Part shown: positions 1 through 55,564 of the stretch, one piece after another
Numbering within the stretch: position 1 is the first letter of the stretch
How the letters are laid out: the number at the start of each line of letters is the position of its first letter
Program-made: the position numbers and the translations under genes
Notes under the pieces: generated by a model
Database searches by the model: none
What the model saw: only the letters and a program-made list of their open reading frames with translations
What the model was told of the DNA's origin: nothing
IMG/VR virus record: IMGVR_UViG_3300034251_000009
Coordinates: 1-55,564 of that record
Source of the DNA: a virus
Direction: 5' to 3' (one strand)
DNA length: 55,564 nt

Positions 1-127
1 ACCGTGCAGGCAGTCCATCATCCAACACCGTTGTGCCTGGTCAAGGCCCTTTCGGGGTGGCGTTGTCACCACGCGGCAGGTGACCCCTCTATTCGGTGGG
101 GTCCTTCACCTCGGTTGCGGTGTCACC
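1..127. repeat. Terminal direct repeat of the contig (circular overlap), left copy
   Basis: These 127 bases are identical to 55438-55564. The length equals a common maximum assembler k-mer, so this is best read as the overlap of a circular contig, not as a biological terminal redundancy. The unique genome is therefore 1-55437. The 3' end of the leftward gene at 89-682 lies partly inside the repeat. Confidence 0.95.
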
Positions 128-682
128 GCCCCAGGATGCGAACATCCGGAAGATGTCGCGGCTGTCCTTCAGCACCGACTGCCAGTCCGGGCGCAGGGGC
201 TCGACGTCGAGTTGCGTGATGCAGAAGATCAGCACCTCTTCGACCGACATCCGCCGGCCGGGCAGGTGATGCTTCTTGCTGATCACGCCCTTGTCGCTGA
301 GCTGAGTGGTGCCAAGGTGCATGTGCGGGTCCTTCACCGGCCCACCATCGGGGTGCCAGTGAAAGCCGATCACCTCGGCCTCGTCAACGCGCTGCAGCGT
401 GTGCATGTAGCCGCGGGTCGAGACCTTGTACGGCCCCTTGATCTTGTCCTCCGGGATGTGGACAATTTCGTACTGGATGCCCAGGTCAAGCGTGTAGATG
501 TCGCCGTCGCGGCGTTGCACGGGCACCGGTTCGCCGCCACTCCAGGCCAGCGAATGAACACGGCCCAGCTCTTTCCAGCCCCCATTGCTGATGATGAACG
601 GGGTCAGCGTCATGCAGGATGCGGCCCGCTGGAGGGGCTCCAGGAAGTTCGCGACCGCCTGTGATGGGCTCTTACCGGGCAA
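89..682 (-). CDS. Hypothetical protein, toxin-like partner of a two-gene module
   Basis: A 197-residue protein of unknown function. Its C-terminal half is histidine-rich and looks conserved: FHWHPDG near residue 103, DPHMHLG near 119, then KKHH and SVEEVL. From memory, pairs of this architecture are common in actinobacteria beside a small protein carrying SGEEFLxRWDAG. A related layout is seen in TumE-like toxins, but that relationship is an inference. It overlaps the upstream small gene by 11 bases and so is translationally coupled. The pair lies just beyond the presumed attP, a usual place for lysogenic cargo. No signal peptide or membrane segment is seen. Confidence 0.75.
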   Translation of the reverse strand: MPGKSPSQAVANFLEPLQRAASCMTLTPFIISNGGWKELGRVHSLAWSGGEPVPVQRRDGDIYTLDLGIQYEIVHIPEDKIKGPYKVSTRGYMHTLQRVDEAEVIGFHWHPDGGPVKDPHMHLGTTQLSDKGVISKKHHLPGRRMSVEEVLIFCITQLDVEPLRPDWQSVLKDSRDIFRMFASWGGDTATEVKDPTE

Positions 683-881
683 ACGGGATGAGCATGGCGA
701 CCTTCGTCACGGCCATGTTCTCTCGCTCGTCCTCGTACACACCGGCGTCCCAGCGGGTGAGGAACTCCTCGCCGGAGATGCTCAGCAGCCGGCGAGCGGT
801 CTTGTCGAACAGGGCCTTGCCCTCGGCGGCGCTGAGTTCGTGGACCTCGGGAACAACGTCCCCGGATGTCTTCGTCGTCAC
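672..881 (-). CDS. Small protein, antitoxin-like partner
   Basis: About 69 residues from a GTG start at 881, chosen because GAGGAGGGG lies 5-8 bases upstream; an in-frame start at 905 lacks such a site. The sequence contains SGEEFLTRWDAGVYEDE followed by VAMLIPFAR, a signature I associate with small partners of the downstream histidine-rich protein. It is first in the leftward pair and overlaps the next gene. Antitoxin role is inferred from size, gene order and coupling only. Confidence 0.7.
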   Translation of the reverse strand: MTTKTSGDVVPEVHELSAAEGKALFDKTARRLLSISGEEFLTRWDAGVYEDERENMAVTKVAMLIPFAR

Positions 882-1209
882 GCTTCCCCTCCTCTCAGTC
901 AGCATCGTGGCACGGACTGCCGTCGACAGGAAACCAACACTAGGCCCGACCTACGACATTTTCTGCCCCACGCCCCAGCGGGCCTGTCAGGCGGGTCCCA
1001 CGACTGCCAGGGCCAACGAGTCAGACCAGGCCGGATGATTGCTGCGACCGATAGCCGACAGCTGCCGCCGAAGACCAAGGTGACCTCGGTGGAGTACGTG
1101 TCCTCCGGCACCCCGCTGACCTGGCAGGTACGGTGAAGTAGACAGCAGGCCCAGATACAGCGAAGCGGCCCCGCACTCCTGATGGAGGCGGGGCCATCTT
1201 GTGTCTGGG
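882..1209. other. Intergenic region upstream of the toxin-antitoxin-like pair
   Basis: No convincing gene is seen in these 328 bases. They must hold the leftward promoter for the pair at 89-881. A motif TCGTAGG occurs on the minus strand near 948-954 and matches one arm of the palindrome in the late promoter at 36543-36562. A terminator-like hairpin lies at 1167-1195. Confidence 0.5.
1167..1195 (-). terminator. Hairpin terminator of the leftward CYTH operon
   Basis: GGCCCCGC at 1167-1174 pairs with GCGGGGCC at 1188-1195, and inside it CTCC pairs with GGAG around a TGAT loop, leaving one bulged A. It starts 15 bases beyond the stop of the gene ending at 1210. There is no strong U tract on either side, so it may be a weak or processed end. 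Confidence 0.6.
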
Positions 1210-1578
1210 CTAGTCGATAAGTCCGAGGTCCCACCGGCCCGTATTGATCGTCTCGTGCTTGCCGAAACCGACCCACCTGCCGGCCAGGCGACGGCCGTCC
1301 GGGTCCGCGAGGAACTGCAACGCGCCGTGGAACCGGGCGCCGGCGTAGTGACCGCCCGGATCGGTGATCTCGGACCAGGTGCCCGTGATCACCCGGCCGT
1401 CGATCACCAGCGACATAGTCAGGGACGACGGAGCGCTGGGGACGGACCGGACCGTGAGCCGGTCGCCGTCCTGCTCGATCCGCACCTGATGCACGCCGGT
1501 GAACTTCGCATCACGACTGGTCGAGTGGTACTCGTAGACGCTGGCCCAGAGGCCTGCGTAGTTCTGGCCGGGTTCCAC
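1210..1578 (-). CDS. Small beta-rich hypothetical protein (lipocalin-like length)
   Basis: 122 residues from a GTG at 1578, preceded by GGAGG at 5-base spacing. The sequence alternates short polar and hydrophobic strands with GTW, GRW and GRWVGFGK turns, which suggests a small beta barrel; this fold call is only a pattern impression. It is the last gene of the leftward XRE-CYTH operon. No cysteine, signal peptide or catalytic motif is visible. Function unknown; the context suggests ligand binding or a role with the CYTH enzyme. Confidence 0.7.
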   Translation of the reverse strand: MEPGQNYAGLWASVYEYHSTSRDAKFTGVHQVRIEQDGDRLTVRSVPSAPSSLTMSLVIDGRVITGTWSEITDPGGHYAGARFHGALQFLADPDGRRLAGRWVGFGKHETINTGRWDLGLID

Positions 1579-1591
1579 GATGACCTCCTGG

Positions 1592-2152
1592 CTACGACCG
1601 CTGGCGGGCCGCGCGGACCGCGTCGGTGTACAGCTCGTTGGTGAGCTCGCCGTCGGCGACACCCAACTGGTGAAGCACCGACCGGACCGCCTTCAGCGCC
1701 TCGGCTACCTGGTCCTCCTCGGCCATGGTCTCGACCTCGAGGAACGTGCCGTCGATCTCCGGCACGCGGACGAGGGTGGCCAGGAAGTGCCGGCCGTCGC
1801 CGGTGAGCTGGTAGTTCTCGCAGTCCTTGGTGAGCTCGACGACCGGCGCGTACCCGAGGGCCTGGACCATGTGCGTGACGGCGTCGGGCGTGGCCACGGT
1901 GGTCTCGTGCTCGGGCTTCGACCCGGACGCCTCGTCGACGACAGGCTCCTTGAAGGTCAGCAGGTGCCGCACCGTGTCCGGGGTCTCGACGGTTCGAAGG
2001 CGCAGCTCCCGGCCTGCCGCTTCGAGGGCGCCGTCGGGGGTGTCGAAGTAGGTGTCGTGGTAGACGGCCTTCTCCGGGTCGGCGCGCTGGTCGAGGGCTG
2101 CGCGGACAGCGTCGGGGTTCTCCAGACGGGCCTTCAGCTCGGCTTCGATCAC
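1592..2152 (-). CDS. CYTH-domain protein (triphosphate tunnel metalloenzyme; class IV adenylate cyclase-like)
   Basis: 186 residues from GTG at 2152 with GAGGAG six bases upstream. The N terminus carries the CYTH signature ExExK (E3, E5, K7). Further charged residues expected along the tunnel follow: RELRLR, LTFKEP, EHET and FLEVETM. The family hydrolyses triphosphates or cyclises ATP using divalent metal; the substrate cannot be predicted. It overlaps the end of the XRE gene upstream only slightly in position, with a short gap, so both are probably co-transcribed. CYTH genes are unusual in phages and this one is best regarded as lysogenic cargo, possibly nucleotide signalling or defence. Confidence 0.88.
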   Translation of the reverse strand: MIEAELKARLENPDAVRAALDQRADPEKAVYHDTYFDTPDGALEAAGRELRLRTVETPDTVRHLLTFKEPVVDEASGSKPEHETTVATPDAVTHMVQALGYAPVVELTKDCENYQLTGDGRHFLATLVRVPEIDGTFLEVETMAEEDQVAEALKAVRSVLHQLGVADGELTNELYTDAVRAARQRS

Positions 2153-2162
2153 GACTGTCTCC

Positions 2163-3008
2163 TCAGATGACGCGGCGGGCGTGGTCGTGCAGGTCTTCGA
2201 ACTGGCGCCGGTAGCCGGCCCAGAACGCACCGCGGGGCGTGTGCGGGATCTCGTAGATCGTGGACTCGTGGCCTTCCCACTTCGCGTCGAAGGACGACAC
2301 CCAGGCCAGGTCGTCGATCCGGAAGTACCGCCACACGGGCACGCGGTCGTAGAGGCTCACCTCCAGGTCGACGTTCGGGGCGAGCTCGCGGACCTCTTCG
2401 AGCCGGGCCAGCGCCAGTTGGATGCCTGCGGCGAACGAGGCTGGCGATTCGCCAATCTCCGATGCGCGTCGCCGGGCGGCGTCGCTCTCCGGTTCGAGCA
2501 GCAGGACGCGTACTTGCAAGGGCTTTTTGCGGGCGAGCAGCGACGGGCGTAGCAGGCTGTCGTTCAGCCCGATGATGCCGAGGGCGCGTACGGCCAGGAT
2601 GTCTAGCTGGCTGGCGTCGCTGGCACGCCGTCGGATCTCAGCGACGACTGGCCCCTGGTGGGGATAGTGCCGGGTGATCTCGGTAGTGCCGCTGGCGTAC
2701 TTGCTGTTGGGGTTACGAGGCGAGAGCCCGAGGGCCATTCTGCACAGGTCCGGCATGTTGAGTCCGTCAGCGATTCTCGTGAGGACGTCGAGCTGGGTTA
2801 CGGCCTTTTTCCCGTTGATGATCTCGCTGATTCGACCTTGGGTGATGCCGGTTGCCCCGGCTATCCGCAGCTGGCTCGCGCCGCCGTACTGCTGAGCGAA
2901 CTTCAGCAGGCCAGACACGTCGCGGTTGCGGATGATCTCAGCGGTCTCGGGTCTTTGCCACGCCCAGTCGGCGATGCGTATCTGGTCGTGGAGCGACGCT
3001 ACGGACAA
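2163..3008 (-). CDS. XRE-family HTH regulator with C-terminal effector-like domain (DUF5919-like)
   Basis: 281 residues. An HTH lies near residues 45-75 (QLRIAGATGITQGRISEIINGKK, read in pieces). The C-terminal part from about 165 has VRVLLLEPESDAARRRASE and ends in FWAGYRRQFEDLHDHAR, the pattern I associate with actinobacterial XRE proteins carrying a DUF5919, phospholipase-D-like fold. It begins the leftward XRE-CYTH-small-protein operon. A perfect palindrome at 3038-3054, just upstream of the start, is a candidate for autoregulation. It is distinct from the immunity repressor at 52870. Confidence 0.85.
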   Translation of the reverse strand: MSVASLHDQIRIADWAWQRPETAEIIRNRDVSGLLKFAQQYGGASQLRIAGATGITQGRISEIINGKKAVTQLDVLTRIADGLNMPDLCRMALGLSPRNPNSKYASGTTEITRHYPHQGPVVAEIRRRASDASQLDILAVRALGIIGLNDSLLRPSLLARKKPLQVRVLLLEPESDAARRRASEIGESPASFAAGIQLALARLEEVRELAPNVDLEVSLYDRVPVWRYFRIDDLAWVSSFDAKWEGHESTIYEIPHTPRGAFWAGYRRQFEDLHDHARRVI

Positions 3009-3037
3009 GACGAACCCCCACTCAATCCACTGCCGAG

Positions 3038-3054
3038 TATCTCACCTTGAGATA
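3038..3054. promoter_or_regulatory. Palindromic operator candidate upstream of the XRE gene
   Basis: TATCTCA at 3038-3044 and TGAGATA at 3048-3054 form a perfect inverted repeat with a 3-base spacer. It sits 30 bases upstream of the XRE start codon. No other feature explains it, and an autoregulatory site is the simplest reading. Confidence 0.6.
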
Positions 3055-3110
3055 GCCAGCGGGGGATCGAATGAGGACTGTTCGTTCACGACCGTGGAGG
3101 CATGGATCTC

Positions 3111-3566
3111 TTAGGCCACCACGTCGGGTCGCATACCCAGCTTTCGGTGGGCAGCGTCCATCTGCTCCGTCGTCGGCCGAGCGGGCAATTTGGCGCCCGG
3201 CTCGCGAAGGAACCACCCCAAGAACTGGCGCAGAACGTCTGTTCGCGTCAGGCCCATGGCCGCAGCCGCAGCCCCGAACTCGTCCCAGAGGGCATTGCTC
3301 ACCCGCAGCGATCTGATAGGCGTCTTCCCGCGCTTCTGTACGTTGCGCAGCGCCCCCTCGGTTCGGATGGCCTCGGTTTCCTCTGCGTCGGCAGTGGCTC
3401 GACTCTCGTGCCAGACGACCTCGATACGGGCCTGCTTGCTCCACCAGTCGGCATTCTTCTCGTGGTATCGCCAGCGAGTCATCAGATCCACAGTGATGCC
3501 GACGTAGATCAGGTTGTCCCCGGCGTCGAAGAAGCGGTAGACCGCTGTCCTCTCGTTCTCCGTCAT
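3111..3566 (-). CDS. GIY-YIG nuclease-domain protein with C-terminal ribbon-helix-helix-like region
   Basis: 151 residues. Residues 8-45 show a divergent GIY-YIG core: VYRFFD, then IYVGIT, then a basic TRWRYH. The C-terminal region around 85-120 (RSLRVSNALWDEFGAAAAAMGLTRTDVLR, read in pieces) looks like a ribbon-helix-helix DNA-binding segment. The architecture suggests a DNA-targeted nuclease or a regulator with a nuclease-like domain. The start overlaps the upstream HTH gene by four bases (ATGA). It lies directly opposite the rightward transfer-like module, so a regulatory or mobility role for that module is possible. Confidence 0.8.
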   Translation of the reverse strand: MTENERTAVYRFFDAGDNLIYVGITVDLMTRWRYHEKNADWWSKQARIEVVWHESRATADAEETEAIRTEGALRNVQKRGKTPIRSLRVSNALWDEFGAAAAAMGLTRTDVLRQFLGWFLREPGAKLPARPTTEQMDAAHRKLGMRPDVVA

Positions 3567-3817
3567 GCCTCTGACACCTTCTCGTCGCCTGCCCGGCTAC
3601 CCAGCTTGCGGTTCAGGGTGGCGCGATTCAGCCCCGTGATCCGGCAGAGCTGGGTGTCAGGCACACCGGCCTCACGGGCCTTGCGCGCCTTCTCCCAGAT
3701 AGCCTGTTCGGCTGCCTGGCTGACCTGGTGGGCGTGCTCGATCGCTGCGTTCACCTCGTCGAGCAACTTGCGCTGCTCATCGGTACCTCGCCAGGTCGGC
3801 CGGATCACGGTTGGCAC
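3563..3817 (-). CDS. Small HTH DNA-binding protein
   Basis: About 84 residues if started at the GTG at 3817, which has AGGGGAG upstream; an in-frame ATG at 3895 would add 26 residues but lacks a ribosome site and overlaps the divergent promoter. The C-terminal half has VPDTQLCRITGLNRATLNRKLG, a typical HTH of the resolvase/invertase type. It overlaps the GIY-YIG gene by four bases. Its position facing the rightward promoter makes it a candidate repressor of the module starting at 4004. Confidence 0.75.
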   Translation of the reverse strand: MPTVIRPTWRGTDEQRKLLDEVNAAIEHAHQVSQAAEQAIWEKARKAREAGVPDTQLCRITGLNRATLNRKLGSRAGDEKVSEA

Positions 3818-3851
3818 GTTATCACTCCCCTGTCTCGCGGTCTGTCTTCTG

Positions 3852-3880
3852 TTGACACACTCTCTGTCGGGGGTTACTGT
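3852..3880 (+). promoter_or_regulatory. Rightward sigma-70-type promoter of the transfer-like operon
   Basis: TTGACA at 3852-3857, exactly 17 bases of spacer, then TACTGT at 3875-3880. The next rightward gene starts at 4004, giving a leader of roughly 115 bases. The -10 box is part of the palindrome at 3875-3890. Confidence 0.75.
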
Positions 3881-3890
3881 CTCATCAGTA
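3875..3890. promoter_or_regulatory. Operator candidate overlapping the rightward -10 box
   Basis: TACTG at 3875-3879 and CAGTA at 3886-3890 form a perfect inverted repeat with a 6-base spacer over the -10 region. Binding would block rightward transcription. The divergent HTH gene at 3563-3817 is the obvious candidate regulator. Confidence 0.55.
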
Positions 3891-4003
3891 GACATTAACC
3901 GTCAAGGTCAGTGGAACGAAGAACGACCGGAAACGAAGGCGGGCCCGGCAGGTGTGTCAGCACCTGTTACCCGGACCCTTGATCGCCCCATGGAGGCGAC
4001 CCG

Positions 4004-4297
4004 ATGAACATTCTTGCAGTAGATACCTGCCCCCGGTGGTGTTCGGGCGCCCATCTTCCGTCGCCCGACGGCCCCGTCCACATCAGCGTCGACCAGACCC
4101 TGGTTGCCACTTCCCCGTGCGGGATGGAGTCGACGGAGGTTTACGTCGCCGTCGAGCAGGTCGGTAGCGGCCCGGCTGCGGTCCGCCTCGAAGGTGCGGG
4201 TTCCGCGCCGATGACGCCGGCGCAGGCGATGCAGTTGGCCGCGACGTTGCAGGCAGTCGCGTTCGCCGCGGTGGCCGGGGAGCGGGTGACCCGATGA
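4004..4297 (+). CDS. DUF6907-like hypothetical protein
   Basis: 97 residues. The N terminus CPRWCSGAH followed by an alternating-strand region and VRLEGAGSAPMTPAQAMQLAATL matches the pattern of DUF6907 proteins, common on actinobacterial plasmids and integrative elements. It is the first gene of the rightward operon. Its stop overlaps the next start (ATGA). No enzymatic role is known. Confidence 0.8.
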   Translation: MNILAVDTCPRWCSGAHLPSPDGPVHISVDQTLVATSPCGMESTEVYVAVEQVGSGPAAVRLEGAGSAPMTPAQAMQLAATLQAVAFAAVAGERVTR

Positions 4298-4590
4298 CCG
4301 CGACGCTGACCGAGACGCTGTACACCCGGCCGATCCCGTTCGTCCGGGAGGCGGCCCAGCCGGGTGACTGGATCAACGTGGCGAACGACGACCGTCCGCC
4401 GTACTGGCAGACCCTGATCGCCGTGGTGGCCTGCGAGGACTCCCCGGTCGACGAGGGTGACTGCGAGGGTGACTGCGCGTTCGTGCTGCACCTGGAGGCG
4501 GACCCGGGCGAATACGACGTCGAGTGGTGGCACGTGTCCTGGAGCGAGTTCGACGGCATCCAGACCAGCCTCCCGGCGGTGGCCCGATGA
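4294..4590 (+). CDS. Hypothetical protein, acidic
   Basis: 98 residues, acidic, with an EGDCEGDCAF segment encoded by a tandem 12-base repeat at 4453-4476. The C-terminal half (WWHVSWSEFDG) looks like a small beta structure. ATGA overlaps with both neighbours place it firmly in the operon. Function unknown. Confidence 0.75.
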   Translation: MTATLTETLYTRPIPFVREAAQPGDWINVANDDRPPYWQTLIAVVACEDSPVDEGDCEGDCAFVLHLEADPGEYDVEWWHVSWSEFDGIQTSLPAVAR

Positions 4591-4736
4591 TCGCCACGTT
4601 CCTGCTGAATTTCCTGCTCGCCGCGGTCGGCCTGACCGTGATCGTGGCCCCTCTCGCGGTGTACGCGCTGCGGGAGCTGGCGCCGGCGTCGCAGCCCCGC
4701 CGCTCGTTCGCCCTGGCCGGGGGTGGGCGGCGATGA
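4587..4736 (+). CDS. Small single-span membrane protein
   Basis: 49 residues. One hydrophobic helix covers about residues 2-26, followed by a basic, glycine-ending tail. Start chosen at the ATG that overlaps the previous stop (ATGA). Such small membrane proteins commonly accompany Spd-like genes in actinomycete transfer operons. Confidence 0.7.
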   Translation: MIATFLLNFLLAAVGLTVIVAPLAVYALRELAPASQPRRSFALAGGGRR

Positions 4737-4981
4737 GGGCCCGTACCCGCAACATCTTGACCGTGGTCTCGCTGGTCTACATCTCGGCGGTCGCCTACCT
4801 GTTCACCGTGCTGTCGTTGCGGACGTTCAACGCGCTGCTGGCGACGGTGGTGGTGCCGCTGGTGTGGCTGGTGTGGTCGTTCTGCCGCTGGTCGGCGCAC
4901 CAGCATTCGGAGCGGTGGGCTCGTGACATCGAGAAGGTCCACGGCAGCCGGCCGGTGCGTCAGGGGGTGACTGCCCGATGA
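4733..4981 (+). CDS. Small two-span membrane protein
   Basis: 82 residues. A basic start (MRARTR) is followed by two hydrophobic segments at about 9-28 and 34-52 and a polar, charged tail. ATGA overlap on both sides. Probably an inner-membrane partner of the SpdB-like protein encoded next; specific function unknown. Confidence 0.72.
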   Translation: MRARTRNILTVVSLVYISAVAYLFTVLSLRTFNALLATVVVPLVWLVWSFCRWSAHQHSERWARDIEKVHGSRPVRQGVTAR

Positions 4982-6213
4982 CGATCACCGACAGCGGGCG
5001 CCTGTCCGAGCAGGAGATGGCCAAGGCGCGGGAGTTGTACGCCAGCGGGGTCAGGTCGAAGGACGGTCTGCGCAAGGGCCTGGGCGTCGCGTGGGCCAAG
5101 GCAGTCGAGGCTCACACCCGGCTGACCGCCGAGGACGACGAGCGCCGGCGGCAGCAGGTCGAGGAGCGCCGGTCGCGGCTCGTGAAGTTGCGACCACGGA
5201 AGAGCCGGGCGTCGCGTCTGCCGGTCCGTCGCACACCTCTTCCGGAGGCCCCGGTCTCTCCTGCTGTCGAGGCGGTCCCTGAGCTGTTGTCTCCGACCGC
5301 CGAGATGGTTCCGGTAGAGGTGCCGACTCCGGATTCGGTAGCCGTTCCGGCCTCTACTGGAGGCGCTGGTTCGGTGAAGCCGACGACGATCGTGGCGTTG
5401 GTCCTGTCGATCTCTGCAGCTGCGGTCATTGGCGTGTCCGCCCCGGCTTTGCTGGCCCTTTCCGGGCGGGCCGCGGTCGCTGCCGCAGCCGTGGCGGTGC
5501 TCGCTTTGGTCGGCGCGGTCTGGTCGACGGCGACCTTGGCCCGGGCGCTGGTCGCCGGTCGCACGGCGCGGGACGTGGCGCTGGACCTGGCGTCGTGGGC
5601 CGTGGCGGCCGTGGCGGGGTTCCTGGCCGCGTATGGGCAGGTCAAGTTCGCTGAATGGGCGGGCGTGACCGGCTGGGAGAAGTGGCTTGTTCCCGGCATC
5701 CTCGAGCCGGCCGTGGTCGTGCTGTTGCTGCTGGCGAACCGGCGGGTGAAGCGGCGCCGGGCCGGGTTCCCGGCCAAGCCGATCGGCAAGTTGCTGGCCC
5801 TGGCGGCTCTTCTGGGCGGGTTCGCCGTCTACACCAATGTGGTTCACACCGGTGGCAAGGCCGGGCTGGTGTTCGGCGCCGCGACGGTCGTGGGTCTGAT
5901 CCTGTGGTGGGTCAAACTCCAGGACGATGCGGCCCCTGACGACTGGGATGACGCCCCGCAGTCCAAGCGGCTCTCCCGGAAGACCTCCCGGTACCGGCTT
6001 CTGCGCTGGTTGATCCTCTTCCCGCAGACCCGCCGGGCGTGGCTGATCAGCCTTGATCACTCCATCTCCGACGCGGAGGTGGGTTTGGATCTGGCGCGCC
6101 GCTGGCGGCGGTCTTTCGACGAGTCCCGAGACGCCGGTGAGAGTCGCCGTAAAGCTCGCCGGGACGCATCCGTGCAGGTCGACAAGTACCTGCTCAACGA
6201 GAAGGAGAGCTGA
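4978..6213 (+). CDS. SpdB/DUF2637-like transfer membrane protein
   Basis: 411 residues. The N-terminal 50 residues (SEQEMAKARELYASGVRSKDGLRKGLGV, read in pieces) look like an HTH; then comes a basic, proline-rich linker to about 130. Several hydrophobic helices follow at roughly 137-157, 164-188, 198-220, 232-252 and 263-300. A basic cytoplasmic tail ends in LLNEKES. This architecture matches DUF2637/SpdB proteins of actinomycete conjugative plasmids and AICEs, which support plasmid spread in mycelium. It is unusual in a phage and, with the downstream translocase, defines a transfer-like module. Confidence 0.8.
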   Translation: MTITDSGRLSEQEMAKARELYASGVRSKDGLRKGLGVAWAKAVEAHTRLTAEDDERRRQQVEERRSRLVKLRPRKSRASRLPVRRTPLPEAPVSPAVEAVPELLSPTAEMVPVEVPTPDSVAVPASTGGAGSVKPTTIVALVLSISAAAVIGVSAPALLALSGRAAVAAAAVAVLALVGAVWSTATLARALVAGRTARDVALDLASWAVAAVAGFLAAYGQVKFAEWAGVTGWEKWLVPGILEPAVVVLLLLANRRVKRRRAGFPAKPIGKLLALAALLGGFAVYTNVVHTGGKAGLVFGAATVVGLILWWVKLQDDAAPDDWDDAPQSKRLSRKTSRYRLLRWLILFPQTRRAWLISLDHSISDAEVGLDLARRWRRSFDESRDAGESRRKARRDASVQVDKYLLNEKES

Positions 6214-6214
6214 G

Positions 6215-6346
6215 GTGGCCTACTGCAACAGGTGTTGTGCCCCGATTGCGTCGACGGGTTGGTGTTTGGACTGCCTGGAGGATCTCGACAAGTTGATGAC
6301 CAAGCGGCGCAAGAACAAGAAGCAGAGAACGACGAGGGAGAACTGA
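6215..6346 (+). CDS. Micro-protein with two CxxC-type pairs
   Basis: 43 residues from a GTG two bases after the previous stop, preceded by GAAGGAGAG. Cysteine pairs CNRCC and CLDC are spaced like a small zinc ribbon, followed by a very basic tail (KRRKNKKQR). Too short for confident family assignment. First of eleven micro-genes. Confidence 0.65.
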   Translation: MAYCNRCCAPIASTGWCLDCLEDLDKLMTKRRKNKKQRTTREN

Positions 6347-6347
6347 G

Positions 6348-6494
6348 ATGGCTCTGTCGAAGAGTGCCGCCGAGAAGGTGGCCAAGGAGAAGGAGCGGGC
6401 GTCGCTCGGGATGGGCGATTCGCCGGCGAAGGCGGCCCGGTACGCGCAGGAGGTGCGGGCGTACGCCCGCCGCGAGCGCGAGAAGGGCAACTGA
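6348..6494 (+). CDS. Basic micro-protein
   Basis: 48 residues, rich in Lys, Arg, Ala and Glu, predicted to be mostly helical (AAEKVAKEKERASL, then AARYAQEVRAYARRERE). Starts one base after the preceding stop with a GGGAG site. Possibly nucleic-acid binding; function unknown. Confidence 0.65.
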   Translation: MALSKSAAEKVAKEKERASLGMGDSPAKAARYAQEVRAYARREREKGN

Positions 6495-6495
6495 G

Positions 6496-6678
6496 ATGGC
6501 ACGCACGACCGGCTGGGACGGCAAGCCGCTGTCCGAGGCGGACAAGAAGTTCTTCGCCCTGCGTCGATCGGGCTACGAGGGCCCGATCGACCAGGACGGC
6601 AACAAGGCGACCAAGGGTGAAGCCGCGGACATCCTGCGGAGCATGGCCCGGCGCCGCGGTGAGAAGACCGACTGGTAA
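6496..6678 (+). CDS. Hypothetical micro-protein
   Basis: 60 residues (MARTTGWDGKPLSEADKKFF at the start), ending in ARRRGEKTDW. It has a defined charged helical pattern and starts one base after the previous stop. No known motif. Confidence 0.7.
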   Translation: MARTTGWDGKPLSEADKKFFALRRSGYEGPIDQDGNKATKGEAADILRSMARRRGEKTDW

Positions 6679-6767
6679 CCGGCGACGGGCCGGGAGTGGA
6701 GTCCCGGCCCGTCTCTATCAACCCCGAGGCCGCGTGGCGGCGGCCCGAACTACAGGAGGAACCAATC

Positions 6768-6890
6768 ATGTCGCAGCAGGCGCTGGATCGCCAGCACGAC
6801 GAGATCAAGGAGCGGAACCGTCAGCGGCGGCTGGCGACGATGCAGGAGGCGGCGAAGCAGGCCGAGGCCCGTGCGGCCAAGCGCCGGTGA
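6768..6890 (+). CDS. Helical basic micro-protein
   Basis: 40 residues, almost wholly charged and helical. Start chosen at 6768 because AGGAGG lies eight bases upstream; a longer in-frame reading from 6696 lacks such a site. The stop overlaps the next GTG (GTGA). Confidence 0.65.
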   Translation: MSQQALDRQHDEIKERNRQRRLATMQEAAKQAEARAAKRR

Positions 6891-6991
6891 GCCCGTCGCT
6901 GGCGCGCCGCCTGGAGGCCAAGGAGGCCGCACGGCGCGCGGAGCACGAGAAGGCGCAGAAGCGGATCGAGGCTCGGGCGAAGGCCGCCTGA
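6887..6991 (+). CDS. Helical basic micro-protein, 34 residues
   Basis: Starts at a GTG overlapping the previous stop and encodes an Ala/Lys/Arg/Glu helix ending in ARAKAA. Its last codons are part of the 44-base direct repeat. Very short; supported by tight coupling and composition only. Confidence 0.5.
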   Translation: MSPSLARRLEAKEAARRAEHEKAQKRIEARAKAA

Positions 6992-7019
6992 GCAGGCAGA
7001 ACGGAGTGAGTGAGATGGC
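6976..7019. repeat. 44-base direct repeat, copy 1
   Basis: Identical to 7249-7292. It covers the 3' end of the 34-codon gene, the intergenic ribosome site (ACGGAGTGAGTGAG) and the first five bases of the gene at 7015. Confidence 0.95.
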
Positions 7020-7194
7020 AGGCAAGAAGTACACGGTCGAGATGACCAACAACAACGGTCAGAAGGTTCCCATCACGCAGGTTCCGTTGGAGGGAGGCGT
7101 CGCCCGGGACCTCGCCGAGAAGATGCGCAAGCAGCTGCCGGCGGGATCGAGCGCCTACTTCGAGGTGCACGACGCCAAGGGCGGCAAGCGCTGA
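7015..7194 (+). CDS. Hypothetical small protein, beta-rich
   Basis: 59 residues. Unlike its helical neighbours it reads as a compact domain: KKYTVEMTNNNGQKVPITQ, then a helix ARDLAEKMRKQL, then SAYFEVHDAKGGKR. The last 18 bases (AAGGGCGGCAAGCGCTGA) are identical to the end of the gene at 7288-7428, and both genes share the 44-base repeat at their starts. Function unknown. Confidence 0.75.
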   Translation: MAGKKYTVEMTNNNGQKVPITQVPLEGGVARDLAEKMRKQLPAGSSAYFEVHDAKGGKR

Positions 7195-7205
7195 CGGTTT
7201 CCGTG

Positions 7206-7234
7206 GGTGCCCGGATCGAGCGGGTTCGGGCACC
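7206..7234. repeat. Stem-loop between micro-genes
   Basis: GGTGCCCG at 7206-7213 pairs with CGGGCACC at 7227-7234, leaving a 13-base loop. It lies in the only sizeable gap among the micro-genes and could be a processing or attenuation element. There is no U tract. Confidence 0.5.
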
Positions 7235-7248
7235 GGTGGTAACCGCCA

Positions 7249-7292
7249 GGCGAAGGCCGCCTGAGCAGGCAGAACGGAGTGAGTGAGATGGC
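7249..7292. repeat. 44-base direct repeat, copy 2
   Basis: Identical to 6976-7019. Here the upstream coding function is lost and the copy serves as leader and start of the gene at 7288. Confidence 0.95.
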
Positions 7293-7428
7293 GAAGGACG
7301 CACAGAAGGCCACCGGCAAGACCACCTCCGAGAAGGGGACGTCCGGGCCCGAGGAGGTCCGTCGGCTGCACCCGGGACAGCGGTGCGGTACCGGGTGCTT
7401 CCCCCAGCAGAAGGGCGGCAAGCGCTGA
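7288..7428 (+). CDS. Micro-protein sharing both ends with its neighbour
   Basis: 46 residues. The start lies in copy 2 of the 44-base repeat and the end is the same 18 bases as the gene at 7015-7194, but the interior (RRLHPGQRCGTGCFPQQ) is unrelated. The stop overlaps the next ATG. Function unknown. Confidence 0.65.
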   Translation: MAKDAQKATGKTTSEKGTSGPEEVRRLHPGQRCGTGCFPQQKGGKR

Positions 7429-7580
7429 TGGGCAAGACGACGACGGAGCTCGGCGACGACGGCCGGCCGGTGACGTACAAGTCGACCAGGGCGCGCCGTA
7501 AGAGCGAGTCGCGGCTGATCCCGCTCACGCCGGGCCCGCAGACACGCCTGCAGAGGATCGTCCGGGCGGCGGTCGGCTGA
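7428..7580 (+). CDS. Basic micro-protein
   Basis: 50 residues starting MGKTTTELGDDGRPVTYKST and continuing strongly basic (RARRKSESR). Overlaps its neighbours by one base at each end (TGATG). No known domain. Confidence 0.65.
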   Translation: MGKTTTELGDDGRPVTYKSTRARRKSESRLIPLTPGPQTRLQRIVRAAVG

Positions 7581-7741
7581 TGGGCGCGCAGAACTGCCGG
7601 GTGTGCGCGCGGAGCACGGCCTGGTGCGAGTGCTCGAAGGCCGTCAGGGCCTCACAGGGTCAGCCGACGCAGGGTCCTTCCGAGAACTTCCTGCTCAAGG
7701 AGCTGAAGCGGAGCAAGACCGAGAAGAGGGGAAAGCGCTGA
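7580..7741 (+). CDS. Micro-protein with N-terminal cysteine cluster
   Basis: 53 residues. Cysteines in CRVCARSTAWCEC suggest metal binding; the C-terminal half is basic and ends KRGKR. Its stop shares one base with the next ATG (TGATG). Function unknown. Confidence 0.65.
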   Translation: MGAQNCRVCARSTAWCECSKAVRASQGQPTQGPSENFLLKELKRSKTEKRGKR

Positions 7742-7875
7742 TGGGGCCGATAGGGCTGTTGTGCTGGCTGTTCGGCCACAAGGACCGGCCGCACTACGCG
7801 GCGACACCCCGGCGGCGGCTGCTCGGAGTTCAGTGCGACCGCTGCCTGCGGGTCGATCGCACGGAGGAGAAGTGA
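7741..7875 (+). CDS. Small zinc-ribbon-like protein
   Basis: 44 residues. CWLFGHK and, after a short spacer, CDRCLRVD give a C-x4-H plus CxxC arrangement, a pattern I recognise in small actinobacterial and phage proteins of unknown role. Overlaps its neighbours by one base (TGATG). Confidence 0.7.
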   Translation: MGPIGLLCWLFGHKDRPHYAATPRRRLLGVQCDRCLRVDRTEEK

Positions 7876-8036
7876 TGGGACGCAAGGAAGACGTCAAGGC
7901 GTTCAAGGACGCCAAGGCCAAGCAGGACGCGTACGTCGAGGGTCTGCCGAAGGGCAGCCCGGAGACCGCGAAGTACCTGGAGCTGAACCGCAAGACCAGC
8001 GCGGCGCTGGAGAAGCTGCCCTGGTACCGCCGGTGA
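7875..8036 (+). CDS. Hypothetical micro-protein
   Basis: 53 residues with regular helical charge pattern (KAFKDAKAKQDAYVEGL, then AKYLELNRKTSAALEKLPWYRR in pieces). Last of the micro-genes before the hairpin at 8052-8084. Function unknown. Confidence 0.68.
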   Translation: MGRKEDVKAFKDAKAKQDAYVEGLPKGSPETAKYLELNRKTSAALEKLPWYRR

Positions 8037-8051
8037 TCCGGTAACACCGGC

Positions 8052-8084
8052 GGGCGCGACCGAGATAGCAGCTCGGTCGCGCCC
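8052..8084 (+). terminator. Perfect 13-bp hairpin between the micro-genes and the translocase gene
   Basis: GGGCGCGACCGAG at 8052-8064 pairs perfectly with CTCGGTCGCGCCC at 8072-8084 around a 7-base loop, followed by CTTCCCCTTG. It looks like an intrinsic terminator with a weak U tract. No promoter is visible between it and the translocase start at 8115, so it may act as an attenuator setting translocase level. Confidence 0.75.
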
Positions 8085-8114
8085 CTTCCCCTTGCACACA
8101 GAGGAGCACCCAGC

Positions 8115-9854
8115 ATGGCAGAGCAGAAGGACGAGCACAGCCTCGGTGAAGTGTTGTGGCGTTACGTCGCAGGGCGCCCCCTGGATGGCCGCGACGGATA
8201 CCCGTACCTGCGCGCGGGGGCCGGCCTCGTGGCAGGCTGGCAGCGGCAGGCGTGGCGTCTTGTCGTCCCGACGGCGGGTGTTGCGACTGCCATGGACCCT
8301 GACTTCCAGCACGTCACCGGCGTTGGCGGTCTCGCTCTGCTCGCGGCGGTTAGGGGCCGCCAGCAGGTCGTCCGGCGGCGGTTCCACCGTGAGTACATCG
8401 CCCCGACGTTGGCTGCGATACAGCCGCCGCTGGGGATGCAGGGCGATGGCGTGACCCTGTACGTGGATGCGTCCCTGGGCAACCTGACCCCTCGGCTGGC
8501 CAAGCCGTTGTCGCCGGCGGAGGAGCGTCTGCGCGTCCTCTACGGCGAGCGGATCGAGCCGGTCGTGCGGTGGTTGCCGGAGCAGATACAGCGTGGTCTG
8601 TGGGCGGTGCAGCGTGCGGCACGGCCGGCGACATCGCGCATGGAGGTGTTCCGGCGTCCGGGTGAGCAGTTGGGTCCGCGTATCGAGCTGGTCGCGCGGA
8701 CGCCGTATCTGACCAGTGAGCAGCGGCTGCTCGTGTCGTCGATCATCAACAGCAAGATTCCGGTGTCTGACCTGGTGGAGTCGTGGCATCAGGTCGGCCC
8801 GAAGGTGACCGCCCGGTGGGTCGTGCGTAAGCGGCCGCCGTCGACCGTCGGGTACGACCTGGTTCTGGAGCACATGGCCCATCTGAAGGAGTGGGAGTTC
8901 TACATCGGCCAAGGTGCCGGGAACCGGCCGGTGGTCATCTCGCTGAAGGACGACTCTCCGCACATCGCCGTCAGCGCAGGTACCGGCGCCGGGAAGAGCG
9001 TGCTGGCCATGCTCATCGCGGTGCAGATCCTGGCTCGCGGTGGCGAGGTGCTGATCCTGGACCGCAAGGGCTCTCATCGATGGGCACTCGGCATGGAGGG
9101 CGTGGACTACTGCACGAAGGCCCACCAGATGCACGAGGCGCTGATCAAGTCGGCCGCGGAGGCAGATCAGCGCAACGACGATGCCCTGCACGAGGAGGAG
9201 GACTGGGATCCGGGCAAGCGCAAGCTGGTGATCTGCGAGGAGCTGAACGCGACGATCGGTCAGCTGAACAACTACTGGGCGGAGATCCGGGAGAAGAGCG
9301 ACCCGAAGAAGTCGCCGGCGGTGTCGGCCCTGGCTGATCTGCTGTTCATGGGTCGTTCGGCGAAGTACAACGTTCTGGCGATCGCTCAGATGCTGACGGC
9401 CCGGGCGATCGGCGGGCCGGAGGCGCGGGAGAACTTCGGGGTGCGGTGTCTGGCCCGGTACACCTCGAACAACTGGAAGATGCTGGTGCCGGAGGCTGCG
9501 ATGCCCCGGTCGTCACGGACGCTGGGCCGGTGGCAGGTAGTAATCGGTGGGCAGGCTACTGAAGTTCAGGTGGCCTTCCTGACGAACGCGCAGGCTCGCG
9601 CCCTCGGAAATCCGCGAAAAGACCCTGATAGCGCCCTGGGCAGCAATGTCCCTGGGGACGGGGACATGATGACCTTGCGGGACGCGATCGATGCCGGTGT
9701 TTTGCCCTGGTCGTACGAGGCGGCCAAGAAGCGGCTGCAGCGCGATGTCGGTAACCCACCGTCATCGCGCGGGAAGCGGGCCAACGCGGATCTGTACGCG
9801 CGCGCCGACCTGGCGGCGTGGGTGGTCCGGTCCCGGCAGGAGGTTCCGTCGTGA
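8115..9854 (+). CDS. FtsK/SpoIIIE-family DNA translocase, TraB/Tra-like
   Basis: 579 residues. Walker A is GTGAGKS at about 289-295, in SAGTGAGKSVLAML. A Walker B-like KLVICEE lies near 370-376. FtsK-like features include a hydrophobic LILDRKGSHRWAL after Walker A and AQMLTARAIGG downstream. The N-terminal 250 residues are not classical FtsK and contain only weakly hydrophobic stretches. The C-terminal 60 residues (DAGVLPWSYEAAKKRLQRDVG, in pieces) may form a winged helix for DNA recognition, as in Streptomyces TraB, which moves double-stranded plasmid DNA between mycelial cells. Next to an SpdB-like gene this supports a transfer role. No relaxase or Rep gene accompanies it. Confidence 0.85.
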   Translation: MAEQKDEHSLGEVLWRYVAGRPLDGRDGYPYLRAGAGLVAGWQRQAWRLVVPTAGVATAMDPDFQHVTGVGGLALLAAVRGRQQVVRRRFHREYIAPTLAAIQPPLGMQGDGVTLYVDASLGNLTPRLAKPLSPAEERLRVLYGERIEPVVRWLPEQIQRGLWAVQRAARPATSRMEVFRRPGEQLGPRIELVARTPYLTSEQRLLVSSIINSKIPVSDLVESWHQVGPKVTARWVVRKRPPSTVGYDLVLEHMAHLKEWEFYIGQGAGNRPVVISLKDDSPHIAVSAGTGAGKSVLAMLIAVQILARGGEVLILDRKGSHRWALGMEGVDYCTKAHQMHEALIKSAAEADQRNDDALHEEEDWDPGKRKLVICEELNATIGQLNNYWAEIREKSDPKKSPAVSALADLLFMGRSAKYNVLAIAQMLTARAIGGPEARENFGVRCLARYTSNNWKMLVPEAAMPRSSRTLGRWQVVIGGQATEVQVAFLTNAQARALGNPRKDPDSALGSNVPGDGDMMTLRDAIDAGVLPWSYEAAKKRLQRDVGNPPSSRGKRANADLYARADLAAWVVRSRQEVPS

Positions 9855-10102
9855 GTGGCGGCGACCTGTCGGGGTTCTTGATCGGCTTCGTGTCCGGTGC
9901 GGTCGTGTTCTGGCAACTGTCGCGGGTGTCCGAGCGGTTCCGTCGGGCCCGGCGGGACCTACGCGCGGCGCGTAAGGGCATCCGGACGCTGATCGAGATG
10001 GTCATCAGCCGTGGGTGGCAGGCCGTGAAGCTGTGGCTGTTGGTCACCGCCGTCCTAGGCGTCGTTGTCGCCGCCTGGCTCGGCAGCCGATCCGGCAAGT
10101 AA
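9851..10102 (+). CDS. Two-span membrane protein downstream of the translocase
   Basis: 83 residues from a GTG overlapping the translocase stop (GTGA). Hydrophobic helices at about 6-24 and 60-78 flank a strongly basic loop (RFRRARRDLRAARKGIR). Coupled translation and position suggest a membrane partner of the cytosolic translocase. Last gene of the rightward operon. Confidence 0.75.
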   Translation: MSGGDLSGFLIGFVSGAVVFWQLSRVSERFRRARRDLRAARKGIRTLIEMVISRGWQAVKLWLLVTAVLGVVVAAWLGSRSGK

Positions 10103-10137
10103 GAGAAGGTCGAGAAGCGCTGACCCACGACAAAAGG

Positions 10138-10173
10138 GCCCCGCCCCACGCCGGAGAAGGCATAGGGCGGGGC
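10138..10173. terminator. Bidirectional terminator between the converging operons
   Basis: GCCCCGCCC at 10138-10146 pairs with GGGCGGGGC at 10165-10173, with an inner GCC/GGC pair. TTT follows on the plus strand and the AAAA at 10132-10135 gives a U run for leftward transcripts. It ends both the rightward transfer-like operon and the long leftward late operon. Confidence 0.85.
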
Positions 10174-10258
10174 TTTGATCTCTATCTCTGCTGGTCAGAT
10201 AGGCAAAGCCGCTGAGAGCGCCGCTGAGCCAAGATCTGGGCAGGCCTGGGGTGATGGG

Positions 10259-10612
10259 CTACGCCCGATCGGCGGTGAAGGCCCGCTGAGCGGCCGCCGA
10301 GGCGCCGACGGGCTTCCACAGCCCGAAGTGCACGACGGCCGCGATCGCGAAGTTGACGGCGATGCTGATGGCCACCGGTACGAGCGCGAAGTCCACCGCG
10401 GTGTTCTCGGCCTGGAGCCACGCCTCGAGGAAACTCTTGATCGCGGCGGCGGCGAGCAGCAGCACGGCCTTGACGCCGGGGCTGGTCGTCCGGGTGGTGA
10501 CGATCCCGACGAGCAGCGGGAGCAGCACGGTGACGGCGAGGCTGAGCAGGCCGCTGATGCTGGACGGGTCGAAGCCGTAGACGGGCAGAGCGGGGATGTC
10601 GGACTCGGTCAT
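10259..10612 (-). CDS. Holin-like membrane protein
   Basis: 117 residues. A short polar N terminus (MTESDIPALPVYGFD) is followed by three hydrophobic helices at about 18-40, 46-66 and 73-98, and a basic tail. Size, topology and location at the end of the lysis region fit a holin or a similar lysis membrane protein. It is the last gene before the bidirectional terminator. Assignment is by architecture. Confidence 0.65.
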   Translation of the reverse strand: MTESDIPALPVYGFDPSSISGLLSLAVTVLLPLLVGIVTTRTTSPGVKAVLLLAAAAIKSFLEAWLQAENTAVDFALVPVAISIAVNFAIAAVVHFGLWKPVGASAAAQRAFTADRA

Positions 10613-10698
10613 GACGGTGCTCCGATCTTGGAATTCAAGGGGACGGCCCGAAACCTGAATTCGGAGCCGGACGGTTCAGGCCGACGTACATTCGCCGG
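10613..10698. other. Divergent intergenic region in the lysis cluster
   Basis: Short region between the leftward holin-like gene and the rightward gene at 10699. It has an imperfect inverted pair, GAATTCAAGG at 10631-10640 and CCTGAATTC at 10654-10662, and a TACATT at 10687-10692 that could be a -10 box for a nearly leaderless transcript of the gene at 10699. No good -35 is seen. Confidence 0.4.
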
Positions 10699-11028
10699 AT
10701 GGACCGGATCGACCTGACGCACGAGTTCGGCGTCGACCGGCAGCGGGCCTGGCGGGACCGGCCCACCGCGGCGTCAAACCTGCAGCGGGTGGTGTTCGGC
10801 CGGCTGGCTGACGGCCGCTGGTTCGCCGATGCCGGCGACCGCGAGGGCGCGTACGTGTTCAACGCCGACGAGCGTGGCGAGCAGCTGGCGTTGCGGCTGG
10901 CGTACCGGTGGATGCGCGAGTCGGGCCGGCGGTGGTTCGCGACGCCGGCGGCGTACGACAACCGGTCGGAGCCGGTCGACGGGTTGCCCTGGGTGCGCCG
11001 CGGCGGTGAGTGGTTCCTCGAGGACTGA
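10699..11028 (+). CDS. Hypothetical protein, rightward in the lysis region
   Basis: 109 residues, rich in Trp, Arg and Asp (RAWRDRP, LADGRWFADAGD, WMRESGRRWFATPAAYDN, WVRRGGEWFLED). It looks like a compact soluble domain and uses the same GC-rich third positions as neighbours. Orientation is opposite to the surrounding late genes, so it is likely expressed at another time, for example in lysogeny. No family recognised. Confidence 0.7.
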   Translation: MDRIDLTHEFGVDRQRAWRDRPTAASNLQRVVFGRLADGRWFADAGDREGAYVFNADERGEQLALRLAYRWMRESGRRWFATPAAYDNRSEPVDGLPWVRRGGEWFLED

Positions 11029-11068
11029 GAAGCCCGAGTCGGCGTACGAGGGGTGGAACACTGTGCGG

Positions 11069-11332
11069 ATGACCGATGCGGCCGCCAGTAGTGAACTGCC
11101 CAGCCCGATGTACGTCACCCTGCGCTGGGACCGCTACCCGACCTGGCCATCAGCAGCCATCGGGTCGATCGTCGACAACCTCGACGAGGCGACTGCAGGC
11201 GCTCAGCTGGAGACGGAGAGGGCTCAGGCCCGCGGTTCTTCCGCGCGGTTCACGGTTCACGCAGTGCAGTGGCCCCCGTTGCACGACACTGCCGAACGGC
11301 ACGCCCGAGAATTACACAGGGGTAGTTCGTGA
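11069..11332 (+). CDS. Hypothetical protein
   Basis: 87 residues from ATG at 11069; an in-frame GTG at 11063 with GAGGGG upstream is an equally good start. The sequence MYVTLRWDRYPTWP followed by an amphipathic helix and SSARFTVHAVQWPPL suggests a small alpha/beta domain. Follows the gene at 10699 by 40 bases. Function unknown. Confidence 0.6.
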   Translation: MTDAAASSELPSPMYVTLRWDRYPTWPSAAIGSIVDNLDEATAGAQLETERAQARGSSARFTVHAVQWPPLHDTAERHARELHRGSS

Positions 11333-11415
11333 TCTTCGGCCCGGGTCGCAGGTAGCGTCGCCGGGGTGGAGCCCGTGGTGGAGAGCGCGCTGCAGACCCC
11401 CGGCAGACGCTGCCA

Positions 11416-11967
11416 TCAGCCGTCTAACTTATCCTTGCGGTACCTTTCACGCTTGGCGGCTCTCATGCACTCGCGACAACGCTTGCCTTTGCTGTCGCGA
11501 TAGGTGTTTTCAGCATCGAACCTATGCCCGCGCTTACACTCCGTCTTGAATCGGGATCGCTTCCCGAACTTTTCTTCTTGCTTTTCTCTTTCGCGATCGG
11601 CGTGGCACTTTCGGCAGCTTCTAACGTATCCGCGCCGCGAGCCTGGTCGAGGCTGGCGATAGGTGTTCTCCTCATCCCACGGGTGACCCCTCCTGCAGGT
11701 TCTGGCAGGCTCCGGCAGGGCCGGTCGCTTCTCCCACCGACGTCTGCGCAGGTTCTCCTCGCGGCTCACATCCTCAAGATGCGCCGGTGATGCGCATGCA
11801 GGCTTACGGCACAGGTGATCTACCTCGCCAGCGGGCGGCCCCACGAAAATCTCGTACATCGTTCGGTGCACGAATTTGGTGGTCCCGTTGTACCAACTCC
11901 TGCCGTACCCGTGCAAATGCGGACCGGTCCATATTAGGCAAGGTCCGATCAGCGGCCGTCCGAGCAC
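11416..11967 (-). CDS. HNH homing endonuclease
   Basis: About 183 residues from a GTG at 11967. The HNH core is VHRTMYEIFVGPPAGEVDHL, followed by CRKPACASPAHLEDVSREEN. Downstream are two repeated CxRGH...ENTYR zinc-finger-like units (CRRGHPWDEENTYR, CKRGHRFDAENTYR) each with CRxC, a hallmark of free-standing phage HNH proteins. The N terminus (CLIWTG) lacks the usual leader, so the start may be off. The gene and its flanks are noticeably lower in GC than the rest of the phage, indicating recent acquisition. Confidence 0.88.
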   Translation of the reverse strand: MLGRPLIGPCLIWTGPHLHGYGRSWYNGTTKFVHRTMYEIFVGPPAGEVDHLCRKPACASPAHLEDVSREENLRRRRWEKRPALPEPARTCRRGHPWDEENTYRQPRPGSRRGYVRSCRKCHADREREKQEEKFGKRSRFKTECKRGHRFDAENTYRDSKGKRCRECMRAAKRERYRKDKLDG

Positions 11968-12217
11968 GTCGTGAGCTGTCGGTGCCGGATGAATGATAAG
12001 TCTTGCCGACAGCCGCTCAGCGGGGGATGGTCTATGTGTAGAGATACCAATAGTCTATCAGTTGAATGCGCTATACGAATTGACTTGATGACTACCTACA
12101 AAGACTCAACGCAGGCTTCCTGAACGGCACGACGGTGGTGCACGACCGGGCGGTCATCGCCGTCGTGCAGCGGGTCCTCGGCGACGCGATGGCGACCCTG
12201 GAGCCGGCCGACGCTGC
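11968..12217. other. AT-rich flank of the HNH insertion
   Basis: From about 11990 to 12110 the sequence is AT-rich (for example TCTATGTGTAGAGATACC) and holds no credible gene. From 12084 the plus strand carries the 3' remnant of the split gene. The boundary of the insertion is probably between 12080 and 12115. Confidence 0.5.
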
Positions 12218-12460
12218 CTAGGGTGTTGAATCCGGCAGGGCCAGGCCGTCGGCCCGTTCGCGGACCAGTGCCGAGATCACGCTCGGGGGCAGCGGGAACG
12301 ACGGACCGCGGTCGATCTCATCAGCCATCATCCGCAGTGCCGCGGCGACCCCCGCTCCGACGATCTCGTCGCGGTGGACAGTGCCGAGATCTCGACCGAT
12401 CCGCGAAATGGCAACGTCTTCGATCGCCTCAGCGGCGGCCGTGATCATATCGTCGGCCAT
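12218..12460 (-). CDS. Hypothetical protein
   Basis: 80 residues beginning MADDMITAAAEAIEDVAISR, with an alanine-rich helical middle (AGVAAALRMMADEIDRG) and a proline-containing end. ATG at 12460 has GAGGGG upstream. A 17-bp palindrome at 12478-12494 lies immediately upstream. Its 3' end overlaps the stop of the rightward remnant by a few bases. Function unknown. Confidence 0.7.
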   Translation of the reverse strand: MADDMITAAAEAIEDVAISRIGRDLGTVHRDEIVGAGVAAALRMMADEIDRGPSFPLPPSVISALVRERADGLALPDSTP

Positions 12461-12477
12461 GGAACCCCTCGATTGAT

Positions 12478-12494
12478 AGATGAACTGTTCATCT
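12478..12494. promoter_or_regulatory. 17-bp perfect palindrome upstream of the gene at 12460
   Basis: AGATGAAC at 12478-12485, a central T, and GTTCATCT at 12487-12494. It is 18 bases upstream of the start codon and is best read as a dimeric regulator site. The GAAC...GTTC spacing does not match the actinobacterial LexA box. Confidence 0.55.
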
Positions 12495-12533
12495 GGTCAC
12501 GGATTTGTGGTCGTTGACGCAGCCTGACGGTGG

Positions 12534-12656
12534 GACGCCCCGGGGCCTGTCACGAGACGCCGCGAAGAGCTCGTGAGTCCGGCACCCGCCCTGCTACCTG
12601 TGGGGGCACCTGTGGCGGGGCGGGACCGGTTGCCGGACGGCAGGCCCCGGGGCGTC
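12534..12656. ncRNA. Nested inverted-repeat element, candidate structured RNA
   Basis: An outer 16-bp perfect stem (12534-12549 with 12641-12656) encloses two hairpins. The first pairs TCACGAG at 12550-12556 with CTCGTGA at 12570-12576 (13-base loop). The second pairs GTCCGGCA at 12577-12584 with TGCCGGAC at 12631-12638 and, inside, CCCGCCC at 12585-12591 with GGGCGGG at 12618-12624. Helices abut, leaving only GG unpaired at the junction, so either strand folds as a three-way junction. It lies between two leftward genes. It could be a noncoding RNA, a processing site or a small element with terminal inverted repeats. Confidence 0.55.
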
Positions 12657-12666
12657 GTCTGTGGGA

Positions 12667-13149
12667 TCAGCAGGTCTGTGACGGTGGCGGCGGCACCGGG
12701 TTGCGCTGACGGTCCGCCTCGATGCCCGCCCGTTCCTGGCGGATCCGGTCCCGCTGCGCCTCGTTGGCGTCGAGGACCTTGGACGTTTCCGTCGACACCT
12801 TCAGCAGGTTCGCGAACTCCGCCTCCCGCCGGTCACGGTCACCGTCCGGGTTGCCGAGGCTGGCCAGCAGCCGCGCCATGGCGGCCTGATCGGCGCGGTA
12901 CCGTGCCCGGTCGGAGTCGTCGATACGCCCCTCGGCGTCGTTGAGCCGGCGGTCTTCGGCGGCCGCGTTGGCCCGGGCCGCGGTCGATACCGCGGACTGG
13001 TCGGCGTAGGCGGCCAGGCAACCGGACACCCGCGCGTAGCCGTAGGTGAGCCCACCGAGGACGAGCAGGTAGACCAGCATGCCGACGCTGATGATCCGTA
13101 CGGCTTTCGGGGTGCCGAGGGCCCCCCAGAATCCGGTCTTGTCGGGCAT
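12667..13149 (-). CDS. Membrane-anchored coiled-coil protein of the lysis region
   Basis: 160 residues. One transmembrane helix at about 17-40, then a long charged coiled coil (ARANAAAEDRRLNDAEGRI ... EAQRDRIRQERAGIEADRQR) and a proline-rich end with a terminal cysteine. The N-in, helix-then-coiled-coil layout resembles an i-spanin, but hosts of this type have no outer membrane of the enteric kind. Likely a lysis accessory or envelope protein. Confidence 0.7.
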   Translation of the reverse strand: MPDKTGFWGALGTPKAVRIISVGMLVYLLVLGGLTYGYARVSGCLAAYADQSAVSTAARANAAAEDRRLNDAEGRIDDSDRARYRADQAAMARLLASLGNPDGDRDRREAEFANLLKVSTETSKVLDANEAQRDRIRQERAGIEADRQRNPVPPPPSQTC

Positions 13150-13281
13150 TCAGCGTCGCCTTCCGTGGTGTTGTCGTGTTGCCCATTCCCAGGCTTTGCG
13201 GCCGCCCCAGCCGAGGGCCGCCCAGCCGCCGACCATCAGCGCGGACAGGGCCACGTAGGTGAGCGCGTCGGTGCCGCTCAT
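13150..13281 (-). CDS. Small membrane protein
   Basis: 43 residues, MSGTDALTYVALSALMVGGW at the start, one hydrophobic helix (6-26) and a basic tail (RQHHGRRR). Its stop is directly followed by the ATG of the gene at 13149. Probable lysis-region accessory protein. Confidence 0.7.
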   Translation of the reverse strand: MSGTDALTYVALSALMVGGWAALGWGGRKAWEWATRQHHGRRR

Positions 13282-13556
13282 CGGCCCGCTCCCGGGGCGG
13301 TCGGCGCGACAGGAGGGTCGGGTGGGGTGTCGCCACCGGGCGCCGCGGCGACGGTCTTCCAGGGCGCGTACAGAGCGGTGTACGGGGCGAGCGGGATTCC
13401 CCAGAAGTAGAACGGCGGCAGAGATTCGAGGACCTTGGCGCCGGTGGTGAACAGCTGGATGACAGCGGCGCCGCCGTAGACGATCCAGAAGCCCATCACA
13501 CACAGCATGATCAGATCCCGGACCTGCTCGGCCCTGGTGCGAGTGGTTGGGGCCAA
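13278..13556 (-). CDS. Small membrane protein of the lysis region
   Basis: Up to 92 residues from a TTG at 13556 (APTTRTRAEQVRDL as a basic cytoplasmic start), or 76 from an ATG at 13508; neither has a strong ribosome site. Contains a hydrophobic helix (MLCVMGFWIVYGGAAVIQLF region) and a second weaker hydrophobic stretch (PPFYFWGIPLAPYTALY), then a proline-rich tail. It overlaps the next gene by four bases. Possibly a second holin component. Confidence 0.65.
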   Translation of the reverse strand: MAPTTRTRAEQVRDLIMLCVMGFWIVYGGAAVIQLFTTGAKVLESLPPFYFWGIPLAPYTALYAPWKTVAAAPGGDTPPDPPVAPTAPGAGR

Positions 13557-13558
13557 AG

Positions 13559-14350
13559 CTAGGACTGCAGCCGGGCGACGAGCTCGTCGGCGACCTGCTG
13601 GGCCAGATCGGCCGGGATCGCCGCCGCGATCGCCTGCGGGTCGAGGCCGGCCAGCACCCCGGCGACGATCGAGGCCTCGTCGGTGAAGTCCTTGCCGGTC
13701 AGGGCCTTGAGCTGGGCGAGGACCTGGTCGAGTTTGGTGCTGACCTCGGCGGCCTTGACGCTGGCGTTGTGGGCCTGGTTCCAGACGTCGGCGATGGCGA
13801 ACTTGGCCTGCACCGTCTTGTTGGTCTTCGCGTCCGCCCGCCAGGCGGGGTTGGCGATGACGTCGTCGTTCCAGTCCATGTCGTCCTCCTCGGGGAGCAG
13901 GCCCCACGGCCTGGTGTCGGCTTCCTGCGCGCTGGTGTAGCGGGCGCTGAAGTGAGCGTGGTGGTCGTGCGGGTTGGAGCCGGTGTAGGCCCGGGCGGTC
14001 CAGCCCCAGGAGCGGGACCAGATGCGCCGGTTGAAGATGACGTTCTGCAGCCGGTCGTCCTGGCCGGCACGGTGCCGCAGGACGATCCGCTGAACGGCCT
14101 TCTCCATGGAGAAGCCGGCCGGCCAGGGCCCGGAGTTGTCGACGTCGATCGCGTGGACCTCGTTGCGGCTGTCCGGGTCCTTGGCGCGCATCGCGGCTGT
14201 CGTCTCGTCGCCGATGTGATCGGAGGTGCCACCGGCCACATGCGCTGCGTCGGCGATGGACCCGTCGGAGGCCTTGTCGCGGCCGGCCGCGAGGGTGTTG
14301 AACTCGCCGCGCAGAGCCACCAGGCACGGCACCAGCACCCAGTCAGCCAT
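13559..14350 (-). CDS. Endolysin, M15-type peptidase domain
   Basis: 263 residues from ATG at 14350, which overlaps the end of the small acidic gene. The peptidase domain shows metal-site candidates SDH (H45), HAIDVD (D69/D71) and HDHHAHFS (H131/H133) in the order expected for M15 D-Ala-D-Ala carboxypeptidase-like enzymes. The C-terminal 100 residues (NPAWRADAKTNKTVQ, later LDPQAIAAAIPADLAQQVADELVARL in pieces) are typical of actinophage lysins and may mediate wall binding or oligomerisation. It sits among small membrane proteins, as expected for a lysis cassette. Cleavage bond is inferred. Confidence 0.82.
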   Translation of the reverse strand: MADWVLVPCLVALRGEFNTLAAGRDKASDGSIADAAHVAGGTSDHIGDETTAAMRAKDPDSRNEVHAIDVDNSGPWPAGFSMEKAVQRIVLRHRAGQDDRLQNVIFNRRIWSRSWGWTARAYTGSNPHDHHAHFSARYTSAQEADTRPWGLLPEEDDMDWNDDVIANPAWRADAKTNKTVQAKFAIADVWNQAHNASVKAAEVSTKLDQVLAQLKALTGKDFTDEASIVAGVLAGLDPQAIAAAIPADLAQQVADELVARLQS

Positions 14351-14495
14351 CGGCCCGGTCCCGGTCGTGAGCGTCCAGGGCGCGGTCGTAGTCGCCGCCG
14401 TCGCCCTCGTCGATCCCGATGTCCCAGCCGTCATCCACCGGCTCGCCAGCCAGAGCCTCCGGGTTGGATTCCTCGTCAGTACAGGGCTGTGTCAT
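14343..14495 (-). CDS. Small acidic protein before the endolysin
   Basis: 50 residues, very acidic (VDDGWDIGIDEGDGGDYDRALD). ATG at 14495 follows GGGAGC at suitable distance, and its stop overlaps the endolysin start by 8 bases. The composition and coupling support a real gene; function unknown. Confidence 0.65.
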   Translation of the reverse strand: MTQPCTDEESNPEALAGEPVDDGWDIGIDEGDGGDYDRALDAHDRDRADG

Positions 14496-14508
14496 CACCG
14501 GGCTCCCT

Positions 14509-14994
14509 TCAAGATGCTGGCCCCAGGCGGAAGTAGCCCTGGAACCAGAAGTTGCCGTTGACCGCGGCGACGCCGGCCGGGTTCAGCGACGCCCCGCCCG
14601 CCGTGCCGGAGAACAGGAAGATGTTCGAGTAGTTGAATCCGGCGGACACGCCCGCCCGGATCGCCTGCTGCGAGTAGGTCTCGTCCGGGGTGACCTGGGC
14701 GGTGATGACCCGCAGGGCGCCGACGTTGTGCTGAAGCTCGATCCGGTCGGCGTGCTGGATCAGGCCGGTGCAGTTGGACGGGGTGTGGCCGGTGTTGTCG
14801 AGGATGTACCAGCCCGACCCGGTGTTGCGGATCGTGCAGCCGACCAGCGCGATCCGGCCCCCGTCCTCGGTCACGATGACGTCCGGCGAGGCGACGCGGG
14901 CCGCGGCGGGAGCCGCAAGCGCGACGACGGGCCGGGCGCAGCCGGCAGTGAGCGTGAGCGCTGCGACGGCGGCGGCGAGCAGACGACGGCCCAT
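14509..14994 (-). CDS. Putative phage lipoprotein
   Basis: 161 residues. A lipoprotein signal peptide is visible: basic MGRR, hydrophobic LLAAAVAALTL, lipobox LTAGC with Cys19. The mature part is beta-rich (VIVTEDGGRIALVGCTIRNTG, LRVITAQVTPDETY in pieces) and ends NGNFWFQGYFRLGPAS. Exported lipoproteins in prophages can act in superinfection exclusion, but here it lies between tail and lysis genes and may be structural. Role not established. Confidence 0.75.
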   Translation of the reverse strand: MGRRLLAAAVAALTLTAGCARPVVALAAPAAARVASPDVIVTEDGGRIALVGCTIRNTGSGWYILDNTGHTPSNCTGLIQHADRIELQHNVGALRVITAQVTPDETYSQQAIRAGVSAGFNYSNIFLFSGTAGGASLNPAGVAAVNGNFWFQGYFRLGPAS

Positions 14995-15017
14995 GGGCCC
15001 TCCAGGTGGGTAAGCCG

Positions 15018-16652
15018 CTACCTGCGGCGGGTGATGGGGCGGCGGGCCAGTGCCGCCACCGCTCGCGCCATCGACGGCGCGTAAGAGTCCAGTTCGAGCG
15101 TTGCCGCCGCCTCGGCGGCGGAGTACGTCGTCCCGGCGACGCGGAACACCGTCACACCGTCACGGCCGGACTGGTTGAGCGAGTCCGGGTAGGGCTGCAC
15201 GCCCCGGACCCGGATCAGGTTCCCGGCGCGGATCTGCCACGGCATCGCCATGCGGCCGGTCAGGTGGTCGACGATCGGCCGGCGGATGGTGATGCGGCCG
15301 GCGTTGACCGGCTGCCGGTGCTCGGCGAGGAACTGGTCACCGGCCTGGATGGCGTTCGCCGAGCTGGCCGCGTCGTCGCCGAGGTCGATGAACGAGGTGC
15401 GGGTGAGCCCGGCGGCGGTCAGCGCGGGAACGGTCGCGGTGCGGGTCGTAATGCGGATCTTGTTGTTCGTGTCGCGCCACCGCACCACGACCTTGTTGAA
15501 CAGGGTGTTGCCGGACTCCTGCGTCGAGAAGCCGTCGATGACGTCGGCCTCGTACCGCACGTCGCTCGGCCAGGGCAGCCACTCGAAGCGGAACTTGCTG
15601 TTGGCCGGGTTCGACTCCCACAGGTGCCAGGTGTAGCCCGGCTCGAAGACCTGCAGATCCTCGAGGACTTTCGCCGGGGTGACGCCGTCGGAGTAGGCCA
15701 GCTGCTCGATCGCGTACGAGGTCGCCACGATCGTGGCGTTCGCGCCGTCCACAGTCGCCGTGAGGATCCGGCCGAGCAGGTCGGCGACGACGGTCGACGC
15801 GAGGATCGTCTGATCGCCCGTGGTGTAGCCGGAGGTCTTCTTCGTGCCGTCGGCGCCGTAGGTGATCGCCCGGACGACGATGTTCTTGAAACCCGCCCAG
15901 ACGGTGCCGCCGGTGCCGGTCGACGACGCGCCGCCCGCCCACCGGAGCTGCAACAGTGGCCGGGCATCGCCGAGGGGGAAGCTGGTGCCGACCAGGGCGA
16001 CGCTGCCGCCGCCGCCCGCGGTGTTCGCGTTGTTCGCCCGGACCTGGGTCGCGCCGGACGAGTAGCCGATCAGGTCCCAGAGGGCGTTGGTCAGGCCCGC
16101 ATCCCAGCTGTAGTCGAAGACGGCCAGCTCCTGGCCGGCCTCCTCCAGGCCGTAGTAGCCCGCCGTACATGCCGCCCCGAGCGTCACGTCCATCGTCGGG
16201 AACGAGCAGACCAGCGCCGGGGAGGCGTCCGACGGCGCCTCGCCGGCGTTGACCGTCGCAATCTGCCGCTCGCCGGTCGCCGTCCTGGCTTTGACCCACG
16301 GGTCGAAACGCCGGTCGATGTAGACCAGCAGCCGGGTGTCGTCCTGCAGGTGCGCGGAGCCGCCGACCGCGGCGAGCTGGTAGACCTCCCCTTCGCTGCC
16401 GGCGCTGCGGCCGGGGTCCTGCAGCCTGCCCTCCCACACCGTCTCGGCGGTGCGGCCGTCGTAGACGTACACCCGGCCGAACTGGGCGACCTCGCGGGGC
16501 GTGAAGCTGATCGGCCGGTGCAGGGTCAACGTGCAGGTGGTGAACCCGCCCGGGGACGCCGAGCCGAAATCCAGGTCGCTGCACTCGTCGGTGATGTACA
16601 CGTCACGCGCCGACGTCTTGAGCCGCACCGACAGCGGCACCAGGATGCTCAC
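15018..16652 (-). CDS. Minor tail / baseplate protein (ReqiPepy6 Gp37-like)
   Basis: 544 residues. The N terminus LSVRLKTSARDVYITDECSD followed by FGSASPGGFTTCTLTLHRPI in pieces, and the long beta-rich middle with PAKVLEDLQVFEPGYTWHLW, fit the Gp37-like tail family of siphoviruses of actinobacteria, which forms part of the tail tip. It overlaps the upstream tail gene by four bases. Terminal region (AMARAVAALARRPITRRR-like) is basic. Confidence 0.75.
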   Translation of the reverse strand: MSILVPLSVRLKTSARDVYITDECSDLDFGSASPGGFTTCTLTLHRPISFTPREVAQFGRVYVYDGRTAETVWEGRLQDPGRSAGSEGEVYQLAAVGGSAHLQDDTRLLVYIDRRFDPWVKARTATGERQIATVNAGEAPSDASPALVCSFPTMDVTLGAACTAGYYGLEEAGQELAVFDYSWDAGLTNALWDLIGYSSGATQVRANNANTAGGGGSVALVGTSFPLGDARPLLQLRWAGGASSTGTGGTVWAGFKNIVVRAITYGADGTKKTSGYTTGDQTILASTVVADLLGRILTATVDGANATIVATSYAIEQLAYSDGVTPAKVLEDLQVFEPGYTWHLWESNPANSKFRFEWLPWPSDVRYEADVIDGFSTQESGNTLFNKVVVRWRDTNNKIRITTRTATVPALTAAGLTRTSFIDLGDDAASSANAIQAGDQFLAEHRQPVNAGRITIRRPIVDHLTGRMAMPWQIRAGNLIRVRGVQPYPDSLNQSGRDGVTVFRVAGTTYSAAEAAATLELDSYAPSMARAVAALARRPITRRR

Positions 16653-18085
16653 GTCGTCGCCGGCCGGAAGCCGCCGATGTACCGGGGGTAGTAGGACGGT
16701 GTCAGCGTGGTCGTGGCGGTGACCGAATCACCCGCGCCAGCCACCGAGGTGCCGGTGCCGACGTCGCGGTGGAAGAACACCCGGTTGGTGACACCCGGGG
16801 TGATCATCAGGCCGGAGCCGGCGATCTCCGGCGCCTGCGTCGAGGTCACCTGCGCGCTCGCGTTGCGGGCGTACACGCTCGGCGAGACGCCGCCCCGGAC
16901 GACGAAGTCCGTCACCGTCGCGGCGGCCGGCCAATCCACGAACATGCAGCGGTCGTCGGCCGGCAGCACCATCAGGTAGTCGACGTCCAGCGTCCCGGAG
17001 CCCGACGTGCGGCCCGCGTCGACGGCCAGGAACACGCCCTCGGTGACGAGCTCGACGCCGGACATGCCGCGCTCTACCGGGTCGTAGCCGGCCGGGATCT
17101 GTATCAGGCCCAGGTCGATCAGCTTGCGGGTAGGCGCGCTGGGCCCGGTGTCGACCGGAAGCGTCACCGTGTCGTTGGTGATCTGCACGTCCGCGCCGCC
17201 CCAGCGCAGCCGCATCGTGTGCACGTCCGCGCCCGTGTTCTGCCTGATCCTCGCGAACGCCCGATAGGTGCCGCGGGCGTCGACCGACGCAGTGGTCGGG
17301 AAGCGGGTCGCCGTCGACAGTCGCTGCGTCAGCGCGGTGGTGCCGGTGTACGCGATCCGGGCGTAGTTCGAGCCGGCTCCGGACATGGTCGCGTCGACAC
17401 CCGGCAGGGTCACGTTGGCGGCCAGGGTCATGCTCTCGGCCTGCAGGAACAACGGGGTGGCGCTGGGCGTGCCGCGGCGGCGGACCGAGAGGGCCGACCG
17501 GCGCCGGCCGGTGGCGACGACACCGTTCGAGACGGTGAGGAAAAGCGGGGTCTCGACGTCGCCCTTCGGCGAGGTGATGTCGAGGAACAGCCCGTTGCTG
17601 CCGGCCGCCGGGTCGTTGGTGACCGAGACGCCGGACAGTACCTCCTCCAGGCCGAGGGCGAACGGCTCGGCGAGCAGCTGCACCCGGTAGCGGCGCTGCA
17701 GAGGATCCCAGTCGATCGCCTCCGGGCCGGAGCGGAAGGTGCGGAAGAACACCGGGGCGCTGGTGTCCGGCCGGTAGCGCAGGATGTTCCCGCCCGGCCG
17801 GTCGATCTCCCGCGACAGCGCCTGCACCAGCAGCGCGGCGACGTCCGGGTCGAGGTTCATCGGCAGTTCAAGGGACAGGGCAATCTGCCGGTTGCGGTAT
17901 GCGGCCGACGGCACCGTGTCGCCGTCGGCGAGCATCGACTTGGCGGTGACCCGTTCCAGTTCGGGCGGCGGGAACGCGGTGCCCTCGGCCAGGCACGACC
18001 AGCCGGTCCCCATGGTGTGCAGGTCCAGCCGCACACCCGGCGCGGCCACGATCGAGTCGACGAACGCGACGTCGTAAATTGGCAT
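16649..18085 (-). CDS. Distal tail-like protein
   Basis: 478 residues. An N-terminal Dit-like segment (PIYDVAFVDSIVAAPGVRLD, later RNRQIALSLELPMNLD and QRRYRVQLLAEPFALG) is followed by beta-sandwich-like domains with GADVHTMRLRWGGADVQI. Position directly after the tape measure gene is the usual place for the distal tail protein. ATG overlaps the tape measure stop. Receptor-binding additions are possible in the C-terminal half. Confidence 0.78.
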   Translation of the reverse strand: MPIYDVAFVDSIVAAPGVRLDLHTMGTGWSCLAEGTAFPPPELERVTAKSMLADGDTVPSAAYRNRQIALSLELPMNLDPDVAALLVQALSREIDRPGGNILRYRPDTSAPVFFRTFRSGPEAIDWDPLQRRYRVQLLAEPFALGLEEVLSGVSVTNDPAAGSNGLFLDITSPKGDVETPLFLTVSNGVVATGRRRSALSVRRRGTPSATPLFLQAESMTLAANVTLPGVDATMSGAGSNYARIAYTGTTALTQRLSTATRFPTTASVDARGTYRAFARIRQNTGADVHTMRLRWGGADVQITNDTVTLPVDTGPSAPTRKLIDLGLIQIPAGYDPVERGMSGVELVTEGVFLAVDAGRTSGSGTLDVDYLMVLPADDRCMFVDWPAAATVTDFVVRGGVSPSVYARNASAQVTSTQAPEIAGSGLMITPGVTNRVFFHRDVGTGTSVAGAGDSVTATTTLTPSYYPRYIGGFRPATT

Positions 18086-20808
18086 CAGCCCACCCTGGAG
18101 AACAGTTCGGCGGTGGCGCCGACCTTGCGGTCGACCTCGGCGGCGATCTCCCGGGCGGACATGCCGGACCCGTTGACGATGAAGGTGAACGGGCCGACGG
18201 TGACCCCGCCGCTGGCGGCGGTCTGGCCGGCGGACAGCACCCGCTCCGGGCCGCGCTCGGCGAACTCATACGTCCGGCCGGACCGGCCGACCCCGACGAC
18301 GTGCTCGGGGATGACGCCGCCGTTCGCCATCGCGATGTGGATGTGGTTCTTGTGAGCGTTCATCAGGCCCTGGCTGAACGAGCCCATGTTGCGGCCACGG
18401 GTGTAGGCGTAGTCCCGGCTGCGGGTGCGGTGGATCAGCTCCAGCGGGCGCTTCGCGGCGAGGTACCTGGCCAGGGCGTCCATGTTGTAGCCCATCCAGT
18501 CCACCGCACGTCCTGAACCGTGCCATTTCGGGTCACCGGGGCGATACGAGTTTCCGAAGCTGCCCTGGTTCGGGCCGGACTTGATCAGCTGCACGACCTT
18601 GCGCCACACACCGGAGTCGCCGCGCTGCGCGCTGGGCGAGCGCGGCCAGTTGCCGAACGACGGCGCCACCTTGGACAGCGCCTGGGCCATGCTGATGACC
18701 TTGGTCATTGAGGCGTTGACCTGGAACGGCATGTCGAGGACCCGACCGCCCGCGGCGTACCCAGGTAGCTGACCTGTGGCCAGCACCTCGTCGATGAGGC
18801 CCGGGGCCTGCCGGTCGATCTTCTTGGTGGTGGCCGCGCTGAAGACGACTTCCTTGCCGTGCACGATGCCCGCTGGTTCGTGCTCACCGACGTTCGCCGT
18901 ACGACCACCGTCGTGGTATCCCTTGGCGTTCTTGTTGAACGCCGAGTTGGCCGCGGAGACGCTGATGCCCTTGCTGGCGGCCTGCTGGGCGACGAGCAGC
19001 CGCTTCAGCTTGGCGTACGCCGCGTCGTCACCCTTAACCGTCACCGACGTGTTGATCTTCCGGGTGACCTTGTCGAGCTGGGCGTGGTACTTCTTCGTTT
19101 CCGCCTGCGACTGCTTCATCCCGGGCTGGTTGATGCCGGTGGTGACGTTCTTCGGCGTCGCAAGGTACTGGTTGGCCAGGCGCTTGGCCTCGGCGCGGGT
19201 GTAACCCATCCGGATCGCGGTCTCGACGAGCTTCTTACGGTTCGTCTCGTGCGCCCGGGTCGCCTCGCCGACGGTGCGGCCCTGCTCGTCCAGGGTCTTG
19301 GTGGTCGAGTTCGCTGCCCGGGCCATCGCAATGAGTGCCGACGACTCCTTGTCGGAGACCTTGCTCTTCTTGTCCACGGCGTTCGCCGCGTTCTCCGTCG
19401 CCTCACGGAGCTGGATCTGCGACTCGGCCGCCGACAGGTTCCGGTCAACGATCGCCGCGACCTGCTCGTTCAGGGCGATGAACTTGTGGCTGGCGATCTC
19501 AACCTTCTTGCCGGTCTCCTCAATCTTGATCCCGAGGATCCCGGCCGACGCGCCGGCGCCGGACGCCGAACCTTTCAACGCGTCGGTCCTGGCCACGAGC
19601 GCCCCGGTGGCGTCCGCGGAGCGGATCTCGGAATCGGTCATCCCGGCCAGCCGTAACGCGGTCACATCCGCGGTGGTGCCGACGCCGGTCACCATCCGCT
19701 GGTAGGCGTCGGCCTCCTTGGTGCCCCGGGCGAAGCCGTCCGCGGTCAGATCCATCTGGCCGGCGAAGCCGGCGTGCTGCTCCAGCCAGTACCGGCCCTT
19801 GTCGATGCCGATGTCCAGTTGATCGGTGTAGCCCTTGATGACGGCGCCGGCGTGGACGACCCCGGCGGTCACGGTGATCAGGTTCGCGATGGACTGGGTG
19901 AGCTGGTCGATCGCGTCGGCGCCCTCGTCGGCGTCCTGCGACAGCGTCGTGAAGGCGGCGCCGGTGGCGGTACCGATCCGGTCGAAGCCGTCAGCGAACG
20001 ACTGGATGACCGGGTCGGCCTCTTCGACCATGTCGGCGATCCCGCTGATGATGGACCGGGCGCCGCTGATGGCGCCTGTCGTCAGCGGTTCGACGAACCG
20101 CGAGGACGCGAAGATCCGGTCGAGGTCCTGGCCCATGCCGGACCATCCGGACCGGACCTGGCTGATGCCGGACAGCATCGGGGCGACGAACTGGCCCGCC
20201 TTGCTGTTCAGGTCGTTCATGACCCCGTCGCCGAGGTCCTTGGCCGCGGCCTTCACCCGCGCGTCCCGCGACGCGATGATGATGCCGCCGACCACGCCGC
20301 CGACGCCGGCTCCACCGACGATCGCACCCGCGATCGCGGCAGCGGCGGTCGGGCCCATCGCCAGGCCCAGCGCCGCGCCCACGGCTGCGGGGGCGGGGCC
20401 TGAGGCGATCAGCGGGCCCAGGCGTTGCGAGAACGACAGCGCGAATTCCGGGGCGGCTTCTGCACCGAGGTCAGCGAACAGTTTCCGGCTGCGCGTCAGC
20501 CGCCGGATCTGGGTTTCCTGCTGGCGGATCTGCTTGTCGAAGTCGCCGGTGCCGGACAGCGCCTGGGCGATCGCCATCTGCTTGAGCGACCCGGTCAGCT
20601 TCTCGATCTCCCGATCGAGTGCGGCCGCGGCGTGGGCAGCCTCGGACATCTCGCCGCCGGTGTCGTCGACGGCCTTGCCGGCCCGCGCGCCCTCTTTGGC
20701 GGTGTCCTTGAAGCTGTCGGCGACACCGTCGGTGGCCTTGGACAGATCCTTGGCGCCACGAACAGCTCGCAGGGTGTCGAGGATCAGCTCGACGCGTTGA
20801 GACCGCAC
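18085..20808 (-). CDS. Tape measure protein with C-terminal M15 peptidase motif
   Basis: 907 residues. The N-terminal coiled-coil (KDLSKATDGVADSFKDTAKE, AAHAAAALDREIEKL) and a long glycine/alanine hydrophobic stretch near 150-190 are typical of tape measure proteins, which set tail length and pass through the membrane. Residues about 700-860 contain WHGSGRAVDW (the H-x3-G/A-x-D type metal motif) and HKNHIHIAM, together the M15 peptidase zinc signature. This domain would locally open the peptidoglycan during DNA entry. It is the longest gene of the tail cluster. Confidence 0.88.
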   Translation of the reverse strand: MRSQRVELILDTLRAVRGAKDLSKATDGVADSFKDTAKEGARAGKAVDDTGGEMSEAAHAAAALDREIEKLTGSLKQMAIAQALSGTGDFDKQIRQQETQIRRLTRSRKLFADLGAEAAPEFALSFSQRLGPLIASGPAPAAVGAALGLAMGPTAAAAIAGAIVGGAGVGGVVGGIIIASRDARVKAAAKDLGDGVMNDLNSKAGQFVAPMLSGISQVRSGWSGMGQDLDRIFASSRFVEPLTTGAISGARSIISGIADMVEEADPVIQSFADGFDRIGTATGAAFTTLSQDADEGADAIDQLTQSIANLITVTAGVVHAGAVIKGYTDQLDIGIDKGRYWLEQHAGFAGQMDLTADGFARGTKEADAYQRMVTGVGTTADVTALRLAGMTDSEIRSADATGALVARTDALKGSASGAGASAGILGIKIEETGKKVEIASHKFIALNEQVAAIVDRNLSAAESQIQLREATENAANAVDKKSKVSDKESSALIAMARAANSTTKTLDEQGRTVGEATRAHETNRKKLVETAIRMGYTRAEAKRLANQYLATPKNVTTGINQPGMKQSQAETKKYHAQLDKVTRKINTSVTVKGDDAAYAKLKRLLVAQQAASKGISVSAANSAFNKNAKGYHDGGRTANVGEHEPAGIVHGKEVVFSAATTKKIDRQAPGLIDEVLATGQLPGYAAGGRVLDMPFQVNASMTKVISMAQALSKVAPSFGNWPRSPSAQRGDSGVWRKVVQLIKSGPNQGSFGNSYRPGDPKWHGSGRAVDWMGYNMDALARYLAAKRPLELIHRTRSRDYAYTRGRNMGSFSQGLMNAHKNHIHIAMANGGVIPEHVVGVGRSGRTYEFAERGPERVLSAGQTAASGGVTVGPFTFIVNGSGMSAREIAAEVDRKVGATAELFSRVG

Positions 20809-20815
20809 GACCGTG

Positions 20816-21217
20816 TCACCTCACCTTCTCTGTCCACCACAGGCGTGCATCGGGCAGGTCTTCCGGCTTGTCCGAGGCCCCTTGCTGGGCGCGGACCATC
20901 GCGGCCCGGGCGTGGCACCGGACCCGGCGCACTTTCCATTCGTGCAGGCCCTCGCGGGCCGTCGTGTCGTCGGCGTTGTGGCCGCAGCCGCACGGGCAGC
21001 GCGACGCGCGATACTCGGCCAGCGCGAGCATCCAGCCGCGCTGTGCCGCATCCCATTCCGTCTCCGGCCGGGACGCGACCAGCCGGCCGGCGTCGTCGTG
21101 CTCATAGACGGTGGTGGGCTCCCAGCCCTCGAACCGCTTCTTCGAGACGCCGAGGCGTTCGGCCGTCTCGACGACGACCCTTAGTCCGGGCTCACGTTCG
21201 AGGCGGCGGGCGAGAAA
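20816..21217 (-). CDS. Tail assembly chaperone, frameshifted C-terminal extension
   Basis: The -1 frame stays open from just before the slip site to 20816 and encodes LARRLEREPG, then LRVVVETAERLGVSKKRF, EGWEPTTVYEHDDAGR, a CPCGCG cysteine cluster and an acidic-basic tail ending WWTEKVR (about 132 residues after the slip). This is the usual G-T type second chaperone, made only as a fusion to the preceding protein (total about 299 residues). No independent ribosome site is needed. It precedes the tape measure gene, as expected. Confidence 0.85.
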   Translation of the reverse strand, partial: FLARRLEREPGLRVVVETAERLGVSKKRFEGWEPTTVYEHDDAGRLVASRPETEWDAAQRGWMLALAEYRASRCPCGCGHNADDTTAREGLHEWKVRRVRCHARAAMVRAQQGASDKPEDLPDARLWWTEKVR

Positions 21218-21714
21218 GGGACGTCCACCTCACGGCCGTTGACCTCCAGCGCGGCCTCCCGCAGCTTGAGCATCTGCCCAGGACTGAGCGCGGTGTCGGG
21301 GTTGTCGAACAGCAGCGCCCAGTCCTCACCATCCAGCGTCGGCTCGGCGACGCACGCCCGAATCAGTGCCGGGTAGAACGTCGACCGGTCGAAACCGTGC
21401 GCGGCGTCGCGATCGTTCACCTCATCGCCATCACGGCGCGGCGGGTGATCGTCGATCAGCTTCTGGAAGTCGGCGTCAGGCAGCGCGTGCAGCACGAACG
21501 GCACGGTCCCGGCCTGCATCTCGGCACGCACCCGGTCCATCTCGGCGGCGATGCGCTGCCGCTCCGGGTCGCCGCCGAGCTTGTTGTTCGCCGGCAACTG
21601 GGCGAGCTGACGTTCGAGGCGGTCGTACTCGTGGGCCAGATCGCCGCGAAGGCACACGTCCTCGGTGTGCTGGCGCCGCTTCGCCAGCTTGAGCAGGCCC
21701 TTGATGTCAGTCAT
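21181..21714 (-). CDS. Tail assembly chaperone
   Basis: 177 residues from ATG at 21714. The helical, charged sequence (DIKGLLKLAKRRQHTEDVCLR, LERQLAQLPAN, ALIRACVAEPTLDGEDW, LSPGQMLKLREAALEVNG in pieces) fits siphovirus gpG-like chaperones that coat the tape measure protein during tail assembly. Near its 3' end lies the heptamer C-CCT-TTC at 21214-21220 in the correct phase for a -1 frameshift. Overlaps the preceding gene by four bases. Confidence 0.88.
   Translation of the reverse strand: MTDIKGLLKLAKRRQHTEDVCLRGDLAHEYDRLERQLAQLPANNKLGGDPERQRIAAEMDRVRAEMQAGTVPFVLHALPDADFQKLIDDHPPRRDGDEVNDRDAAHGFDRSTFYPALIRACVAEPTLDGEDWALLFDNPDTALSPGQMLKLREAALEVNGREVDVPFSPAASNVSPD
21214..21220 (-). promoter_or_regulatory. 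Programmed -1 frameshift slip site
   Basis: On the minus strand the chaperone reads GTC CCT TTC TCG, containing C CCT TTC, a canonical X XXY YYZ heptamer. A stop in the -1 frame lies only a few codons upstream, so the slip window is narrow and this heptamer is the only good candidate. Confidence 0.85.
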
Positions 21715-22004
21715 GCCTCGACCGCCTCGTACGTCGCGGCGAAGATGTCCGGCTTGCAGGGGTAGAACTCGCCCTGGACGCCCCGGATGATCCAGTCGCC
21801 AGCCGTCGCGCTCATCGTGCCTTCGGGCGTCGGGATGGCAATGGTGTGATCGTCTTCGCGCTCGGAGCAACGCTCAGGGTCGGAGCACCGGTACCCGGCG
21901 GTCGATCCATGACTCAAGGTCCAGTCGATGATCGGGGTCGCGCCGTTGGCGGTTCCGTCCCACTGCATGGCTTCAATGACGACGGGCTTCTTGCGGAACT
22001 TCAC
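21711..22004 (-). CDS. Conserved phage hypothetical protein
   Basis: 97 residues. MKFRKKPVVIEAMQWDG at the start and GDWIIRGVQGEFYPCKPDIF near the end are a well-known pattern in phage proteins found near tail or structural genes. The role is unknown. It lies between the tail tube gene's terminator and the chaperones, so it begins a transcriptional subgroup or is reached by read-through. Confidence 0.85.
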   Translation of the reverse strand: MKFRKKPVVIEAMQWDGTANGATPIIDWTLSHGSTAGYRCSDPERCSEREDDHTIAIPTPEGTMSATAGDWIIRGVQGEFYPCKPDIFAATYEAVEA

Positions 22005-22064
22005 AACTACTCCACCCCAGGTCCCAGGAGTGCCCGGCCGATCCTGGGGGCTCGGCCGGGCACG

Positions 22065-22089
22065 AAAAAGCCGCCCAGCGTGGGGCGGC
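22065..22089 (-). terminator. Intrinsic terminator after the major tail protein
   Basis: On the minus strand GCCGCCC (22089-22083) pairs with GGGCGGC (22076-22070) around a 6-base loop and is followed by TTTTT (22069-22065). It lies 18 bases beyond the major tail gene and probably gives partial termination, raising tube-protein mRNA over the downstream genes. Confidence 0.88.
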
Positions 22090-22106
22090 GGATGAGAAGG
22101 GTTGGA

Positions 22107-22589
22107 TCAGGCGACCACGGCGTCGAACGCCGGCTCGTCGGTGATTTTGAACGGCATCCGCCACCGCTCGTTGGTGTTCTCCTCGACGCCCATCCAGGTC
22201 CGCTGCCCACACCGCACCGGGTACACGCCCTGCAGCAGCTGCGACGCCGCGAACGGGGTGGCGGCCGCGATCGAGCGGCGGATCACGACGAACCCGACGG
22301 CCAGCTTCACCAGCGTCGTGTAGATCGTGTCCGTGCCGGACTGCTTGAAGAACTCCATCGTCGACTCGTCGATCGAGATCGAGCCGACGTCGGAGGAGTT
22401 GAACGTCGACGACAGCTTGCGGTTGTTCACGCTCGCGGTCTCCGGTTCCCAGCCGATCAGGCCGGCCGCCGACGCCACCGCGTCGAGGCGAAGGCCCCCG
22501 TTGCACTCGGCGGCGGTCGGCGCGGCCTTGTTCGCGATGGACACCACGAAGGCGACCCTGATGTTGCCGTCAGATCCGATGTCGGGCAC
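22107..22589 (-). CDS. Major tail (tube) protein
   Basis: 160 residues. Beta-rich with MPDIGSDGNIRVAFVVSIAN, then SVNNRKLSSTFNSSDVGSIS and a C-terminal ITDEPAFDAVVA. The position after head-tail completion genes and before the chaperones, plus the strong terminator just downstream, supports the tail tube assignment. GPD-like N-terminal features match actinophage major tail proteins. Confidence 0.85.
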   Translation of the reverse strand: MPDIGSDGNIRVAFVVSIANKAAPTAAECNGGLRLDAVASAAGLIGWEPETASVNNRKLSSTFNSSDVGSISIDESTMEFFKQSGTDTIYTTLVKLAVGFVVIRRSIAAATPFAASQLLQGVYPVRCGQRTWMGVEENTNERWRMPFKITDEPAFDAVVA

Positions 22590-22592
22590 GGC

Positions 22593-23048
22593 CTACTCCT
22601 TGTTTTCGTGTGCGGGCGGTGCCGCGCTCATCTGCTGTTCCAGCGCGCCGACCAGGGACACCCGTGGCGTCTCCCGTGCGCGCTCGGCCTTCAGTGCGGC
22701 CTCGGCGCGGACCGGGTCGCCGCCTACCCAGGACTTGACGACGTCAACCGTGCCGTCCGGCGGCTCGGTATCCCGGGCGTCGGTGAGCACCGGGTCGACG
22801 GCCGGGTTGACCGGCTCCGGCGGGGCCGCCGGCTGCCAGCCGATGCCCTGCCAGTAGGCCCGCGCGGCCCACGCGACGAGGCCCGGCTTCGCGATGTCGT
22901 CGTCCGGGTGGGCCATCCAGACGAAGTCGCCGTCGGCCGGCTCGGTCGCCTCCGACCAGCCGTGCAGGAGGGTGAAGCGGTCACGCTCTTCGGCGCCCTC
23001 GACCACGGCCTTCGCGGTACCGCTCTGGATCCAGAACAGGTCGGCCAT
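22593..23048 (-). CDS. Structural protein of unknown role (tail region)
   Basis: 151 residues starting MADLFWIQSGTAKAVVEGAE. The C-terminal part has KSWVGGDPVRAEAALKAERARETPR, a helical motif seen in several actinophage structural proteins that ends with the sequence of residues used for assembly. Encoded immediately before the major tail protein; its start overlaps the previous stop (TGATG). Function not known. Confidence 0.7.
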   Translation of the reverse strand: MADLFWIQSGTAKAVVEGAEERDRFTLLHGWSEATEPADGDFVWMAHPDDDIAKPGLVAWAARAYWQGIGWQPAAPPEPVNPAVDPVLTDARDTEPPDGTVDVVKSWVGGDPVRAEAALKAERARETPRVSLVGALEQQMSAAPPAHENKE

Positions 23049-23374
23049 CAGACACGCACCAGGGCGCAGGAAACGGACGCGGTCTGCGAGTGGGTGACGG
23101 TGATCAGACCGGTGGTCGGGTCGGCGAGCGCCGGAACCATCGGGCCGATCCACCGCTCGCCGGTGGTGATCGGCACGACGGTCGTAACGTCCGGGTTGTT
23201 CTGCCCGTAGGTGGTGCCGGGCACGACGACCACGGCGTTGTCGACAGTGCCGGAGGCGTTCTTCACGATGAGGAACGCCCGCTCGTCGGGAACGATGGTG
23301 TCGGACGCGGCCACCGCCCCATAGCTGGGTGTCGTACCGGTGATCAACACCTGCTGGCTGGATAGAAGCGCCAT
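23048..23374 (-). CDS. Structural protein, beta-rich
   Basis: 108 residues from ATG at 23374, with AAAGGGG upstream. The sequence (ALLSSQQVLITGTTPSYGAV, FLIVKNASGTVDNAVVVVPG, GLITVTHSQTASVSCALVRV) reads as a small jelly-roll or Ig-like beta domain. Located between tail terminator and tail tube genes. Might be a decoration or tail-tube accessory protein; not resolved. Confidence 0.72.
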   Translation of the reverse strand: MALLSSQQVLITGTTPSYGAVAASDTIVPDERAFLIVKNASGTVDNAVVVVPGTTYGQNNPDVTTVVPITTGERWIGPMVPALADPTTGLITVTHSQTASVSCALVRV

Positions 23375-23395
23375 CCGGCGCACCCCTTTCTCGGG

Positions 23396-23830
23396 TCAGG
23401 CTGGCTGAGACTGGAAGCGGTAGGTGTCGGACACCTGCTCGACCGGCACACCCATGGCCTCGTTCGGGTCGAGGGTCACGGACTCGATCTGCTTGAGCCG
23501 TCCGCACGACCGGTTCGCGACCGTCGGTGCCCAGTTCAGGAACTGTGTCCGCACGCGGCCCTTCACGGCACGGGTCGATCGAGAGTCGGTGCCGACGCAG
23601 TGCGTCTGCACGTCGACCTGCCACGTCACCGAGTCGAACGACAGCGACGTCGTAGCCGGGGACTCCGTCGCCGTCAGCTGGCGAAACACGAACCGCACCA
23701 GCACGTACGGCGGCACCGAGCCGGGATCTGGGGACTCGGGGACCTTGCCGTCGTGTACGACCATCGCCGGGGTGCCGGGCGCGGCCCGCAGGCGGTCGAG
23801 GATCGCTGCGGCGTGCAGCTGCTCGCTCAC
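23396..23830 (-). CDS. Tail terminator / tail completion protein (DUF3168-like)
   Basis: 144 residues. Begins with a helix EQLHAAAILDRLRAAPG, then alternating strands PPYVLVRFVFRQL, DSVTWQVDVQTHCVG and helix RSTRAVKGRVRTQFL, the pattern of tail terminator proteins that cap the tube. Gene order portal-MuF-capsid-connector-stopper-neck-terminator supports it. Start overlaps the upstream gene by four bases. Confidence 0.78.
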   Translation of the reverse strand: MSEQLHAAAILDRLRAAPGTPAMVVHDGKVPESPDPGSVPPYVLVRFVFRQLTATESPATTSLSFDSVTWQVDVQTHCVGTDSRSTRAVKGRVRTQFLNWAPTVANRSCGRLKQIESVTLDPNEAMGVPVEQVSDTYRFQSQPA

Positions 23831-24216
23831 CGGATCAGCCTCGCGAGGTAGTCCTCGGCGTAGCGCTCGAACCGCGGCAGCTCGGCGTCGAACGCCCTCG
23901 TCCAGTGCGCATTGGCCGGGGTGTGCGCGGTGCCGTTTTCCACGTAGATATCGAGGCGACCTTGGAGCTTCTCCATATCCGCCCCGGCCACACCACGGAT
24001 GACCCGATCGTTACGGGTGACGTCGTAGGAGAACGACCGGGCCAGGTGCGGCAGGTGCGCCCACCGCTCGACGCGGACCCGGTCCTGCGCGCCCTTCTTG
24101 ATATTTAGTAGGCCTTTGCCGACAATCCGCTCGCCCTCATCGAGGATCTTGTCGGGCAGCGCGGCGAGTTCGCGACGGATCTCGTCCAGGCCGTCGGCGT
24201 TCTGCGAGTACGGCAT
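23827..24216 (-). CDS. HK97 gp10-like neck / tail-joining protein
   Basis: 129 residues. GLDEIRRELAALPDKILDEGERIVGKGLLNIKKGAQDR in pieces matches the N-terminal helix of gp10-like tail-component proteins, followed by HLARSFSYDVTRN and GTAHTPANAHWTRAFD. One base of overlap with the gene upstream. Role in head-tail joining inferred from family and order. Confidence 0.8.
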   Translation of the reverse strand: MPYSQNADGLDEIRRELAALPDKILDEGERIVGKGLLNIKKGAQDRVRVERWAHLPHLARSFSYDVTRNDRVIRGVAGADMEKLQGRLDIYVENGTAHTPANAHWTRAFDAELPRFERYAEDYLARLIR

Positions 24217-24617
24217 CAGCCCGTCCTCTCAATGACGCCATACCGGCGGGCCGTCGCGTTCGCGTGCGCCGGGACCGCCCGGACCCGGAAGATCCGGCCG
24301 ACCGAAGCGGCATCCGACGCCGAGGCGGTGATGGTGATCTCATCGCCCGGCTTCAGCAGGTCGGCACTCATCGGTAGGTGGATCTCAGGTGATTGCAGCA
24401 GCACGTCGGCCTCGCCCGCGGTGGCGGCGCCAGCCGAGGCGCGCGGCTGCCGCATCCGGCACGGGCCGGCGTAGAGGTCCTCGTACGGCTGGACGGTGTT
24501 GCCGGTCTCATCGTCGTACACCGGCAACCCGTCCTTGCGGCGTGCCGTGCACGTGTCGCGCAACTGCAGCGCCTCGGTACGGGCCCGCGCCCGGACGATC
24601 GCGCCCTCGAGAGACAT
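24216..24617 (-). CDS. Head closure / stopper protein (DUF6093-like)
   Basis: 133 residues. DTCTARRKDGLPVYDDETGN and GPCRMRQPRA are typical of DUF6093 proteins in actinophages; LKPGDEITITASASD forms the conserved beta core. It was probably followed directly by the connector region before the HNH gene at 24642-25607 inserted upstream. Confidence 0.8.
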   Translation of the reverse strand: MSLEGAIVRARARTEALQLRDTCTARRKDGLPVYDDETGNTVQPYEDLYAGPCRMRQPRASAGAATAGEADVLLQSPEIHLPMSADLLKPGDEITITASASDAASVGRIFRVRAVPAHANATARRYGVIERTG

Positions 24618-24641
24618 GTCAGGTCACCCCCGCCCCGTTGG

Positions 24642-25607
24642 TCACTTCAGCTTGGTGGCCTCGACGTTGTGCGAGCCGCAGTCCAGGCAAATCATGACTA
24701 CGCCGCGACCGTGTTGGCCTTGCCGTAGCTGGAGGTTCTCCAGGCGGTTGTCCGTACGGTCACCGTTGATGTGATGCACCGACTCGCGGCGGGTGAGCGG
24801 TCGGCCAAGCGCACGAGCCATGACGAGACGGTGCTCAAGGACGTAGCCGCCTGAGATCGTTCGGCCGGCCAGCTTCACATCGATGTCGTCAGCGACAAGC
24901 ACGCGAACGTAGCCGCTGCCATCGACGACTCGGCCGCCCTTCCATGAGCCGTGATCCTGGCCCTTGGCCTTGGGCGTCGGGCGCAGGATTCCAAGGTCCC
25001 GCAGCTTCCGACCGACTGCTGTCTGCGAAAGCCCGATCTCTTGCGCGATGCTGCCCTGGCTGCGACCGGTCTCGTGTTGCTCCCGCATCCAGGCGACTCG
25101 CTCGTCGGTCCAGAACTTCCGCGTGCCTTTGGCTCGTCGCTCGACGCCGGCCCGCGCGAGTGCCTTCGCGACCACCTGGGGTGATCCGCCGTGTCGGCGC
25201 GCCAGCCTGGCGAGGGACGCACCAGCCCGGTACTCGGACGCGATGGTCTCGACCTGCTCGGGCTTGAAGCGGCGGTTCTGCCCACCGTATCGAGCCTGGA
25301 TACCCTCCTCGCGCAGAACACGTGAGACGGTGTCGTTCCCCGTTCCGGCCTGGCGGGCGATACGCGGGACGCTCAGGCCCTCATTGAAGAGCCTGACCAG
25401 CTCGGCCCGATTCTCCGGTGTCGCCTGCCAGGCGTAGTCACTCTTGGAGCGACGGTCCAGGCCGCACCTTCGAAGCGCTGCAGCGACCGGCTGGTACGAA
25501 ACGCCGTACGTCGCGGCGATCGCCCGCAGCGTCTCGCCTGCGGCGTATCGGCGAGCGATCTGGTCGTCTTGCTCGGGCGTGAAGTGGGGCTTAGCTCCTC
25601 GGGGCAT
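24642..25607 (-). CDS. HNH homing endonuclease with four N-terminal HTH repeats
   Basis: 321 residues. Four successive HTH units of about 45-50 residues occur at roughly 8-50, 58-103, 112-156 and 163-210 (for example LRAIAATYGVSYQPVAAALR, VPRIARQAGTGNDTVSRVLR, LARLARRHGGSPQVVAKALA, QGSIAQEIGLSQTAVGRKLR). The HNH core follows at about 260-300 (EHRLVMARALGRPLT, SVHHINGDRTDNRLENL). The end has CLDCGSHN, half of a zinc site. The multiple HTH units would lengthen the recognised DNA target. It sits alone between structural genes, as expected for a homing endonuclease. Confidence 0.88.
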   Translation of the reverse strand: MPRGAKPHFTPEQDDQIARRYAAGETLRAIAATYGVSYQPVAAALRRCGLDRRSKSDYAWQATPENRAELVRLFNEGLSVPRIARQAGTGNDTVSRVLREEGIQARYGGQNRRFKPEQVETIASEYRAGASLARLARRHGGSPQVVAKALARAGVERRAKGTRKFWTDERVAWMREQHETGRSQGSIAQEIGLSQTAVGRKLRDLGILRPTPKAKGQDHGSWKGGRVVDGSGYVRVLVADDIDVKLAGRTISGGYVLEHRLVMARALGRPLTRRESVHHINGDRTDNRLENLQLRQGQHGRGVVMICLDCGSHNVEATKLK

Positions 25608-25639
25608 GCTTCAGTGTGACATCCCGAAAAACCGTGAAT

Positions 25640-26068
25640 CTACTGGAGGCCGATGGAGATGCCGCCGACCGCGATGGTGAAGGTGTTGCCGTTCGCGATC
25701 GACACCGGCGCACCGTTGAAGTCACCGAACCACGACCGGGCCGCGGCCGAGTCAGTCAGGTCGAACGACTGGATCGACCAGGTGCCACCGGAGCCGTTCG
25801 TCCACGACAGCGCCGAGGTCGCCGGGAGGGTGACGTTGCTGCCCGAGGACGAGGCGGTCGACGCGGCCGGCACGGCGGTGCCGCCGGCGGTGTAGCCGGT
25901 ACCGGTCAGCTGGGTGCCCTGCGCGGACGCCGTCGAGCTGGTCGAGTTGAGGCGTACCTTCATCGCCGAACCCGCAAACGCGGTGAACGTGCCGGGCGCA
26001 CCAGATGTGCCCGTCGGGGTGGTCGCGTTGAGGACGTTCGACGCCATCGTCTGCGGGATACCGGCCAT
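25640..26068 (-). CDS. Structural protein, Thr/Ser/Gly-rich
   Basis: 142 residues from ATG at 26068. Sequence such as NVLNATTPTGTSGAPGTFTAFAG, LTGTGYTAGGTAVP and ISIGLQ at the end is common among actinophage head or tail-associated proteins of unknown function. Its start is coupled to the previous stop (TAATG). May assemble with the repeat protein upstream. Confidence 0.75.
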   Translation of the reverse strand: MAGIPQTMASNVLNATTPTGTSGAPGTFTAFAGSAMKVRLNSTSSTASAQGTQLTGTGYTAGGTAVPAASTASSSGSNVTLPATSALSWTNGSGGTWSIQSFDLTDSAAARSWFGDFNGAPVSIANGNTFTIAVGGISIGLQ

Positions 26069-26229
26069 TACTCCTGCTCTCCTTCGTTCCTGGTGGCCTC
26101 GGCGAGCATCTCGCCGACCCACACAGTTGCCTTGGCCTCGGTGACGGGGCCGAAGTCGACAACGTTGCCGTCCGGGTCGGTGACGACCCATCCGACCTGG
26201 ATCGCTTCGGGCTGCGGTTCGTCGGTCAT
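26068..26229 (-). CDS. Small acidic protein
   Basis: 53 residues, MTDEPQPEAIQVGWVVTDPD at the start, then GEMLAEATRNEGEQE. ATG at 26229 has a GGAG-type site upstream (GTGAGGAGC) and the TAA overlaps the next ATG by one base. Short but coherent; function unknown. Confidence 0.7.
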   Translation of the reverse strand: MTDEPQPEAIQVGWVVTDPDGNVVDFGPVTEAKATVWVGEMLAEATRNEGEQE

Positions 26230-26237
26230 GGCGCTCC

Positions 26238-27668
26238 TCACGGCCTCGAGGTCGTTCCTGCGGACGGGCGAATAGTGCGGCCCGAGTCGGGGCGCGCGGT
26301 CGTACCGGCGAATGGCCGCGGGGTGATGCGAGAACCCGCGACGGCGGTGACCAGGCCCTGCCCGATGACGGTGGCGGTGCCGGAGAGGACCGAACCGGCC
26401 GAGGCGGTGACCGAGCCTGTGCCGGTGACCGACGCGCCGGCCTGCGTACGGGACAGCGCAGTGACCGCGCCAGCGCCGGTGACGGCGGCCGTGCCGAGGA
26501 CGGAGCCGGTCGCCGCCCGTGTGCCGGTGCCGGTGACGGTGGAGCCCGCGCGCAGGGTGGCCAGTGCGCTGGCGGAGCCGGTACCGGCGACCGTGGACCC
26601 GGCGGTCTGGGCAGCCAGGGCCGATCTTGCGCCCGCGCCGGTGACGGATGCCCCGGCCCGGATGGTGGCCGCGGTCGACACGGAGCCGACGCCCACGGCC
26701 GACGCGGTTGCGACGACAGTGACCTGCGCGGTGACCGAACCGGCGCCAGCGACGGTGGCCGAGCCGGACCCGGTGGCACCGGAGTTCGCCGTGACCGCGC
26801 CGGCACCAGCGACGGTGACGCCGGCCCGCGTCGTCGCGACGGCGGCCGGCGTGCCCGCACCGGTCGCTGTGGCGCCTGCCGACTTGGCCGACACTGCGGT
26901 GACGGTTCCCGCGCCCGTGACGGACGCCATTGCGGTGATCGTGATCCCGGCGGTGACCGATCCTGTGCCGGTGACGGCTCTACCGGCCGCCTGGGTGGCG
27001 GTCGCCGATGCGGTGCCTGCGCCGGTGACGGCGGCTGTGCCGTTGACGGTGCTGCCCGCAGAGGCGTTGATGTAGGCGGTGATGATCGCGCCGCGGTCGG
27101 GCATTGCCGCGCTGAGCGTGGCCGTGCTGCCGTAGCTGGACACCCCGTCAGCGGTCAGGTCCCGATCGGCGCCGCCGGAAAATGTGAGGTCGCCGCCGGT
27201 GGCGTGGCCGCCACCAAATCCGGTGAACGAGTTCGACCAGCCGGTTACCGATTTCGTCGGCGCGTTGTTGCCGCCGGCCACGGCCAGGAAATGCCGGTCG
27301 CCGGCCGTCGGTGTCAGGTTGGGCGTGGCGATCGTGTTGATCGTCGGGCTCTGCGCCTGAACACCCTGGCCGGCCAGGAAGGTGGACCCGGCCGACAGCT
27401 CCCAGACGTACCACTCGCCCGCGCCGGCGGAGCTGCACGTGAAATTGATCGACGACTCGCCCGCGCCGGCCTTGTCGAAGGCGTACAGGCCGAGGAAGTT
27501 GACCGAGCTCACCCGCTGGGCCCAGCCGCCCGGGGTGGTGAAGACCGTGTTCGAGAACAGTGCGACCACGATGACCGTGCCGGTGCCGAACGACCCGGAC
27601 GAGCGGGTCACGGTCCAGGTAGTCGACGGCGTACTCACCACGCCCGAGTTGCGATCGAGGATCGTCAC
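26238..27668 (-). CDS. Fibrous structural protein with thirteen 18-20-residue repeats
   Basis: 476 residues. The first 210 residues look like a beta-sandwich adhesion or lectin-like domain (TVIVVALFSNTVFTTPGGWAQR, GEWYVWELSAG, MPDRGAIITAYINASAG in pieces). From about 210 to 445, thirteen tandem repeats with consensus VTGAG-x4-A-x6-AGAS occur, nearly all exactly 18 residues and two of 20. The tail ends in three short TTxRP-like units. The repeat suggests an elongated beta-solenoid or fibre. Location between connector and head-tail genes points to a head or tail fibre. Repeat number is likely to vary between relatives. Confidence 0.82.
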   Translation of the reverse strand: MTILDRNSGVVSTPSTTWTVTRSSGSFGTGTVIVVALFSNTVFTTPGGWAQRVSSVNFLGLYAFDKAGAGESSINFTCSSAGAGEWYVWELSAGSTFLAGQGVQAQSPTINTIATPNLTPTAGDRHFLAVAGGNNAPTKSVTGWSNSFTGFGGGHATGGDLTFSGGADRDLTADGVSSYGSTATLSAAMPDRGAIITAYINASAGSTVNGTAAVTGAGTASATATQAAGRAVTGTGSVTAGITITAMASVTGAGTVTAVSAKSAGATATGAGTPAAVATTRAGVTVAGAGAVTANSGATGSGSATVAGAGSVTAQVTVVATASAVGVGSVSTAATIRAGASVTGAGARSALAAQTAGSTVAGTGSASALATLRAGSTVTGTGTRAATGSVLGTAAVTGAGAVTALSRTQAGASVTGTGSVTASAGSVLSGTATVIGQGLVTAVAGSRITPRPFAGTTARPDSGRTIRPSAGTTSRP

Positions 27669-27733
27669 TACAGCCCCGATCTAGTAGGCGCTGGCCCTAC
27701 AGGTCCAGGGCCTGTACTGCTGCTTCAGCTCCG

Positions 27734-28153
27734 TCAGGCGAGGTACGGCCACGCCCGCCGCCCGCAGGGGCCCACGAACGGTTGGGCGGCCGGGCGGATG
27801 GTGAACGCGCCGCCCGAGCGGCCCAGGATCCGGTCGATGCGCGACTGCTCCGAGGTGGTCAGCTCAACTCCCCCGAACGTCTCCTTCGCGTAGGTCAGCG
27901 CCTCGGAGTAGTCGTCGATGGTAAAGCTGACCTGGCGCACACCCTCGGGGTTCAGCAGAGTCCGCTTGACGGCCTCCAGCGCGATGCCCTTGAACCGCAG
28001 GCGGCCGGCGTCGCTCATGGCGTCGTAGGTGGACTCGCCGACGTAATCGCGGATCTCGACGATGACCAGGACCTGCAACAGGTCGGTGGTCGCGTTGTCG
28101 ACGTCGCGCTGCGCGTAAGAGGCCAACTCCTCGCGCGTGAACAGGTCAGCCAC
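27734..28153 (-). CDS. Head-tail connector protein
   Basis: 139 residues. ELASYAQRDVDNATTDLLQVLVIVEIRDYVG in pieces, then GIALEAVKRTLLNPEGVRQ and helix-rich YSEALTYAKETF fit the gp6/gp15-type connector of siphoviruses. It follows the capsid gene group, as usual for this protein. Its end reads PCGRRAWPYLA. Confidence 0.8.
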   Translation of the reverse strand: MADLFTREELASYAQRDVDNATTDLLQVLVIVEIRDYVGESTYDAMSDAGRLRFKGIALEAVKRTLLNPEGVRQVSFTIDDYSEALTYAKETFGGVELTTSEQSRIDRILGRSGGAFTIRPAAQPFVGPCGRRAWPYLA

Positions 28154-28216
28154 AGCCGCCTCCTGCCGAAGATGCCGAGCGCCGGCCGAGATGGACTCCC
28201 GGCCGGCACGCGAGGA

Positions 28217-28456
28217 TTACTTGGCGGGGTTCGCCAGCTTGCCCGGAGCGCGGCGCACAGGCTCCGGCCGGGCGGTGGCAGGCTCGTCGTCCTCGCCGTC
28301 AGCCCAGACACCCGGGTTGGAGATGGCCTTCTCCACCCAGGCGTTCTCGGGCTTCGACAGGTCGTCGTCGGGGCCGACCGTGCGGGACTCGCCCGTCAGC
28401 TGGCCGTCGTCGTCGCGGCGGTGGACGGTGACGAAGGTGTTCAGCTTGCGTGCCAT
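28217..28456 (-). CDS. Hypothetical protein after the capsid gene
   Basis: 79 residues, MARKLNTFVTVHRRDDDGQL at the start and a basic-proline C terminus (RPEPVRRAPGKLANPAK). Proteins of this type often follow the major capsid gene in actinophages. Function unknown. Confidence 0.75.
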   Translation of the reverse strand: MARKLNTFVTVHRRDDDGQLTGESRTVGPDDDLSKPENAWVEKAISNPGVWADGEDDEPATARPEPVRRAPGKLANPAK

Positions 28457-28470
28457 GTCAGTTCCTCCGG

Positions 28471-29502
28471 TCAGGCCACATCGGCGGCGAGGGTGAGGTC
28501 CGGGTTGGCCAGGACCGGCAGGCCGATCGCGGCCGCCTTCGTCCAGACCGCCACCGGGTCCTTGGTCGAATAGGCACCCGAGACGATGCCCGGCTCGACG
28601 CCGGACAGGCCGTACTCGGGCTCCAGGGACTCGGCGGTGGTGCCGAGCAGGGTAGCGCCCAGGTCGGAGCTCGCGGCGTTGTCCGGGCTACCCGGGGCCG
28701 GAACGTAGATGAACCGGTCCGCGGGGATGACCCGGGTGGCGGCACCGTTGACGCGGACCTGCGCGTCATAGATGTACATCGGCGGCAGCCCGAACGCCTG
28801 CAGGACCTGGTTGACGGTGGCGACGCTGACGATCGCGGGCGCGCCGGTGACCGACGACGCCAGCTGCCGGAACTCAGCGTTGCGCTGCAGGTAACCCAGC
28901 ACCGTAGTCGATGTGATCGACGCGCCGGGCGCCTCGCCGTTGGTGGCGATGTACGTGTCCCGCCAGGTGATCATGTCGGCGACCGGGGTGGCCGTGGCCA
29001 CCGTCGACCACAGGACGCCCGGGGCGACGGTGTGGCCGGCGGCCCGGCCGAAGTCGACCGTGGCGATGACGCCGTTCTCGGAGATCTGCAGCGAGCCCCG
29101 GTACAGGGCCTCGCCGCGGAACATCTCCAGCCGGGCGGCGACCGCCCGGGCCATCCGCTCGGCGTCGGACAGGATCGCGGTGCGGATGGCGGAGTTGTCA
29201 CGGCGCTGACGCAGCCGCTCGTACTCCCCGAGACGGATCTTGCGGGAGATCGGCGGCAGCTCGCCGGTGACCCGGGTGACGCCCGGCCGGGAGCCGATCG
29301 GCGACTCCGCGTCGTAGGCGCGCACCGTCGCGGCATCGGTGAGGCCCTCACCACCGCGGGTGAACCGGTAGACGAGGTCGTCGACCTCCACCCGGGGCAG
29401 CCACTGGGAGAGGATGAACCGGTTACGGTCCAGATCCGCCTGGGCTGCCCGGACGTATCCGGTGAGTTCGGCGGGAGAGATGTAGTCCTGGTTGAGCAGC
29501 AT
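28471..29502 (-). CDS. Major capsid protein (lambda gpE-like)
   Basis: 343 residues. N terminus NQDYISPAELTGYVRAAQAD, middle RLRQRRDNSAIRTAILSDAERMARAV, and C-terminal GIVSGAYSTKDPVAVWTKAAAIGLPVL in pieces match the major capsid protein E family. The decoration gene lies 16 bases upstream and scaffold before that, the standard order. HK97-fold shell protein. Confidence 0.9.
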   Translation of the reverse strand: MLLNQDYISPAELTGYVRAAQADLDRNRFILSQWLPRVEVDDLVYRFTRGGEGLTDAATVRAYDAESPIGSRPGVTRVTGELPPISRKIRLGEYERLRQRRDNSAIRTAILSDAERMARAVAARLEMFRGEALYRGSLQISENGVIATVDFGRAAGHTVAPGVLWSTVATATPVADMITWRDTYIATNGEAPGASITSTTVLGYLQRNAEFRQLASSVTGAPAIVSVATVNQVLQAFGLPPMYIYDAQVRVNGAATRVIPADRFIYVPAPGSPDNAASSDLGATLLGTTAESLEPEYGLSGVEPGIVSGAYSTKDPVAVWTKAAAIGLPVLANPDLTLAADVA

Positions 29503-29518
29503 GTCTCAGTCCCCGGCC

Positions 29519-29932
29519 TCAGGCGTCGAATCGGATCTGCGGGAGGTCGGCCTTGTACGCGCCGCCGGCGTCGGGGCCACCGTTGGTGGCCTGCGCGATC
29601 GGCAGCTTCGACACCAGCACCCGGCCGTGCCACAGCAGGGCGCCCTGGGGGTCCTGGGTGGTCAGAGACGGGGCGTCGACGGCGCACAACAGCAGACCAG
29701 CGGCAACCTCGGAGCCGTCGGACGCGGCGTTGTTGTACGGCCCGTACAGCCCGGTCGCGGTGATGCGGCCCAGGATGATGCCGGACTTCAAGTAACCGTC
29801 CGGGTAGTGCGTGGCCGGGACGAACGCGCTGGTGTCCAGCGTGATCGACATGGCCCTACTGGTTCCCTCGGCAGATCCCAGCCAGGACTGATCGTCCTGG
29901 CCGAACGTCTCAGTCACAGGGCTGAGAAACAT
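29519..29932 (-). CDS. Head decoration protein (gpD-like)
   Basis: 137 residues. PATHYPDGYLKSGIILGRITATG and EVAAGLLLCAVDAPSL, HGRVLVSKLPIAQ are characteristic of gpD-type decoration proteins that stabilise the capsid. Located between scaffold and capsid genes. Confidence 0.85.
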   Translation of the reverse strand: MFLSPVTETFGQDDQSWLGSAEGTSRAMSITLDTSAFVPATHYPDGYLKSGIILGRITATGLYGPYNNAASDGSEVAAGLLLCAVDAPSLTTQDPQGALLWHGRVLVSKLPIAQATNGGPDAGGAYKADLPQIRFDA

Positions 29933-29943
29933 GGCTGTGCTCC

Positions 29944-30480
29944 TTATGTCACGGTCGTCTTCTGGTGTTTCTGCGCGTAGAGCGCGGCGCCGGTGGCAAC
30001 GGAGCCGTTCTTCGCGTCATCGCCGCCGCGGCTGCCCTGAGAGGGGTCGGCCTTCGGTGTCTTGGGCGGCGCGGGTGAGACCGGGAAGTCCCGCAGGATC
30101 TCGTCCGCGTCGGCCACCAGCTCCTCGCGAGTGGAGCCGACCAGGCGCTTGGCCTGCGCCGCCGTCAGGCCCTTCTCGGCGGCGACCTCGAACTTGGTCG
30201 CCTTCAACTCGGCGGCCTCGGCGCGCCGTTCGGCGGCGGCGTGGGACTCGGTCAGCTTCTGCTGCTCGGTCTTGTCCCGGTCCTCGATTTCAGCTAGCCG
30301 TTGAGCAGCTGAGCTGTGCGCTTTTGCCGTGTCTTCGTGCTTACGAGCCAGGGCCTTCCACTTCTCGGCCTCAGCTCTCCAGTCCTTCTCCGGGGCCGAG
30401 GAGGTCGAAGAGGAGCCTGTCGGCTCGCTGATCTCTCCAAGGGCCGACGATGAGGGCTGCGGGGCGTCCGTGTCGGACAT
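29944..30480 (-). CDS. Scaffolding protein
   Basis: 178 residues. A Ser-rich start, then a long coiled coil (EKDWRAEAEKWKALARKHEDTAKAH in pieces; AERRAEAAELKATKFEVAAEKGL) and a conserved scaffold C-terminal half (LTAAQAKRLVGSTREELVADADEIL). The family templates capsid assembly and is removed before packaging. Position before decoration and capsid genes agrees. Confidence 0.88.
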   Translation of the reverse strand: MSDTDAPQPSSSALGEISEPTGSSSTSSAPEKDWRAEAEKWKALARKHEDTAKAHSSAAQRLAEIEDRDKTEQQKLTESHAAAERRAEAAELKATKFEVAAEKGLTAAQAKRLVGSTREELVADADEILRDFPVSPAPPKTPKADPSQGSRGGDDAKNGSVATGAALYAQKHQKTTVT

Positions 30481-30528
30481 GAACTTCTCCCTGTCGGGTT
30501 GCCTGTCGCCCGGCCCCCTATCGGCGAC

Positions 30529-31098
30529 CTAGGCAGATCTCGCCATGAGGTAGGCAAGAAGACTTTTTTCTTTCTTCGCGGCGTTGCATGACCTGCAAGA
30601 CGGAGCAATGTTGATCCAGTCTCCCGATCCGCCGCTGATCATCGGAACGATATGATCTATCTCCGTAGAAGGCTCTCCGCAATACACGCACGGATCGTCT
30701 TTGATGATCTGGATGTAGCGCTTCGCCTCTGCAGAAAAGGGTGAACCCCTGCGACGCGCTCGATCAGCAAGGGCGATCAGCCTTCCACGTTCCGTTTTGG
30801 CATAACGCCGGTTCCACTCCGCATATTTTTCACGGTTGGCTTCAAGATACTTTCTACTGTAATCCCGGTACCGGTCTGGGTTCTCTGCGCGATGCTTGCG
30901 GACACGGGCGTGCCGCTGTGTCGCGTGAGCCTGACCGTACGACCGATCGTAGTCACGTCTATCTTCGAGATTCGACGCCCGCCAAGCCTTCTTGTAAATC
31001 TGATTGGCCTGCTTGCACTCGGCGCATCGGCACTTGTAATACACGTACCCGGATCTCGTGCCGTGCTTATCCTCAGGAATGTTGTTACCATCGGGCAC
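30529..31098 (-). CDS. HNH endonuclease, likely homing
   Basis: 189 residues from a GTG at 31098 with TAGGAG upstream. An N-terminal zinc-finger-like KCRCAECKQANQIYKKAW precedes a basic, Tyr/Arg-rich helical linker. The McrA-like HNH follows: CVYCGEPSTEIDHIVPMISGG, then NIAPSCRSCNAAKKEKSL. Codon use is visibly poorer in GC than neighbours, so this gene was acquired recently between the MuF and scaffold genes. Confidence 0.88.
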   Translation of the reverse strand: MPDGNNIPEDKHGTRSGYVYYKCRCAECKQANQIYKKAWRASNLEDRRDYDRSYGQAHATQRHARVRKHRAENPDRYRDYSRKYLEANREKYAEWNRRYAKTERGRLIALADRARRRGSPFSAEAKRYIQIIKDDPCVYCGEPSTEIDHIVPMISGGSGDWINIAPSCRSCNAAKKEKSLLAYLMARSA

Positions 31099-31181
31099 GT
31101 CGACTCCTAATCAGTCGGCCATAGCCCGGGGGTGTTAGCGCACCCGCCGGGCCCTTATTTTCTCATTCAGAGACGGATAAC

Positions 31182-32093
31182 TCAATTTGTCAGGTAGCCG
31201 AAGCGGCGCAGCAGCCGCAGCGCCTCGTCGCGGTCACCCGCGGCTTCGCGGATGATCTGCCCGGGCATGAGCCGCACCCCGCGCTGCCCGCGCGCCCGGA
31301 CGGCAACCCTGGTAAGCAGGCGATCACCGGCCGAATACATGCCGCTGCGGGCGTTGACCACCTGGGCTATGTCGGCGCCGGTACGGATCGCCTCGGCGCC
31401 GGCCCTGGTGAACTGCCGGTCCTGCTCGGCCGCGGTGAGCGAGTCGAAGTAACGGCGGGGGTCGGTGCGCAGGTCGTCGGCGGTGTCTTCGCGAGCAGGC
31501 ACCGCGGTGCAGTCACAGCGAGGATGCCGTTTGAAGTCGGCCTGCCAGGTGTAGCGGCGGCCGGCCAGGATCGCGCAGCGCGCGCACGATCGGCCGACCA
31601 GCAGCCGGACGTACCCGGTGGCCTGCGGCCTGGCCACCATGGCCACCTGGTCGGCGATCCGGCCGGCGTCGGCGACCTGCGTCCGCACGATCATGTCCAG
31701 CAAAGCCTGACCGCCGGCCAGGGACCGGGCCGGGGTGGCGCCGCGCTGGATCCCGGTCAGTGCGGTCACCACCGGCCGGTACAGGAGGTCTTCGAGGTCG
31801 CGTCCGTCCGAGGCGATGCCTGACAGCCCCGCCACCTGCACGGACCCGGACCGGGCGGGGCTGATGCGCTGCGCGGAAAGGATCGCGTCCAGGTAGCTGT
31901 CGGCCTGACCGGCGGCGGCCCGCTGGGCGCCCGTGAGCAGCACCAGCATCCGAGCTATCGACGTCAGCCACGACTGGCGGATCCGCCCCGGGTCGACCTG
32001 CGACCACAGCCGCTGAGATTCCCCGGCGACCGCCAGGGCGAGCCGGCGGCGGAAACCCGCATGGTCGGCGGCGACCTCAGCCGGTGACGGCAT
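31182..32093 (-). CDS. Minor head / MuF-like capsid protein
   Basis: 303 residues. Helical N-terminal half and a metal-site pattern CARCAILAGRRYTW followed by HPRCDCTAVP fit the MuF/SPP1 gp7-like minor head protein of actinophages, injected with DNA or involved in assembly. It overlaps the portal gene by 17 bases. The C-terminal GVRLMPGQIIREAAGDRDEA is family-typical. Confidence 0.85.
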   Translation of the reverse strand: MPSPAEVAADHAGFRRRLALAVAGESQRLWSQVDPGRIRQSWLTSIARMLVLLTGAQRAAAGQADSYLDAILSAQRISPARSGSVQVAGLSGIASDGRDLEDLLYRPVVTALTGIQRGATPARSLAGGQALLDMIVRTQVADAGRIADQVAMVARPQATGYVRLLVGRSCARCAILAGRRYTWQADFKRHPRCDCTAVPAREDTADDLRTDPRRYFDSLTAAEQDRQFTRAGAEAIRTGADIAQVVNARSGMYSAGDRLLTRVAVRARGQRGVRLMPGQIIREAAGDRDEALRLLRRFGYLTN

Positions 32094-33489
32094 CGGCGGC
32101 GGCCGGTTCGTTGGCCGTCTCCGGCGGGACCAGGCCCGCGGCGATCTCCCGGACCGGGTCGCGGGCCAGTTCGGCGTCGCGCATCTCGGCCAGCTTCAGC
32201 CGGCGGATCGCCGAGTAGCCCAGGTCCTCCCAGGCGGCCTCGACCGGCAGGATCCCGGCCTGGACCAGCTTCACCGCCGCGTCGGCGGCCTGCGCCCGCG
32301 TCGGGGTAGCCGGGTCACGCCACAGCGTCTCCAGCTGGGCCAGGTCCGGGTTCCAGTCGCCGTCGACGATCCGCCGGACCAGGCGCATCACCCGCTCCCA
32401 GGAGCCCCCCGCGGACTTCTGGAACCGCTCACACGTCTTGATCAGCCGGGACTCGTCCGCGCGGATACCCTCGGCCGACGGCGGGTTCGTCGTCGACTGG
32501 CCCAGATACCGCATCGGCAGCCCGGTCACGCCGGCTACCAGGCTGGCGTAGTGATCGACGATGGTCTTGAAGTTCGCCAGGTCCGCCGCGGTCAGCTGAC
32601 CCACCTTCGCGTCGCCGTTCTTCAGCGCCCAGATCGCACCGAAGTACACCTCCCAGGCGGGCAGGACGTTGCCGTCCTTGTCCTTGAAGTCACCCTGCGA
32701 CGCCCCGACGACATACCGCTGCGGCACCGCCAGGGCCTCCGTGGCGATCTGCGCGTTCGTCAGCGCCCGCGCGGCCGCGTCGGTCAGGCTGATGACCCGC
32801 TGCATCTGTGAGACCCCGTCACGCCGGGACAGGCGCGGCCGGTTGACCAGCGGCACCACCGGCACCACGCCCAGCTCGTGCTCGTCACGGTCGAGCTCCG
32901 CCCAGGTGGCGTTGCGCCGCTCCAGCCAGACCGTCCGGTCCGGCAGGTACAGCGTCGCCCGCTGGGTCAGACCGTCGCGGTAGACCTTCACCGCGGCCGC
33001 CACCCGCCGGGTGCGCGGGGACAGCTCCACCGCGACCTCGTCGGAGGACTCCACCGTCACCAGCGGCATCGCCGGATCCCGGTCCTCGTCACCGCCGCCC
33101 GCTGACGGGGCGTCCGGGGTGTCGGAATCACCGGCGCCGACGATCACGAACGACTGCTTACGGACCAACGAGTCCAGGTGGGCGAGCTGGGATTCTTCGT
33201 CCAGGCCGTTGGCCTGCCAGATCCGCCACAGGTCCGTGTCGGCCTCGCTCGCACCGGGAAGCTGGAACCCCTCGAGGTCGATGCGCTCCTCGATCGCGTC
33301 CACGTAAGTTCCCGGCCACGCCACGATCGTCAGGAACTGCCGCAGTTCCGGCGGCACCGCCAGGCCCAGCTGCTCCACCCGCTGCCGGCCGTCGTAGTAG
33401 GCGTCCGCGGTCTGATTACGCCGGTACGTGCGCGGCAACGTCGCCGACAAGCGGCCCAAGGTGTCGCGTTCGGCCTCGGAGAGGGCCAC
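32077..33489 (-). CDS. Portal protein
   Basis: 470 residues. RNQTADAYYDGRQRVEQLG and LTIVAWPGTYVDAIEERID near the N terminus, YLPDRTVWLERR, GVSQMQRVISLTDAAARALTNAQI and GLPMRYLGQSTTNPPSAEGIRADE in pieces are portal family signatures. Follows the terminase gene, as is standard. The dodecamer forms the DNA channel of the head. Confidence 0.92.
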   Translation of the reverse strand: MALSEAERDTLGRLSATLPRTYRRNQTADAYYDGRQRVEQLGLAVPPELRQFLTIVAWPGTYVDAIEERIDLEGFQLPGASEADTDLWRIWQANGLDEESQLAHLDSLVRKQSFVIVGAGDSDTPDAPSAGGGDEDRDPAMPLVTVESSDEVAVELSPRTRRVAAAVKVYRDGLTQRATLYLPDRTVWLERRNATWAELDRDEHELGVVPVVPLVNRPRLSRRDGVSQMQRVISLTDAAARALTNAQIATEALAVPQRYVVGASQGDFKDKDGNVLPAWEVYFGAIWALKNGDAKVGQLTAADLANFKTIVDHYASLVAGVTGLPMRYLGQSTTNPPSAEGIRADESRLIKTCERFQKSAGGSWERVMRLVRRIVDGDWNPDLAQLETLWRDPATPTRAQAADAAVKLVQAGILPVEAAWEDLGYSAIRRLKLAEMRDAELARDPVREIAAGLVPPETANEPAAADAVTG

Positions 33490-33508
33490 GGCGAGTCCCT
33501 CCTCGAGG

Positions 33509-35146
33509 TCAGCGAAGCACGAGAATGCTGTGATCTTGCTCGGGTTCGGGCTCCCAGGAGCCCTTGGCCATGGCGTCGAGGCGCGCCTGCCACGACAGGG
33601 CTCCGGCCATGGCCAGGTCGATCTTTCGGGGCGAGTCCGGCCGTTCCTTGGTCATCACCCAGAGGAACTTGCCCTCGTCGTCCTGCATGTTCGTGTTGCG
33701 CTTCTGCGCGGCGCCGATGTGCAGCAGGAAGTCGTCGTCACCATCGTTGGTGACCTCACCGGCCTTGATGGCCTGGGCGTAGGAGCGGCACATCAGCGCC
33801 GTGCGGCGCAGGTTGCGCGAGTCGGTGTAGAACTCGGCAACGACCTTGGGCCCGTGCCGGCCCGAATAGTCGGCCAGGCGGGCGTCCCAACCACGCGCCG
33901 GGTCGCCGTAGAAGCGGACCACGTGCCAATAGTCGAACATCTCGGCGACGGCCTGGTCGACCTCGACGACCGGGACCTCGCCATCGGGCAGGTCCTCGGG
34001 CACCCACAGGCCGAAGCGCTGCTGGAACCCGGTCTCGATCTCCGTGACGACCAGCGCGGTGGTGTCCTTCCACCGGCTGCCGTCCAGCCCAGCCGTCACC
34101 GGCGCGCCCCGCGGGATCCGGTAGCCGGGACGGCTCAGTTCGCGCCATCGTTTGGCGTCGAAAGCCTGCGCGTCGGTCTGGGTCCACCGGTTGAGCCAGA
34201 CCCGCTCGAGGTAGGACAGGTCGGCGCCGACCCGATCCCACTGCTTGGCGATACCGCGCAGGTCCGACCAGGCCGCGGCGGGGCCGGATGCCTCGCGGAC
34301 CGCTTCGATCCGGCCGGCCAAGGTGTTCAGGTCGTGTCCGTCCGACGCCTGGCGGTGGAAGTAGAAGAGCTCGGGCTCCTCGACCTTGCCCTTGGCGATC
34401 AGCTCGGCCTCGTCCTTGTCCTGCTCGGCCACCGACCCGCCGCCGGGCTCGCCGGCGGTGGTGATGCCCATCGACCAGGGGTCGTCGAGCGGGCGCTTCG
34501 GGAGGTTGGCCTCCATCGTCTCGTAGGCGGCCAGGTGCCGGGCCATGTTGAGCCGGTGGGTCTCGTCGTAACCCTGGAACGTCGTCCGGGCGCCGTCACG
34601 GGCATTCGGCGACTGCGCCAGCGGCACCGCCTTACCGTCGGCGCGGCCGCGCTCGTCCAGCCGGATGATGCGCTCCAGGCCGGAGTCGAACAGGTCGGCG
34701 TCCGGACCGTCGGTGCAGACCACGTACAGGACGTTGTAGGCCAGCTCCTCGACCTGGTCAGCGGTGTAGGCCAGCAACGGGATGTACGGGTCGCGGACCG
34801 GTCGGCCGACCGGGTTGCCATAGGCGTCCCAGCCGTCGAAGCGGACCTCAGCCTCCGGGTGCAGCTCGGCGTAGGCGATCCAGCCGAGCAGCTCCGTCTT
34901 CGCGGTGCCCTTGCGCCAGGAGATCCGCACCCGGCGGAACCGGCGGCGGCCGGCCTGCTCGTGTCCGCGGGGGTAGACCTCGTACGCCTTGTAGATCACG
35001 GCGCGTTTCTCGTCGTCCAGCCTGGCCGGCTGGCCCTTCAGCGAGCCGGGACCGAAGACCGCGCGTTCCTCGATGAGCTGGCAGACCTGCCGGCCGAGCG
35101 TCGGCCACGGCGCCTCGTCCAGCGGCGGGGTGACGAACGTACTCAC
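33509..35146 (-). CDS. Terminase large subunit
   Basis: 545 residues from the GTG at 35146 (STFVTPPLDEAPW), which overlaps the small-subunit stop. ATPase motif SWRKGTAKTE at about 76-85, Walker B-like YDETH with D194/E195, and an RNase-H-like nuclease start TAGLDGSRWKDTTALV. It drives ATP-dependent DNA packaging and cleavage. The small-subunit gene and an HNH gene precede it. Confidence 0.92.
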   Translation of the reverse strand: MSTFVTPPLDEAPWPTLGRQVCQLIEERAVFGPGSLKGQPARLDDEKRAVIYKAYEVYPRGHEQAGRRRFRRVRISWRKGTAKTELLGWIAYAELHPEAEVRFDGWDAYGNPVGRPVRDPYIPLLAYTADQVEELAYNVLYVVCTDGPDADLFDSGLERIIRLDERGRADGKAVPLAQSPNARDGARTTFQGYDETHRLNMARHLAAYETMEANLPKRPLDDPWSMGITTAGEPGGGSVAEQDKDEAELIAKGKVEEPELFYFHRQASDGHDLNTLAGRIEAVREASGPAAAWSDLRGIAKQWDRVGADLSYLERVWLNRWTQTDAQAFDAKRWRELSRPGYRIPRGAPVTAGLDGSRWKDTTALVVTEIETGFQQRFGLWVPEDLPDGEVPVVEVDQAVAEMFDYWHVVRFYGDPARGWDARLADYSGRHGPKVVAEFYTDSRNLRRTALMCRSYAQAIKAGEVTNDGDDDFLLHIGAAQKRNTNMQDDEGKFLWVMTKERPDSPRKIDLAMAGALSWQARLDAMAKGSWEPEPEQDHSILVLR

Positions 35147-35598
35147 ACCGCACGCAGCGCGGAACGCGGATCCGTCGCGCCGGCGACCGGAGCCACCGGC
35201 GGGGTCGTGCCGCGGCGACGCTGCCCGCGGTCCTGTGCGTCCTCGCTGCGCTCGATCTCCCACTGCAATCTACGGCGATCGATGGGGGTCAAGCCGAAGC
35301 ACTGCCGCTGCTGGCGGATCTCGGCAGCGATCGCCGTCCGCAGCTTCGCCTCACCGCAGTGCCAAAAGTCGTCGACCAGGACGGCCAGGGAGAACAGGCC
35401 GTGCCGGTCGGAGTCGTCGTACTCGGGCGCCATCGGCGAGGTCCAGATGTCGCGCCACCAGGCCCGGGTCTGCTCGTGCCAGAGCCGCGTCGGAAGCGGC
35501 GGGGCCTCGAGGGTGGGGTCGGCCGAGAGGGTCGACGCGGTGCTGGCCCGGTTCCGGCGAGCGCGGGCCGACGGGTGCTTGGGAGCAGGTCCTGGCAT
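35143..35598 (-). CDS. Terminase small subunit
   Basis: 151 residues from ATG at 35598, beginning MPGPAPKHPSARARRNRAST, a common start for actinophage small terminase proteins. The middle (LFSLAVLVDDFWHCGEAKLRTAIAAEIRQQRQCFGL in pieces) is helical. It recognises viral DNA for packaging. Starts upstream of the packaging site are expected nearby. Confidence 0.8.
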   Translation of the reverse strand: MPGPAPKHPSARARRNRASTASTLSADPTLEAPPLPTRLWHEQTRAWWRDIWTSPMAPEYDDSDRHGLFSLAVLVDDFWHCGEAKLRTAIAAEIRQQRQCFGLTPIDRRRLQWEIERSEDAQDRGQRRRGTTPPVAPVAGATDPRSALRAV

Positions 35599-35715
35599 CG
35601 GGTCACCGCCTCCACAGAAAGTCACAGAGAGTTAGGGAATCTCGTACGCCGGAAAGTCGCCCTCCCCAGCGGTCCCGGTGACCAGGTCTTCTTTGGGGTA
35701 ATCCCCCACCCCTTG
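35599..35715. other. Intergenic region beside the terminase genes; possible cos
   Basis: 117 bases without a gene. It contains runs such as CTCCCCAGCGGTCCCGG and GGGGTAATCCCCCACCCC. Packaging sites often lie next to the small terminase gene, so cos or pac could be here, but no defined cleavage sequence can be recognised. Confidence 0.35.
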
Positions 35716-35976
35716 TCACTCCGCGTTACGAATGGCGGTGGTGACCTGCTCGGCTCGATGGATGTCGAGTGCGTGCTGAAGCAGGCCAACTGAATCCCAT
35801 GCCATAACGCCATCGCTGGCCATGGTCCAGATGCCTCGATCACCTTCGGGTCCAAGGGTCTCGACGATGGCGACCCACTTGGTGACCATGCCGCCTTCAT
35901 GTTTGGCAACCGTGGTGCCGATCGCATCGCCGAGCTCAAGCTCGATGGCTCGGCCGACCTCATGCGGCTCTGCCAC
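35716..35976 (-). CDS. Hypothetical protein
   Basis: 86 residues from a GTG at 35976 with GGGGAG seven bases upstream. AEPHEVGRAIELELGDAIG, then VTKWVAIVETLGPEGDR and MAWDSVGLLQHALDIHRAEQ form a compact alpha/beta sequence seen in several actinophages near the terminase. Its function is unknown. Confidence 0.75.
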   Translation of the reverse strand: MAEPHEVGRAIELELGDAIGTTVAKHEGGMVTKWVAIVETLGPEGDRGIWTMASDGVMAWDSVGLLQHALDIHRAEQVTTAIRNAE

Positions 35977-35978
35977 TG

Positions 35979-36323
35979 TCAGCTCCCCATGTGTGCTGCC
36001 TTGCCACCTGCACTGAGGTTGCACAGTGCATGAGCTGGGCCGCGATATCCGGTCCGGTCGTCATCGTGGTCAAGGTGCCACTCCTGCCCAGCCAGGATCA
36101 AGCGGGCCGGCATCAGGCAGACCGTGGCGTGGCAGTGCACACCACCGCGCTCGACCATCGGCGCCCACCGCGCGCGCAGCCTGTCGTGCTCGGTGTTGTA
36201 ACCGCGCTGCTGCCTGGTCCCTCGTGCCCTGTCCACCTCGCGCGCATGGGTCCGGCATCGGCCGCTGGGCACCAGCTCCGGACAACCCGGCTGTGTGCAC
36301 ACCCGCAGTGCGCGCCTGGTCAT
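35979..36323 (-). CDS. HNH endonuclease beside terminase
   Basis: 114 residues from ATG at 36323. A zinc-binding N terminus CTQPGCPELVPSGRCRTHAR precedes the HNH core WHLDHDDDRTGYRGPAHALCN. HNH genes next to terminase in siphoviruses often take part in cos cleavage with the large subunit, unlike the free-standing homing enzymes elsewhere in this genome. Start overlaps the preceding stop (TGATG). Confidence 0.85.
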   Translation of the reverse strand: MTRRALRVCTQPGCPELVPSGRCRTHAREVDRARGTRQQRGYNTEHDRLRARWAPMVERGGVHCHATVCLMPARLILAGQEWHLDHDDDRTGYRGPAHALCNLSAGGKAAHMGS

Positions 36324-36460
36324 CAGTGGAAGCGGACCCAGACGGTGAACAGCCAGAGGCCGAGGGCGAGCACCACACCGATAGCCCCGCCGATGGCCGC
36401 GTCGGCCAGACGCTCGCCGATGCTGAACCGTGGCGGGTGGCGGTACGTCTTGCCGGCCAT
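36323..36460 (-). CDS. Small membrane protein
   Basis: 45 residues. Basic start MAGKTYRHPPRFSIGERLAD and one helix IGGAIGVVLALGLWLFTVWV. It is the first gene downstream of the promoter at 36542-36569. Its stop overlaps the HNH start. Function unknown. Confidence 0.7.
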   Translation of the reverse strand: MAGKTYRHPPRFSIGERLADAAIGGAIGVVLALGLWLFTVWVRFH

Positions 36461-36484
36461 GCCCCACCCCCGGACAGCAGAACG

Positions 36485-36512
36485 CCCACCTCAGCGTGGC
36501 TGGGTGGGCGAG
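36485..36512 (-). promoter_or_regulatory. Hairpin in the leader of the late transcript
   Basis: CGCCCACC at 36485-36492 pairs with GGTGGGCG at 36505-36512. It lies between the promoter and the first start codon at 36460, so it would be in the 5' leader of the late mRNA. Could affect stability or antitermination. Confidence 0.45.
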
Positions 36513-36541
36513 TGCGAAGACAGTGGTGTTCCCTGCCCGCG

Positions 36542-36569
36542 ATCGTAGGTGATCGCCTACGAATGTCAA
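36542..36569 (-). promoter_or_regulatory. Strong leftward promoter of the packaging-structural operon with internal palindrome
   Basis: On the minus strand: TTGACA (36569-36564), 16-base spacer, TACGAT (36547-36542). The spacer and -10 region contain the perfect inverted repeat TCGTAGG (36543-36549) and CCTACGA (36556-36562). A regulator bound there would exclude RNA polymerase. Confidence 0.75.
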
Positions 36570-36570
36570 G

Positions 36571-36783
36571 TCAGTGCAGGTCAGGTGGTAGGTCGCCACG
36601 TGCTGCTGCTCGTCGTGCTCTGAGGTCGAAGCCGTAGAAGAACGGACGGTCGCTGAAGACCAGCAGGGTTCCGCACCGGGTGCAGTTGCGCTGCCACCGC
36701 ACGAAGCCGAGTCTGCTGCTCTTGGGCCACGGCGTGTTGATGCCCCAGCGGTGCATGTGCCACCAGCAGTGACGCCGCTTCAC
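36571..36783 (-). CDS. Hypothetical zinc-finger-like protein
   Basis: 70 residues. MKRRHCWWHMHRWGINTPWP at the start, then NCTRCGTLLVFSDRPFF. A CxxC pair and the earlier Cys/His residues suggest a small metal site. Last gene of the leftward early block; the late promoter begins just past its stop. Confidence 0.7.
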   Translation of the reverse strand: MKRRHCWWHMHRWGINTPWPKSSRLGFVRWQRNCTRCGTLLVFSDRPFFYGFDLRARRAAARGDLPPDLH

Positions 36784-36787
36784 GCGC

Positions 36788-37414
36788 TCATCCTCTCACT
36801 CGGTCGCCGCTGGTCGCGGCCTGAATGTAGCCCGCCAAGATCCCGATGGTGCCGTCGTCCTCGGACCAGGTAGTGCCGCAGGCCTGGCACATGGCGGTCT
36901 TCGCGGTCAGGTTGATCCGCAGTGTGTTGGTACGGCCGCAGTCGACGACCGGGCACGGGACACGTGCTGGCCGGTAGAGCGATTCCCAGCCAGTGAGGAC
37001 GGCGCACCAGCGGCGCCACTGCCGCATCTCCGACAGCAGCACCCGGGCATCGGCGTCGTCGAAGGACTGGGCGCGGGCGGCGAGTCGGCGGACGTTCGAC
37101 TCGACGGACACCTGAGTGCGCAGGTTCAGGCTGGTGCACCAGCGCAGCACGGCCATGGCGATCTCGTCGTGCCGGGACAGCGCCTCGACGGCCAGGGGTG
37201 GCCGGCTGCCGGGGACCCCGCCGGCGTGCGGCTCAAAGCTGGAGCTGGCGGGCATGACGGACTGGTAGAGCTGAGCGATCAGGCCCGGCTGGACGGTGAT
37301 GTGCCGCCGGAACTTGCGGTTGCGGTTGTTGTCCCAAAACGGCACGGGCTCCGAGTGCATGTGAGGCTCGGTCAATTCGTCGGCAAGGTCGCGGATGGTG
37401 TCGTGCAGGCTCAC
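36788..37414 (-). CDS. Hypothetical protein with C-terminal zinc ribbon (DUF7341-like)
   Basis: 208 residues from a GTG at 37414 (SLHDTIRDLADELTEPHM), which overlaps the previous stop. A long helical middle (IAMAVLRWCTSLNLRTQVSVESNVRRLAARAQSF in pieces) is followed by CPVVDCGRTNTLRINL and CQACGTTWSEDDGTIG, four cysteines of a zinc ribbon. This layout is frequent in actinophage early regions and has been named DUF7341. Possibly a DNA-binding regulator. Confidence 0.75.
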   Translation of the reverse strand: MSLHDTIRDLADELTEPHMHSEPVPFWDNNRNRKFRRHITVQPGLIAQLYQSVMPASSSFEPHAGGVPGSRPPLAVEALSRHDEIAMAVLRWCTSLNLRTQVSVESNVRRLAARAQSFDDADARVLLSEMRQWRRWCAVLTGWESLYRPARVPCPVVDCGRTNTLRINLTAKTAMCQACGTTWSEDDGTIGILAGYIQAATSGDRVRG

Positions 37415-37659
37415 AGTGGATCTCCATCCGTGCGGGCGAAGTCGTGGGTCTCGGGCGGGAAGGTCTGGCAGCGCACCCCGGCGTTGTTGCCGGCGACCTG
37501 AACCGAGGTGTGGCCACTGGCGGGGTCGCGGTGGACGGTGACCCGGTGCAGGTAGGCGTACATCAGCGGGTCGTTGACGGGCGTGATGTGGATGTAGACG
37601 CCGCCGACCTCCATCCACAGGTCCGGTGGCATCGTGACGACCACGGCCATGTCACTCAC
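37411..37659 (-). CDS. Hypothetical protein
   Basis: 82 residues; an ATG three codons later is an alternative start. DLWMEVGGVYIHITPVNDPL, YLHRVTVHRDPASGHTSVQV reads as a small beta domain. Coupled to both neighbours by four-base overlaps. Function unknown. Confidence 0.68.
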   Translation of the reverse strand: MSDMAVVVTMPPDLWMEVGGVYIHITPVNDPLMYAYLHRVTVHRDPASGHTSVQVAGNNAGVRCQTFPPETHDFARTDGDPL

Positions 37660-37862
37660 CGACCTGGGCCTTGGCCGTGTGCGGTGTACTCCTGGAGCAC
37701 CTGCATCAGCTCCGACAGCGGGAACGGGTACTCCCCGCCTTCGCCGACGCGCAGCACGACGGTGTCCTGGTGCGGGAAGGTCTCGATCTCCAGCGCAACG
37801 GTGCAGCCAGGATTCCTGCAGGCGCAGCTGAGCCGACGGCTGCCGGAGCGGTCGGCACTCAT
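37656..37862 (-). CDS. Hypothetical protein
   Basis: 68 residues. CACRNPGCTVALEIETFP, then VGEGGEYPFPLSELMQVLQEY. Three cysteines near the N terminus may bind metal. Overlaps its neighbours by four bases. Confidence 0.68.
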   Translation of the reverse strand: MSADRSGSRRLSCACRNPGCTVALEIETFPHQDTVVLRVGEGGEYPFPLSELMQVLQEYTAHGQGPGR

Positions 37863-38161
37863 TCGCCCGGGTCCGGGGCGCGGCGGGCGGCGTGCTCGGC
37901 GAACGGTGGCGGCAGGGTCAGCACCGGCCGCGGCGGCACGACCGGGCCGCGCCGGGGCGGGTCGCCGAGCTCCACCAGGTGCGACCGCGGTCCCGGGTTG
38001 GTCAGCAGCTCCTGGAGCCGGTCGGCCACCTCGGCGGCGGTCAGCTCCGTCGGGCGGATGCCCTCGATGAACTCCAGCAGTCGCTCGACGAGATCACCGT
38101 TGTTGCCCCACCACAGGACGCCGATGTCGTCGGTGGGGAGCTGTCCGCGGCGCAGCGGCAT
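37859..38161 (-). CDS. Hypothetical protein
   Basis: 100 residues from ATG at 38161. GVLWWGNNGDLVERLLEFIEG and TAAEVADRLQELLTNPG are helical; the rest is proline- and arginine-rich. One base overlap with the resolvase-like gene upstream. Function unknown. Confidence 0.68.
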   Translation of the reverse strand: MPLRRGQLPTDDIGVLWWGNNGDLVERLLEFIEGIRPTELTAAEVADRLQELLTNPGPRSHLVELGDPPRRGPVVPPRPVLTLPPPFAEHAARRAPDPGE

Positions 38162-38619
38162 CAGACGCCTCCCGTCGCGGCCCACGCCTCGCGGCTCGGA
38201 GGCCCCTGAAACGCCTCCGGAGCGTCTGGGCCCTCCGGGACTACCTCAAGGCCGGTCTCGGCGCTCCCAGGGGCGCTGAGCGGGTTTCCGTAGCCTGCCT
38301 GGCGCAGCAACGACCGCAGTTGGCCGAAGGTGACGAACGCCGGCCACTCGTCGATGTTGGACGGGCCACCGCCGGTCGGGCGCATCACCACCGCCGGGAT
38401 GTCGCCGGCGGCGTTGGTGACGGCCTGGCGCAGATTCGCCATCGGCTCGAACTTCGCCCGCGCCTTCACCTCGACGGCCACCCCGGGCACGCCCTTGATG
38501 TCACGGCCGGGTGAGCCGGCCCCGGTTGCCTCGGCGAACGGCCACCCGTCGGCGGCGAAAGCCCTGGCGACGAGGTGCTCGGTCTCGCGGCCGCGCTCCT
38601 TGCGGTAGTTGCGGGCCAT
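38161..38619 (-). CDS. PD-(D/E)XK nuclease, Holliday-junction-resolvase-like
   Basis: 152 residues from ATG at 38619. KERGRETEHLVARAFAADGW, then GSPGRDIKGVPGVAVEVKAR provides the D ... ExK catalytic triad. Folds of this size are archaeal-type Holliday junction resolvases or Mrr-like nucleases. Located in the replication block, consistent with resolving recombination or replication intermediates before packaging. Confidence 0.78.
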   Translation of the reverse strand: MARNYRKERGRETEHLVARAFAADGWPFAEATGAGSPGRDIKGVPGVAVEVKARAKFEPMANLRQAVTNAAGDIPAVVMRPTGGGPSNIDEWPAFVTFGQLRSLLRQAGYGNPLSAPGSAETGLEVVPEGPDAPEAFQGPPSREAWAATGGV

Positions 38620-38972
38620 CAGGCGGCGTCCAACTGGCGCAACGCCTCGGCCAGCTTCGCCGCACTGGCTTCCTCCGCGGCCGGCGTCGACTCCAGCAGT
38701 GCCCGGGCGGCGTCGATGGCGGCGTGCAGCTTGTCGAGGTAGACGGGCCAGATCTCCATGGCGAGGCTGGCTGCCTTCAGGTGCAACTGGGCGGATTTGT
38801 GCAGCCGGGCTGCCTCGGCCAGGTTGTAGCCGTTGCTGTCGGCGTCGGCGAGCGCCCCGCACGCGGCGGCGTAGTGCTCGGCGGCGGACGGCAGCGTCGG
38901 GCGGGCGAGCGGTTCCGGGTCGTAGGTGTCGAAGTGCGCGCCGACGGGTGACGGCTCTGCGGTGGCGGTCAT
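38619..38972 (-). CDS. Hypothetical helical protein
   Basis: 117 residues from ATG at 38972, directly after GGGAG. Helix-rich: AAEHYAAACGALADADS, LAEAARLHKSAQLHLKAASLAMEI, KLAEALRQLDAA. Likely oligomeric; no domain recognised. It shares one base with the resolvase-like gene. Confidence 0.7.
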   Translation of the reverse strand: MTATAEPSPVGAHFDTYDPEPLARPTLPSAAEHYAAACGALADADSNGYNLAEAARLHKSAQLHLKAASLAMEIWPVYLDKLHAAIDAARALLESTPAAEEASAAKLAEALRQLDAA

Positions 38973-39040
38973 GGTCATCTCCCTGAGGTGGACGAAGTGG
39001 CGGGTTGCGACGGCGGCGAAGTGCTCCGGTCCGGGTGGTT

Positions 39041-39862
39041 TCACGGCGAACAGTTGCCTTGCGGAGCGCCCCATCGGCGGTTGAGCAGGCAGCGCTTGTA
39101 GTACGCCAGGTCGACGGGCTTGGCCGATCGCGGCGACACCTCGTGTCCGGTCCACATCCAGGTGTTGCACGGGTCGCACAACGGGGCACGGACGAAGCCG
39201 TGAACGTGGCAGTGGTCCCAGACCTCTGCACGGTTGGTCAGGCAGGACAGGCAGTCGAACTCGGCAGCGCGAGGCCAGTTGCCCAGCCGTCGCTCCTTGA
39301 AGCTGGTCGTGTACTGCGCCCCGTCCAGCTCACCGGTGTACGGGCGGGTCGGCGCGGTGATCACGACGGGGGTGAGCCGCCGGTACATCCGCTGATGCCC
39401 CAGCTCCGTCACGCCGGGAAGCAGGCCGGTCATGGTCACGGCGAACCAGCCGGCCGCGCCTCCGTGGTTCTCCCCCAGGCACCCGCACACGCAGTCGAAG
39501 CCCTCGGCGTTCATGCACCGCGGGTCACACTCGCGCAGTTCCTCCGCGATGTCCTGGTACAGGCCGACCACGCCGAACTCATCGAGGCTGGCCGCGACGA
39601 CCTTGTTGAGCGCCGACGGTGGCAGCTTCCACCGCCCGTCCTGGATCAGCTTCTGCGGAGATCTGACTCGGCAGGTCTTGCGCAGCCACTGCTCCTGTTC
39701 CTCGGCCGGTGGGAAGAGCGACTCCAGCTTCTGGCGGGCGTCACCCGGGTTCGTGGGCCGAGCTGAGAGCCACAGGAGGGCGCCGCCGGCCCCCAGAACC
39801 TCGGCCGAGAGCGGGCGCTCCGCCTCCTGTCGTTCCCTCAGCCGTTCGGGGTCTGTAGTCAC
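39041..39862 (-). CDS. Recombination endonuclease VII-like protein
   Basis: 273 residues from a GTG at 39862, with AAAGGAG upstream. The C-terminal 80 residues contain CLSCLTNRAEVWDHCHVHGFVRAPLCDPCN, the Cys-His pattern of endonuclease VII-type His-Me nucleases that cut branched DNA. The N-terminal 180 residues carry an extra C-rich segment (CDPRCMNAEGFDCVCGCLG, read in pieces). A second branch-cutting activity next to the resolvase is notable. The gene follows a repeat-rich regulatory region. Confidence 0.8.
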   Translation of the reverse strand: MTTDPERLRERQEAERPLSAEVLGAGGALLWLSARPTNPGDARQKLESLFPPAEEQEQWLRKTCRVRSPQKLIQDGRWKLPPSALNKVVAASLDEFGVVGLYQDIAEELRECDPRCMNAEGFDCVCGCLGENHGGAAGWFAVTMTGLLPGVTELGHQRMYRRLTPVVITAPTRPYTGELDGAQYTTSFKERRLGNWPRAAEFDCLSCLTNRAEVWDHCHVHGFVRAPLCDPCNTWMWTGHEVSPRSAKPVDLAYYKRCLLNRRWGAPQGNCSP

Positions 39863-40047
39863 GGTGCCGATCTCCTTTCTCCGCAGCGTCGTTTGGGCGA
39901 TTTCTTGATCTTGTGGTTTTGGTTCCGCTGGAACCAGTTGCAACCAAAACCCCTACGGGGTTGGTTTTGGTTGCAACCCGCACTGGCGAGTAACAATTGG
40001 TTCCGTATGGTTTTTCCGGTTTTGATTGAGCAGTCAAGGAGTCCGGT
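39863..40047. other. AT-rich noncoding region, candidate origin or switch
   Basis: 185 bases without a gene, clearly richer in A and T than its surroundings. It contains three copies of the 10-mer GGTTTTGGTT or its complement and further GGTTCC/GGTTTT variants (39999-40025). It lies immediately downstream of the primase-helicase gene, a plausible place for a replication origin or for a promoter of the nuclease genes. Confidence 0.5.
39915..39977. promoter_or_regulatory. Mutually exclusive hairpins upstream of the endonuclease VII gene
   Basis: GTTGCAACCAAAACC at 39937-39951 pairs with GGTTTTGGTTGCAAC at 39963-39977 (15 bp, 11-base loop that itself has a CCCC/GGGG pair). A second hairpin, TGGTTCC at 39920-39926 with GGAACCA at 39930-39936, abuts it. 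GGTTTTGGTT at 39915-39924 is also complementary to 39942-39951, so the central arm has two possible partners. Confidence 0.6.
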
Positions 40048-42735
40048 TTAAGTAGGTTCAAGAGCCGTCTCGACGACGAAGTACATGTGGTTGTGTGCTG
40101 ACCCCCGGTTCTCGATCCGGCGGTCGTCGATCGCCTGCTTCTTGGCCTTCTGGAACTCGCTGGTGTTGCCGGCGAACGCCTCCTGGAGCGCGTTGGCGCC
40201 CACACCCGGGGTGTTGCTGACCAGCTTCACGACCTTGTCGGCGTTCGCCTGGATCCGTCGGGCGACCTTCTCCTTCTTGCTCACCCGCGCGGACATCGGC
40301 ATCCCGCCGACGTTCGGGATGGTCAGCCTGCGGGTTTCCGGGTCGAACTCGACCACGCTCTTGGTCAGGTCCACCTCACGACCGACCGCCGAGAGGTAGC
40401 GCGGAGCGCCCGGCTTCCGGACCGGTCCGAGCATCTCGTCGGCCTCGTCCTGCTCGTCGTCCTCCGACGGGTCGTCCATCGTGTAGGTCCACAAGGCGTC
40501 CGGCGCGTCCATGAACTTGCTGGAGCCGCGCCCGCGTTCGCCGGAGTGGCCGAAGTGGTGCACGAGCATGACCTCGGTGACGCCGGTGCGCTCCTTGATG
40601 TCAGCCAGCGCGTTGAACCACTTCGCCACGTCGGTCGAGCTGTTCTCCTCCACCCCGGAGCTGCTCAGCAGCGGGTTGAGAGGGTCCAGGATGAGTACCT
40701 TGATCTCGTTCTCGACGATTAGCTCGACGAGCAGGTCGCGGCGCGTGGGGTCGAGGATGTCGCCGTACGACGGGCCTGCGTCACGCACGTGGAAGGCCAG
40801 CACGCGGTCCCGGTTCTCGATGCCCGCGTCGAAGAGCCAGCGGTTGAACTGTCGACGGGTCATCTCCGCGTTGACGATGAGGATCTTGCCCTCGGTCACC
40901 GGCTCGACGTCGAACTGGCCGAGGAACTTGCCGCCATCGGCCAGGCAGCGGACCACGTTGGTGACCATCGTGGTCTTGCCGGCCTTCCACTTCGCGGAAA
41001 GCATGATCGTCTGGTCCTGCATCCACAGGCCCTGGATGCGCCAGAGATCCTCCTCGTCGTCTTCCTCGACGTCGGAGAGCAGGTCGATGCTCAGCCGCAG
41101 CTTGGTGCGGGTCTCCTCGACGGTCCCCCGGCCCTTCAGCCGGCGGTACTCCTCGCGCGCCCACTCCCGCTCCGCCTCCTCACGGATGCGGTGGGTGAGT
41201 GCCGGCGGTAGACCGGACGCAGCCGCCGCCAGGGCGATCTGACGCAGCTCCTCGGGGTAGTCCTCCCGCAGCTTCGGGGGCGCCACCGGCTGCGTGTCCT
41301 CGGCGACCTGGTCCACCGGGTAGTCAGCGAACTTCTCGTCGGCGCCCTGGTCGTCGAACAGAACTGGCTCATCGAAACCAGCAGAACTCACCGCATTGTG
41401 GACAGCCTGGTCGCGATCGGCTGCGCGCGCCTGCCGCTCCCGCTCTGCTCGGTCGGCTGCGTCCAGGTCCGGGGCCAGGCTGTGCTGCGCGGCTTTCTCC
41501 GGAGTGGCCGATTCCTCGCCACCGGCCATCGTCCACAGGTCGCCATGCGGGTCGTCGACCAGCCGCCGCAGCCCGAGCGCCCGCATGGCGTCGCCCTGAT
41601 CACCGCCGTGGTCCCGCTCGGCCACGTACTGGAGCTTGGTGATCGCCCGGGTACCTCGCGCGGTGATGTACGCCTGAAGCCAATCCGGGGCGTTGTCGGT
41701 CCACACGTACAGCGGACCGTGGCCGCGGCTGGTGTCGTAGCCCTGGGTGCAGCCGGGCTGATGGGCGGTGGCCGACTTCGCGTTGGAGTGGTCACCGCCG
41801 GGACGGGTGAACTCCGGGCAGGTGCAGGCGTCGAGTTGGCCGGGGTTGCCCCAGTCGTCGCGCTCCAGGATCTCCGCCCACGGGGTCGTCGCGGCCCAGT
41901 GGTCGATCGGGTCGTTCTCGAAGACAGTGCGCGCCTTCTCGGCCTTCTCCGCACGGTGTGCCGCCACCCGGGAGCCCTCGCCGGTGATGAACTCCAGCAG
42001 CCAGTCCGGGATCATCTCCAGCTGCCCGACGAGCCGGTACGGACCCTCGGCCCGCACCGACGGCGGCACGAGCACGTGGAAGCCGGTGCCGAACATGGCG
42101 ACCCAGCCGCCCTCGCCGGCCAGCTTCTGCATGGGCAGCCCGGACAGGTCGACGCCCTCCGGGAGCAGGAACCAGTGGTGCCCGCCGTTCTTGTGAACCC
42201 ACTCGCCCGAGTCGTTGACCTTGCCGGGCGAGAGCACGGTCGGTCCCTTGTCGCCGGCCACGTCGTAACCCGCGGCCGCTGACCAGGCTGCGTAGAACGC
42301 TTCCCTCTCCGCCGTGGTGTCGAAGTCGACGGCGACCAGGCGGTGCTTGCCCTGCACCAGCGAGGCCCCCGGCACGACGCCGAAGTTGATCCGGCCGTGC
42401 CGCTTCACGAGGCGGGCGGTGACGGTGCGGGACCTGGCCGCGCCCTCCTTCGAGAAGTCGGTGAAGGCGTGACGGGCTGCGCACTTGTGGCGCCGCTTGT
42501 CCCAGCCGGGGTCGCCGGCGGCCAGCGCCGCGTCTCGGACAACCCGGTCGACCGCCTTGGTCTCGGCCGCGGTGAGCGTGCAGAGCGCCTTCTTGTGCTC
42601 GTTCGGGTCGACCAGCGTGAGCGCGAAGCCCGCCTCGACCGCGGCCTTGGTGATCGCGCCGGGTACGTCGACCTCGCCCGCGACGACCGCGCCGAAGACG
42701 GCGCCGAAGTAGTCGTTGGAGATGATCGCAATCAC
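40048..42735 (-). CDS. Bifunctional primase-polymerase / RecA-fold helicase
   Basis: 895 residues from a GTG at 42735 overlapping the HNH stop (GTGA). The N-terminal PrimPol domain has DFDT with D137/D139 and GGHHW (H186/H187). The C-terminal half has Walker A KWKAGKTT near 585, Walker B KVLILDP near 680 and LVHHFGHSGERGRG, as in RepA/AAA_25 hexameric helicases. It would prime and unwind phage DNA. With DNA polymerase A and SSB it forms a self-contained replisome. A coding-looking extension further upstream in frame is a shadow of the HNH gene. Confidence 0.88.
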   Translation of the reverse strand: MIAIISNDYFGAVFGAVVAGEVDVPGAITKAAVEAGFALTLVDPNEHKKALCTLTAAETKAVDRVVRDAALAAGDPGWDKRRHKCAARHAFTDFSKEGAARSRTVTARLVKRHGRINFGVVPGASLVQGKHRLVAVDFDTTAEREAFYAAWSAAAGYDVAGDKGPTVLSPGKVNDSGEWVHKNGGHHWFLLPEGVDLSGLPMQKLAGEGGWVAMFGTGFHVLVPPSVRAEGPYRLVGQLEMIPDWLLEFITGEGSRVAAHRAEKAEKARTVFENDPIDHWAATTPWAEILERDDWGNPGQLDACTCPEFTRPGGDHSNAKSATAHQPGCTQGYDTSRGHGPLYVWTDNAPDWLQAYITARGTRAITKLQYVAERDHGGDQGDAMRALGLRRLVDDPHGDLWTMAGGEESATPEKAAQHSLAPDLDAADRAERERQARAADRDQAVHNAVSSAGFDEPVLFDDQGADEKFADYPVDQVAEDTQPVAPPKLREDYPEELRQIALAAAASGLPPALTHRIREEAEREWAREEYRRLKGRGTVEETRTKLRLSIDLLSDVEEDDEEDLWRIQGLWMQDQTIMLSAKWKAGKTTMVTNVVRCLADGGKFLGQFDVEPVTEGKILIVNAEMTRRQFNRWLFDAGIENRDRVLAFHVRDAGPSYGDILDPTRRDLLVELIVENEIKVLILDPLNPLLSSSGVEENSSTDVAKWFNALADIKERTGVTEVMLVHHFGHSGERGRGSSKFMDAPDALWTYTMDDPSEDDEQDEADEMLGPVRKPGAPRYLSAVGREVDLTKSVVEFDPETRRLTIPNVGGMPMSARVSKKEKVARRIQANADKVVKLVSNTPGVGANALQEAFAGNTSEFQKAKKQAIDDRRIENRGSAHNHMYFVVETALEPT

Positions 42736-43241
42736 CCGGCCTTTCGTGCCGCGCGGTATTCGCGGTGGTAGCGGATACGGGCAGCGACCAGATCGGGGTT
42801 GTTTTCGTAGCGTCTGCGGCTGTTGTCCCGACGGCAGACGCGGCAGTGACGAATGCCTCGCCAGGTGTAGACGTTGGCTTCGATGAGCAGGCTGTGACCG
42901 TTCACGCAGCAGTTCGTCCGCAGCGCTACAGCCGACTTGGCGGTACCGCGCCGTACGTTCTCGATGCCGTCTACCGGTTCGAGATGCTTGAACCGAGCAC
43001 AAGCAGGCGTGCGACAAAGATGGTCAAGTTCCAGCGGTGCGGGGTCGTACCCGGCCTGTGCCACCCAGAGAACCCGGTGCACGTAGAAGACGCTGCCGTC
43101 GAACGCCGCCCGGCCGTGACCTCGCGATCCCTTGGCGCCGGTCCATAGCAGGCAGGCGCCATCGCTGTCGTCGCTTGGCACAAGGCGAGCGGTCCACCGC
43201 GACGCCACCAGCCGAGCCTTCTCAACGTCGATCGCCTTCAC
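42732..43241 (-). CDS. HNH homing endonuclease between polymerase and primase
   Basis: 169 residues from a GTG at 43241 overlapping the polymerase stop (GTGA). FYVHRVLWVAQAGYDPAPLELDHLCRTP in pieces is the HNH_3 core; the C-terminal NCCVNGHSLLIEANVY and HCRVCRRDNSRRRYE are zinc-finger-like. Exact coupling on both sides shows insertion without loss of operon structure. Confidence 0.85.
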   Translation of the reverse strand: MKAIDVEKARLVASRWTARLVPSDDSDGACLLWTGAKGSRGHGRAAFDGSVFYVHRVLWVAQAGYDPAPLELDHLCRTPACARFKHLEPVDGIENVRRGTAKSAVALRTNCCVNGHSLLIEANVYTWRGIRHCRVCRRDNSRRRYENNPDLVAARIRYHREYRAARKAG

Positions 43242-45127
43242 GCGTTGGCCCAACGATCGCCGAGATCCAGGGAGTCACAGCGCAGGATCGGTGTACGGCC
43301 CGCCATCTTGATCAGCCGCTCGGGCGGTGCGGTCATGATCTTCTCGATGTCCCGGGCCGCTGCGGTGGAGACGACCAGCTCGTCGTGAACGGCCATGTAG
43401 AGCGCGTCGCCGAGCCCCGCTTCCTCTACGCGGACGAGGGCTTCCGCGAGGACGTCGTACGCCGAGCCCTGTACGAAGTAATTCACGGCCTTGTGCTTCT
43501 GCACCGATCGCTGGCCGTCGTACTCGCCCATCGGGACCGGGACGATCCGGCCGGACACGGTGAAGATCATGCGGTGCTGCCCGCCCAGCTCACGCAACCT
43601 CTTGAGCAGGCGCTCCACCTTCGGCATGGGGCGGAAGACCGCGCGCCGCAGCTCCCACCCTTGCTCCTCGGTGATGCCGAGCTTGCCGGCCAGCGCCTTC
43701 ATGCCCTCGCCGTACATCTGCGCAAGCAGGATGACCTTGGCCTTCTTGCGGTCGACGCCGGCCTTCTGGGCGATGGTCGTGTAGAGGTCGGAGGTGCCGG
43801 CCTCGTATCCCTCCAGTACGCCGTGGTCGCGGGCGATGTTGGCGGCCACGACGGGTTCGATCTGCGACCAGTCGATGGAGGTCATCGAGTCGCCGACGTC
43901 CGCCATGAGCGTGCCCCGCGCGCCCATCTTGAGCACGGCGCCGGTGTCCTCGTCGACCCTGTCGCCGGGGAACTGCTGCAGCGGAGGGTCGGAGACCGAC
44001 ATGCGCCCGGTGACCGCGGCGAGCAGCGAGGTGGTCGGGTGGATCCGGTTGTCGTTGTCCGAGAGGTCGACCACCTTGGCGAGGTAGTCCTTGTCGATCT
44101 TCTCGTTCTTCTTGAGCTGGCTGAACGCCTGGGCGACCGGGTGGTGCAGCGTTTCCAGGTGGCCGGCCTGGCCCGACGGTTTGCCGGTCTTCGGGGTGCG
44201 GGGGTAGTCGTCGGGTACCAGCTCGTTGGCCTCCAGGTAGGTGATCAGCGAGTTGTTGTTGCCCTCCGCTATCCCTACCTCGGCGAGCAGGTCCCGGTAG
44301 CCGGTGTTCTCCTCCCCCACGGTGTCCCGGTAGCGGTCCAGATAGTCCAGGTCGACGCGGATGCCGGCGGATGCCCGCCGCAGGAACATGCGGTTGAGCA
44401 CCTGCTCGCGCTCGATCAGTCGTTCCGCCTCGGTACCGGTGACAGCCCATCCGAACGGCCCGCCGTTGTCGGTGTGTGCGTCCTGGGTCCGGGACAACGC
44501 CGCGGCCCGGCACAGCGGGAGTAGCCGGGCGGTGGAGATGACGTCGATCGCCACGCCCATGACGTACACCGGCCGGTCGAGGTCGAACTCCAGCCAGCCG
44601 TCGCTTTGCTTCTTCACGCCGGCTGCCTTGAACGCCGTGGCGAGGATGTCCTTGCCGGTGCCGCCGAGGTATCGGGCGGAGGCGGCGAGCAGGCCCTTGC
44701 TGGTGCGCTCGTCGGGCTCGGCCAGGCGGCAGTAGATGAGGGTGTCGACGACCTTGTTGATGTCCGCGTGGCGCATGTAGCCGTTGCGGACCAGCAGCGG
44801 GACGTCGAACGGGGCGTTGTGCAGCACGATCACCCGGGCGTCGGACAGAGCCTGCACGAGGATGCCGCGCTGGTAAGGGTCGCGGGGGTCGAGAACCACG
44901 GCGTGCCGGGAGTTGCCGATGGCCACGGCCTTGATCCGCATGGCGAGCACGCCGAGGCCGTCGGTCTCGATGTCGACCGAGAGCGGCTCGGGAGAGTTGA
45001 CGACCTGCTCGACGGCAGCTGCGACGTGGTCTCGGCCGATGGTGTAGACGGCATCGAGCTGTGGCAGCGAGAACGTGCCGGAACTGCCGGGGCGGACGTC
45101 CGTCCGCATTTCCCGGGTGATCGTCAT
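43238..45127 (-). CDS. polA: DNA polymerase I family (A) with 3'-5' exonuclease
   Basis: 629 residues. Exonuclease motifs: DIE (D52/E54), N104/D108 in HNAPFD, D128 and YVMGVAID (Y188/D195). Polymerase motif A SIDWSQIE (D419, S421, E424), motif B RKKAKVILLAQMYG (R460, K464, Y472) and motif C HDE (581-583). No 5' nuclease domain. It would be the replicative polymerase of the phage. A GC-rich hairpin lies upstream at 45168-45204. Confidence 0.93.
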   Translation of the reverse strand: MTITREMRTDVRPGSSGTFSLPQLDAVYTIGRDHVAAAVEQVVNSPEPLSVDIETDGLGVLAMRIKAVAIGNSRHAVVLDPRDPYQRGILVQALSDARVIVLHNAPFDVPLLVRNGYMRHADINKVVDTLIYCRLAEPDERTSKGLLAASARYLGGTGKDILATAFKAAGVKKQSDGWLEFDLDRPVYVMGVAIDVISTARLLPLCRAAALSRTQDAHTDNGGPFGWAVTGTEAERLIEREQVLNRMFLRRASAGIRVDLDYLDRYRDTVGEENTGYRDLLAEVGIAEGNNNSLITYLEANELVPDDYPRTPKTGKPSGQAGHLETLHHPVAQAFSQLKKNEKIDKDYLAKVVDLSDNDNRIHPTTSLLAAVTGRMSVSDPPLQQFPGDRVDEDTGAVLKMGARGTLMADVGDSMTSIDWSQIEPVVAANIARDHGVLEGYEAGTSDLYTTIAQKAGVDRKKAKVILLAQMYGEGMKALAGKLGITEEQGWELRRAVFRPMPKVERLLKRLRELGGQHRMIFTVSGRIVPVPMGEYDGQRSVQKHKAVNYFVQGSAYDVLAEALVRVEEAGLGDALYMAVHDELVVSTAAARDIEKIMTAPPERLIKMAGRTPILRCDSLDLGDRWANA

Positions 45128-45167
45128 GGCGTTTCTCCTTGTCCAGCTATTTCTGAAGGTGCGAGGT

Positions 45168-45204
45168 GGGCGGGGCTGGATCGGGGAAGGACCCAGCCCC
45201 GCCC
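45168..45204 (-). terminator. GC-rich hairpin between SSB-like and polymerase genes
   Basis: GGGCGGGGCTGG at 45168-45179 pairs perfectly with CCAGCCCCGCCC at 45193-45204. No U tract follows on the minus strand. Likely an attenuator or RNA-stability element that lowers polymerase expression relative to the SSB-like protein. Confidence 0.65.
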
Positions 45205-45238
45205 GGTTACCGGTGGGACCCAGAACCGCTGGCAGGGA

Positions 45239-45961
45239 CTAGAACGGCGGAGGATCGTCATCCGCCGGCGCCGGCCGGCCGTTGAGCACCGTCGAGCTGG
45301 CGTGGTTGGCCAGGCCGGGGATGGGCTGAGCCGCGGGGGCCGCCGGCGGGACGAACGCCTGAGCCACGGCCGTGCCGGCGTTGCGCGCGGCCTCCCACTT
45401 GCCGAGCTCGGCCTGCTTGTCGTAGCGCTGCCCACCGACCAGCCACGGCATCTCGTCGACCGGCTTGCCGGTCCCGGGGCCGCCGGCCGGCGGGGTGTAC
45501 TCGGCCGTCCAGGTGTTGGTCTTCGGGCCGTTGCCGTCGCGGACTTGCTCCCCGGAGATCAGGAAGAAGGTCCCGCCGATCTCCAGGCCGACCCGGTGGG
45601 CCTTGGCCTTCTTCAGCGCGATCGCGACGGCGTCGCCGCCGCGCTTGCCCTCGAGCAGGGTGTTGCGGCGTCCCTTGCGCGGGTCGACGAAGATCCGGCG
45701 CTCGGTGTCGCCGTTCTCGTCCTCCACCCCGGTGTCGACGGTGATCTCCCACTGGGTGATGGGGTCATTGGGCTTGCCGTCGGGGCCGAACGGGGCGTAG
45801 GACTTCTTCCACTTGCCGTCGTCACCCTGCTCCAGGTACAGCGGGCGCTTGTCGTCGTAGTCGATGGTCTGCACGATCCGGAAGTCGACGATCTCGCCGC
45901 CGTGCCGGTCGCCCGGGTTGACGAACTTGGCGTACGGGGCACTGCTGACGCCGATGGGCAT
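45239..45961 (-). CDS. Single-stranded-DNA-binding-like protein with acidic DDDPPPF tail
   Basis: 240 residues. The first 150 residues are beta-rich (SYAPFGPDGKPNDPITQWEITV, GDAVAIALKKAKAHRVGLEIGG), the rest is low-complexity and ends PADDDPPPF. The acidic tip closely resembles the DDDIPF tip by which SSB proteins recruit partners. The gene precedes polymerase and follows the exonuclease, so an SSB-like replication role is likely. The fold itself is not a recognisable OB fold by eye. Confidence 0.7.
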   Translation of the reverse strand: MPIGVSSAPYAKFVNPGDRHGGEIVDFRIVQTIDYDDKRPLYLEQGDDGKWKKSYAPFGPDGKPNDPITQWEITVDTGVEDENGDTERRIFVDPRKGRRNTLLEGKRGGDAVAIALKKAKAHRVGLEIGGTFFLISGEQVRDGNGPKTNTWTAEYTPPAGGPGTGKPVDEMPWLVGGQRYDKQAELGKWEAARNAGTAVAQAFVPPAAPAAQPIPGLANHASSTVLNGRPAPADDDPPPF

Positions 45962-45996
45962 CTCGTTCTCCTTGAATCAGGGGGGGTGTCAGGTGT

Positions 45997-46077
45997 TCAG
46001 GCCGACAGAGGGGTGTGGTTGGTGTTGCCGCCAGAGCCACCCTCGGGCGACCTCCGGCCCTTCGCGATGTAGCCCAT
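45997..46077 (-). CDS. 26-residue peptide with a perfect Shine-Dalgarno
   Basis: MGYIAKGRRSPEGGSGGNTN and six further residues, ending at TGA. AGAAGGAGG, complementary to the 16S anti-SD, sits five bases before its ATG, the strongest ribosome site in this region. It lies between the exonuclease and SSB-like genes. Either a true micro-protein or a leader peptide. Confidence 0.55.
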   Translation of the reverse strand: MGYIAKGRRSPEGGSGGNTNHTPLSA

Positions 46078-46107
46078 GAGGGCCTCCTTCTGAGGAGCGG
46101 ATGGATG

Positions 46108-47130
46108 TCAGTTGGTGCTGATCAGCTCGGCCTTACGGGCCCGAGCGGCTTCGGTGTGCTCCGGGGTCCACAGCCCGCGCCCGTGCAGGTCGCGCCAGAG
46201 CGCGGTGAGGGCGTCGGGGTGGCCGGCGGAGCGGATGAGCTGGATGGCGTGAGTGGTGGGCGCCGCGGGCCGTGCCACGTGCGGCCAGCCCAGGGCCTTG
46301 CTGCGCGCCCGCAGCCGCCGCACCTCGGCGGCGGTCTGGGCGGCTTCCCAGCCCACCCGCAGGTCGATCTCGTAGAGGTCGCAGCGGGCGGCGCCGACCG
46401 GGACGTGCATGACCAGCCCGGTGGACCGGTCGAGGTCGGCCGGCAGCGGCTCGAGCACGCCGGAGTCGGGGTCGACGATGCCGTCGGCGTTGGCGTACTG
46501 GGCCAGCTGGCAGCAGATCTCCAGCCAGCCGAAGTCCACCGACTGCTGGCTCTTCACGTCGGCGACGACCAGCCGGCCGTCGGCCAGCCGGACGATCCGG
46601 TCGAAGGTGCCGGCGGACTCGGTGACCGAGTTGACGACCACCCTTTCGATCCACGCGGCCGGCCGGAGGATCCCGGCGGCGTCCATGGTGGTGGTGTAGG
46701 CGGCCAGGTCGGCGAGCTCGGCCTCGGTGGCCAGGTGGCGCACCTCGTCGAGCCGGCCGGCGTCGGCGTACTCGGTGAGCGTGTGGGCCTCGGTGCCGGC
46801 CTCACTGCCAGCGTCGGCCCCGGCCTCGTGCGCCGCCTCGTCGCAGAGTGCGTCGAGCAGGGCCTTGGCCTCGCGGGCGGCCCGCCAGTCCGGCGCCGCC
46901 TCGATGGCCGCTGCTAGCTCCGGGATCCGCTCGAGCAGCGCGGGCGCCAGCGCCAGTCCCTCGGCGACCTTGCGCCGCTTCCACCCGATCAGCCCGTTGA
47001 GGTCCTTGAGCGCGCCGACCACGGTGGTCGCCCGGGTCCAGGACACCTTCCGGCCGTTGGCGTCGGGCAGGACGTATCGGCCGTAGCGGTCCCGGTCCGG
47101 TTCCGGACGCATCGACGGGATCTTGTTCAT
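46108..47130 (-). CDS. RecB/Cas4-like PD-(D/E)XK exonuclease
   Basis: 340 residues. TEAHTLTEYADAG gives the histidine region; GTFDRIVRLADGRLVVADVKSQQSV in pieces gives the D ... DxK motif followed by Q, as in RecB-type phage exonucleases. Such enzymes make single-stranded DNA for recombination. Starts one base inside the WhiB gene's end. N-terminal 60 residues are an actinophage-type extension. Confidence 0.8.
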   Translation of the reverse strand: MNKIPSMRPEPDRDRYGRYVLPDANGRKVSWTRATTVVGALKDLNGLIGWKRRKVAEGLALAPALLERIPELAAAIEAAPDWRAAREAKALLDALCDEAAHEAGADAGSEAGTEAHTLTEYADAGRLDEVRHLATEAELADLAAYTTTMDAAGILRPAAWIERVVVNSVTESAGTFDRIVRLADGRLVVADVKSQQSVDFGWLEICCQLAQYANADGIVDPDSGVLEPLPADLDRSTGLVMHVPVGAARCDLYEIDLRVGWEAAQTAAEVRRLRARSKALGWPHVARPAAPTTHAIQLIRSAGHPDALTALWRDLHGRGLWTPEHTEAARARKAELISTN

Positions 47131-47702
47131 GCGCCCACCAGCTCGTGGTCGACGCGGCGGCCGCCCGGCCCGTAGAGGGTGGGCAGGCCGAGCCGTTTGC
47201 GGATGCGGACGATGGCACCGGGGTGCAGGCCGACGCGCAGCGCGATGACCGCGTCAGGCAGCTCCCTGGCCCACAGCTCACGGATCTCGGTGTCGATGCG
47301 CACCTTCTCGGCCGCGGCGGCTGCGTCGCGTGCGGACCGCTGCTCGGCCTTGCGCTCGGCGGCGGGCCTGACCCGCTCGGTGGTTCTGGCGGCGGGCCGG
47401 CCGTATTCGGCGACGGCGCGTTCGTAGTCCTCGGCGCCACCGATGACGTAGCCGGCCCACACCCCGCCGCTCTCGTGGGCGACGGCCCAGGTGCCGCAGG
47501 CCCGCCGTACGGGGCAGAAACCGCAGATCTGCTTGGCGCGGTTCTGCTCGCCGCGGTTCTCGCTGACGAACAGCCAGGAGTTGCCGGGGTTGCAGGCGCG
47601 GCGGGGGTCGTCGGCGAAGGCGGGTGCGTCGGCGAGTTCGAGTCCGCCGCCGGTGGGGCCGGCGAGGCGGTGGCCGCTTAGCCGCAGGGGTCGAGTGCTC
47701 AT
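47127..47702 (-). CDS. whiB: WhiB-family Fe-S transcription regulator
   Basis: 191 residues. Four cysteines C37, C60, C63 and C69 (CGFCPVRRAC) are spaced as in WhiB proteins and would hold a [4Fe-4S] cluster; GGVWAG at 79-84 is the sigma-binding turn. A C-terminal HTH-like region (PDAVIALRVGLHPGAIVRIRKRLGL) is an addition to the usual short phage WhiB. Phage WhiB proteins can act on host sigma-70 region 4. Overlaps both neighbours by four bases. Confidence 0.88.
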   Translation of the reverse strand: MSTRPLRLSGHRLAGPTGGGLELADAPAFADDPRRACNPGNSWLFVSENRGEQNRAKQICGFCPVRRACGTWAVAHESGGVWAGYVIGGAEDYERAVAEYGRPAARTTERVRPAAERKAEQRSARDAAAAAEKVRIDTEIRELWARELPDAVIALRVGLHPGAIVRIRKRLGLPTLYGPGGRRVDHELVGA

Positions 47703-48379
47703 CGGGCCACCGCCTCGGCGGCGCGGCGCGCCTTGTTGGCGGCCCTGGTGGCGGCGGAGATACGCCCCCGCATCCGTTCCATGAGGTTCGGCTCACCGAT
47801 GAGCTCGAGCTCCGGTGCCTTGACGACCACCTCGCCGGGTGAGCCGTCGTTCATCTTGCGGACCCGGGCGATTCGATCAGCGTCGTCGCGGTGGTAGCGG
47901 CCGGCGCACATCATGTCGGTCGTATAGCCGCGCTCGTCCGGCTTCCACCAGGCGTCGTGGAACCGAGACCAGATCAGCCAGCCGTCACTGCGGATGACGG
48001 CGCGGCTGACCGCTTCCAGGTCCCGGCCGTACAGCGGTGCCCCGCCGGTGACGTCGTAGAGACCGTCGCCGAACTCGGTGACGTACGCACGGATCCGCTC
48101 TGCGGCGCGCGTGGCGTCCGGGATGGTGCGGTCGTCCAGCTCGGCGATGCCGTCCGGCTGGTGCGGGACCGGCTCGACGTGGGTCAGAGCGACGCAGGAC
48201 GCTTCGCCGGTGACCCAGACGACAGGCGTGTGCCCGCTGAGTAGCGCGGCCGCGGATCGGGTCGTGCTGAACTTTCCGCGACCCTCGCGGACGCCGGTCC
48301 AGTACTGAACGTGGGCGCCGATCATGTTGTCGCGGTTGAAGGCGTCGACCGCGTCGGCGGTCCTCTTGGTGGTGCTCAT
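47699..48379 (-). CDS. Hypothetical protein
   Basis: 226 residues. YWTGVREGRGKFSTTRSAAALLSGHTPVVWVTG at the N terminus is a pattern seen in several actinophage proteins; the middle has DGWLIWSRFHDAWW and a basic helical end. Its function is unknown. ATG at 48379 overlaps the preceding stop. Confidence 0.72.
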   Translation of the reverse strand: MSTTKRTADAVDAFNRDNMIGAHVQYWTGVREGRGKFSTTRSAAALLSGHTPVVWVTGEASCVALTHVEPVPHQPDGIAELDDRTIPDATRAAERIRAYVTEFGDGLYDVTGGAPLYGRDLEAVSRAVIRSDGWLIWSRFHDAWWKPDERGYTTDMMCAGRYHRDDADRIARVRKMNDGSPGEVVVKAPELELIGEPNLMERMRGRISAATRAANKARRAAEAVAR

Positions 48380-48705
48380 CGGGTCCTCCCGTTGCGGGTG
48401 GTGGGTTCGGGGGATTTGCGGGGCTGCGGGATCCGGGCCGGTCCGGCGTTGGTCGGCCGGCGGCGGGGCAGGGCGGCAGCGGCGGGCATGCTTTCGAGGC
48501 GCAGCCCGGCGGTGATGACGTAGATGGTTCGGTGGTCGACGGCGTGGTCGCGGTCGTCGAGCTCGTAGCCGACGAGGTGGCTGCCTGCGCCGACGACCTC
48601 ATCGACGTGGGCGAGCCGGAACCGGATGGGCCGGAAGCCGTGGGGTACGCCGCAGGCGGCGCCGACCCGGTAGATGGCGCCGGGGATCAGCTCGGGGGCG
48701 GTCAT
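48376..48705 (-). CDS. Hypothetical protein
   Basis: 109 residues from ATG at 48705. ELIPGAIYRVGAACGVPHGFRPIRFRLAHVDEV and LVGYELDDRDHAVDHRTIYV in pieces suggest a small beta-barrel (WYL/Sm-like size). Proline-rich basic tail. Function unknown. Confidence 0.68.
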   Translation of the reverse strand: MTAPELIPGAIYRVGAACGVPHGFRPIRFRLAHVDEVVGAGSHLVGYELDDRDHAVDHRTIYVITAGLRLESMPAAAALPRRRPTNAGPARIPQPRKSPEPTTRNGRTR

Positions 48706-49073
48706 CGGCCCTCCCCGTTGGCGTGCCGTTCGAGGGCTTCGAGGACTTCGGCGACGGTGTCCGCGGGCAGCCCGGGCTGAGCCGGCAGGAACTCGGTCCA
48801 GCGGGGCAGCCGGACAGTGTCGTCCTGGCCGCTGAGGAGTTCGTTGACGGCGTGGATGGCGGTGTCGCGCTGCTGGGCGATCTGGCTCAGGTCGTGGTCG
48901 GCCTGGGCCCGGGCCGCCCGGGCGTCGTGCAACTTGCACGTGGCCACGTCGCGTTCCTTGCGGGCTTCGTCGCGCTGCCAGATGAGGTCGCCGCGGGCGA
49001 GGACCAGGATCAGGACGGCGACCCCGAGGGTGATGATGAGCATGGCCGCGACGCCGAAGATGACGACGGTCAT
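48702..49073 (-). CDS. Membrane-anchored coiled-coil protein
   Basis: 123 residues from ATG at 49073. One N-terminal helix (VVIFGVAAMLIITLGVAVLILVLA), then a coiled coil (QRDEARKERDVATCKLHDAR) and an acidic end. It overlaps the methyltransferase gene by four bases. Function unknown. Confidence 0.7.
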   Translation of the reverse strand: MTVVIFGVAAMLIITLGVAVLILVLARGDLIWQRDEARKERDVATCKLHDARAARAQADHDLSQIAQQRDTAIHAVNELLSGQDDTVRLPRWTEFLPAQPGLPADTVAEVLEALERHANGEGR

Positions 49074-49753
49074 GCCGTCACCTCGCTCGCTGCCAGGTGA
49101 CGGAGGAGCTGGGCGCCGATGAACTGGGTGTAGACCGGCGGGATGGATTCGCGGGCCCCGTCGCGGTTCATCCAGGTCACGCCCATGTCGCGCTTGACGT
49201 AGCCTTCGCCGCCGTTGAAGTTGCCGACGGCGTGGTACCAGTCGCCGTCGCGGACGGGGCGGCCCATCTTCACCGTCGGGTGCAGGTGCCGCGGGTGCAG
49301 CGGCACGGTGAGTGGCATGCTGGATTCGAAGAGGCGGTGCCGGTAGGTGTGCAGGCCGAACATGGCCCCGCACAGCTTCACGGGGTCAATGAGCGGGTCG
49401 TCGTCGATGCCCTCGGCGGGGACGTTCTCGATGACGTAGGCGACGCCGGACGCGATCATCAGCTCGCGGGTGGGGGCGATCAGCTTCGGGTGCTCGCGGC
49501 CGCGGATCTTCTGCGCCTTGGTGCGCCGCTGGCACGGCGGTGAGCCTGCAACCAGGCGGACCGGCCGGCCACGCCAGGTCATCCCGGCGCCGATCAGGTC
49601 GGAGAGGAACACCAGTGCGTCGGCCTGGACAAACTCGTACGGGTAAAGCGGCTGCGGGTCCTTGTCGACGCCGAGCAGGTCGAATCCGGCCAGGTCGAAG
49701 CCGCGGGATGCGCCGCCCTGGCAGCAGTAGAGGTCGACGGCAAGGGGCCTCAT
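49070..49753 (-). CDS. C5-cytosine DNA methyltransferase-like protein
   Basis: 227 residues from ATG at 49753. SAM-binding motif AVDLYCCQGGASRGF, catalytic SPPCQ at 71-75 (Cys74), and IENVP with E109. It is shorter than bacterial C5-methyltransferases and its target recognition region is reduced, as in other phage methylases. May protect phage DNA from restriction. ATG overlaps the preceding stop. Confidence 0.85.
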   Translation of the reverse strand: MRPLAVDLYCCQGGASRGFDLAGFDLLGVDKDPQPLYPYEFVQADALVFLSDLIGAGMTWRGRPVRLVAGSPPCQRRTKAQKIRGREHPKLIAPTRELMIASGVAYVIENVPAEGIDDDPLIDPVKLCGAMFGLHTYRHRLFESSMPLTVPLHPRHLHPTVKMGRPVRDGDWYHAVGNFNGGEGYVKRDMGVTWMNRDGARESIPPVYTQFIGAQLLRHLAASEVTA

Positions 49754-49995
49754 GCGGTCACCTGCCACTGGCCGATGGCCAGCGCGGTCCAGACGGCTTC
49801 GGCGGCCGCGAGCCGGTACCGGTCGTTGTCGGTGGCCCGGCCGGCGGCGGTGGCCTCGCGGTACCGGTCGCCGGCCTGTTGGAGTTCGACGGCGGCCTGG
49901 TAGCGGGGCCCGCCGGCGGCGAGGAGTTCAGCGACGGCGGTTTGGCTGCGGGTTTTGTGGCGGACGGCGGTGTGGAGGCTGATGGGCTGGGTCAC
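49750..49995 (-). CDS. Hypothetical helical protein
   Basis: 81 residues, alanine-rich with conserved-looking TQPISLHTAVRHKTRSQTAV. Overlaps its neighbours by four bases. No domain recognised. Confidence 0.68.
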   Translation of the reverse strand: MTQPISLHTAVRHKTRSQTAVAELLAAGGPRYQAAVELQQAGDRYREATAAGRATDNDRYRLAAAEAVWTALAIGQWQVTA

Positions 49996-50336
49996 GACGC
50001 ACCGTCCTCAACCAGGACACAGCAGACCCGGCACGAGCACTCGTGGTTCATTGCTCCCGGCACGAACGGCAGGGAGCACGGCGTCGTGCCGTGGCAGAAG
50101 GATCCGCAGGCGCCGAACTGGACAGGCGTGAAGTCGTCCTTCTCGCTGGCGCAGGTGATGCACTGGCGGAGCACCCATGGGCGTTCGCCGCCGACGCCGT
50201 CGTCCCCTGGGAAACCGACGTGCCGCAGGTAGCGGTGGCCGGGCTGGATGACCGGCACAGCGTCCTCGCTGGAGTGCATCTGACAGAAGGAGCAGAAGTG
50301 CGCGATGCGGGCGGTGATGCCCTTCGTGCTGCTCAC
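49992..50336 (-). CDS. Cysteine-rich zinc-binding hypothetical protein
   Basis: 114 residues. Cys pairs CSFC, CITC, CGSFCHGTTPC and CSCRVCC suggest two or more zinc sites, with HRYLRHVGFPGDDG between them. Recurrent in actinophage early regions; function unknown. Confidence 0.72.
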   Translation of the reverse strand: MSSTKGITARIAHFCSFCQMHSSEDAVPVIQPGHRYLRHVGFPGDDGVGGERPWVLRQCITCASEKDDFTPVQFGACGSFCHGTTPCSLPFVPGAMNHECSCRVCCVLVEDGAS

Positions 50337-50542
50337 CGCGCACCGCCGATCCCGGCCGTGACCGTGCGGCGGGCCCGCTCGTAGTCGACGAGTTCCCGTT
50401 CCCGGGCGCCGAGGTCGGTGGCGTAGTTGCCTTCGGCGCGGGCGGCGAGGTGCTCGAACTGCAGGTCGTCGGCGGTGCGCAGCTGCCGCTCGAAGTTGGC
50501 GAGGACGGTGTTGGTGAGTGCGGTCATCTGCTCGGGGCTCAT
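50333..50542 (-). CDS. Small helical protein
   Basis: 69 residues from ATG at 50542 (SPEQMTALTNTVLANFERQL). Helical, acidic and basic by turns. Overlaps its neighbours. Function unknown. Confidence 0.65.
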   Translation of the reverse strand: MSPEQMTALTNTVLANFERQLRTADDLQFEHLAARAEGNYATDLGARERELVDYERARRTVTAGIGGAR

Positions 50543-50700
50543 CGCTGCCTCCTGAACCATGCGTCCAGCGCCTGGTCCTCGGCTTTCATCCCAGCGCGGA
50601 ACCAGTCCTTGTCCCCTCGCGTCTTGGCGTCTGCGATCGCTTTGGCCTTCGCCGCCTCGGCGAGCTCGAGGGGGTTCTCGTCTGCAGGTTGACGGCTCAT
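50539..50700 (-). CDS. Small helical protein
   Basis: 53 residues (MSRQPADENPLELAEAAKAK start, WFRAGMKAEDQALDAWFRRQR end). ATG overlaps the preceding stop. Function unknown. Confidence 0.65.
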   Translation of the reverse strand: MSRQPADENPLELAEAAKAKAIADAKTRGDKDWFRAGMKAEDQALDAWFRRQR

Positions 50701-51053
50701 CGGGTGCCGCCCGACTTCGCGGTGGACCCGATGAGCAGCTCGGAGAAGCCGCCCTCGTCGAACCGCTCGATGAACTCCTCGACCGCGTCCGGCGTGCGGA
50801 CCAGGCAGGTGTAGGCGCCGCCGTGGCCGAACCGCAGGGTGGCGATGTTGCCGCTGACCGCGACGGAGTGCAGGCCCAGGTCGGAGCGCATCAGGTAGGT
50901 GGCGATGGGGCAGGTGCCCTCGTTGCAGCGGTCCCCGCGGATCCCGGCGTCGACCAGGGTCCGGGCGATCGCGGCGGGGGTGTCGCCGAGGGCTGCGAGC
51001 AGCCGTGCGGCGCGGTCGCGGGTGGTGTCCGTGGTGGACACGACGGGGTTCAC
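50697..51053 (-). CDS. Hypothetical protein
   Basis: 118 residues. RDRAARLLAALGDTPAAIARTLVDAGIRG in pieces is helical; CNEGTCPIATYLMRSDLG and LRFGHGGAYTCLVRTPDAVEEFIERFDEGGF suggest an alpha/beta fold with conserved cysteines. Actinophage-type early protein; function unknown. Confidence 0.72.
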   Translation of the reverse strand: MNPVVSTTDTTRDRAARLLAALGDTPAAIARTLVDAGIRGDRCNEGTCPIATYLMRSDLGLHSVAVSGNIATLRFGHGGAYTCLVRTPDAVEEFIERFDEGGFSELLIGSTAKSGGTR

Positions 51054-51415
51054 GCGTCATCACCGGCCTCACGGACGGCGCCGTGCACCACGTAGGTGAC
51101 GTGATAGGAGCCGAGGTCGGCGTCGTATCCGTGGGTCAGCTGGTAGCGCGCAGAGGCGGAGTTCGGGTCGAAGCGCATGTAGGAGGTCGCGCCCAGCTCC
51201 CCTTCGGTCAGTTCGAGCTTCTCGCCGACCGATCGGATGAGGTCGCGTCCCGCGTCGTCCAGGTCGCCGTAGATGGAGTGCTGGGCGTGGATGCTGTTCG
51301 GGACCGGCAGGTCCGGGTTGCTTTCGAGGAAGTCGGCGAGGGCGCGGATGCCGGCGACGACGTCGGCGCGGCGCTGCTCGGCGGACTCGGTGGGTGTGGT
51401 GGGCTGATCGGTCAT
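51050..51415 (-). CDS. Hypothetical protein
   Basis: 121 residues. ADVVAGIRALADFLESNPDLPVP is a pattern common in actinophage and plasmid proteins; the C terminus GSYHVTYVVHGAVREAGDD is beta-rich. It is first after the hairpin at 51438-51472. Function unknown. Confidence 0.74.
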   Translation of the reverse strand: MTDQPTTPTESAEQRRADVVAGIRALADFLESNPDLPVPNSIHAQHSIYGDLDDAGRDLIRSVGEKLELTEGELGATSYMRFDPNSASARYQLTHGYDADLGSYHVTYVVHGAVREAGDDA

Positions 51416-51573
51416 GGGATACTGCCCTTCGGTTGGTGCCCTCAGCGCTGCTTCGTGGCTGGTGCTGAGGGCATTGCTGTGTGGTGCGGGGGTTTGCGCC
51501 GCCCGGGCCGGACGGCGTCTCGCCGGCGCGGTAGGGACGGGCCGGAACGGGCACGGCCGACCCGGGCGGAGTT
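51416..51573. other. Intergenic region between antirepressor and early operon
   Basis: 158 bases with no credible gene. Besides the hairpin it holds GC-rich sequence only; a promoter for the early leftward genes may lie here, but no clear -35/-10 pair is visible. Confidence 0.4.
51438..51472 (-). terminator. Hairpin between antirepressor and early genes
   Basis: GCCCTCAGC at 51438-51446 pairs perfectly with GCTGAGGGC at 51464-51472. It could terminate or attenuate leftward transcription after the antirepressor. No U tract is seen, so antitermination or RNA processing is also possible. Confidence 0.6.
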
Positions 51574-52338
51574 CTAGGTGACCGGGGCGCGCAACGCCTG
51601 CCAGGCCTGGTCGAACAGGGGGCGGTCGGCCTCGGTGTAGCCGTAGACCGAGCGCAGGGCGCCGTCGACGAACCGGTCCACCTTCTGCGGGTCGCGGCCG
51701 TGGGCGCCGACGTACAGGCCCTTGACGCGGACGCCGAGCTTGGTCGACACCGACCGCAGTTCGGAGCCCTTGATCCCCTTGTCCTGCAGGTATTCGCCGA
51801 CGGTCAGCGGACGGGACGCCGGGTCGATCTCGGGCTCTTCGCCCAGGGCGCGGGCCGCGACGTGCCGGGCCTTGGCCTCGAGCCAGGCGCCGTCGACCAG
51901 GCCGCGCAGCGACTGGAGCACGCGGGCCTGCCCCTCGGCCCGGTTGATGAGGTCGGCCAGCTGGTCCTCGGTGGCGCGGGAGTTGATCGCGCCGCCTTTG
52001 GTCCAGTACGCCTCGATGGCGTCCGCGACCTCGGACTGGTAGGCGATGAGGATCGGACGCGCCTCGTCGGAGACGCGCTTCTCGTCGATGGTGGCGAGGA
52101 GCATCAGGAAGGTCCGGACGTCAACGGTGGCGTGCTCGCGGGCCTGGATGTCGCCGGGGACCTGCGTAGTCACCGTGACTACGCGGCCCCAGGACCTGCC
52201 TTTGAGCTTGCGCAGCTGGTTGGAGTAGTTGATCCCCAGAGGCTCGACGGCTGGCCGCAGGAAGATCTGGGGTTTGCCGTCGACGTCGGTCGCGAGGACC
52301 TCGCCGCCGTTGAAAGGGATGCGAACGATGTCGGTCAT
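51574..52338 (-). CDS. Phage antirepressor (P22 AR N-terminal domain)
   Basis: 254 residues. The N-terminal IVRIPFNGGEVLATDVDGKPQIFLRPAVEPLGINYSNQLRKL in pieces, with TVDVRTFLMLLATIDEKRVS, matches the antirepressor N-terminal domain. The C-terminal half has HTH-like LTVGEYLQDKGIKGSELRSV. It can counter the repressor at 52870. Location in the immunity region fits. Confidence 0.85.
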   Translation of the reverse strand: MTDIVRIPFNGGEVLATDVDGKPQIFLRPAVEPLGINYSNQLRKLKGRSWGRVVTVTTQVPGDIQAREHATVDVRTFLMLLATIDEKRVSDEARPILIAYQSEVADAIEAYWTKGGAINSRATEDQLADLINRAEGQARVLQSLRGLVDGAWLEAKARHVAARALGEEPEIDPASRPLTVGEYLQDKGIKGSELRSVSTKLGVRVKGLYVGAHGRDPQKVDRFVDGALRSVYGYTEADRPLFDQAWQALRAPVT

Positions 52339-52502
52339 GCTGCTGTCCTCTGCGGGTCAGCCGGGTCCGACTGGGAGCACGTGGTCGCGGCCTTGCGGGC
52401 GGCGATGGCGACGCGGATCCGGGCGAGGGTGGCGCTGAGTCGCTCGGTGACCTCGCGGCCCTTGTCGCTGTCGGGGTCCAGCGGTGTGACCTGGGCGGGC
52501 AT
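52335..52502 (-). CDS. Small helical protein of the immunity region
   Basis: 55 residues, MPAQVTPLDPDSDKGREVTE start, then RLSATLARIRVAIAARKAAT. ATG directly follows the previous stop with one shared base; stop overlaps the antirepressor start. Function unknown. Confidence 0.65.
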   Translation of the reverse strand: MPAQVTPLDPDSDKGREVTERLSATLARIRVAIAARKAATTCSQSDPADPQRTAA

Positions 52503-52768
52503 CAGAGGTCGCTCCCCTGGAAGTCGAAGAACCTGAGGGCGGTCTCCGGGCCGACGGCCTGGTAGACGGCGGCGATGAAGTGGGGTCCGGGGTTCTGCTT
52601 GCCGGCGCGGACGCGGCTCATGGTGGCGATGCCGCAGCCGATGAGGCGGGCCTTCTTGACGTTGCTGTCGTAGCCGCGCGGCTCGGTGTAGGCGTCGAAC
52701 TCGCTGGTCAGAAACCTGACGACGCGCTTCGGCGCGGCCGGGGGGCTCGGCGTCGCTGTTCCGTTCAT
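52502..52768 (-). CDS. Cro-like or excise-like HTH protein
   Basis: 88 residues from ATG at 52768. The HTH-like part is KKARLIGCGIATMSRVRAGKQNPGPHFIAAV (read in pieces). First gene of the leftward early operon and divergent from the repressor; this is the Cro position. Promoter TTGCTA-N18-TAGCGT places the start only a few bases from the TSS, so the mRNA is nearly leaderless. Confidence 0.72.
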   Translation of the reverse strand: MNGTATPSPPAAPKRVVRFLTSEFDAYTEPRGYDSNVKKARLIGCGIATMSRVRAGKQNPGPHFIAAVYQAVGPETALRFFDFQGSDL

Positions 52769-52775
52769 GGGAGGA

Positions 52776-52805
52776 ACGCTAGACCTATCCGTCCGTGGAT
52801 AGCAA
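52776..52805 (-). promoter_or_regulatory. Leftward early promoter with overlapping operator
   Basis: On the minus strand: -35 TTGCTA (52805-52800), 18-base spacer, -10 TAGCGT (52781-52776). It overlaps the inverted repeat CTATCC (52785-52790)/GGATAG (52797-52802), a 6-base-spaced dyad. The repressor from 52870 would block this promoter. Confidence 0.7.
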
Positions 52806-52852
52806 CAGAACATGCGTCATCTGAAGGGGTGGTTTCCGGGGACGGATCGGAC

Positions 52853-52858
52853 TAGTTA
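52853..52858 (+). promoter_or_regulatory. Candidate -10 box of the repressor promoter
   Basis: TAGTTA lies 11 bases before the ATG at 52870, giving an almost leaderless transcript. GGACGGAT at 52840-52847, the same half-site as in the main operator, is in the spacer and suggests autoregulation. The -35 is weak (TGGTTT). Confidence 0.5.
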
Positions 52859-52869
52859 GCCTTCCGTTC

Positions 52870-53400
52870 ATGGAAGACATGACCATGAGTGGATACGCCC
52901 GTCACCGAGGGACGGCGGTGGTGATCCCCCGTCCGCGACCCGCCGGGGACGACCTACGCCTAGACTCCTTCCACATGCGGAAAGGGTCGGACGAGCCAAC
53001 GGAGTTCGGATACTTCGTCATGGCCAAGATGGCGGAGCACGACCCGCCTCTGAGCCAGGCCGAGCTGGCCCGGCGTACCGGCGTGGGTCAGGCCACCATC
53101 TCGCGGTGGATCTTCTCCCCCGGCCGGCCGAACTCGGAGAAGCTGCGCCTGCTCGCCAATACCCTCGGCGTGGACTACACCCAGCTGCTGACCATCGCCG
53201 GGTACGGGGCGCCCTCCGAGGACATCACCGACGCGCTGTCCGAGCTCCGCCCGGAGGTCGACCCGCTGTCCGGGGAGCTGTCGGCGATGCTCGCGCCGGG
53301 CTCCGCACTGAGCGATGAGGACCGCGCGTTTCTGCGCCATACGGTCGACCGGTTGATCGACCCTTATCGAAGGACCATGCGCCGTCGCCGTTCAGCGTGA
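52870..53400 (+). CDS. XRE-family immunity repressor
   Basis: 176 residues. A central HTH at about 61-100 (LSQAELARRTGVGQATISRW, then LRLLANTLGVDYTQLL). Internal ATGs at 52879, 52885 and 52975 are possible alternative starts; the first is favoured by position of the -10 box. The C-terminal third is acidic then basic and lacks a peptidase-type self-cleavage pattern. Divergent from the Cro-like gene and preceding the integrase, it is the obvious lysogeny repressor. Confidence 0.85.
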   Translation: MEDMTMSGYARHRGTAVVIPRPRPAGDDLRLDSFHMRKGSDEPTEFGYFVMAKMAEHDPPLSQAELARRTGVGQATISRWIFSPGRPNSEKLRLLANTLGVDYTQLLTIAGYGAPSEDITDALSELRPEVDPLSGELSAMLAPGSALSDEDRAFLRHTVDRLIDPYRRTMRRRRSA

Positions 53401-53547
53401 ATATTCGGTTACCCCGAAGGGTTGATCGCATCCGGACGGTGATCCACGATGGTGCATTGCCTTCCATCTACGGATAGTCCGGACCGCGCTACGCGTAGTG
53501 ATCTTGGAGGGTGTCACCTGGGGGGATCATCGTCCGAAGGGGAGGAC
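53401..53547. other. Intergenic region with operator half-site
   Basis: 147 bases. ACGGATAG at 53470-53477 repeats the operator half-site. A perfect palindrome CTACGCGTAG lies at 53490-53499. A promoter for the downstream membrane protein and integrase is expected, but only weak -35/-10 pairs are seen. Confidence 0.45.
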
Positions 53548-53955
53548 ATGCACAAGCTACGTATCGTCGGCATCGGGGCCGCCATCACGTCCGCCCTCTG
53601 TGCCATCGCAGCCATCTGCGCCCACCACTACGAACTGCCGTTGGCCAGGGCATATCTGGTCGTGACCGCTGCCGGTGCGGGGTTCTCGGTCATGCCGATC
53701 TACTGCACGACGGTCGCCGTACGTGCCTTGCGGGGAGCCCGCGAAGAGGTCCACGACATCGTCACCGCGGAGACCCGGGCCCTGCATCGGGCCATGGTCG
53801 TCACCATGGAGCAATACGGTGACAGGAGGGCCGTAGACGCGGTCATTGCCGCCGAACGGCGCCACGCGCTGAACGAACGGGGCGTGGAAACCACCGATTT
53901 GCAGTACGTCGGACGGGTGAACACCGGCAACGTGACGCCCATACGTAAACCCTGA
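53548..53955 (+). CDS. Two-span membrane protein between repressor and integrase
   Basis: 135 residues from ATG at 53548 with GGGGAGG upstream. Two hydrophobic helices at about 5-25 and 35-58 (AAITSALCAIAAICA; LARAYLVVTAAGAGFSVMPI), then a helical cytoplasmic tail (REEVHDIVTAETRALHRAMV). Its stop overlaps the integrase ATG, so both are coexpressed, probably in lysogens. Superinfection exclusion is one possibility, not shown. Confidence 0.75.
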   Translation: MHKLRIVGIGAAITSALCAIAAICAHHYELPLARAYLVVTAAGAGFSVMPIYCTTVAVRALRGAREEVHDIVTAETRALHRAMVVTMEQYGDRRAVDAVIAAERRHALNERGVETTDLQYVGRVNTGNVTPIRKP

Positions 53956-55415
53956 TGGCCGGTAGTCGTGCACGGCTGGCCGCGGTGCCGCAACGGCCGC
54001 TGCGGGTGGTGCTCTACGTGCGGGTCAGCGCGCTGATGGGCCGCGGGGGACGCGAGAACTTCCACAGCCCGGACGTGCAGATCGGTGCGATGCGCCGGCT
54101 GACCGAGAAGATGCGCGAGATCGCCGTCGTCCAGGACCTCGACCGCGGCGGTCGCAACTTCGACCGTGAGGGCATCATCCGGATCCGCCGTATGGCCGAG
54201 CGCGGTGAGGTGGACGCCCTGGCCGTCTATGACGTCAGCCGTCTCGGCCGCAACGTGCGCGAGTCCCTGGAGTTCCTCGCCGACCTCGCCGACCGCGGGG
54301 TGGTCATCCTCAGCGCCAGCGAGCACGTCGACACCTCCGATCCCGCAGGCCGGCTGATGCTGACCAACATGCTGGCCATCGCCGAGTACCGCTCGGATGA
54401 GATCGGCCGGTCCTGGTCGGCGGCGATCGCCCGGCGCGCCGAGAAGGGCGTGCACCACGGCAACCCGATCGGCTACACCCGCGTGGACGGCAAGCTGCGC
54501 CCCGACCCGATCCTGGGCCCGGCCGTGGCAAAGATGTGGGCCGACTACGCCGCCGGGCTGCCCATTTCGCAGATCTGCCGCGAGCTCGCCGCGGTGCGGG
54601 GCGGGAAGATGCAGGCCAGCATCGTCAAGAAGGCGTTCCGCCGGCCCGTCTACCTCGGCCATGTGGTCGCCGACGGGCAGGTCGTCGTCCGTGACGCGCA
54701 CCCCGCGCTGGTCGACCAGGCCACCTGGGAGATCGTGCAGTTGCGTCTGGCCGCCGACCGGACCACCCCGCCCCGGGCGCTGCAGGTGACCTGGGCGCTG
54801 GTCGGTATCGCCTTCTGCCCCTGCGGTGCCCGCCTGCAGCGCAACCCACGCCTGCGCAAGGGTGTGCTCGAGCAGCGGCTCAAGTGCGGCAAGGGCCCGT
54901 CGCGGGGCATCGTCGGCGAGCACTGCCCGGGTATCGGGTTCCCGATGATGGACCGGATCCAGGACGAGGTGCTGCGCCAGGTCGCCGAGTACGTCCGGCA
55001 GTTGCGTACCGACGACGTGGCCCGCTCCGAGCAGCTGCTGCGCCGCACCAACGCGATGGCCGACGGCCGGGCGCTGCGCCGCCGCCTGTCCCACGTCCAG
55101 GAGGCTGTCGCCAAGCTGGCCCGGTCCTGGGCCCTGGGCGACCTGACCGACGACGAGTTCCGCCCGGCGACCGCGCAGCTGCGCTCGGAGGCGGAGGCGT
55201 TGCGGGCCCGGCTGGGCGAGCTCGGTGATGTCGAGTCGCGGCCCACCCCGGAGGAGGCGGCCTCGGCGGCGGAGGCGCTGGTGGAGATGTGGCCGGACAT
55301 GCTGGTCTCGGAGCGGAACCTGGCGCTGCGGGCGTTGGTGGAGCGGGTGGTGGTCAGGCGCGCGGATCGGTGGCGTGAGCCGGAGGCCGACCGGGTCATG
55401 ATCACCTGGCGTTAG
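53955..55415 (+). CDS. int: Large serine integrase
   Basis: 486 residues. Catalytic domain start LYVRVSALMGRGG with Ser25; VYDVSRLGRNVRESLEFL and DPAGRLMLTNMLAIAEYRSDE are further resolvase-domain signatures. A recombinase domain (GYTRVDGKLRPDPILGPAV) and a zinc ribbon (CPCGARLQRN ... LKCGKG ... HC) with coiled coil follow. It would recombine attP with a host attB without high-energy cofactors. attP should lie within the short noncoding gap next to its 3' end. Confidence 0.95.
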   Translation: MAGSRARLAAVPQRPLRVVLYVRVSALMGRGGRENFHSPDVQIGAMRRLTEKMREIAVVQDLDRGGRNFDREGIIRIRRMAERGEVDALAVYDVSRLGRNVRESLEFLADLADRGVVILSASEHVDTSDPAGRLMLTNMLAIAEYRSDEIGRSWSAAIARRAEKGVHHGNPIGYTRVDGKLRPDPILGPAVAKMWADYAAGLPISQICRELAAVRGGKMQASIVKKAFRRPVYLGHVVADGQVVVRDAHPALVDQATWEIVQLRLAADRTTPPRALQVTWALVGIAFCPCGARLQRNPRLRKGVLEQRLKCGKGPSRGIVGEHCPGIGFPMMDRIQDEVLRQVAEYVRQLRTDDVARSEQLLRRTNAMADGRALRRRLSHVQEAVAKLARSWALGDLTDDEFRPATAQLRSEAEALRARLGELGDVESRPTPEEAASAAEALVEMWPDMLVSERNLALRALVERVVVRRADRWREPEADRVMITWR

Positions 55416-55525
55416 TGCACGTCTGCGGGCTCTGACTACCGTGCAGGCAGTCCATCATCCAACACCGTTGTGCCTGGTCAAGGCCCTTTCGGGGTGGCGT
55501 TGTCACCACGCGGCAGGTGACCCCT
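55416..55525. other. Noncoding segment after the integrase; expected attP region
   Basis: On the circle this segment (continuing as 1-88 of the left copy) lies between the integrase stop and the converging leftward gene. Serine-integrase attP sites usually flank the int gene, so attP is expected here by position. A 6-bp inverted pair (TGCACG at 55416-55421, CGTGCA at 55439-55444) is visible, but the roughly 50-bp dyad typical of attP cannot be fixed without the attachment-site pair. Confidence 0.45.
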
Positions 55526-55564
55526 CTATTCGGTGGGGTCCTTCACCTCGGTTGCGGTGTCACC
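55438..55564. repeat. Terminal direct repeat of the contig (circular overlap), right copy
   Basis: Exact copy of 1-127. Joining the copies places the end of the serine integrase (55415) 110 bases upstream of the end of the leftward gene at 89-682, leaving one short noncoding segment where attP is expected. Confidence 0.95.

Follow-up and report, generated by a model that had tools for sequence, protein, structure and literature searches.

A plasmid-related DNA translocase module in temperate siphoviruses of Micromonosporaceae that may serve conjugation-type transfer or spreading

Why should a tailed phage keep, between its integrase and its lysis genes, a set of genes like those with which actinomycete plasmids move double-stranded DNA, and does this set truly belong to the phage? 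The IMG/VR record analysed here (the window) comprises 55,564 bases, and its first and last 127 bp are the same (positions 1-127 and 55438-55564). The simplest reading of this exact direct terminal repeat is a complete phage genome that closes into a circle of 55,437 bp, a reading which places the module inside a complete temperate soil siphovirus devoid of host DNA and rules out a contig artefact or a host flank as its source. PHROGs matches were obtained for the tape measure, the major head protein, the portal, TerL, a primase/polymerase, PolA, a holin (10259-10612), and a serine integrase (54006-55415, + strand; phrog_95, 1.4e-80), the last of which adjoins the left end of the window across the circle junction. 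Head, portal, terminase, tape measure, lysis, and integrase genes of a temperate siphovirus are therefore found in a single complete genome, and these matches and the terminal repeat bear out the initial annotation, made from the letters alone, of an otherwise complete siphovirus with its own integrase, replication, and virion genes. The same annotation had stated that a relaxase is missing, and our searches of the window with the relaxase families PF03432 and PF08751 indeed returned none.

The module is a rightward, + strand block (4004-10102) flanked by the integrase side and by the lysis genes. It opens with a DUF6907-like protein of 97 amino acids (4004-4297; PF21848, E 4.6e-5, 24.4 bits, just below the 26-bit cut-off), followed by a 98-amino-acid protein with no assigned family whose gene shares ATGA overlaps with its neighbours (4294-4590), by a 49-amino-acid protein with one predicted transmembrane (TM) segment (4587-4736), by an 82-amino-acid protein with two (4733-4981), and by a DUF2637 (Spd-like) membrane protein of 411 amino acids with six predicted TM segments (4978-6213; PF10935, 23.8 bits versus a cut-off of 22.8 bits). 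A series of small, mostly basic proteins of 40 to 60 amino acids comes next (6496-8036), and then the 579-amino-acid DNA translocase (8115-9854), a Tra of the pRL2/pFRL type with the Walker A motif GTGAGKS at residues 289 to 295. The gene of an 83-amino-acid partner with two TM segments overlaps that of the translocase (9851-10102) and is kept at the same place in four related loci, L005 to L008. A strong inverted repeat (10138-10173), scored as a - strand terminator, separates the tra block from the convergent lysis genes. All the components listed in the initial annotation (the DUF6907-like gene, the DUF2637-like membrane protein, the translocase, and small membrane partners) are thus recovered, the first with the sub-cut-off score given above. 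The arrangement as one 6-kb operon stands for 4004-6213, where successive genes overlap by ATGA, but not for the stretch ahead of the translocase, which is interrupted by perfect 12- to 13-bp inverted repeats at 6684-6713 and 8052-8084. The latter, a perfect 13-bp repeat just 5' of the translocase, is a putative regulatory element or cis-site candidate. When clustered 7- to 10-mers were searched for clt/TRS sites, no convincing clt-like repeat array was detected in the window; the few clusters above expectation fall within GC-rich or coding stretches, and the relatives do not have them in common.

Pfam recognises the P-loop of the motor as DUF87/HerA (1.3e-9) and gives no match to FtsK_SpoIIIE (PF01580) at E 1, so that the window lacks a Tra with the domain used in defining actinomycete integrative and conjugative elements (AICEs) (PMC3218068). 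Profile comparison by hhalign aligns the translocase with the Tra proteins of pFRL6, pFRL3, pRL2, and their relatives (Prob 100, E 1.4e-82, 504 columns), and this alignment is full-length, covering profile positions 8 to 573 with the N- and C-terminal parts included. Its best PDB match by sequence is TcpA, the coupling protein of pCW3 conjugation (4.7e-5). An AlphaFold2 model built from 26 homologues (mean pLDDT of 68, higher for much of the motor region) likewise retrieved TcpA first (1.4e-11), followed by FtsK motor domains (3.5e-8), with type VII EccC and HerA (2e-3) among the further matches. Residues 515 to 577 (9657-9845) are modelled with good confidence as a winged-helix-like domain, putatively engaged in DNA recognition; HTH_17 matches the C-terminal region weakly in three homologues, and the translocase of the window itself has no such match. 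Classical Tra proteins of pIJ101 and pJV1 gave no phmmer match and an hhalign Prob of 1.9, on which grounds we reject membership of the classical TraB family, and the FtsK-like protein of pZL12 has no relation to the window translocase detectable by phmmer or hhalign. The FtsK/TraB label that had been proposed for the motor must accordingly be replaced by that of a pRL2/pFRL-type plasmid Tra. Grouping with phage or host FtsK proteins of non-transfer role, named beforehand as the outcome that would refute a transfer module, did not emerge, since the family joins plasmid Tra; an origin from host FtsK or EccC was rejected, as the 12 host PF01580 loci show only weak P-loop similarity.

The DUF87/HerA label could instead point to superinfection exclusion or defence, in which the membrane proteins and a HerA/FtsK-like ATPase would stop or destroy incoming DNA, and accessory genes of prophages often do encode exclusion systems. 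We deem this improbable, since the fold match to HerA is weak (2e-3, versus about 1e-11 for TcpA), which led us to reject a HerA defence ATPase, since no nuclease or NADase partner lies beside the motor, and since the same gene pair occurs in the plasmid and integrative-element homologues.

The DUF2637 protein is the most constant companion of the translocase. PF10935 is also above its cut-off in L005, L007, L014, and L016, and the N-terminal part of the window protein shows similarity to its counterpart in L002 (44% over 126 amino acids). In the window the DUF2637 gene lies 5' of the translocase, and the same order, with a homologous translocase, is found in the actinomycete linear plasmids pRL2, pPR2, pFRL6, and pFRL3; of these, pFRL6 and pFRL3 differ from the phages in an extra annotated conjugal transfer gene downstream, which has no counterpart in the latter. 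The SpdB proteins of pIJ101 and pSN22 gave no match to DUF2637, so that gene position (cf. pSacid_B21-078-2) and pairing are the grounds for assigning DUF2637 a Spd role. In Streptomyces plasmids, Spd proteins contribute to stability and to spreading through septa (PMC4170104), which, with the constancy of the DUF2637 partner, would fit a module that only spreads phage DNA across the septa of one lysogenic mycelium, for stability or colonisation, and reaches no new recipients. We consider such a restriction rather unlikely, because the homology extends beyond spread genes to the plasmid Tra motor itself, and because integrative elements with no virion route share the module.

Homologues were identified in twelve IMG/VR contigs and fourteen bacterial loci, and, besides the window, no fewer than 15 phages or prophages bear the module. 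Each of the 14 bacterial genome matches belongs to Micromonosporaceae, and a survey of 201 genomes of this family yielded a full-length translocase match in 12. In seven other viral contigs the translocase is 68 to 85% identical to that of the window. Across the phage contigs with enough sequence this identity is 67 to 85%, while the identity of endolysin and tape measure drops to about 27 to 51%; since the contigs compared were picked by their translocase, this difference points to exchange of the module among phages and not to slow evolution. The translocase gene is under purifying selection, with dN/dS of 0.12 to 0.28, and this, together with the identity among viral contigs, shows that it is not a chance open reading frame (ORF). 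In contigs with enough sequence, a repeated order is a regulator, an integrase (tyrosine or serine), small HTH genes, the membrane protein, and the translocase, often followed by a two-TM protein and then by convergent holin, endolysin, and tail genes.

For a sample independent of the translocase, we gathered relatives of the endolysin and obtained 41 distinct loci whose sequence continues for 6 kb or more past that gene. A recognisable Tra homologue, in some cases distant, is present in 12 of the 41, a DUF2637-type partner together with a different P-loop ATPase in three, the partner alone in two, and an ATPase only in two, while in 22 of these 41 phage loci neither Tra nor partner nor ATPase was found. 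Among named phages (50,697 records), the translocase matched Dagobah only, and partially, and neither the DUF2637 partner nor the TraB homologue described below had any match. Dagobah is a lytic phage, and its partial homologue, together with the report of ftsK among the actinophage genes possibly affecting host development (PMC10117723), would suit a role internal to the phage, in which the motor aids segregation, DNA positioning, or control of host development during lysogeny or lysis. We give this explanation little credence, as the family joins plasmid Tra and not host FtsK, and as the gene is present in elements without phage genes and absent from many related phages.

The genome of Actinoplanes italicus allows the position of the module to be examined in integrated phages. 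A first prophage, at 204,569-250,491 of contig 3 in strain DSM 43146, spans 45.9 kb between 43- to 44-bp repeats which resemble the 3' end of a tRNA gene (attL/attR), and the integrase, the membrane gene, and the translocase lie just within the left att boundary. An AICE-like element with the same att sequence sits in tandem outside the prophage, and the att boundaries exclude that the module is a gene set of this neighbour. The tandem element encodes a tyrosine integrase, a DUF3987/DnaB protein, a DUF2637 protein that shares 62 to 64% identity with its counterparts in phages L007 and L005, and a 723-amino-acid protein which lacks a Pfam match and which, from its P-loop, we read as a putative classical AICE-type Tra. 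The PHROGs of capsid/head, portal, and terminase in the first prophage differ from those of the window, so that structurally distinct siphoviruses bear the same module. One of the endolysin-picked loci, L098, corresponds to a second A. italicus prophage (100% match). Judging from its sequence, the motor of L098 is a classical TraB homologue (NCBIfam plasmid_TraB, 7e-108, under the strict cut-off of that model; 32% identity to pJV1 Tra over 451 columns), and its membrane partner shares 58% identity with that of the first prophage, which is paired with a pRL2-type motor. That the same partner is found next to either of two plasmid-type motors, one having replaced the other, is, in our opinion, the strongest argument for a function in DNA transfer or spreading.

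The module is not confined to phages. Translocases of 66 to 71% identity occur in phage-free integrative elements, and at seven Micromonospora and Plantactinospora loci a membrane protein and a translocase of the pRL2-type family are encoded beside small genes. In the sequence examined, six of the seven have a serine integrase or a host gene that is recognisably interrupted, and none has virion genes. One such element is a 13.2-kb insertion cut cleanly into yifB, with about 22 bp duplicated as judged against an intact homologue. In the translocase tree, the integrative-element proteins form one clade nested in the phage radiation as sister to two prophages (100/99), from which we conclude that the module moved between phages and non-viral integrative elements. 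The tandem sharing of att sites by integrative elements and prophages in A. italicus would make capture easy, and the module might then be passive cargo, i.e., an AICE fragment that was picked up accidentally and does nothing for the phage. This idea is already disfavoured and, in our estimate, highly improbable, given that the translocase ORF is intact in all 26 close homologues examined, that the dN/dS ratios are low, and that the module recurs at the same slot in unrelated siphoviruses.

Taken together, we think that the module is of plasmid origin and is kept as a conjugation-type system for transfer and spreading of double-stranded DNA in temperate siphoviruses of mycelial Micromonosporaceae, a reading to which we assign a probability of about 0.58. 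It draws on the full-length homology to plasmid Tra in the order DUF2637 then Tra, with TcpA as the best PDB and fold match; on the presence of the module in phage-free integrative elements within the phage tree; on its location inside the att repeats beside the integrase in A. italicus, where the slot also accommodates a TraB homologue; and on the bacterial hosts found, all of them Micromonosporaceae, the purifying selection, and the inverted repeat that parts the module from the late genes. Counted against it are the lack of a convincing clt-like array, our literature search, which retrieved no published mating experiment with a pRL2-type Tra, the 22 endolysin-related loci without the gene, and Dagobah as the sole, partial match among named phages. 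From these sequences we infer the DNA substrate, the direction, the timing, and the transfer itself as follows. The prophage would excise as a circle by means of its own integrase, and the circle would be replicated with the polymerase and primase of the phage. With its N-terminal helices as an anchor and with the help of the DUF2637 protein and the small membrane partners, the Tra translocase would use its C-terminal winged-helix domain to bind phage DNA and would pump the double-stranded circle through the hyphal tip or septum to a neighbouring cell or compartment, where it could integrate with neither lysis nor virions being needed.

More tentatively, and at somewhat less than even odds, siphoviruses of Micromonosporaceae may include a widespread dual-mode class in which a fixed integrase-lysis slot holds a plasmid-type cassette, motors of two families with no detectable sequence relation are swapped while the partner is kept, DNA travels both in virions and as double strands between hyphae, and the cassette is traded with AICE-like elements. 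That a phage might be transferable is not in itself a novel thought, and the closest forerunner is the Streptomyces plasmid-phage pZL12 (phage ZL12), which unites phage genes and an FtsK/SpoIIIE-like gene on one element, is described as an extrachromosomal temperate phage (PMC7157519), and has reported conjugal transfer genes (PMC3583192). This plasmid-phage is described as extrachromosomal and is 90 kb in size, whereas the window encodes an integrase, its relatives are integrated prophages, and their module is common to integrative elements. What we regard as new is a group of integrating siphoviruses with a plasmid-type transfer slot, the fact that integrative elements of these hosts share it, and the swapping of one motor family for another. 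Our literature search retrieved no paper that deals with pRL2 Tra or with DUF2637 proteins of phages. Should the module transfer DNA, the boundary between prophage and integrative conjugative element blurs in filamentous actinomycetes, and one element could spread both by lysis and virions and directly to nearby hyphae, e.g., to recipients which phage particles cannot infect; classifiers that sort contigs into viruses and conjugative elements would misassign it. The two tra-bearing A. italicus prophages, one with a pRL2-type motor and the other with a TraB homologue, and with related membrane partners, are testable systems.

TcpA of the Clostridium perfringens plasmid pCW3 functions with a type IV-like secretion complex, none of which is seen in the phage. 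Classical TraB proteins (pSN22, pJV1, pIJ101, pSVH1) have in common with the window translocase an FtsK-fold motor for double-stranded DNA and a C-terminal winged helix, which in the case of the window is a predicted winged-helix-like fold, but no detectable sequence relation, although L098 does carry a TraB homologue. Transfer of the TraB type needs a single FtsK-like protein and a clt site, with Spd proteins for intramycelial spread (PMC4170104; PMC3583192). AICEs, like the phage, combine an integrase, of the tyrosine or, as in the window, the serine type, with a double-stranded DNA translocase, Spd-like proteins, and site-specific integration; the phage differs in its full virion and lysis programme and in a translocase that is not of the PF01580 type, and AICE-like elements of the same hosts share its module.

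An element of about 10 kb in Micromonospora parastrephiae contig_56 (L022:8014-17719) carries the membrane gene and the translocase together with an integrase-like gene and genes for a regulator and an AAA_25 ATPase. It also encodes one HK97-type major head protein, besides which no further virion genes were seen in this interval. Its gene content suggests a phage satellite that encodes a capsid and is equipped with a transfer module. In a phage, L062:11235-16379 comprises a DUF2637 gene and a gene for a 658-amino-acid P-loop protein with a MarR-like winged helix at its end. This protein was compared with both Tra families, the pRL2/pFRL type and classical TraB, and matches neither; the slot between the integrase and lysis genes may here hold a motor of a third type.

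Since similar host genes come after both the tra-bearing phage contig L027 (13998-15753) and the phage-free tra element L020 (19956-21708), a common integration locus is suggested for the two. In Actinoplanes italicus, an AICE-like element and a prophage lie in tandem (G004:C3:204569-267395; loci L023 and L051-L054) and have in common a tRNA-like att sequence of 43-44 bp, present in three copies. The IMG/VR record 2728369518_000002 (57 kb), which exceeds the prophage in length, probably merges the two.

Within the tra block of the window, an exact 44-bp repeat (6976-7019 and 7249-7292), spanning the ribosome-binding region and the start of a small gene, is a recent duplication. At 3852-3894, in the divergent region upstream of the block, TTGACA-N17-TACTGT overlaps the palindrome TGTCT-N7-AGACA; on these motifs, the site may be a repressor-controlled promoter, and a consensus promoter scan made no call there. 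At 3111-3566, a GIY-YIG nuclease domain and an Arc-like DNA-binding domain are fused in one protein; in the compared locus L004, the two parts are separate genes.

Follow-up and report, generated by a model that had tools for sequence, protein, structure and literature searches.

Eleven micro-genes fill a variable slot between SpdB-like and DNA translocase genes in a predicted temperate actinophage

What are eleven tiny open reading frames (ORFs) doing between the gene of an SpdB-like membrane protein and that of a DNA translocase, and are they genes at all? The question arises in IMG/VR virus record IMGVR_UViG_3300034251_000009, whose full 55,564 nt we analyzed and call the window. Judged from its sequence, the window is a temperate actinophage: it encodes an SPP1-type portal, a DNA polymerase A (PolA), a Prim-Pol, a holin and a serine integrase, the last at its right end. 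Phage lysis genes adjoin the array. The portal has 41–44% identity to Arthrobacter and Streptomyces phage portals among its best matches. Given these phage genes, the SpdB-like (DUF2637) and HerA/DUF87 genes that border the array were interpreted as a phage-borne transfer module of plasmid/AICE-like type. The IMG/VR relatives of the module also lie within phage records, with portals in G002, G005 and G008 and terminases in G007, G762, G764 and G765. The genes that define this setting are as follows.

4978–6213, plus strand: SpdB-like membrane protein, 411 aa (Pfam DUF2637), upstream border of the slot
8115–9854, plus strand: HerA/DUF87-type DNA translocase, 579 aa (Pfam DUF87; pRL2-11 family), downstream border of the slot
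10259–10612: holin, converging on the module
32077–33489, minus strand: SPP1-type portal

The SpdB-like protein matches DUF2637 with 23.8 bits against a cut-off of 22.8 and has hydrophobic windows at residues 132–175, 234–237, 271 and 294–297; used as a query against viral contigs, it gave no match. The translocase matches DUF87 at 1.3e-9, is TraD/CedD-like by NCBIfam and is related in tblastn to Streptomyces plasmid pRL2-11/Tra genes. Since Pfam does not assign it to the FtsK/SpoIIIE type, the name TraB can be applied to it by analogy only.

The region between the two border genes (6215–8036) is filled by eleven plus-strand ORFs of 34–60 codons with plausible starts, listed here together with the hairpins that punctuate them.

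6215–6346, plus strand: m1, GTG start, 43 aa, CxxC...CxxC zinc-ribbon-like, basic; orphan
6348–6494, plus strand: m2, 48 aa, basic, modeled as a two-helix hairpin; same-slot homologues in L009, L070 and L072
6496–6678, plus strand: m3, 60 aa, conserved family with the core LRxSGYxGPIDQDG
6684–6713, plus strand: 12-bp perfect GC hairpin closing m1–m3, terminator-like, no T-run
6768–6890, plus strand: m4, 40 aa, basic; homologues in L086, L087, L088 and L091
6887–6991, plus strand: m5, GTG start, 34 aa, basic; orphan; 4-nt overlap with m4
7015–7194, plus strand: m6, 59 aa, basic; orphan
7196–7244, plus strand: GC hairpin with a 12-bp core stem, closing m4–m6
7288–7428, plus strand: m7, 46 aa, CxxxC, basic; orphan
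7428–7580, plus strand: m8, 50 aa, basic; same-slot homologues in L096 and L004
7580–7741, plus strand: m9, 53 aa, CxxC...CxC, basic; orphan
7741–7875, plus strand: m10, 44 aa, DUF1660-like zinc knuckle, basic
7875–8036, plus strand: m11, 53 aa, basic; orphan
8052–8084, plus strand: 13-bp perfect GC hairpin between the array and the translocase gene, with counterparts in relatives

The initial annotation had described eleven tightly coupled micro-ORFs at this place, and they are indeed present. From the SpdB-like gene through m11, 8 of 11 junctions fall between −4 and +1 nt: SpdB/m1, m1/m2 and m2/m3 are spaced by 1 nt each, m4/m5 overlap by 4 nt, and m7/m8, m8/m9, m9/m10 and m10/m11 overlap by 1 nt each. 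The three loose junctions (m3–m4, 89 nt; m5–m6, 23 nt; m6–m7, 93 nt) qualify the statement that the genes are mostly coupled, as the array falls into three segments, m1–m3, m4–m6 and m7–m11, with a strong GC hairpin after each of them.

To evaluate coding potential, we trained a codon model on the long genes of the phage and ran a gene caller on both strands, with dinucleotide shuffles as the control. In all eleven ORFs the own-frame codon log-odds were positive (+3.3 to +27.5, lowest for m1, m9 and m10) and exceeded those of the other five frames, whose scores lay around zero or far below it; the long ORFs on the opposite strand scored −40 to −74. The codon-model caller returned exactly 11 genes in the array region, as compared with a mean of 0.13 in the shuffles. 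Tight chaining is weaker evidence, the observed chain length (five) being matched in 5 of 500 shuffles. By these statistics the eleven ORFs are coding-like and are regarded as real tiny genes. Evolutionary support comes in addition for m2, m3 and m4 and, more weakly, for m8. AT skew reaches +0.24 to +0.29 over positions 6001–8000, mirroring Lys-rich codons; in the rest of the window it stays around zero or drops below it.

Clustering of 69 slot proteins together with shuffled decoys, none of which scored at E<1e-3, assigned 4 of the 11 micro-proteins to families that recur in the slot of other loci: m2 with L009, L070 and L072, m3 with eight others, m4 with L086, L087, L088 and L091, and m8 with L096 and L004. 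These relatives come both from phages and from Micromonosporaceae elements integrated in the chromosome. The upstream border there is either a DUF2637/SpdB-like protein or another multi-span membrane protein, and the DNA translocase on the other side, of hexameric type, belongs to one of two unrelated families. Homologues of m4 sit between the SpdB-like gene and the m3-like or translocase gene. Profile HMMs built without the window sequence recovered m2 at E=6e-18 and m4 at E=5e-9 (best shuffled decoy 0.066), and m8 aligns with its L096 relative at 64% identity over 50 aa without gaps. The m3 core LRxSGYxGPIDQDG comprises 13 invariant columns in nine sequences, which include two unannotated copies on mycobacterial plasmids. 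These two m3-like ORFs (LRASGYxGPIDQDGN; L068 and L069) lie at NZ_CP012886.2:114023–114148 and NZ_MF600313.1:176101–176223. In most of ten loci that we read in detail the m3-like gene adjoins the translocase gene, the typical order being SpdB-like, m4-like or other small gene, m3-like and translocase; in L090 and L092 the m3 motif stands at the head of a longer protein. At E<=0.01, members of the family turned up in 13 of the 354 Micromonosporaceae genomes searched. A search of 396 genomes sampled evenly across its phylum gave no match, which, in view of the Micromonosporaceae count, reflects sparse sampling. Queries with the ten other micro-proteins found nothing by tblastn in phage and plasmid collections, and a DNA-level search of plasmids returned noise only. 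No support was found for m6 being a homologue of the slot protein in L049 or of KYPNGD family members.

Conservation of reading frames in relatives, with dN/dS as its measure, had been suggested as a check on the array. Frames are kept for m2, m3, m4 and m8, while the other seven ORFs are orphans. For m3, dN/dS is 0.25 against L059 (P=0.001) and 0.09 between L060 and L061, values that point clearly to purifying selection. Similarly, m2 is probably under purifying selection, with a dN/dS of 0.35 against L009 (P=0.0065) and 0.14 between L070 and L009, yet the synonymous excess against L070 was not significant. The value for m8 (0.78) was not significant either, and its support is homology only. 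At least four micro-protein families can thus be named (m2, m3, m4 and m8), whose conserved cores are open to testing, and the families of the array are new. Two further observations concern the same loci. In about ten Micromonosporaceae loci (L119–L134, L063, L084) a protein of 60–110 aa of the form CxxCPxL...E(Q/E)PTMPR... recurs immediately ahead of an FtsK/EccC-like translocase, and it makes up a further slot family. Non-homologous proteins of the same operon in L083, L085, L086, L087, L089 and L091 have a common acidic C-terminal tail (DDADEF/DADEM), found in 10 of 123 genes in six m3-like loci, whereas two other sets of loci showed it in 0 of 286 and 0 of 332 genes; this tail may be a shared tag for docking or recognition.

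The same slot was seen in L004, L006, L007, L010, L059, L070, L072 and L096, and its content varies widely. The number of micro-genes ranges from 0 to 11, with 0–2 in most loci, and the window has the largest filling found. In 14 of 17 readable Micromonosporaceae loci the SpdB-like gene runs directly up to, or into, a homologous translocase gene, and no micro-gene lies between them. Among phage relatives, L004 and L059 have four micro-genes each, and L006, L007 and L010 have one each; L072 has five overlapping small genes. A second large array, of nine micro-genes, occupies the slot of L096, a Micromonosporaceae genome. The translocase of L059, L072 and L096 is a different one of 686–706 aa, FtsK/EccC-like where tested (L059, L096). 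Around this second translocase type, 40 Micromonosporaceae loci had 0–4 small genes, most commonly one, by automatic counts that carry some gene-border error. The array had been called unusually dense, which holds against the 0–4 of these 40 loci; with nine genes in L096 and five in L072 it is not unique, however, and eleven marks the high end of a slot whose size varies, not an isolated case. L096 also has four more micro-ORFs (43–60 aa) after its translocase gene (L096:9716–10383), and so has small genes on both sides of it. In L072 an ORF of 149 aa, HNH-endonuclease-like by eye, separates the array of five genes from the translocase (L072:6358–6807), in the place that a hairpin takes elsewhere.

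Hairpins before the translocase gene, scored by either of two methods, were found in most of the micro-gene loci tested. Close counterparts (GGGCGCG...) of the 13-bp hairpin of the window occur in L004, L049, L059 and L096, and other long stems in L002, L003, L006, L007, L010, L012 and L070. As the hairpins have no T-run, we infer a terminator function rather than read it from the stems themselves. An Rfam search gave no match in the array region, and no sigma-70-like promoters were found. The array also contains an exact direct repeat, which is likely the trace of recombination within it.

6976–7019, plus strand: 44-bp direct repeat, copy 1, from the 3′ end of m5 to the start codon of m6
7249–7292, plus strand: 44-bp direct repeat, copy 2, exact, before and into m7

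An 11-bp perfect inverted repeat within m3 (6563–6591) is one of four perfect stems of at least 10 bp in the window. We considered it as a conserved DNA site like sps and rejected this, because relatives use other codons for the same residues and do not have the full stem.

All eleven micro-proteins are basic, with a pI of 9.2–11.6 and 17–29% Lys+Arg. Across loci, 25 of 28 slot proteins have a pI above 9, as compared with 30 of 74 other small proteins of the same loci (P=1e-7), and the excess holds when the window is left out (P=2.5e-4); slot proteins of neutral or acidic character also occur in other loci (L010, L063 and those with DDADEF-type tails). The description of the products as basic peptides and small cysteine-pair proteins agrees with these data, cysteine pairs being present in m1, m7, m9 and m10. 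A helical structure is predicted for at least one, m2, which AlphaFold2 models as a two-helix hairpin (pLDDT 82). The m3 model is a helix-loop-helix (pLDDT 79), for which a fold search against the PDB gave nothing better than E 4.5. Searches of the micro-proteins with Pfam, NCBIfam, PHROGs and PADLOC gave nothing usable beyond a borderline DUF1660 match for m10 (21.5 bits against a cut-off of 21.4). The suggestion that the peptides assemble a membrane complex finds no support, since none of the eleven has a membrane-type hydrophobic segment; the membrane part is the SpdB-like neighbor. KGGK/KGGN C-termini could be a protein tag, which we do not claim, because the same codons give a Shine-Dalgarno-like AAGGG before the next start.

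Taken by position, partner genes, diversity and the basic character of the products, the array may serve the transfer module of this temperate phage as an expanded, modular set of spread-like accessory genes, a reading to which we give an even chance. The small soluble basic proteins would be interchangeable helpers that bind DNA or the translocase, and they would act on DNA together with the SpdB-like protein and the translocase, in the role that spd genes have on Streptomyces plasmids, by binding, loading or condensing the DNA of the element or by fitting the pump to host factors. The hairpins could limit translocase expression, so that the micro-proteins would be made in excess over the translocase, and the array may grow as blocks of micro-genes recombine, the 44-bp repeat then being a recent trace. 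Several findings count against this reading: the translocase is of the HerA/DUF87 type and not of the FtsK/SpoIIIE type of characterized TraB, no clt-like cluster of 8-bp repeats turned up near it, L009 and L072 have no simple hairpin directly before the translocase, and 7 of the 11 ORFs are orphans, among them m1, m9 and m10 with weak codon scores.

The main rival holds that the genes are anti-defence or host-takeover cargo, moron-like, that merely rides along in a transfer operon expressed early, with every small basic product blocking a host factor or a defence system. It explains the turnover of small, mostly orphan genes, and the blocks that each end in a hairpin and the position beside phage lysis genes suit it. 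As for the marks of a moron, namely its own promoter and terminator and absence from close relatives, the slot content varies among relatives and hairpins are present, while a sigma-70-like promoter was not among the signals detected. Unlike free cargo, m2, m3 and m4 are tied to the SpdB/translocase slot in phages and chromosomal elements alike, and none of the nine micro-proteins scanned matched PADLOC, though its models cover defence and not anti-defence. On balance we consider the cargo explanation unlikely, but a serious contender. The two remaining alternatives are less likely than cargo. That the peptides coat or condense phage or element DNA, as the initial annotation proposed, would fit the basicity of all eleven and of slot proteins in general; invariant acidic and aromatic residues in cores such as that of m3, however, are more like a specific binding surface, and the cysteine pairs of several proteins and the neutral or acidic slot proteins elsewhere also speak against coating, which appears improbable. 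That most of the ORFs are spurious products of a GC-rich genome, only m2, m3, m4 and m8 being real, is in our view very improbable despite the seven orphans and the low scores of m1, m9 and m10, as the own frame is positive and best in every ORF, the ORFs tile the region, the caller separates it from shuffles and the independent nine-gene array has the same layout.

The array also marks out a recurring genomic slot, bounded by a membrane protein and a DNA pump, whose genes turn over and are smaller than most annotation pipelines register. What spd genes do at the molecular level is a long-standing question (PMC4170104), for which the slot offers natural combinatorial variants as test material. 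A further proposal is that temperate actinophages carry a working conjugation-like module, with an SpdB-like channel, a hexameric translocase and an exchangeable array of micro-protein cassettes that set specificity, by which prophages could spread through the hyphae of the host free of virions, as a second route. We regard this as doubtful at present; if the module works, actinobacterial phages and conjugative elements would share a transfer machine and virions would be dispensable for prophage spread.

Among known systems, AICEs share the serine integrase and Prim-Pol with the window, which differs by its SPP1-type portal, DNA polymerase A and holin; the phage structural genes set it apart from an AICE. 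The plasmid pRL2-11/DUF87 Tra proteins of Streptomyces are homologous to the window translocase (39–46% identity over ~50–60% of its length). In the plasmid collection, m3-like sequences occur on the two mycobacterial plasmids only, and the other ten micro-proteins are unmatched. FtsK/SpoIIIE-like genes of phages have already been catalogued (PHROG 1358 and 3551; Streptomyces phages Gilgamesh and Dagobah), but no record of the phage collection matches the micro-proteins of the window. Dagobah, an isolated phage, has an ORF annotated as hypothetical protein (MT711977.1:43904–44695; L038) that is 33% identical to the window translocase. With DUF1660 prophage zinc-knuckle proteins the array shares one gene in eleven, m10, which passes the cut-off by 0.1 bit.

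The closest comparison is with the spd loci of Streptomyces plasmids and AICEs (pSVH1, pIJ101, pJV1; PMC4170104, PMC3218068). The spd genes vary greatly, are often confined to a single plasmid and are needed, 3–6 of them, for pock formation; SpdB2 of pSVH1 forms oligomers, binds DNA and has TraB and Spd79 as interaction partners (PMC4170104). The window is alike in its small, diverse, often unique genes, which adjoin a translocase gene on the same strand, and in the SpdB-like membrane protein of the locus. It differs in lying in a phage with structural genes, in having eleven proteins of 34–60 aa instead of 3–6 spd genes and in being split by hairpins. Its translocase matches DUF87/HerA and not the FtsK/SpoIIIE type of TraB (PF01580), which some other slot-bearing loci do match. 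A further mark of an spd locus is that its inactivation lowers spread within the mycelium, seen as pock size. A search for clt-like clusters of 8-bp translocase recognition repeats, made over 8-mers of any sequence, found none with at least 4 copies within 250 bp in positions 1–12500. Because of the translocase type, we do not file the array as an spd locus. Nevertheless, it resembles a spread locus in layout and may work likewise.

Follow-up and report, generated by a model that had tools for sequence, protein, structure and literature searches.

Transcription terminators are usually simple hairpins with short loops. In high-GC actinobacteria, other kinds of transcript ends have been described. 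In Streptomyces clavuligerus, 353 of the 535 highly structured transcript 3′ ends were U-poor, and these ends are thought to be either I-shaped terminators or ends protected after Rho-dependent termination (PMC8269248). A review reports that mycobacterial genes mostly carry U-less I-shaped terminators at most 50 bp from the stop codon, yet it also refers to the work of Czyz et al., for whom the U-tract is necessary; termination by U-less stems is disputed (PMC12288462). In Streptomyces avermitilis, U-lacking ends were weaker than U-rich ones (PMC8780764), and a survey of 13 genomes found that operons commonly end in clusters of hairpins devoid of a U-run (PMC8355165).

Here, we analyzed a branched element lying at 12534-12656 in a viral DNA of 55,564 nucleotides, the whole of IMG/VR record IMGVR_UViG_3300034251_000009, hereafter referred to as the window. 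The element resembles the I-shaped or HS-U-lack ends of S. clavuligerus in its stable GC-rich stem, located a few nucleotides past a stop codon where a gene run ends and followed by no U-tract (PMC8269248, PMC12288462). In contrast to these short-loop hairpins, it is a three-way junction whose interior spans 91 nt. Like hairpin-cluster terminators, it has several close hairpins downstream of a stop and would not need a U-run, but its two inner hairpins sit inside a common outer stem (PMC8355165). The Streptomyces and mycobacterial findings are applied to this phage by analogy. We propose that the element is probably a U-less transcript-end structure of the leftward late mRNA, acting as a terminator or as a 3′ stabilizer, a reading to which we give somewhat better than even credence.

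Genomic context of the element

The two ends of the window were identical over 127 bp (1-127 = 55438-55564). This suggests a complete genome, either circularly closed or terminally redundant, and the genome of about 55.4 kb held in the record is probably complete. GC content was 69%, and the genes included those for portal, terminase, protease, major head, and tape-measure proteins, replication genes, and a serine integrase. Searching genomes for prophages with the terminase yielded 24 loci, and the terminase relatives were mostly actinobacterial; a search for prophages in genomes with a tail protein found none. The window looks like the genome of an actinobacterial tailed phage, its GC content and its terminase relatives pointing to an actinobacterial host.

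The late genes, structural and lysis, read leftward and finish with ORF 12667-13149. Reading of its sequence gave an N-terminal membrane segment and a coiled-coil-like tail. This protein had no match at E values up to 1 in 18 records of relatives, none in viral contigs and phage records, and one weak match among 394 genomes. Ten nucleotides separate its stop codon from the element, which lies outside the called genes with a leftward ORF on each side. On the left side, ORF 12218-12460 appeared weakly coding from codon statistics, and a palindrome, GATGAACTGTTCATC, stands just upstream of it at 12479-12493 and is operator-like. A 123-aa ORF of the plus strand (12573-12944) overlaps the element, but most of it runs antisense to ORF 12667-13149. 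The whole stretch from the conserved plus-strand ORF to the late genes, including the HNH endonuclease ORF, was longer than in relatives such as L079 and L080.

Table 1. Positions of the element, its parts, and the neighboring or otherwise relevant features. Positions refer to the window unless a relative is named.
Feature	Position	Strand	Sequence or description	Basis or remark
Whole element	12534-12656	-	Proposed to end the transcript of the leftward late/lysis run; branched, U-less	Top fold in window, 10 nt from stop
Left arm of outer stem	12534-12549	.	GACGCCCCGGGGCCTG	Perfect inverted repeat with 12641-12656
Right arm of outer stem	12641-12656	.	CAGGCCCCGGGGCGTC	Perfect inverted repeat with 12534-12549
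Shorter inner hairpin	12550-12576	.	TCACGAG / CTCGTGA stem	Minimum-energy and centroid folds, both strands; boundaries approximate, differing by 1-2 bases between strands
Longer inner hairpin	12577-12638	.	GTCCGGCA... / TGCCGGAC stem, 6-nt bulge, then GC-rich stem	Folds
Last gene of leftward late/lysis run	12667-13149	-	160 aa	Weak phrog_798 match
HNH endonuclease ORF	11416-11967			phrog_826, E 5.7e-40
Conserved ORF	10699-11028	+		
FtsK-like gene	8115-9854			Within conserved region
FtsK-side hairpin, window	10138-10173			
FtsK-side hairpin, L077	6363-6398			
FtsK-side hairpin, L078	1818-1847			
FtsK-side hairpin, L079	10287-10314			
FtsK-side hairpin, L080	10375-10405			
FtsK-side hairpin, L081	9884-9927			
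FtsK-side hairpin, L082	9753-9782			
FtsK-side hairpin, L083	9844-9880			
Terminase gene	33509-35263			
Primase/helicase and polymerase genes	40-45 kb			
Serine integrase	53955-55415			

Structure and strength of the fold

The element is compact, with clear ends and a size of 123 nt. Its two outer arms are complementary at 16 of 16 positions and are separated by 91 nt, which hold the two inner hairpins. Each arm contains GCCCCGGGGC, a 10-bp palindrome (at 12537 and 12644) with no further copies in the window. In the longer inner hairpin, two C-A mismatches of the minus strand correspond to G-U pairs on the plus strand; we weighed this as a possible indication of the strand and dropped it, two positions carrying no weight.

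Both strands gave a strong branched fold: −94 kcal/mol for the plus strand (z −7.28) and −86.6 kcal/mol for the minus strand (z −6.59), with none of 200 shuffles equaling the fold in either case. When the entire window was scanned in 4-base steps with a correction for GC content, the segment 12533-12662 ranked first on both strands. The longest perfect arms found in 120 first-order Markov random windows measured 11-15 bp, and 16 bp was never reached. Because of these shuffles, of the rank in the whole window, and of the arm lengths in random windows, we conclude that the element exceeds chance.

An earlier note, made on the same DNA, had described a perfect 16-bp outer stem around two abutting hairpins, in non-coding DNA between leftward genes, and had advised folding both strands. 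Its coordinates turned out to be exact, and the placement and the fold on each strand bore it out. Its figure of about 38 pairs was exceeded by the minus-strand fold of the element, which contained 48 pairs.

Comparison with terminators and with other hairpins of the window and its relatives

No U-tract followed the stem on either side of the element, and a simple terminator scan did not report it. A canonical intrinsic terminator has a U-tract directly after the stem, and the element is thus not of this kind. I-shaped terminators have a stable stem within about 50 nt downstream of the stop codon, and here the stem lies at 10 nt with a z of about −7. The 8 nt that follow their stem contain fewer than three U, and the minus strand reads CCACCGTC there, with one U. 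They also have a simple stem with a short loop, and here the outer stem encloses 91 nt and two hairpins; for this reason, we call the element a variant and not a plain I-shaped member. The leftward sense is not singled out by folding, since the fold was slightly stronger on the plus strand.

Other hairpins showed a similar placement. Eight perfect inverted repeats in the window measured at least 12 bp. Five of these were intergenic, as compared with a fraction of 0.108 expected from the share of intergenic DNA (binomial p = 6e-4, a rough value, as the gene calls came from a simple composition rule and author-chosen ORFs). Six of the eight lay 6-71 nt past a co-directional stop codon, and several inverted repeats of the window had no U-tract, for example, those at 45168-45204 and 8052-8084.

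Relatives were found through the FtsK-like gene, common to seven viral contigs at 68-85% identity, and through the tail protein, present in other contigs. In this region, their operons end in strong GC hairpins. The last late gene of L079 is followed, 8 nt past its stop, by a hairpin of 12 bp lacking a U-tract (11290-11322), and in L036 a hairpin lies just beyond the stop of its leftward gene run. In the window and in all seven FtsK relatives, the rightward genes of the FtsK side were separated from a leftward gene by a strong GC hairpin, and its flanks were often A/T-rich, as in a bidirectional terminator. Like this canonical bidirectional terminator of its own genome, the element forms a strong GC hairpin where an operon ends. 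However, the FtsK-side terminator is a simple hairpin with T/A-rich flanks, syntenic in relatives, whereas the element is separate and 2.4 kb away. We considered whether the element was the counterpart of the terminator that relatives have between the FtsK side and a holin-like gene and rejected this, the window having its own hairpin at 10138-10173.

Some additional features were noticed outside the window. An operator-like arrangement, in which two copies of GGTGTCATGACACC lie at a distance of 26 or 25 bp, occurs in L036 (18871-18909), L079 (6605-6644), and L080 (6828-6867), and is absent from the window beyond chance. In L036, the segment 13518-13603, after lysis-region genes, had an Rfam tRNA match of 35 bits and was not reported by ARAGORN. 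L034 (7240-7367) contains another long-spacer element, an intergenic inverted repeat whose perfect 23-bp arms are separated by 82 nt.

Searches for copies and homologues

The element had no match by blastn in phages and plasmids, and no second copy in the window. The pattern formed by its two arms was found nowhere in IMG/VR viral contigs; a looser version gave five unrelated places in viral contigs, whose interiors showed no likeness. Among 397 actinobacterial genomes of one order, six weak matches were obtained, versus seven for the reversed-sequence control, and a single weak match came from a set of 394 actinobacterial genomes of the class. Comparison with 20 viral records and 16 genomes returned short GC-rich matches only. 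Collectively, there was no sequence homologue of the element in the phages, plasmids, viral records, and genome samples searched. No Rfam family reached its gathering score, and a loose threshold gave one chance-level match. A one-sequence covariance model, run on related loci totaling about 0.83 Mb and on 200 genomes, gave no further match that exceeded chance. Last, no simple sigma-70-type promoter-like site was present in 11000-14000.

Discussion

Transcription of the element from the late genes, and its terminating or protecting role, are what we infer from its position and from the hairpin context. RNA polymerase would read the structural and lysis genes leftward, past the stop at 12667, and into the element, where the two inner hairpins would fold first and the 16-bp outer stem would close last. 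The stem might then make the polymerase pause and release with no need of a U-tract, a mechanism put forward for the I-shaped terminators of high-GC actinobacteria. Alternatively, it might block 3′-to-5′ exonucleases after Rho-dependent termination taking place further on, and so fix the mRNA end. The element would thereby separate the late genes from ORFs 12218-12460 and 11416-11967. The earlier suggestion of a structured phage RNA is compatible with this, as the element, 10 nt past the last late/lysis stop, would be transcribed if the run is read to its end. The earlier view that no known terminator explains the element holds for the classical U-tract kind, but not in general, since transcripts of high-GC actinobacteria commonly finish in structured U-poor 3′ ends (PMC8269248, PMC12288462).

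A possibility was that the branched fold is itself the functional part of a phage non-coding RNA or of a 3′-UTR-derived small RNA, for instance, a stable processed RNA. The top fold of the window on both strands and a compact 123-nt three-way junction with clear ends would suit such an RNA. However, Rfam provided no family, either at gathering score or above chance at the loose threshold, the single-sequence covariance model was equally without other matches above chance, and neither a sequence homologue nor a simple sigma-70-type promoter-like site was found in the material covered. We regard this possibility as unlikely.

Somewhat less likely still is an element acting as DNA, that is, a cruciform or two palindromic sites bound by protein (the GCCCCGGGGC copies) serving regulation, replication, or packaging. 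The good fold on both strands and a 10-bp palindrome in each arm and nowhere else in the window speak for it. Yet a GC-only 10-mer occurring twice is about what chance gives in a genome of 69% GC, and a two-site operator needs neither perfect 16-bp complementarity of the arms nor two enclosed hairpins. In addition, the terminase and replication genes are about 21 kb or more away, and the serine integrase is at 53955-55415. The packaging or replication element put forward in the earlier note received no support, with the terminase about 21 kb off and the primase/helicase and polymerase genes at 40-45 kb.

Miniature inverted-repeat transposable elements (MITEs) are short non-coding segments with perfect terminal inverted repeats. 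The element is likewise short and non-coding, and we considered that it might be a small non-autonomous MITE-like insertion behind the late genes, with its 16-bp arms as termini. The perfect repeats (16/16), the 123-bp size, the intergenic site, and the absence of the element from the nearest relatives would all fit, as would the longer stretch between ORF 10699-11028 and the late genes, with its HNH endonuclease ORF, as compared with L079 and L080. In contrast to MITEs, the element is single-copy, no other copy having been found in the window, in phages and plasmids, or in the two-arm search of viral contigs, and no related transposase was found. Its matches in the 397 genomes did not outnumber those of the reversed sequence, and the 394 genomes gave a single weak one. 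The arms are not bordered by a direct repeat or target-site duplication, the flanks reading ...ACGGTGG and GTCTGTGG... The small mobile element evoked earlier is, with copies no more numerous than in the control and no target-site duplication, highly improbable. Least credible of all is a functionless by-product of local sequence history, which would account for the lack of detectable conservation, but not for a fold that none of 200 shuffles reached on either strand, a 16-bp arm seen in no random window, and a site right after a stop codon, as for other long hairpins.

We return to a transcript-end structure of the late mRNA as the most economical reading. In a more specific form of this proposal, the branched RNA would end the late mRNA through its three-way junction, stopping polymerase or exonuclease without a U-tract, and would possibly be released as a stable small RNA in lysis; we consider this form distinctly improbable. 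Most likely, the element is unusual mainly in being branched and is otherwise an elaborate form of an ordinary transcript-end signal. How transcription ends without a U-tract in high-GC actinobacteria and their phages is disputed (PMC12288462), and the element would offer a clean natural test piece for this question.
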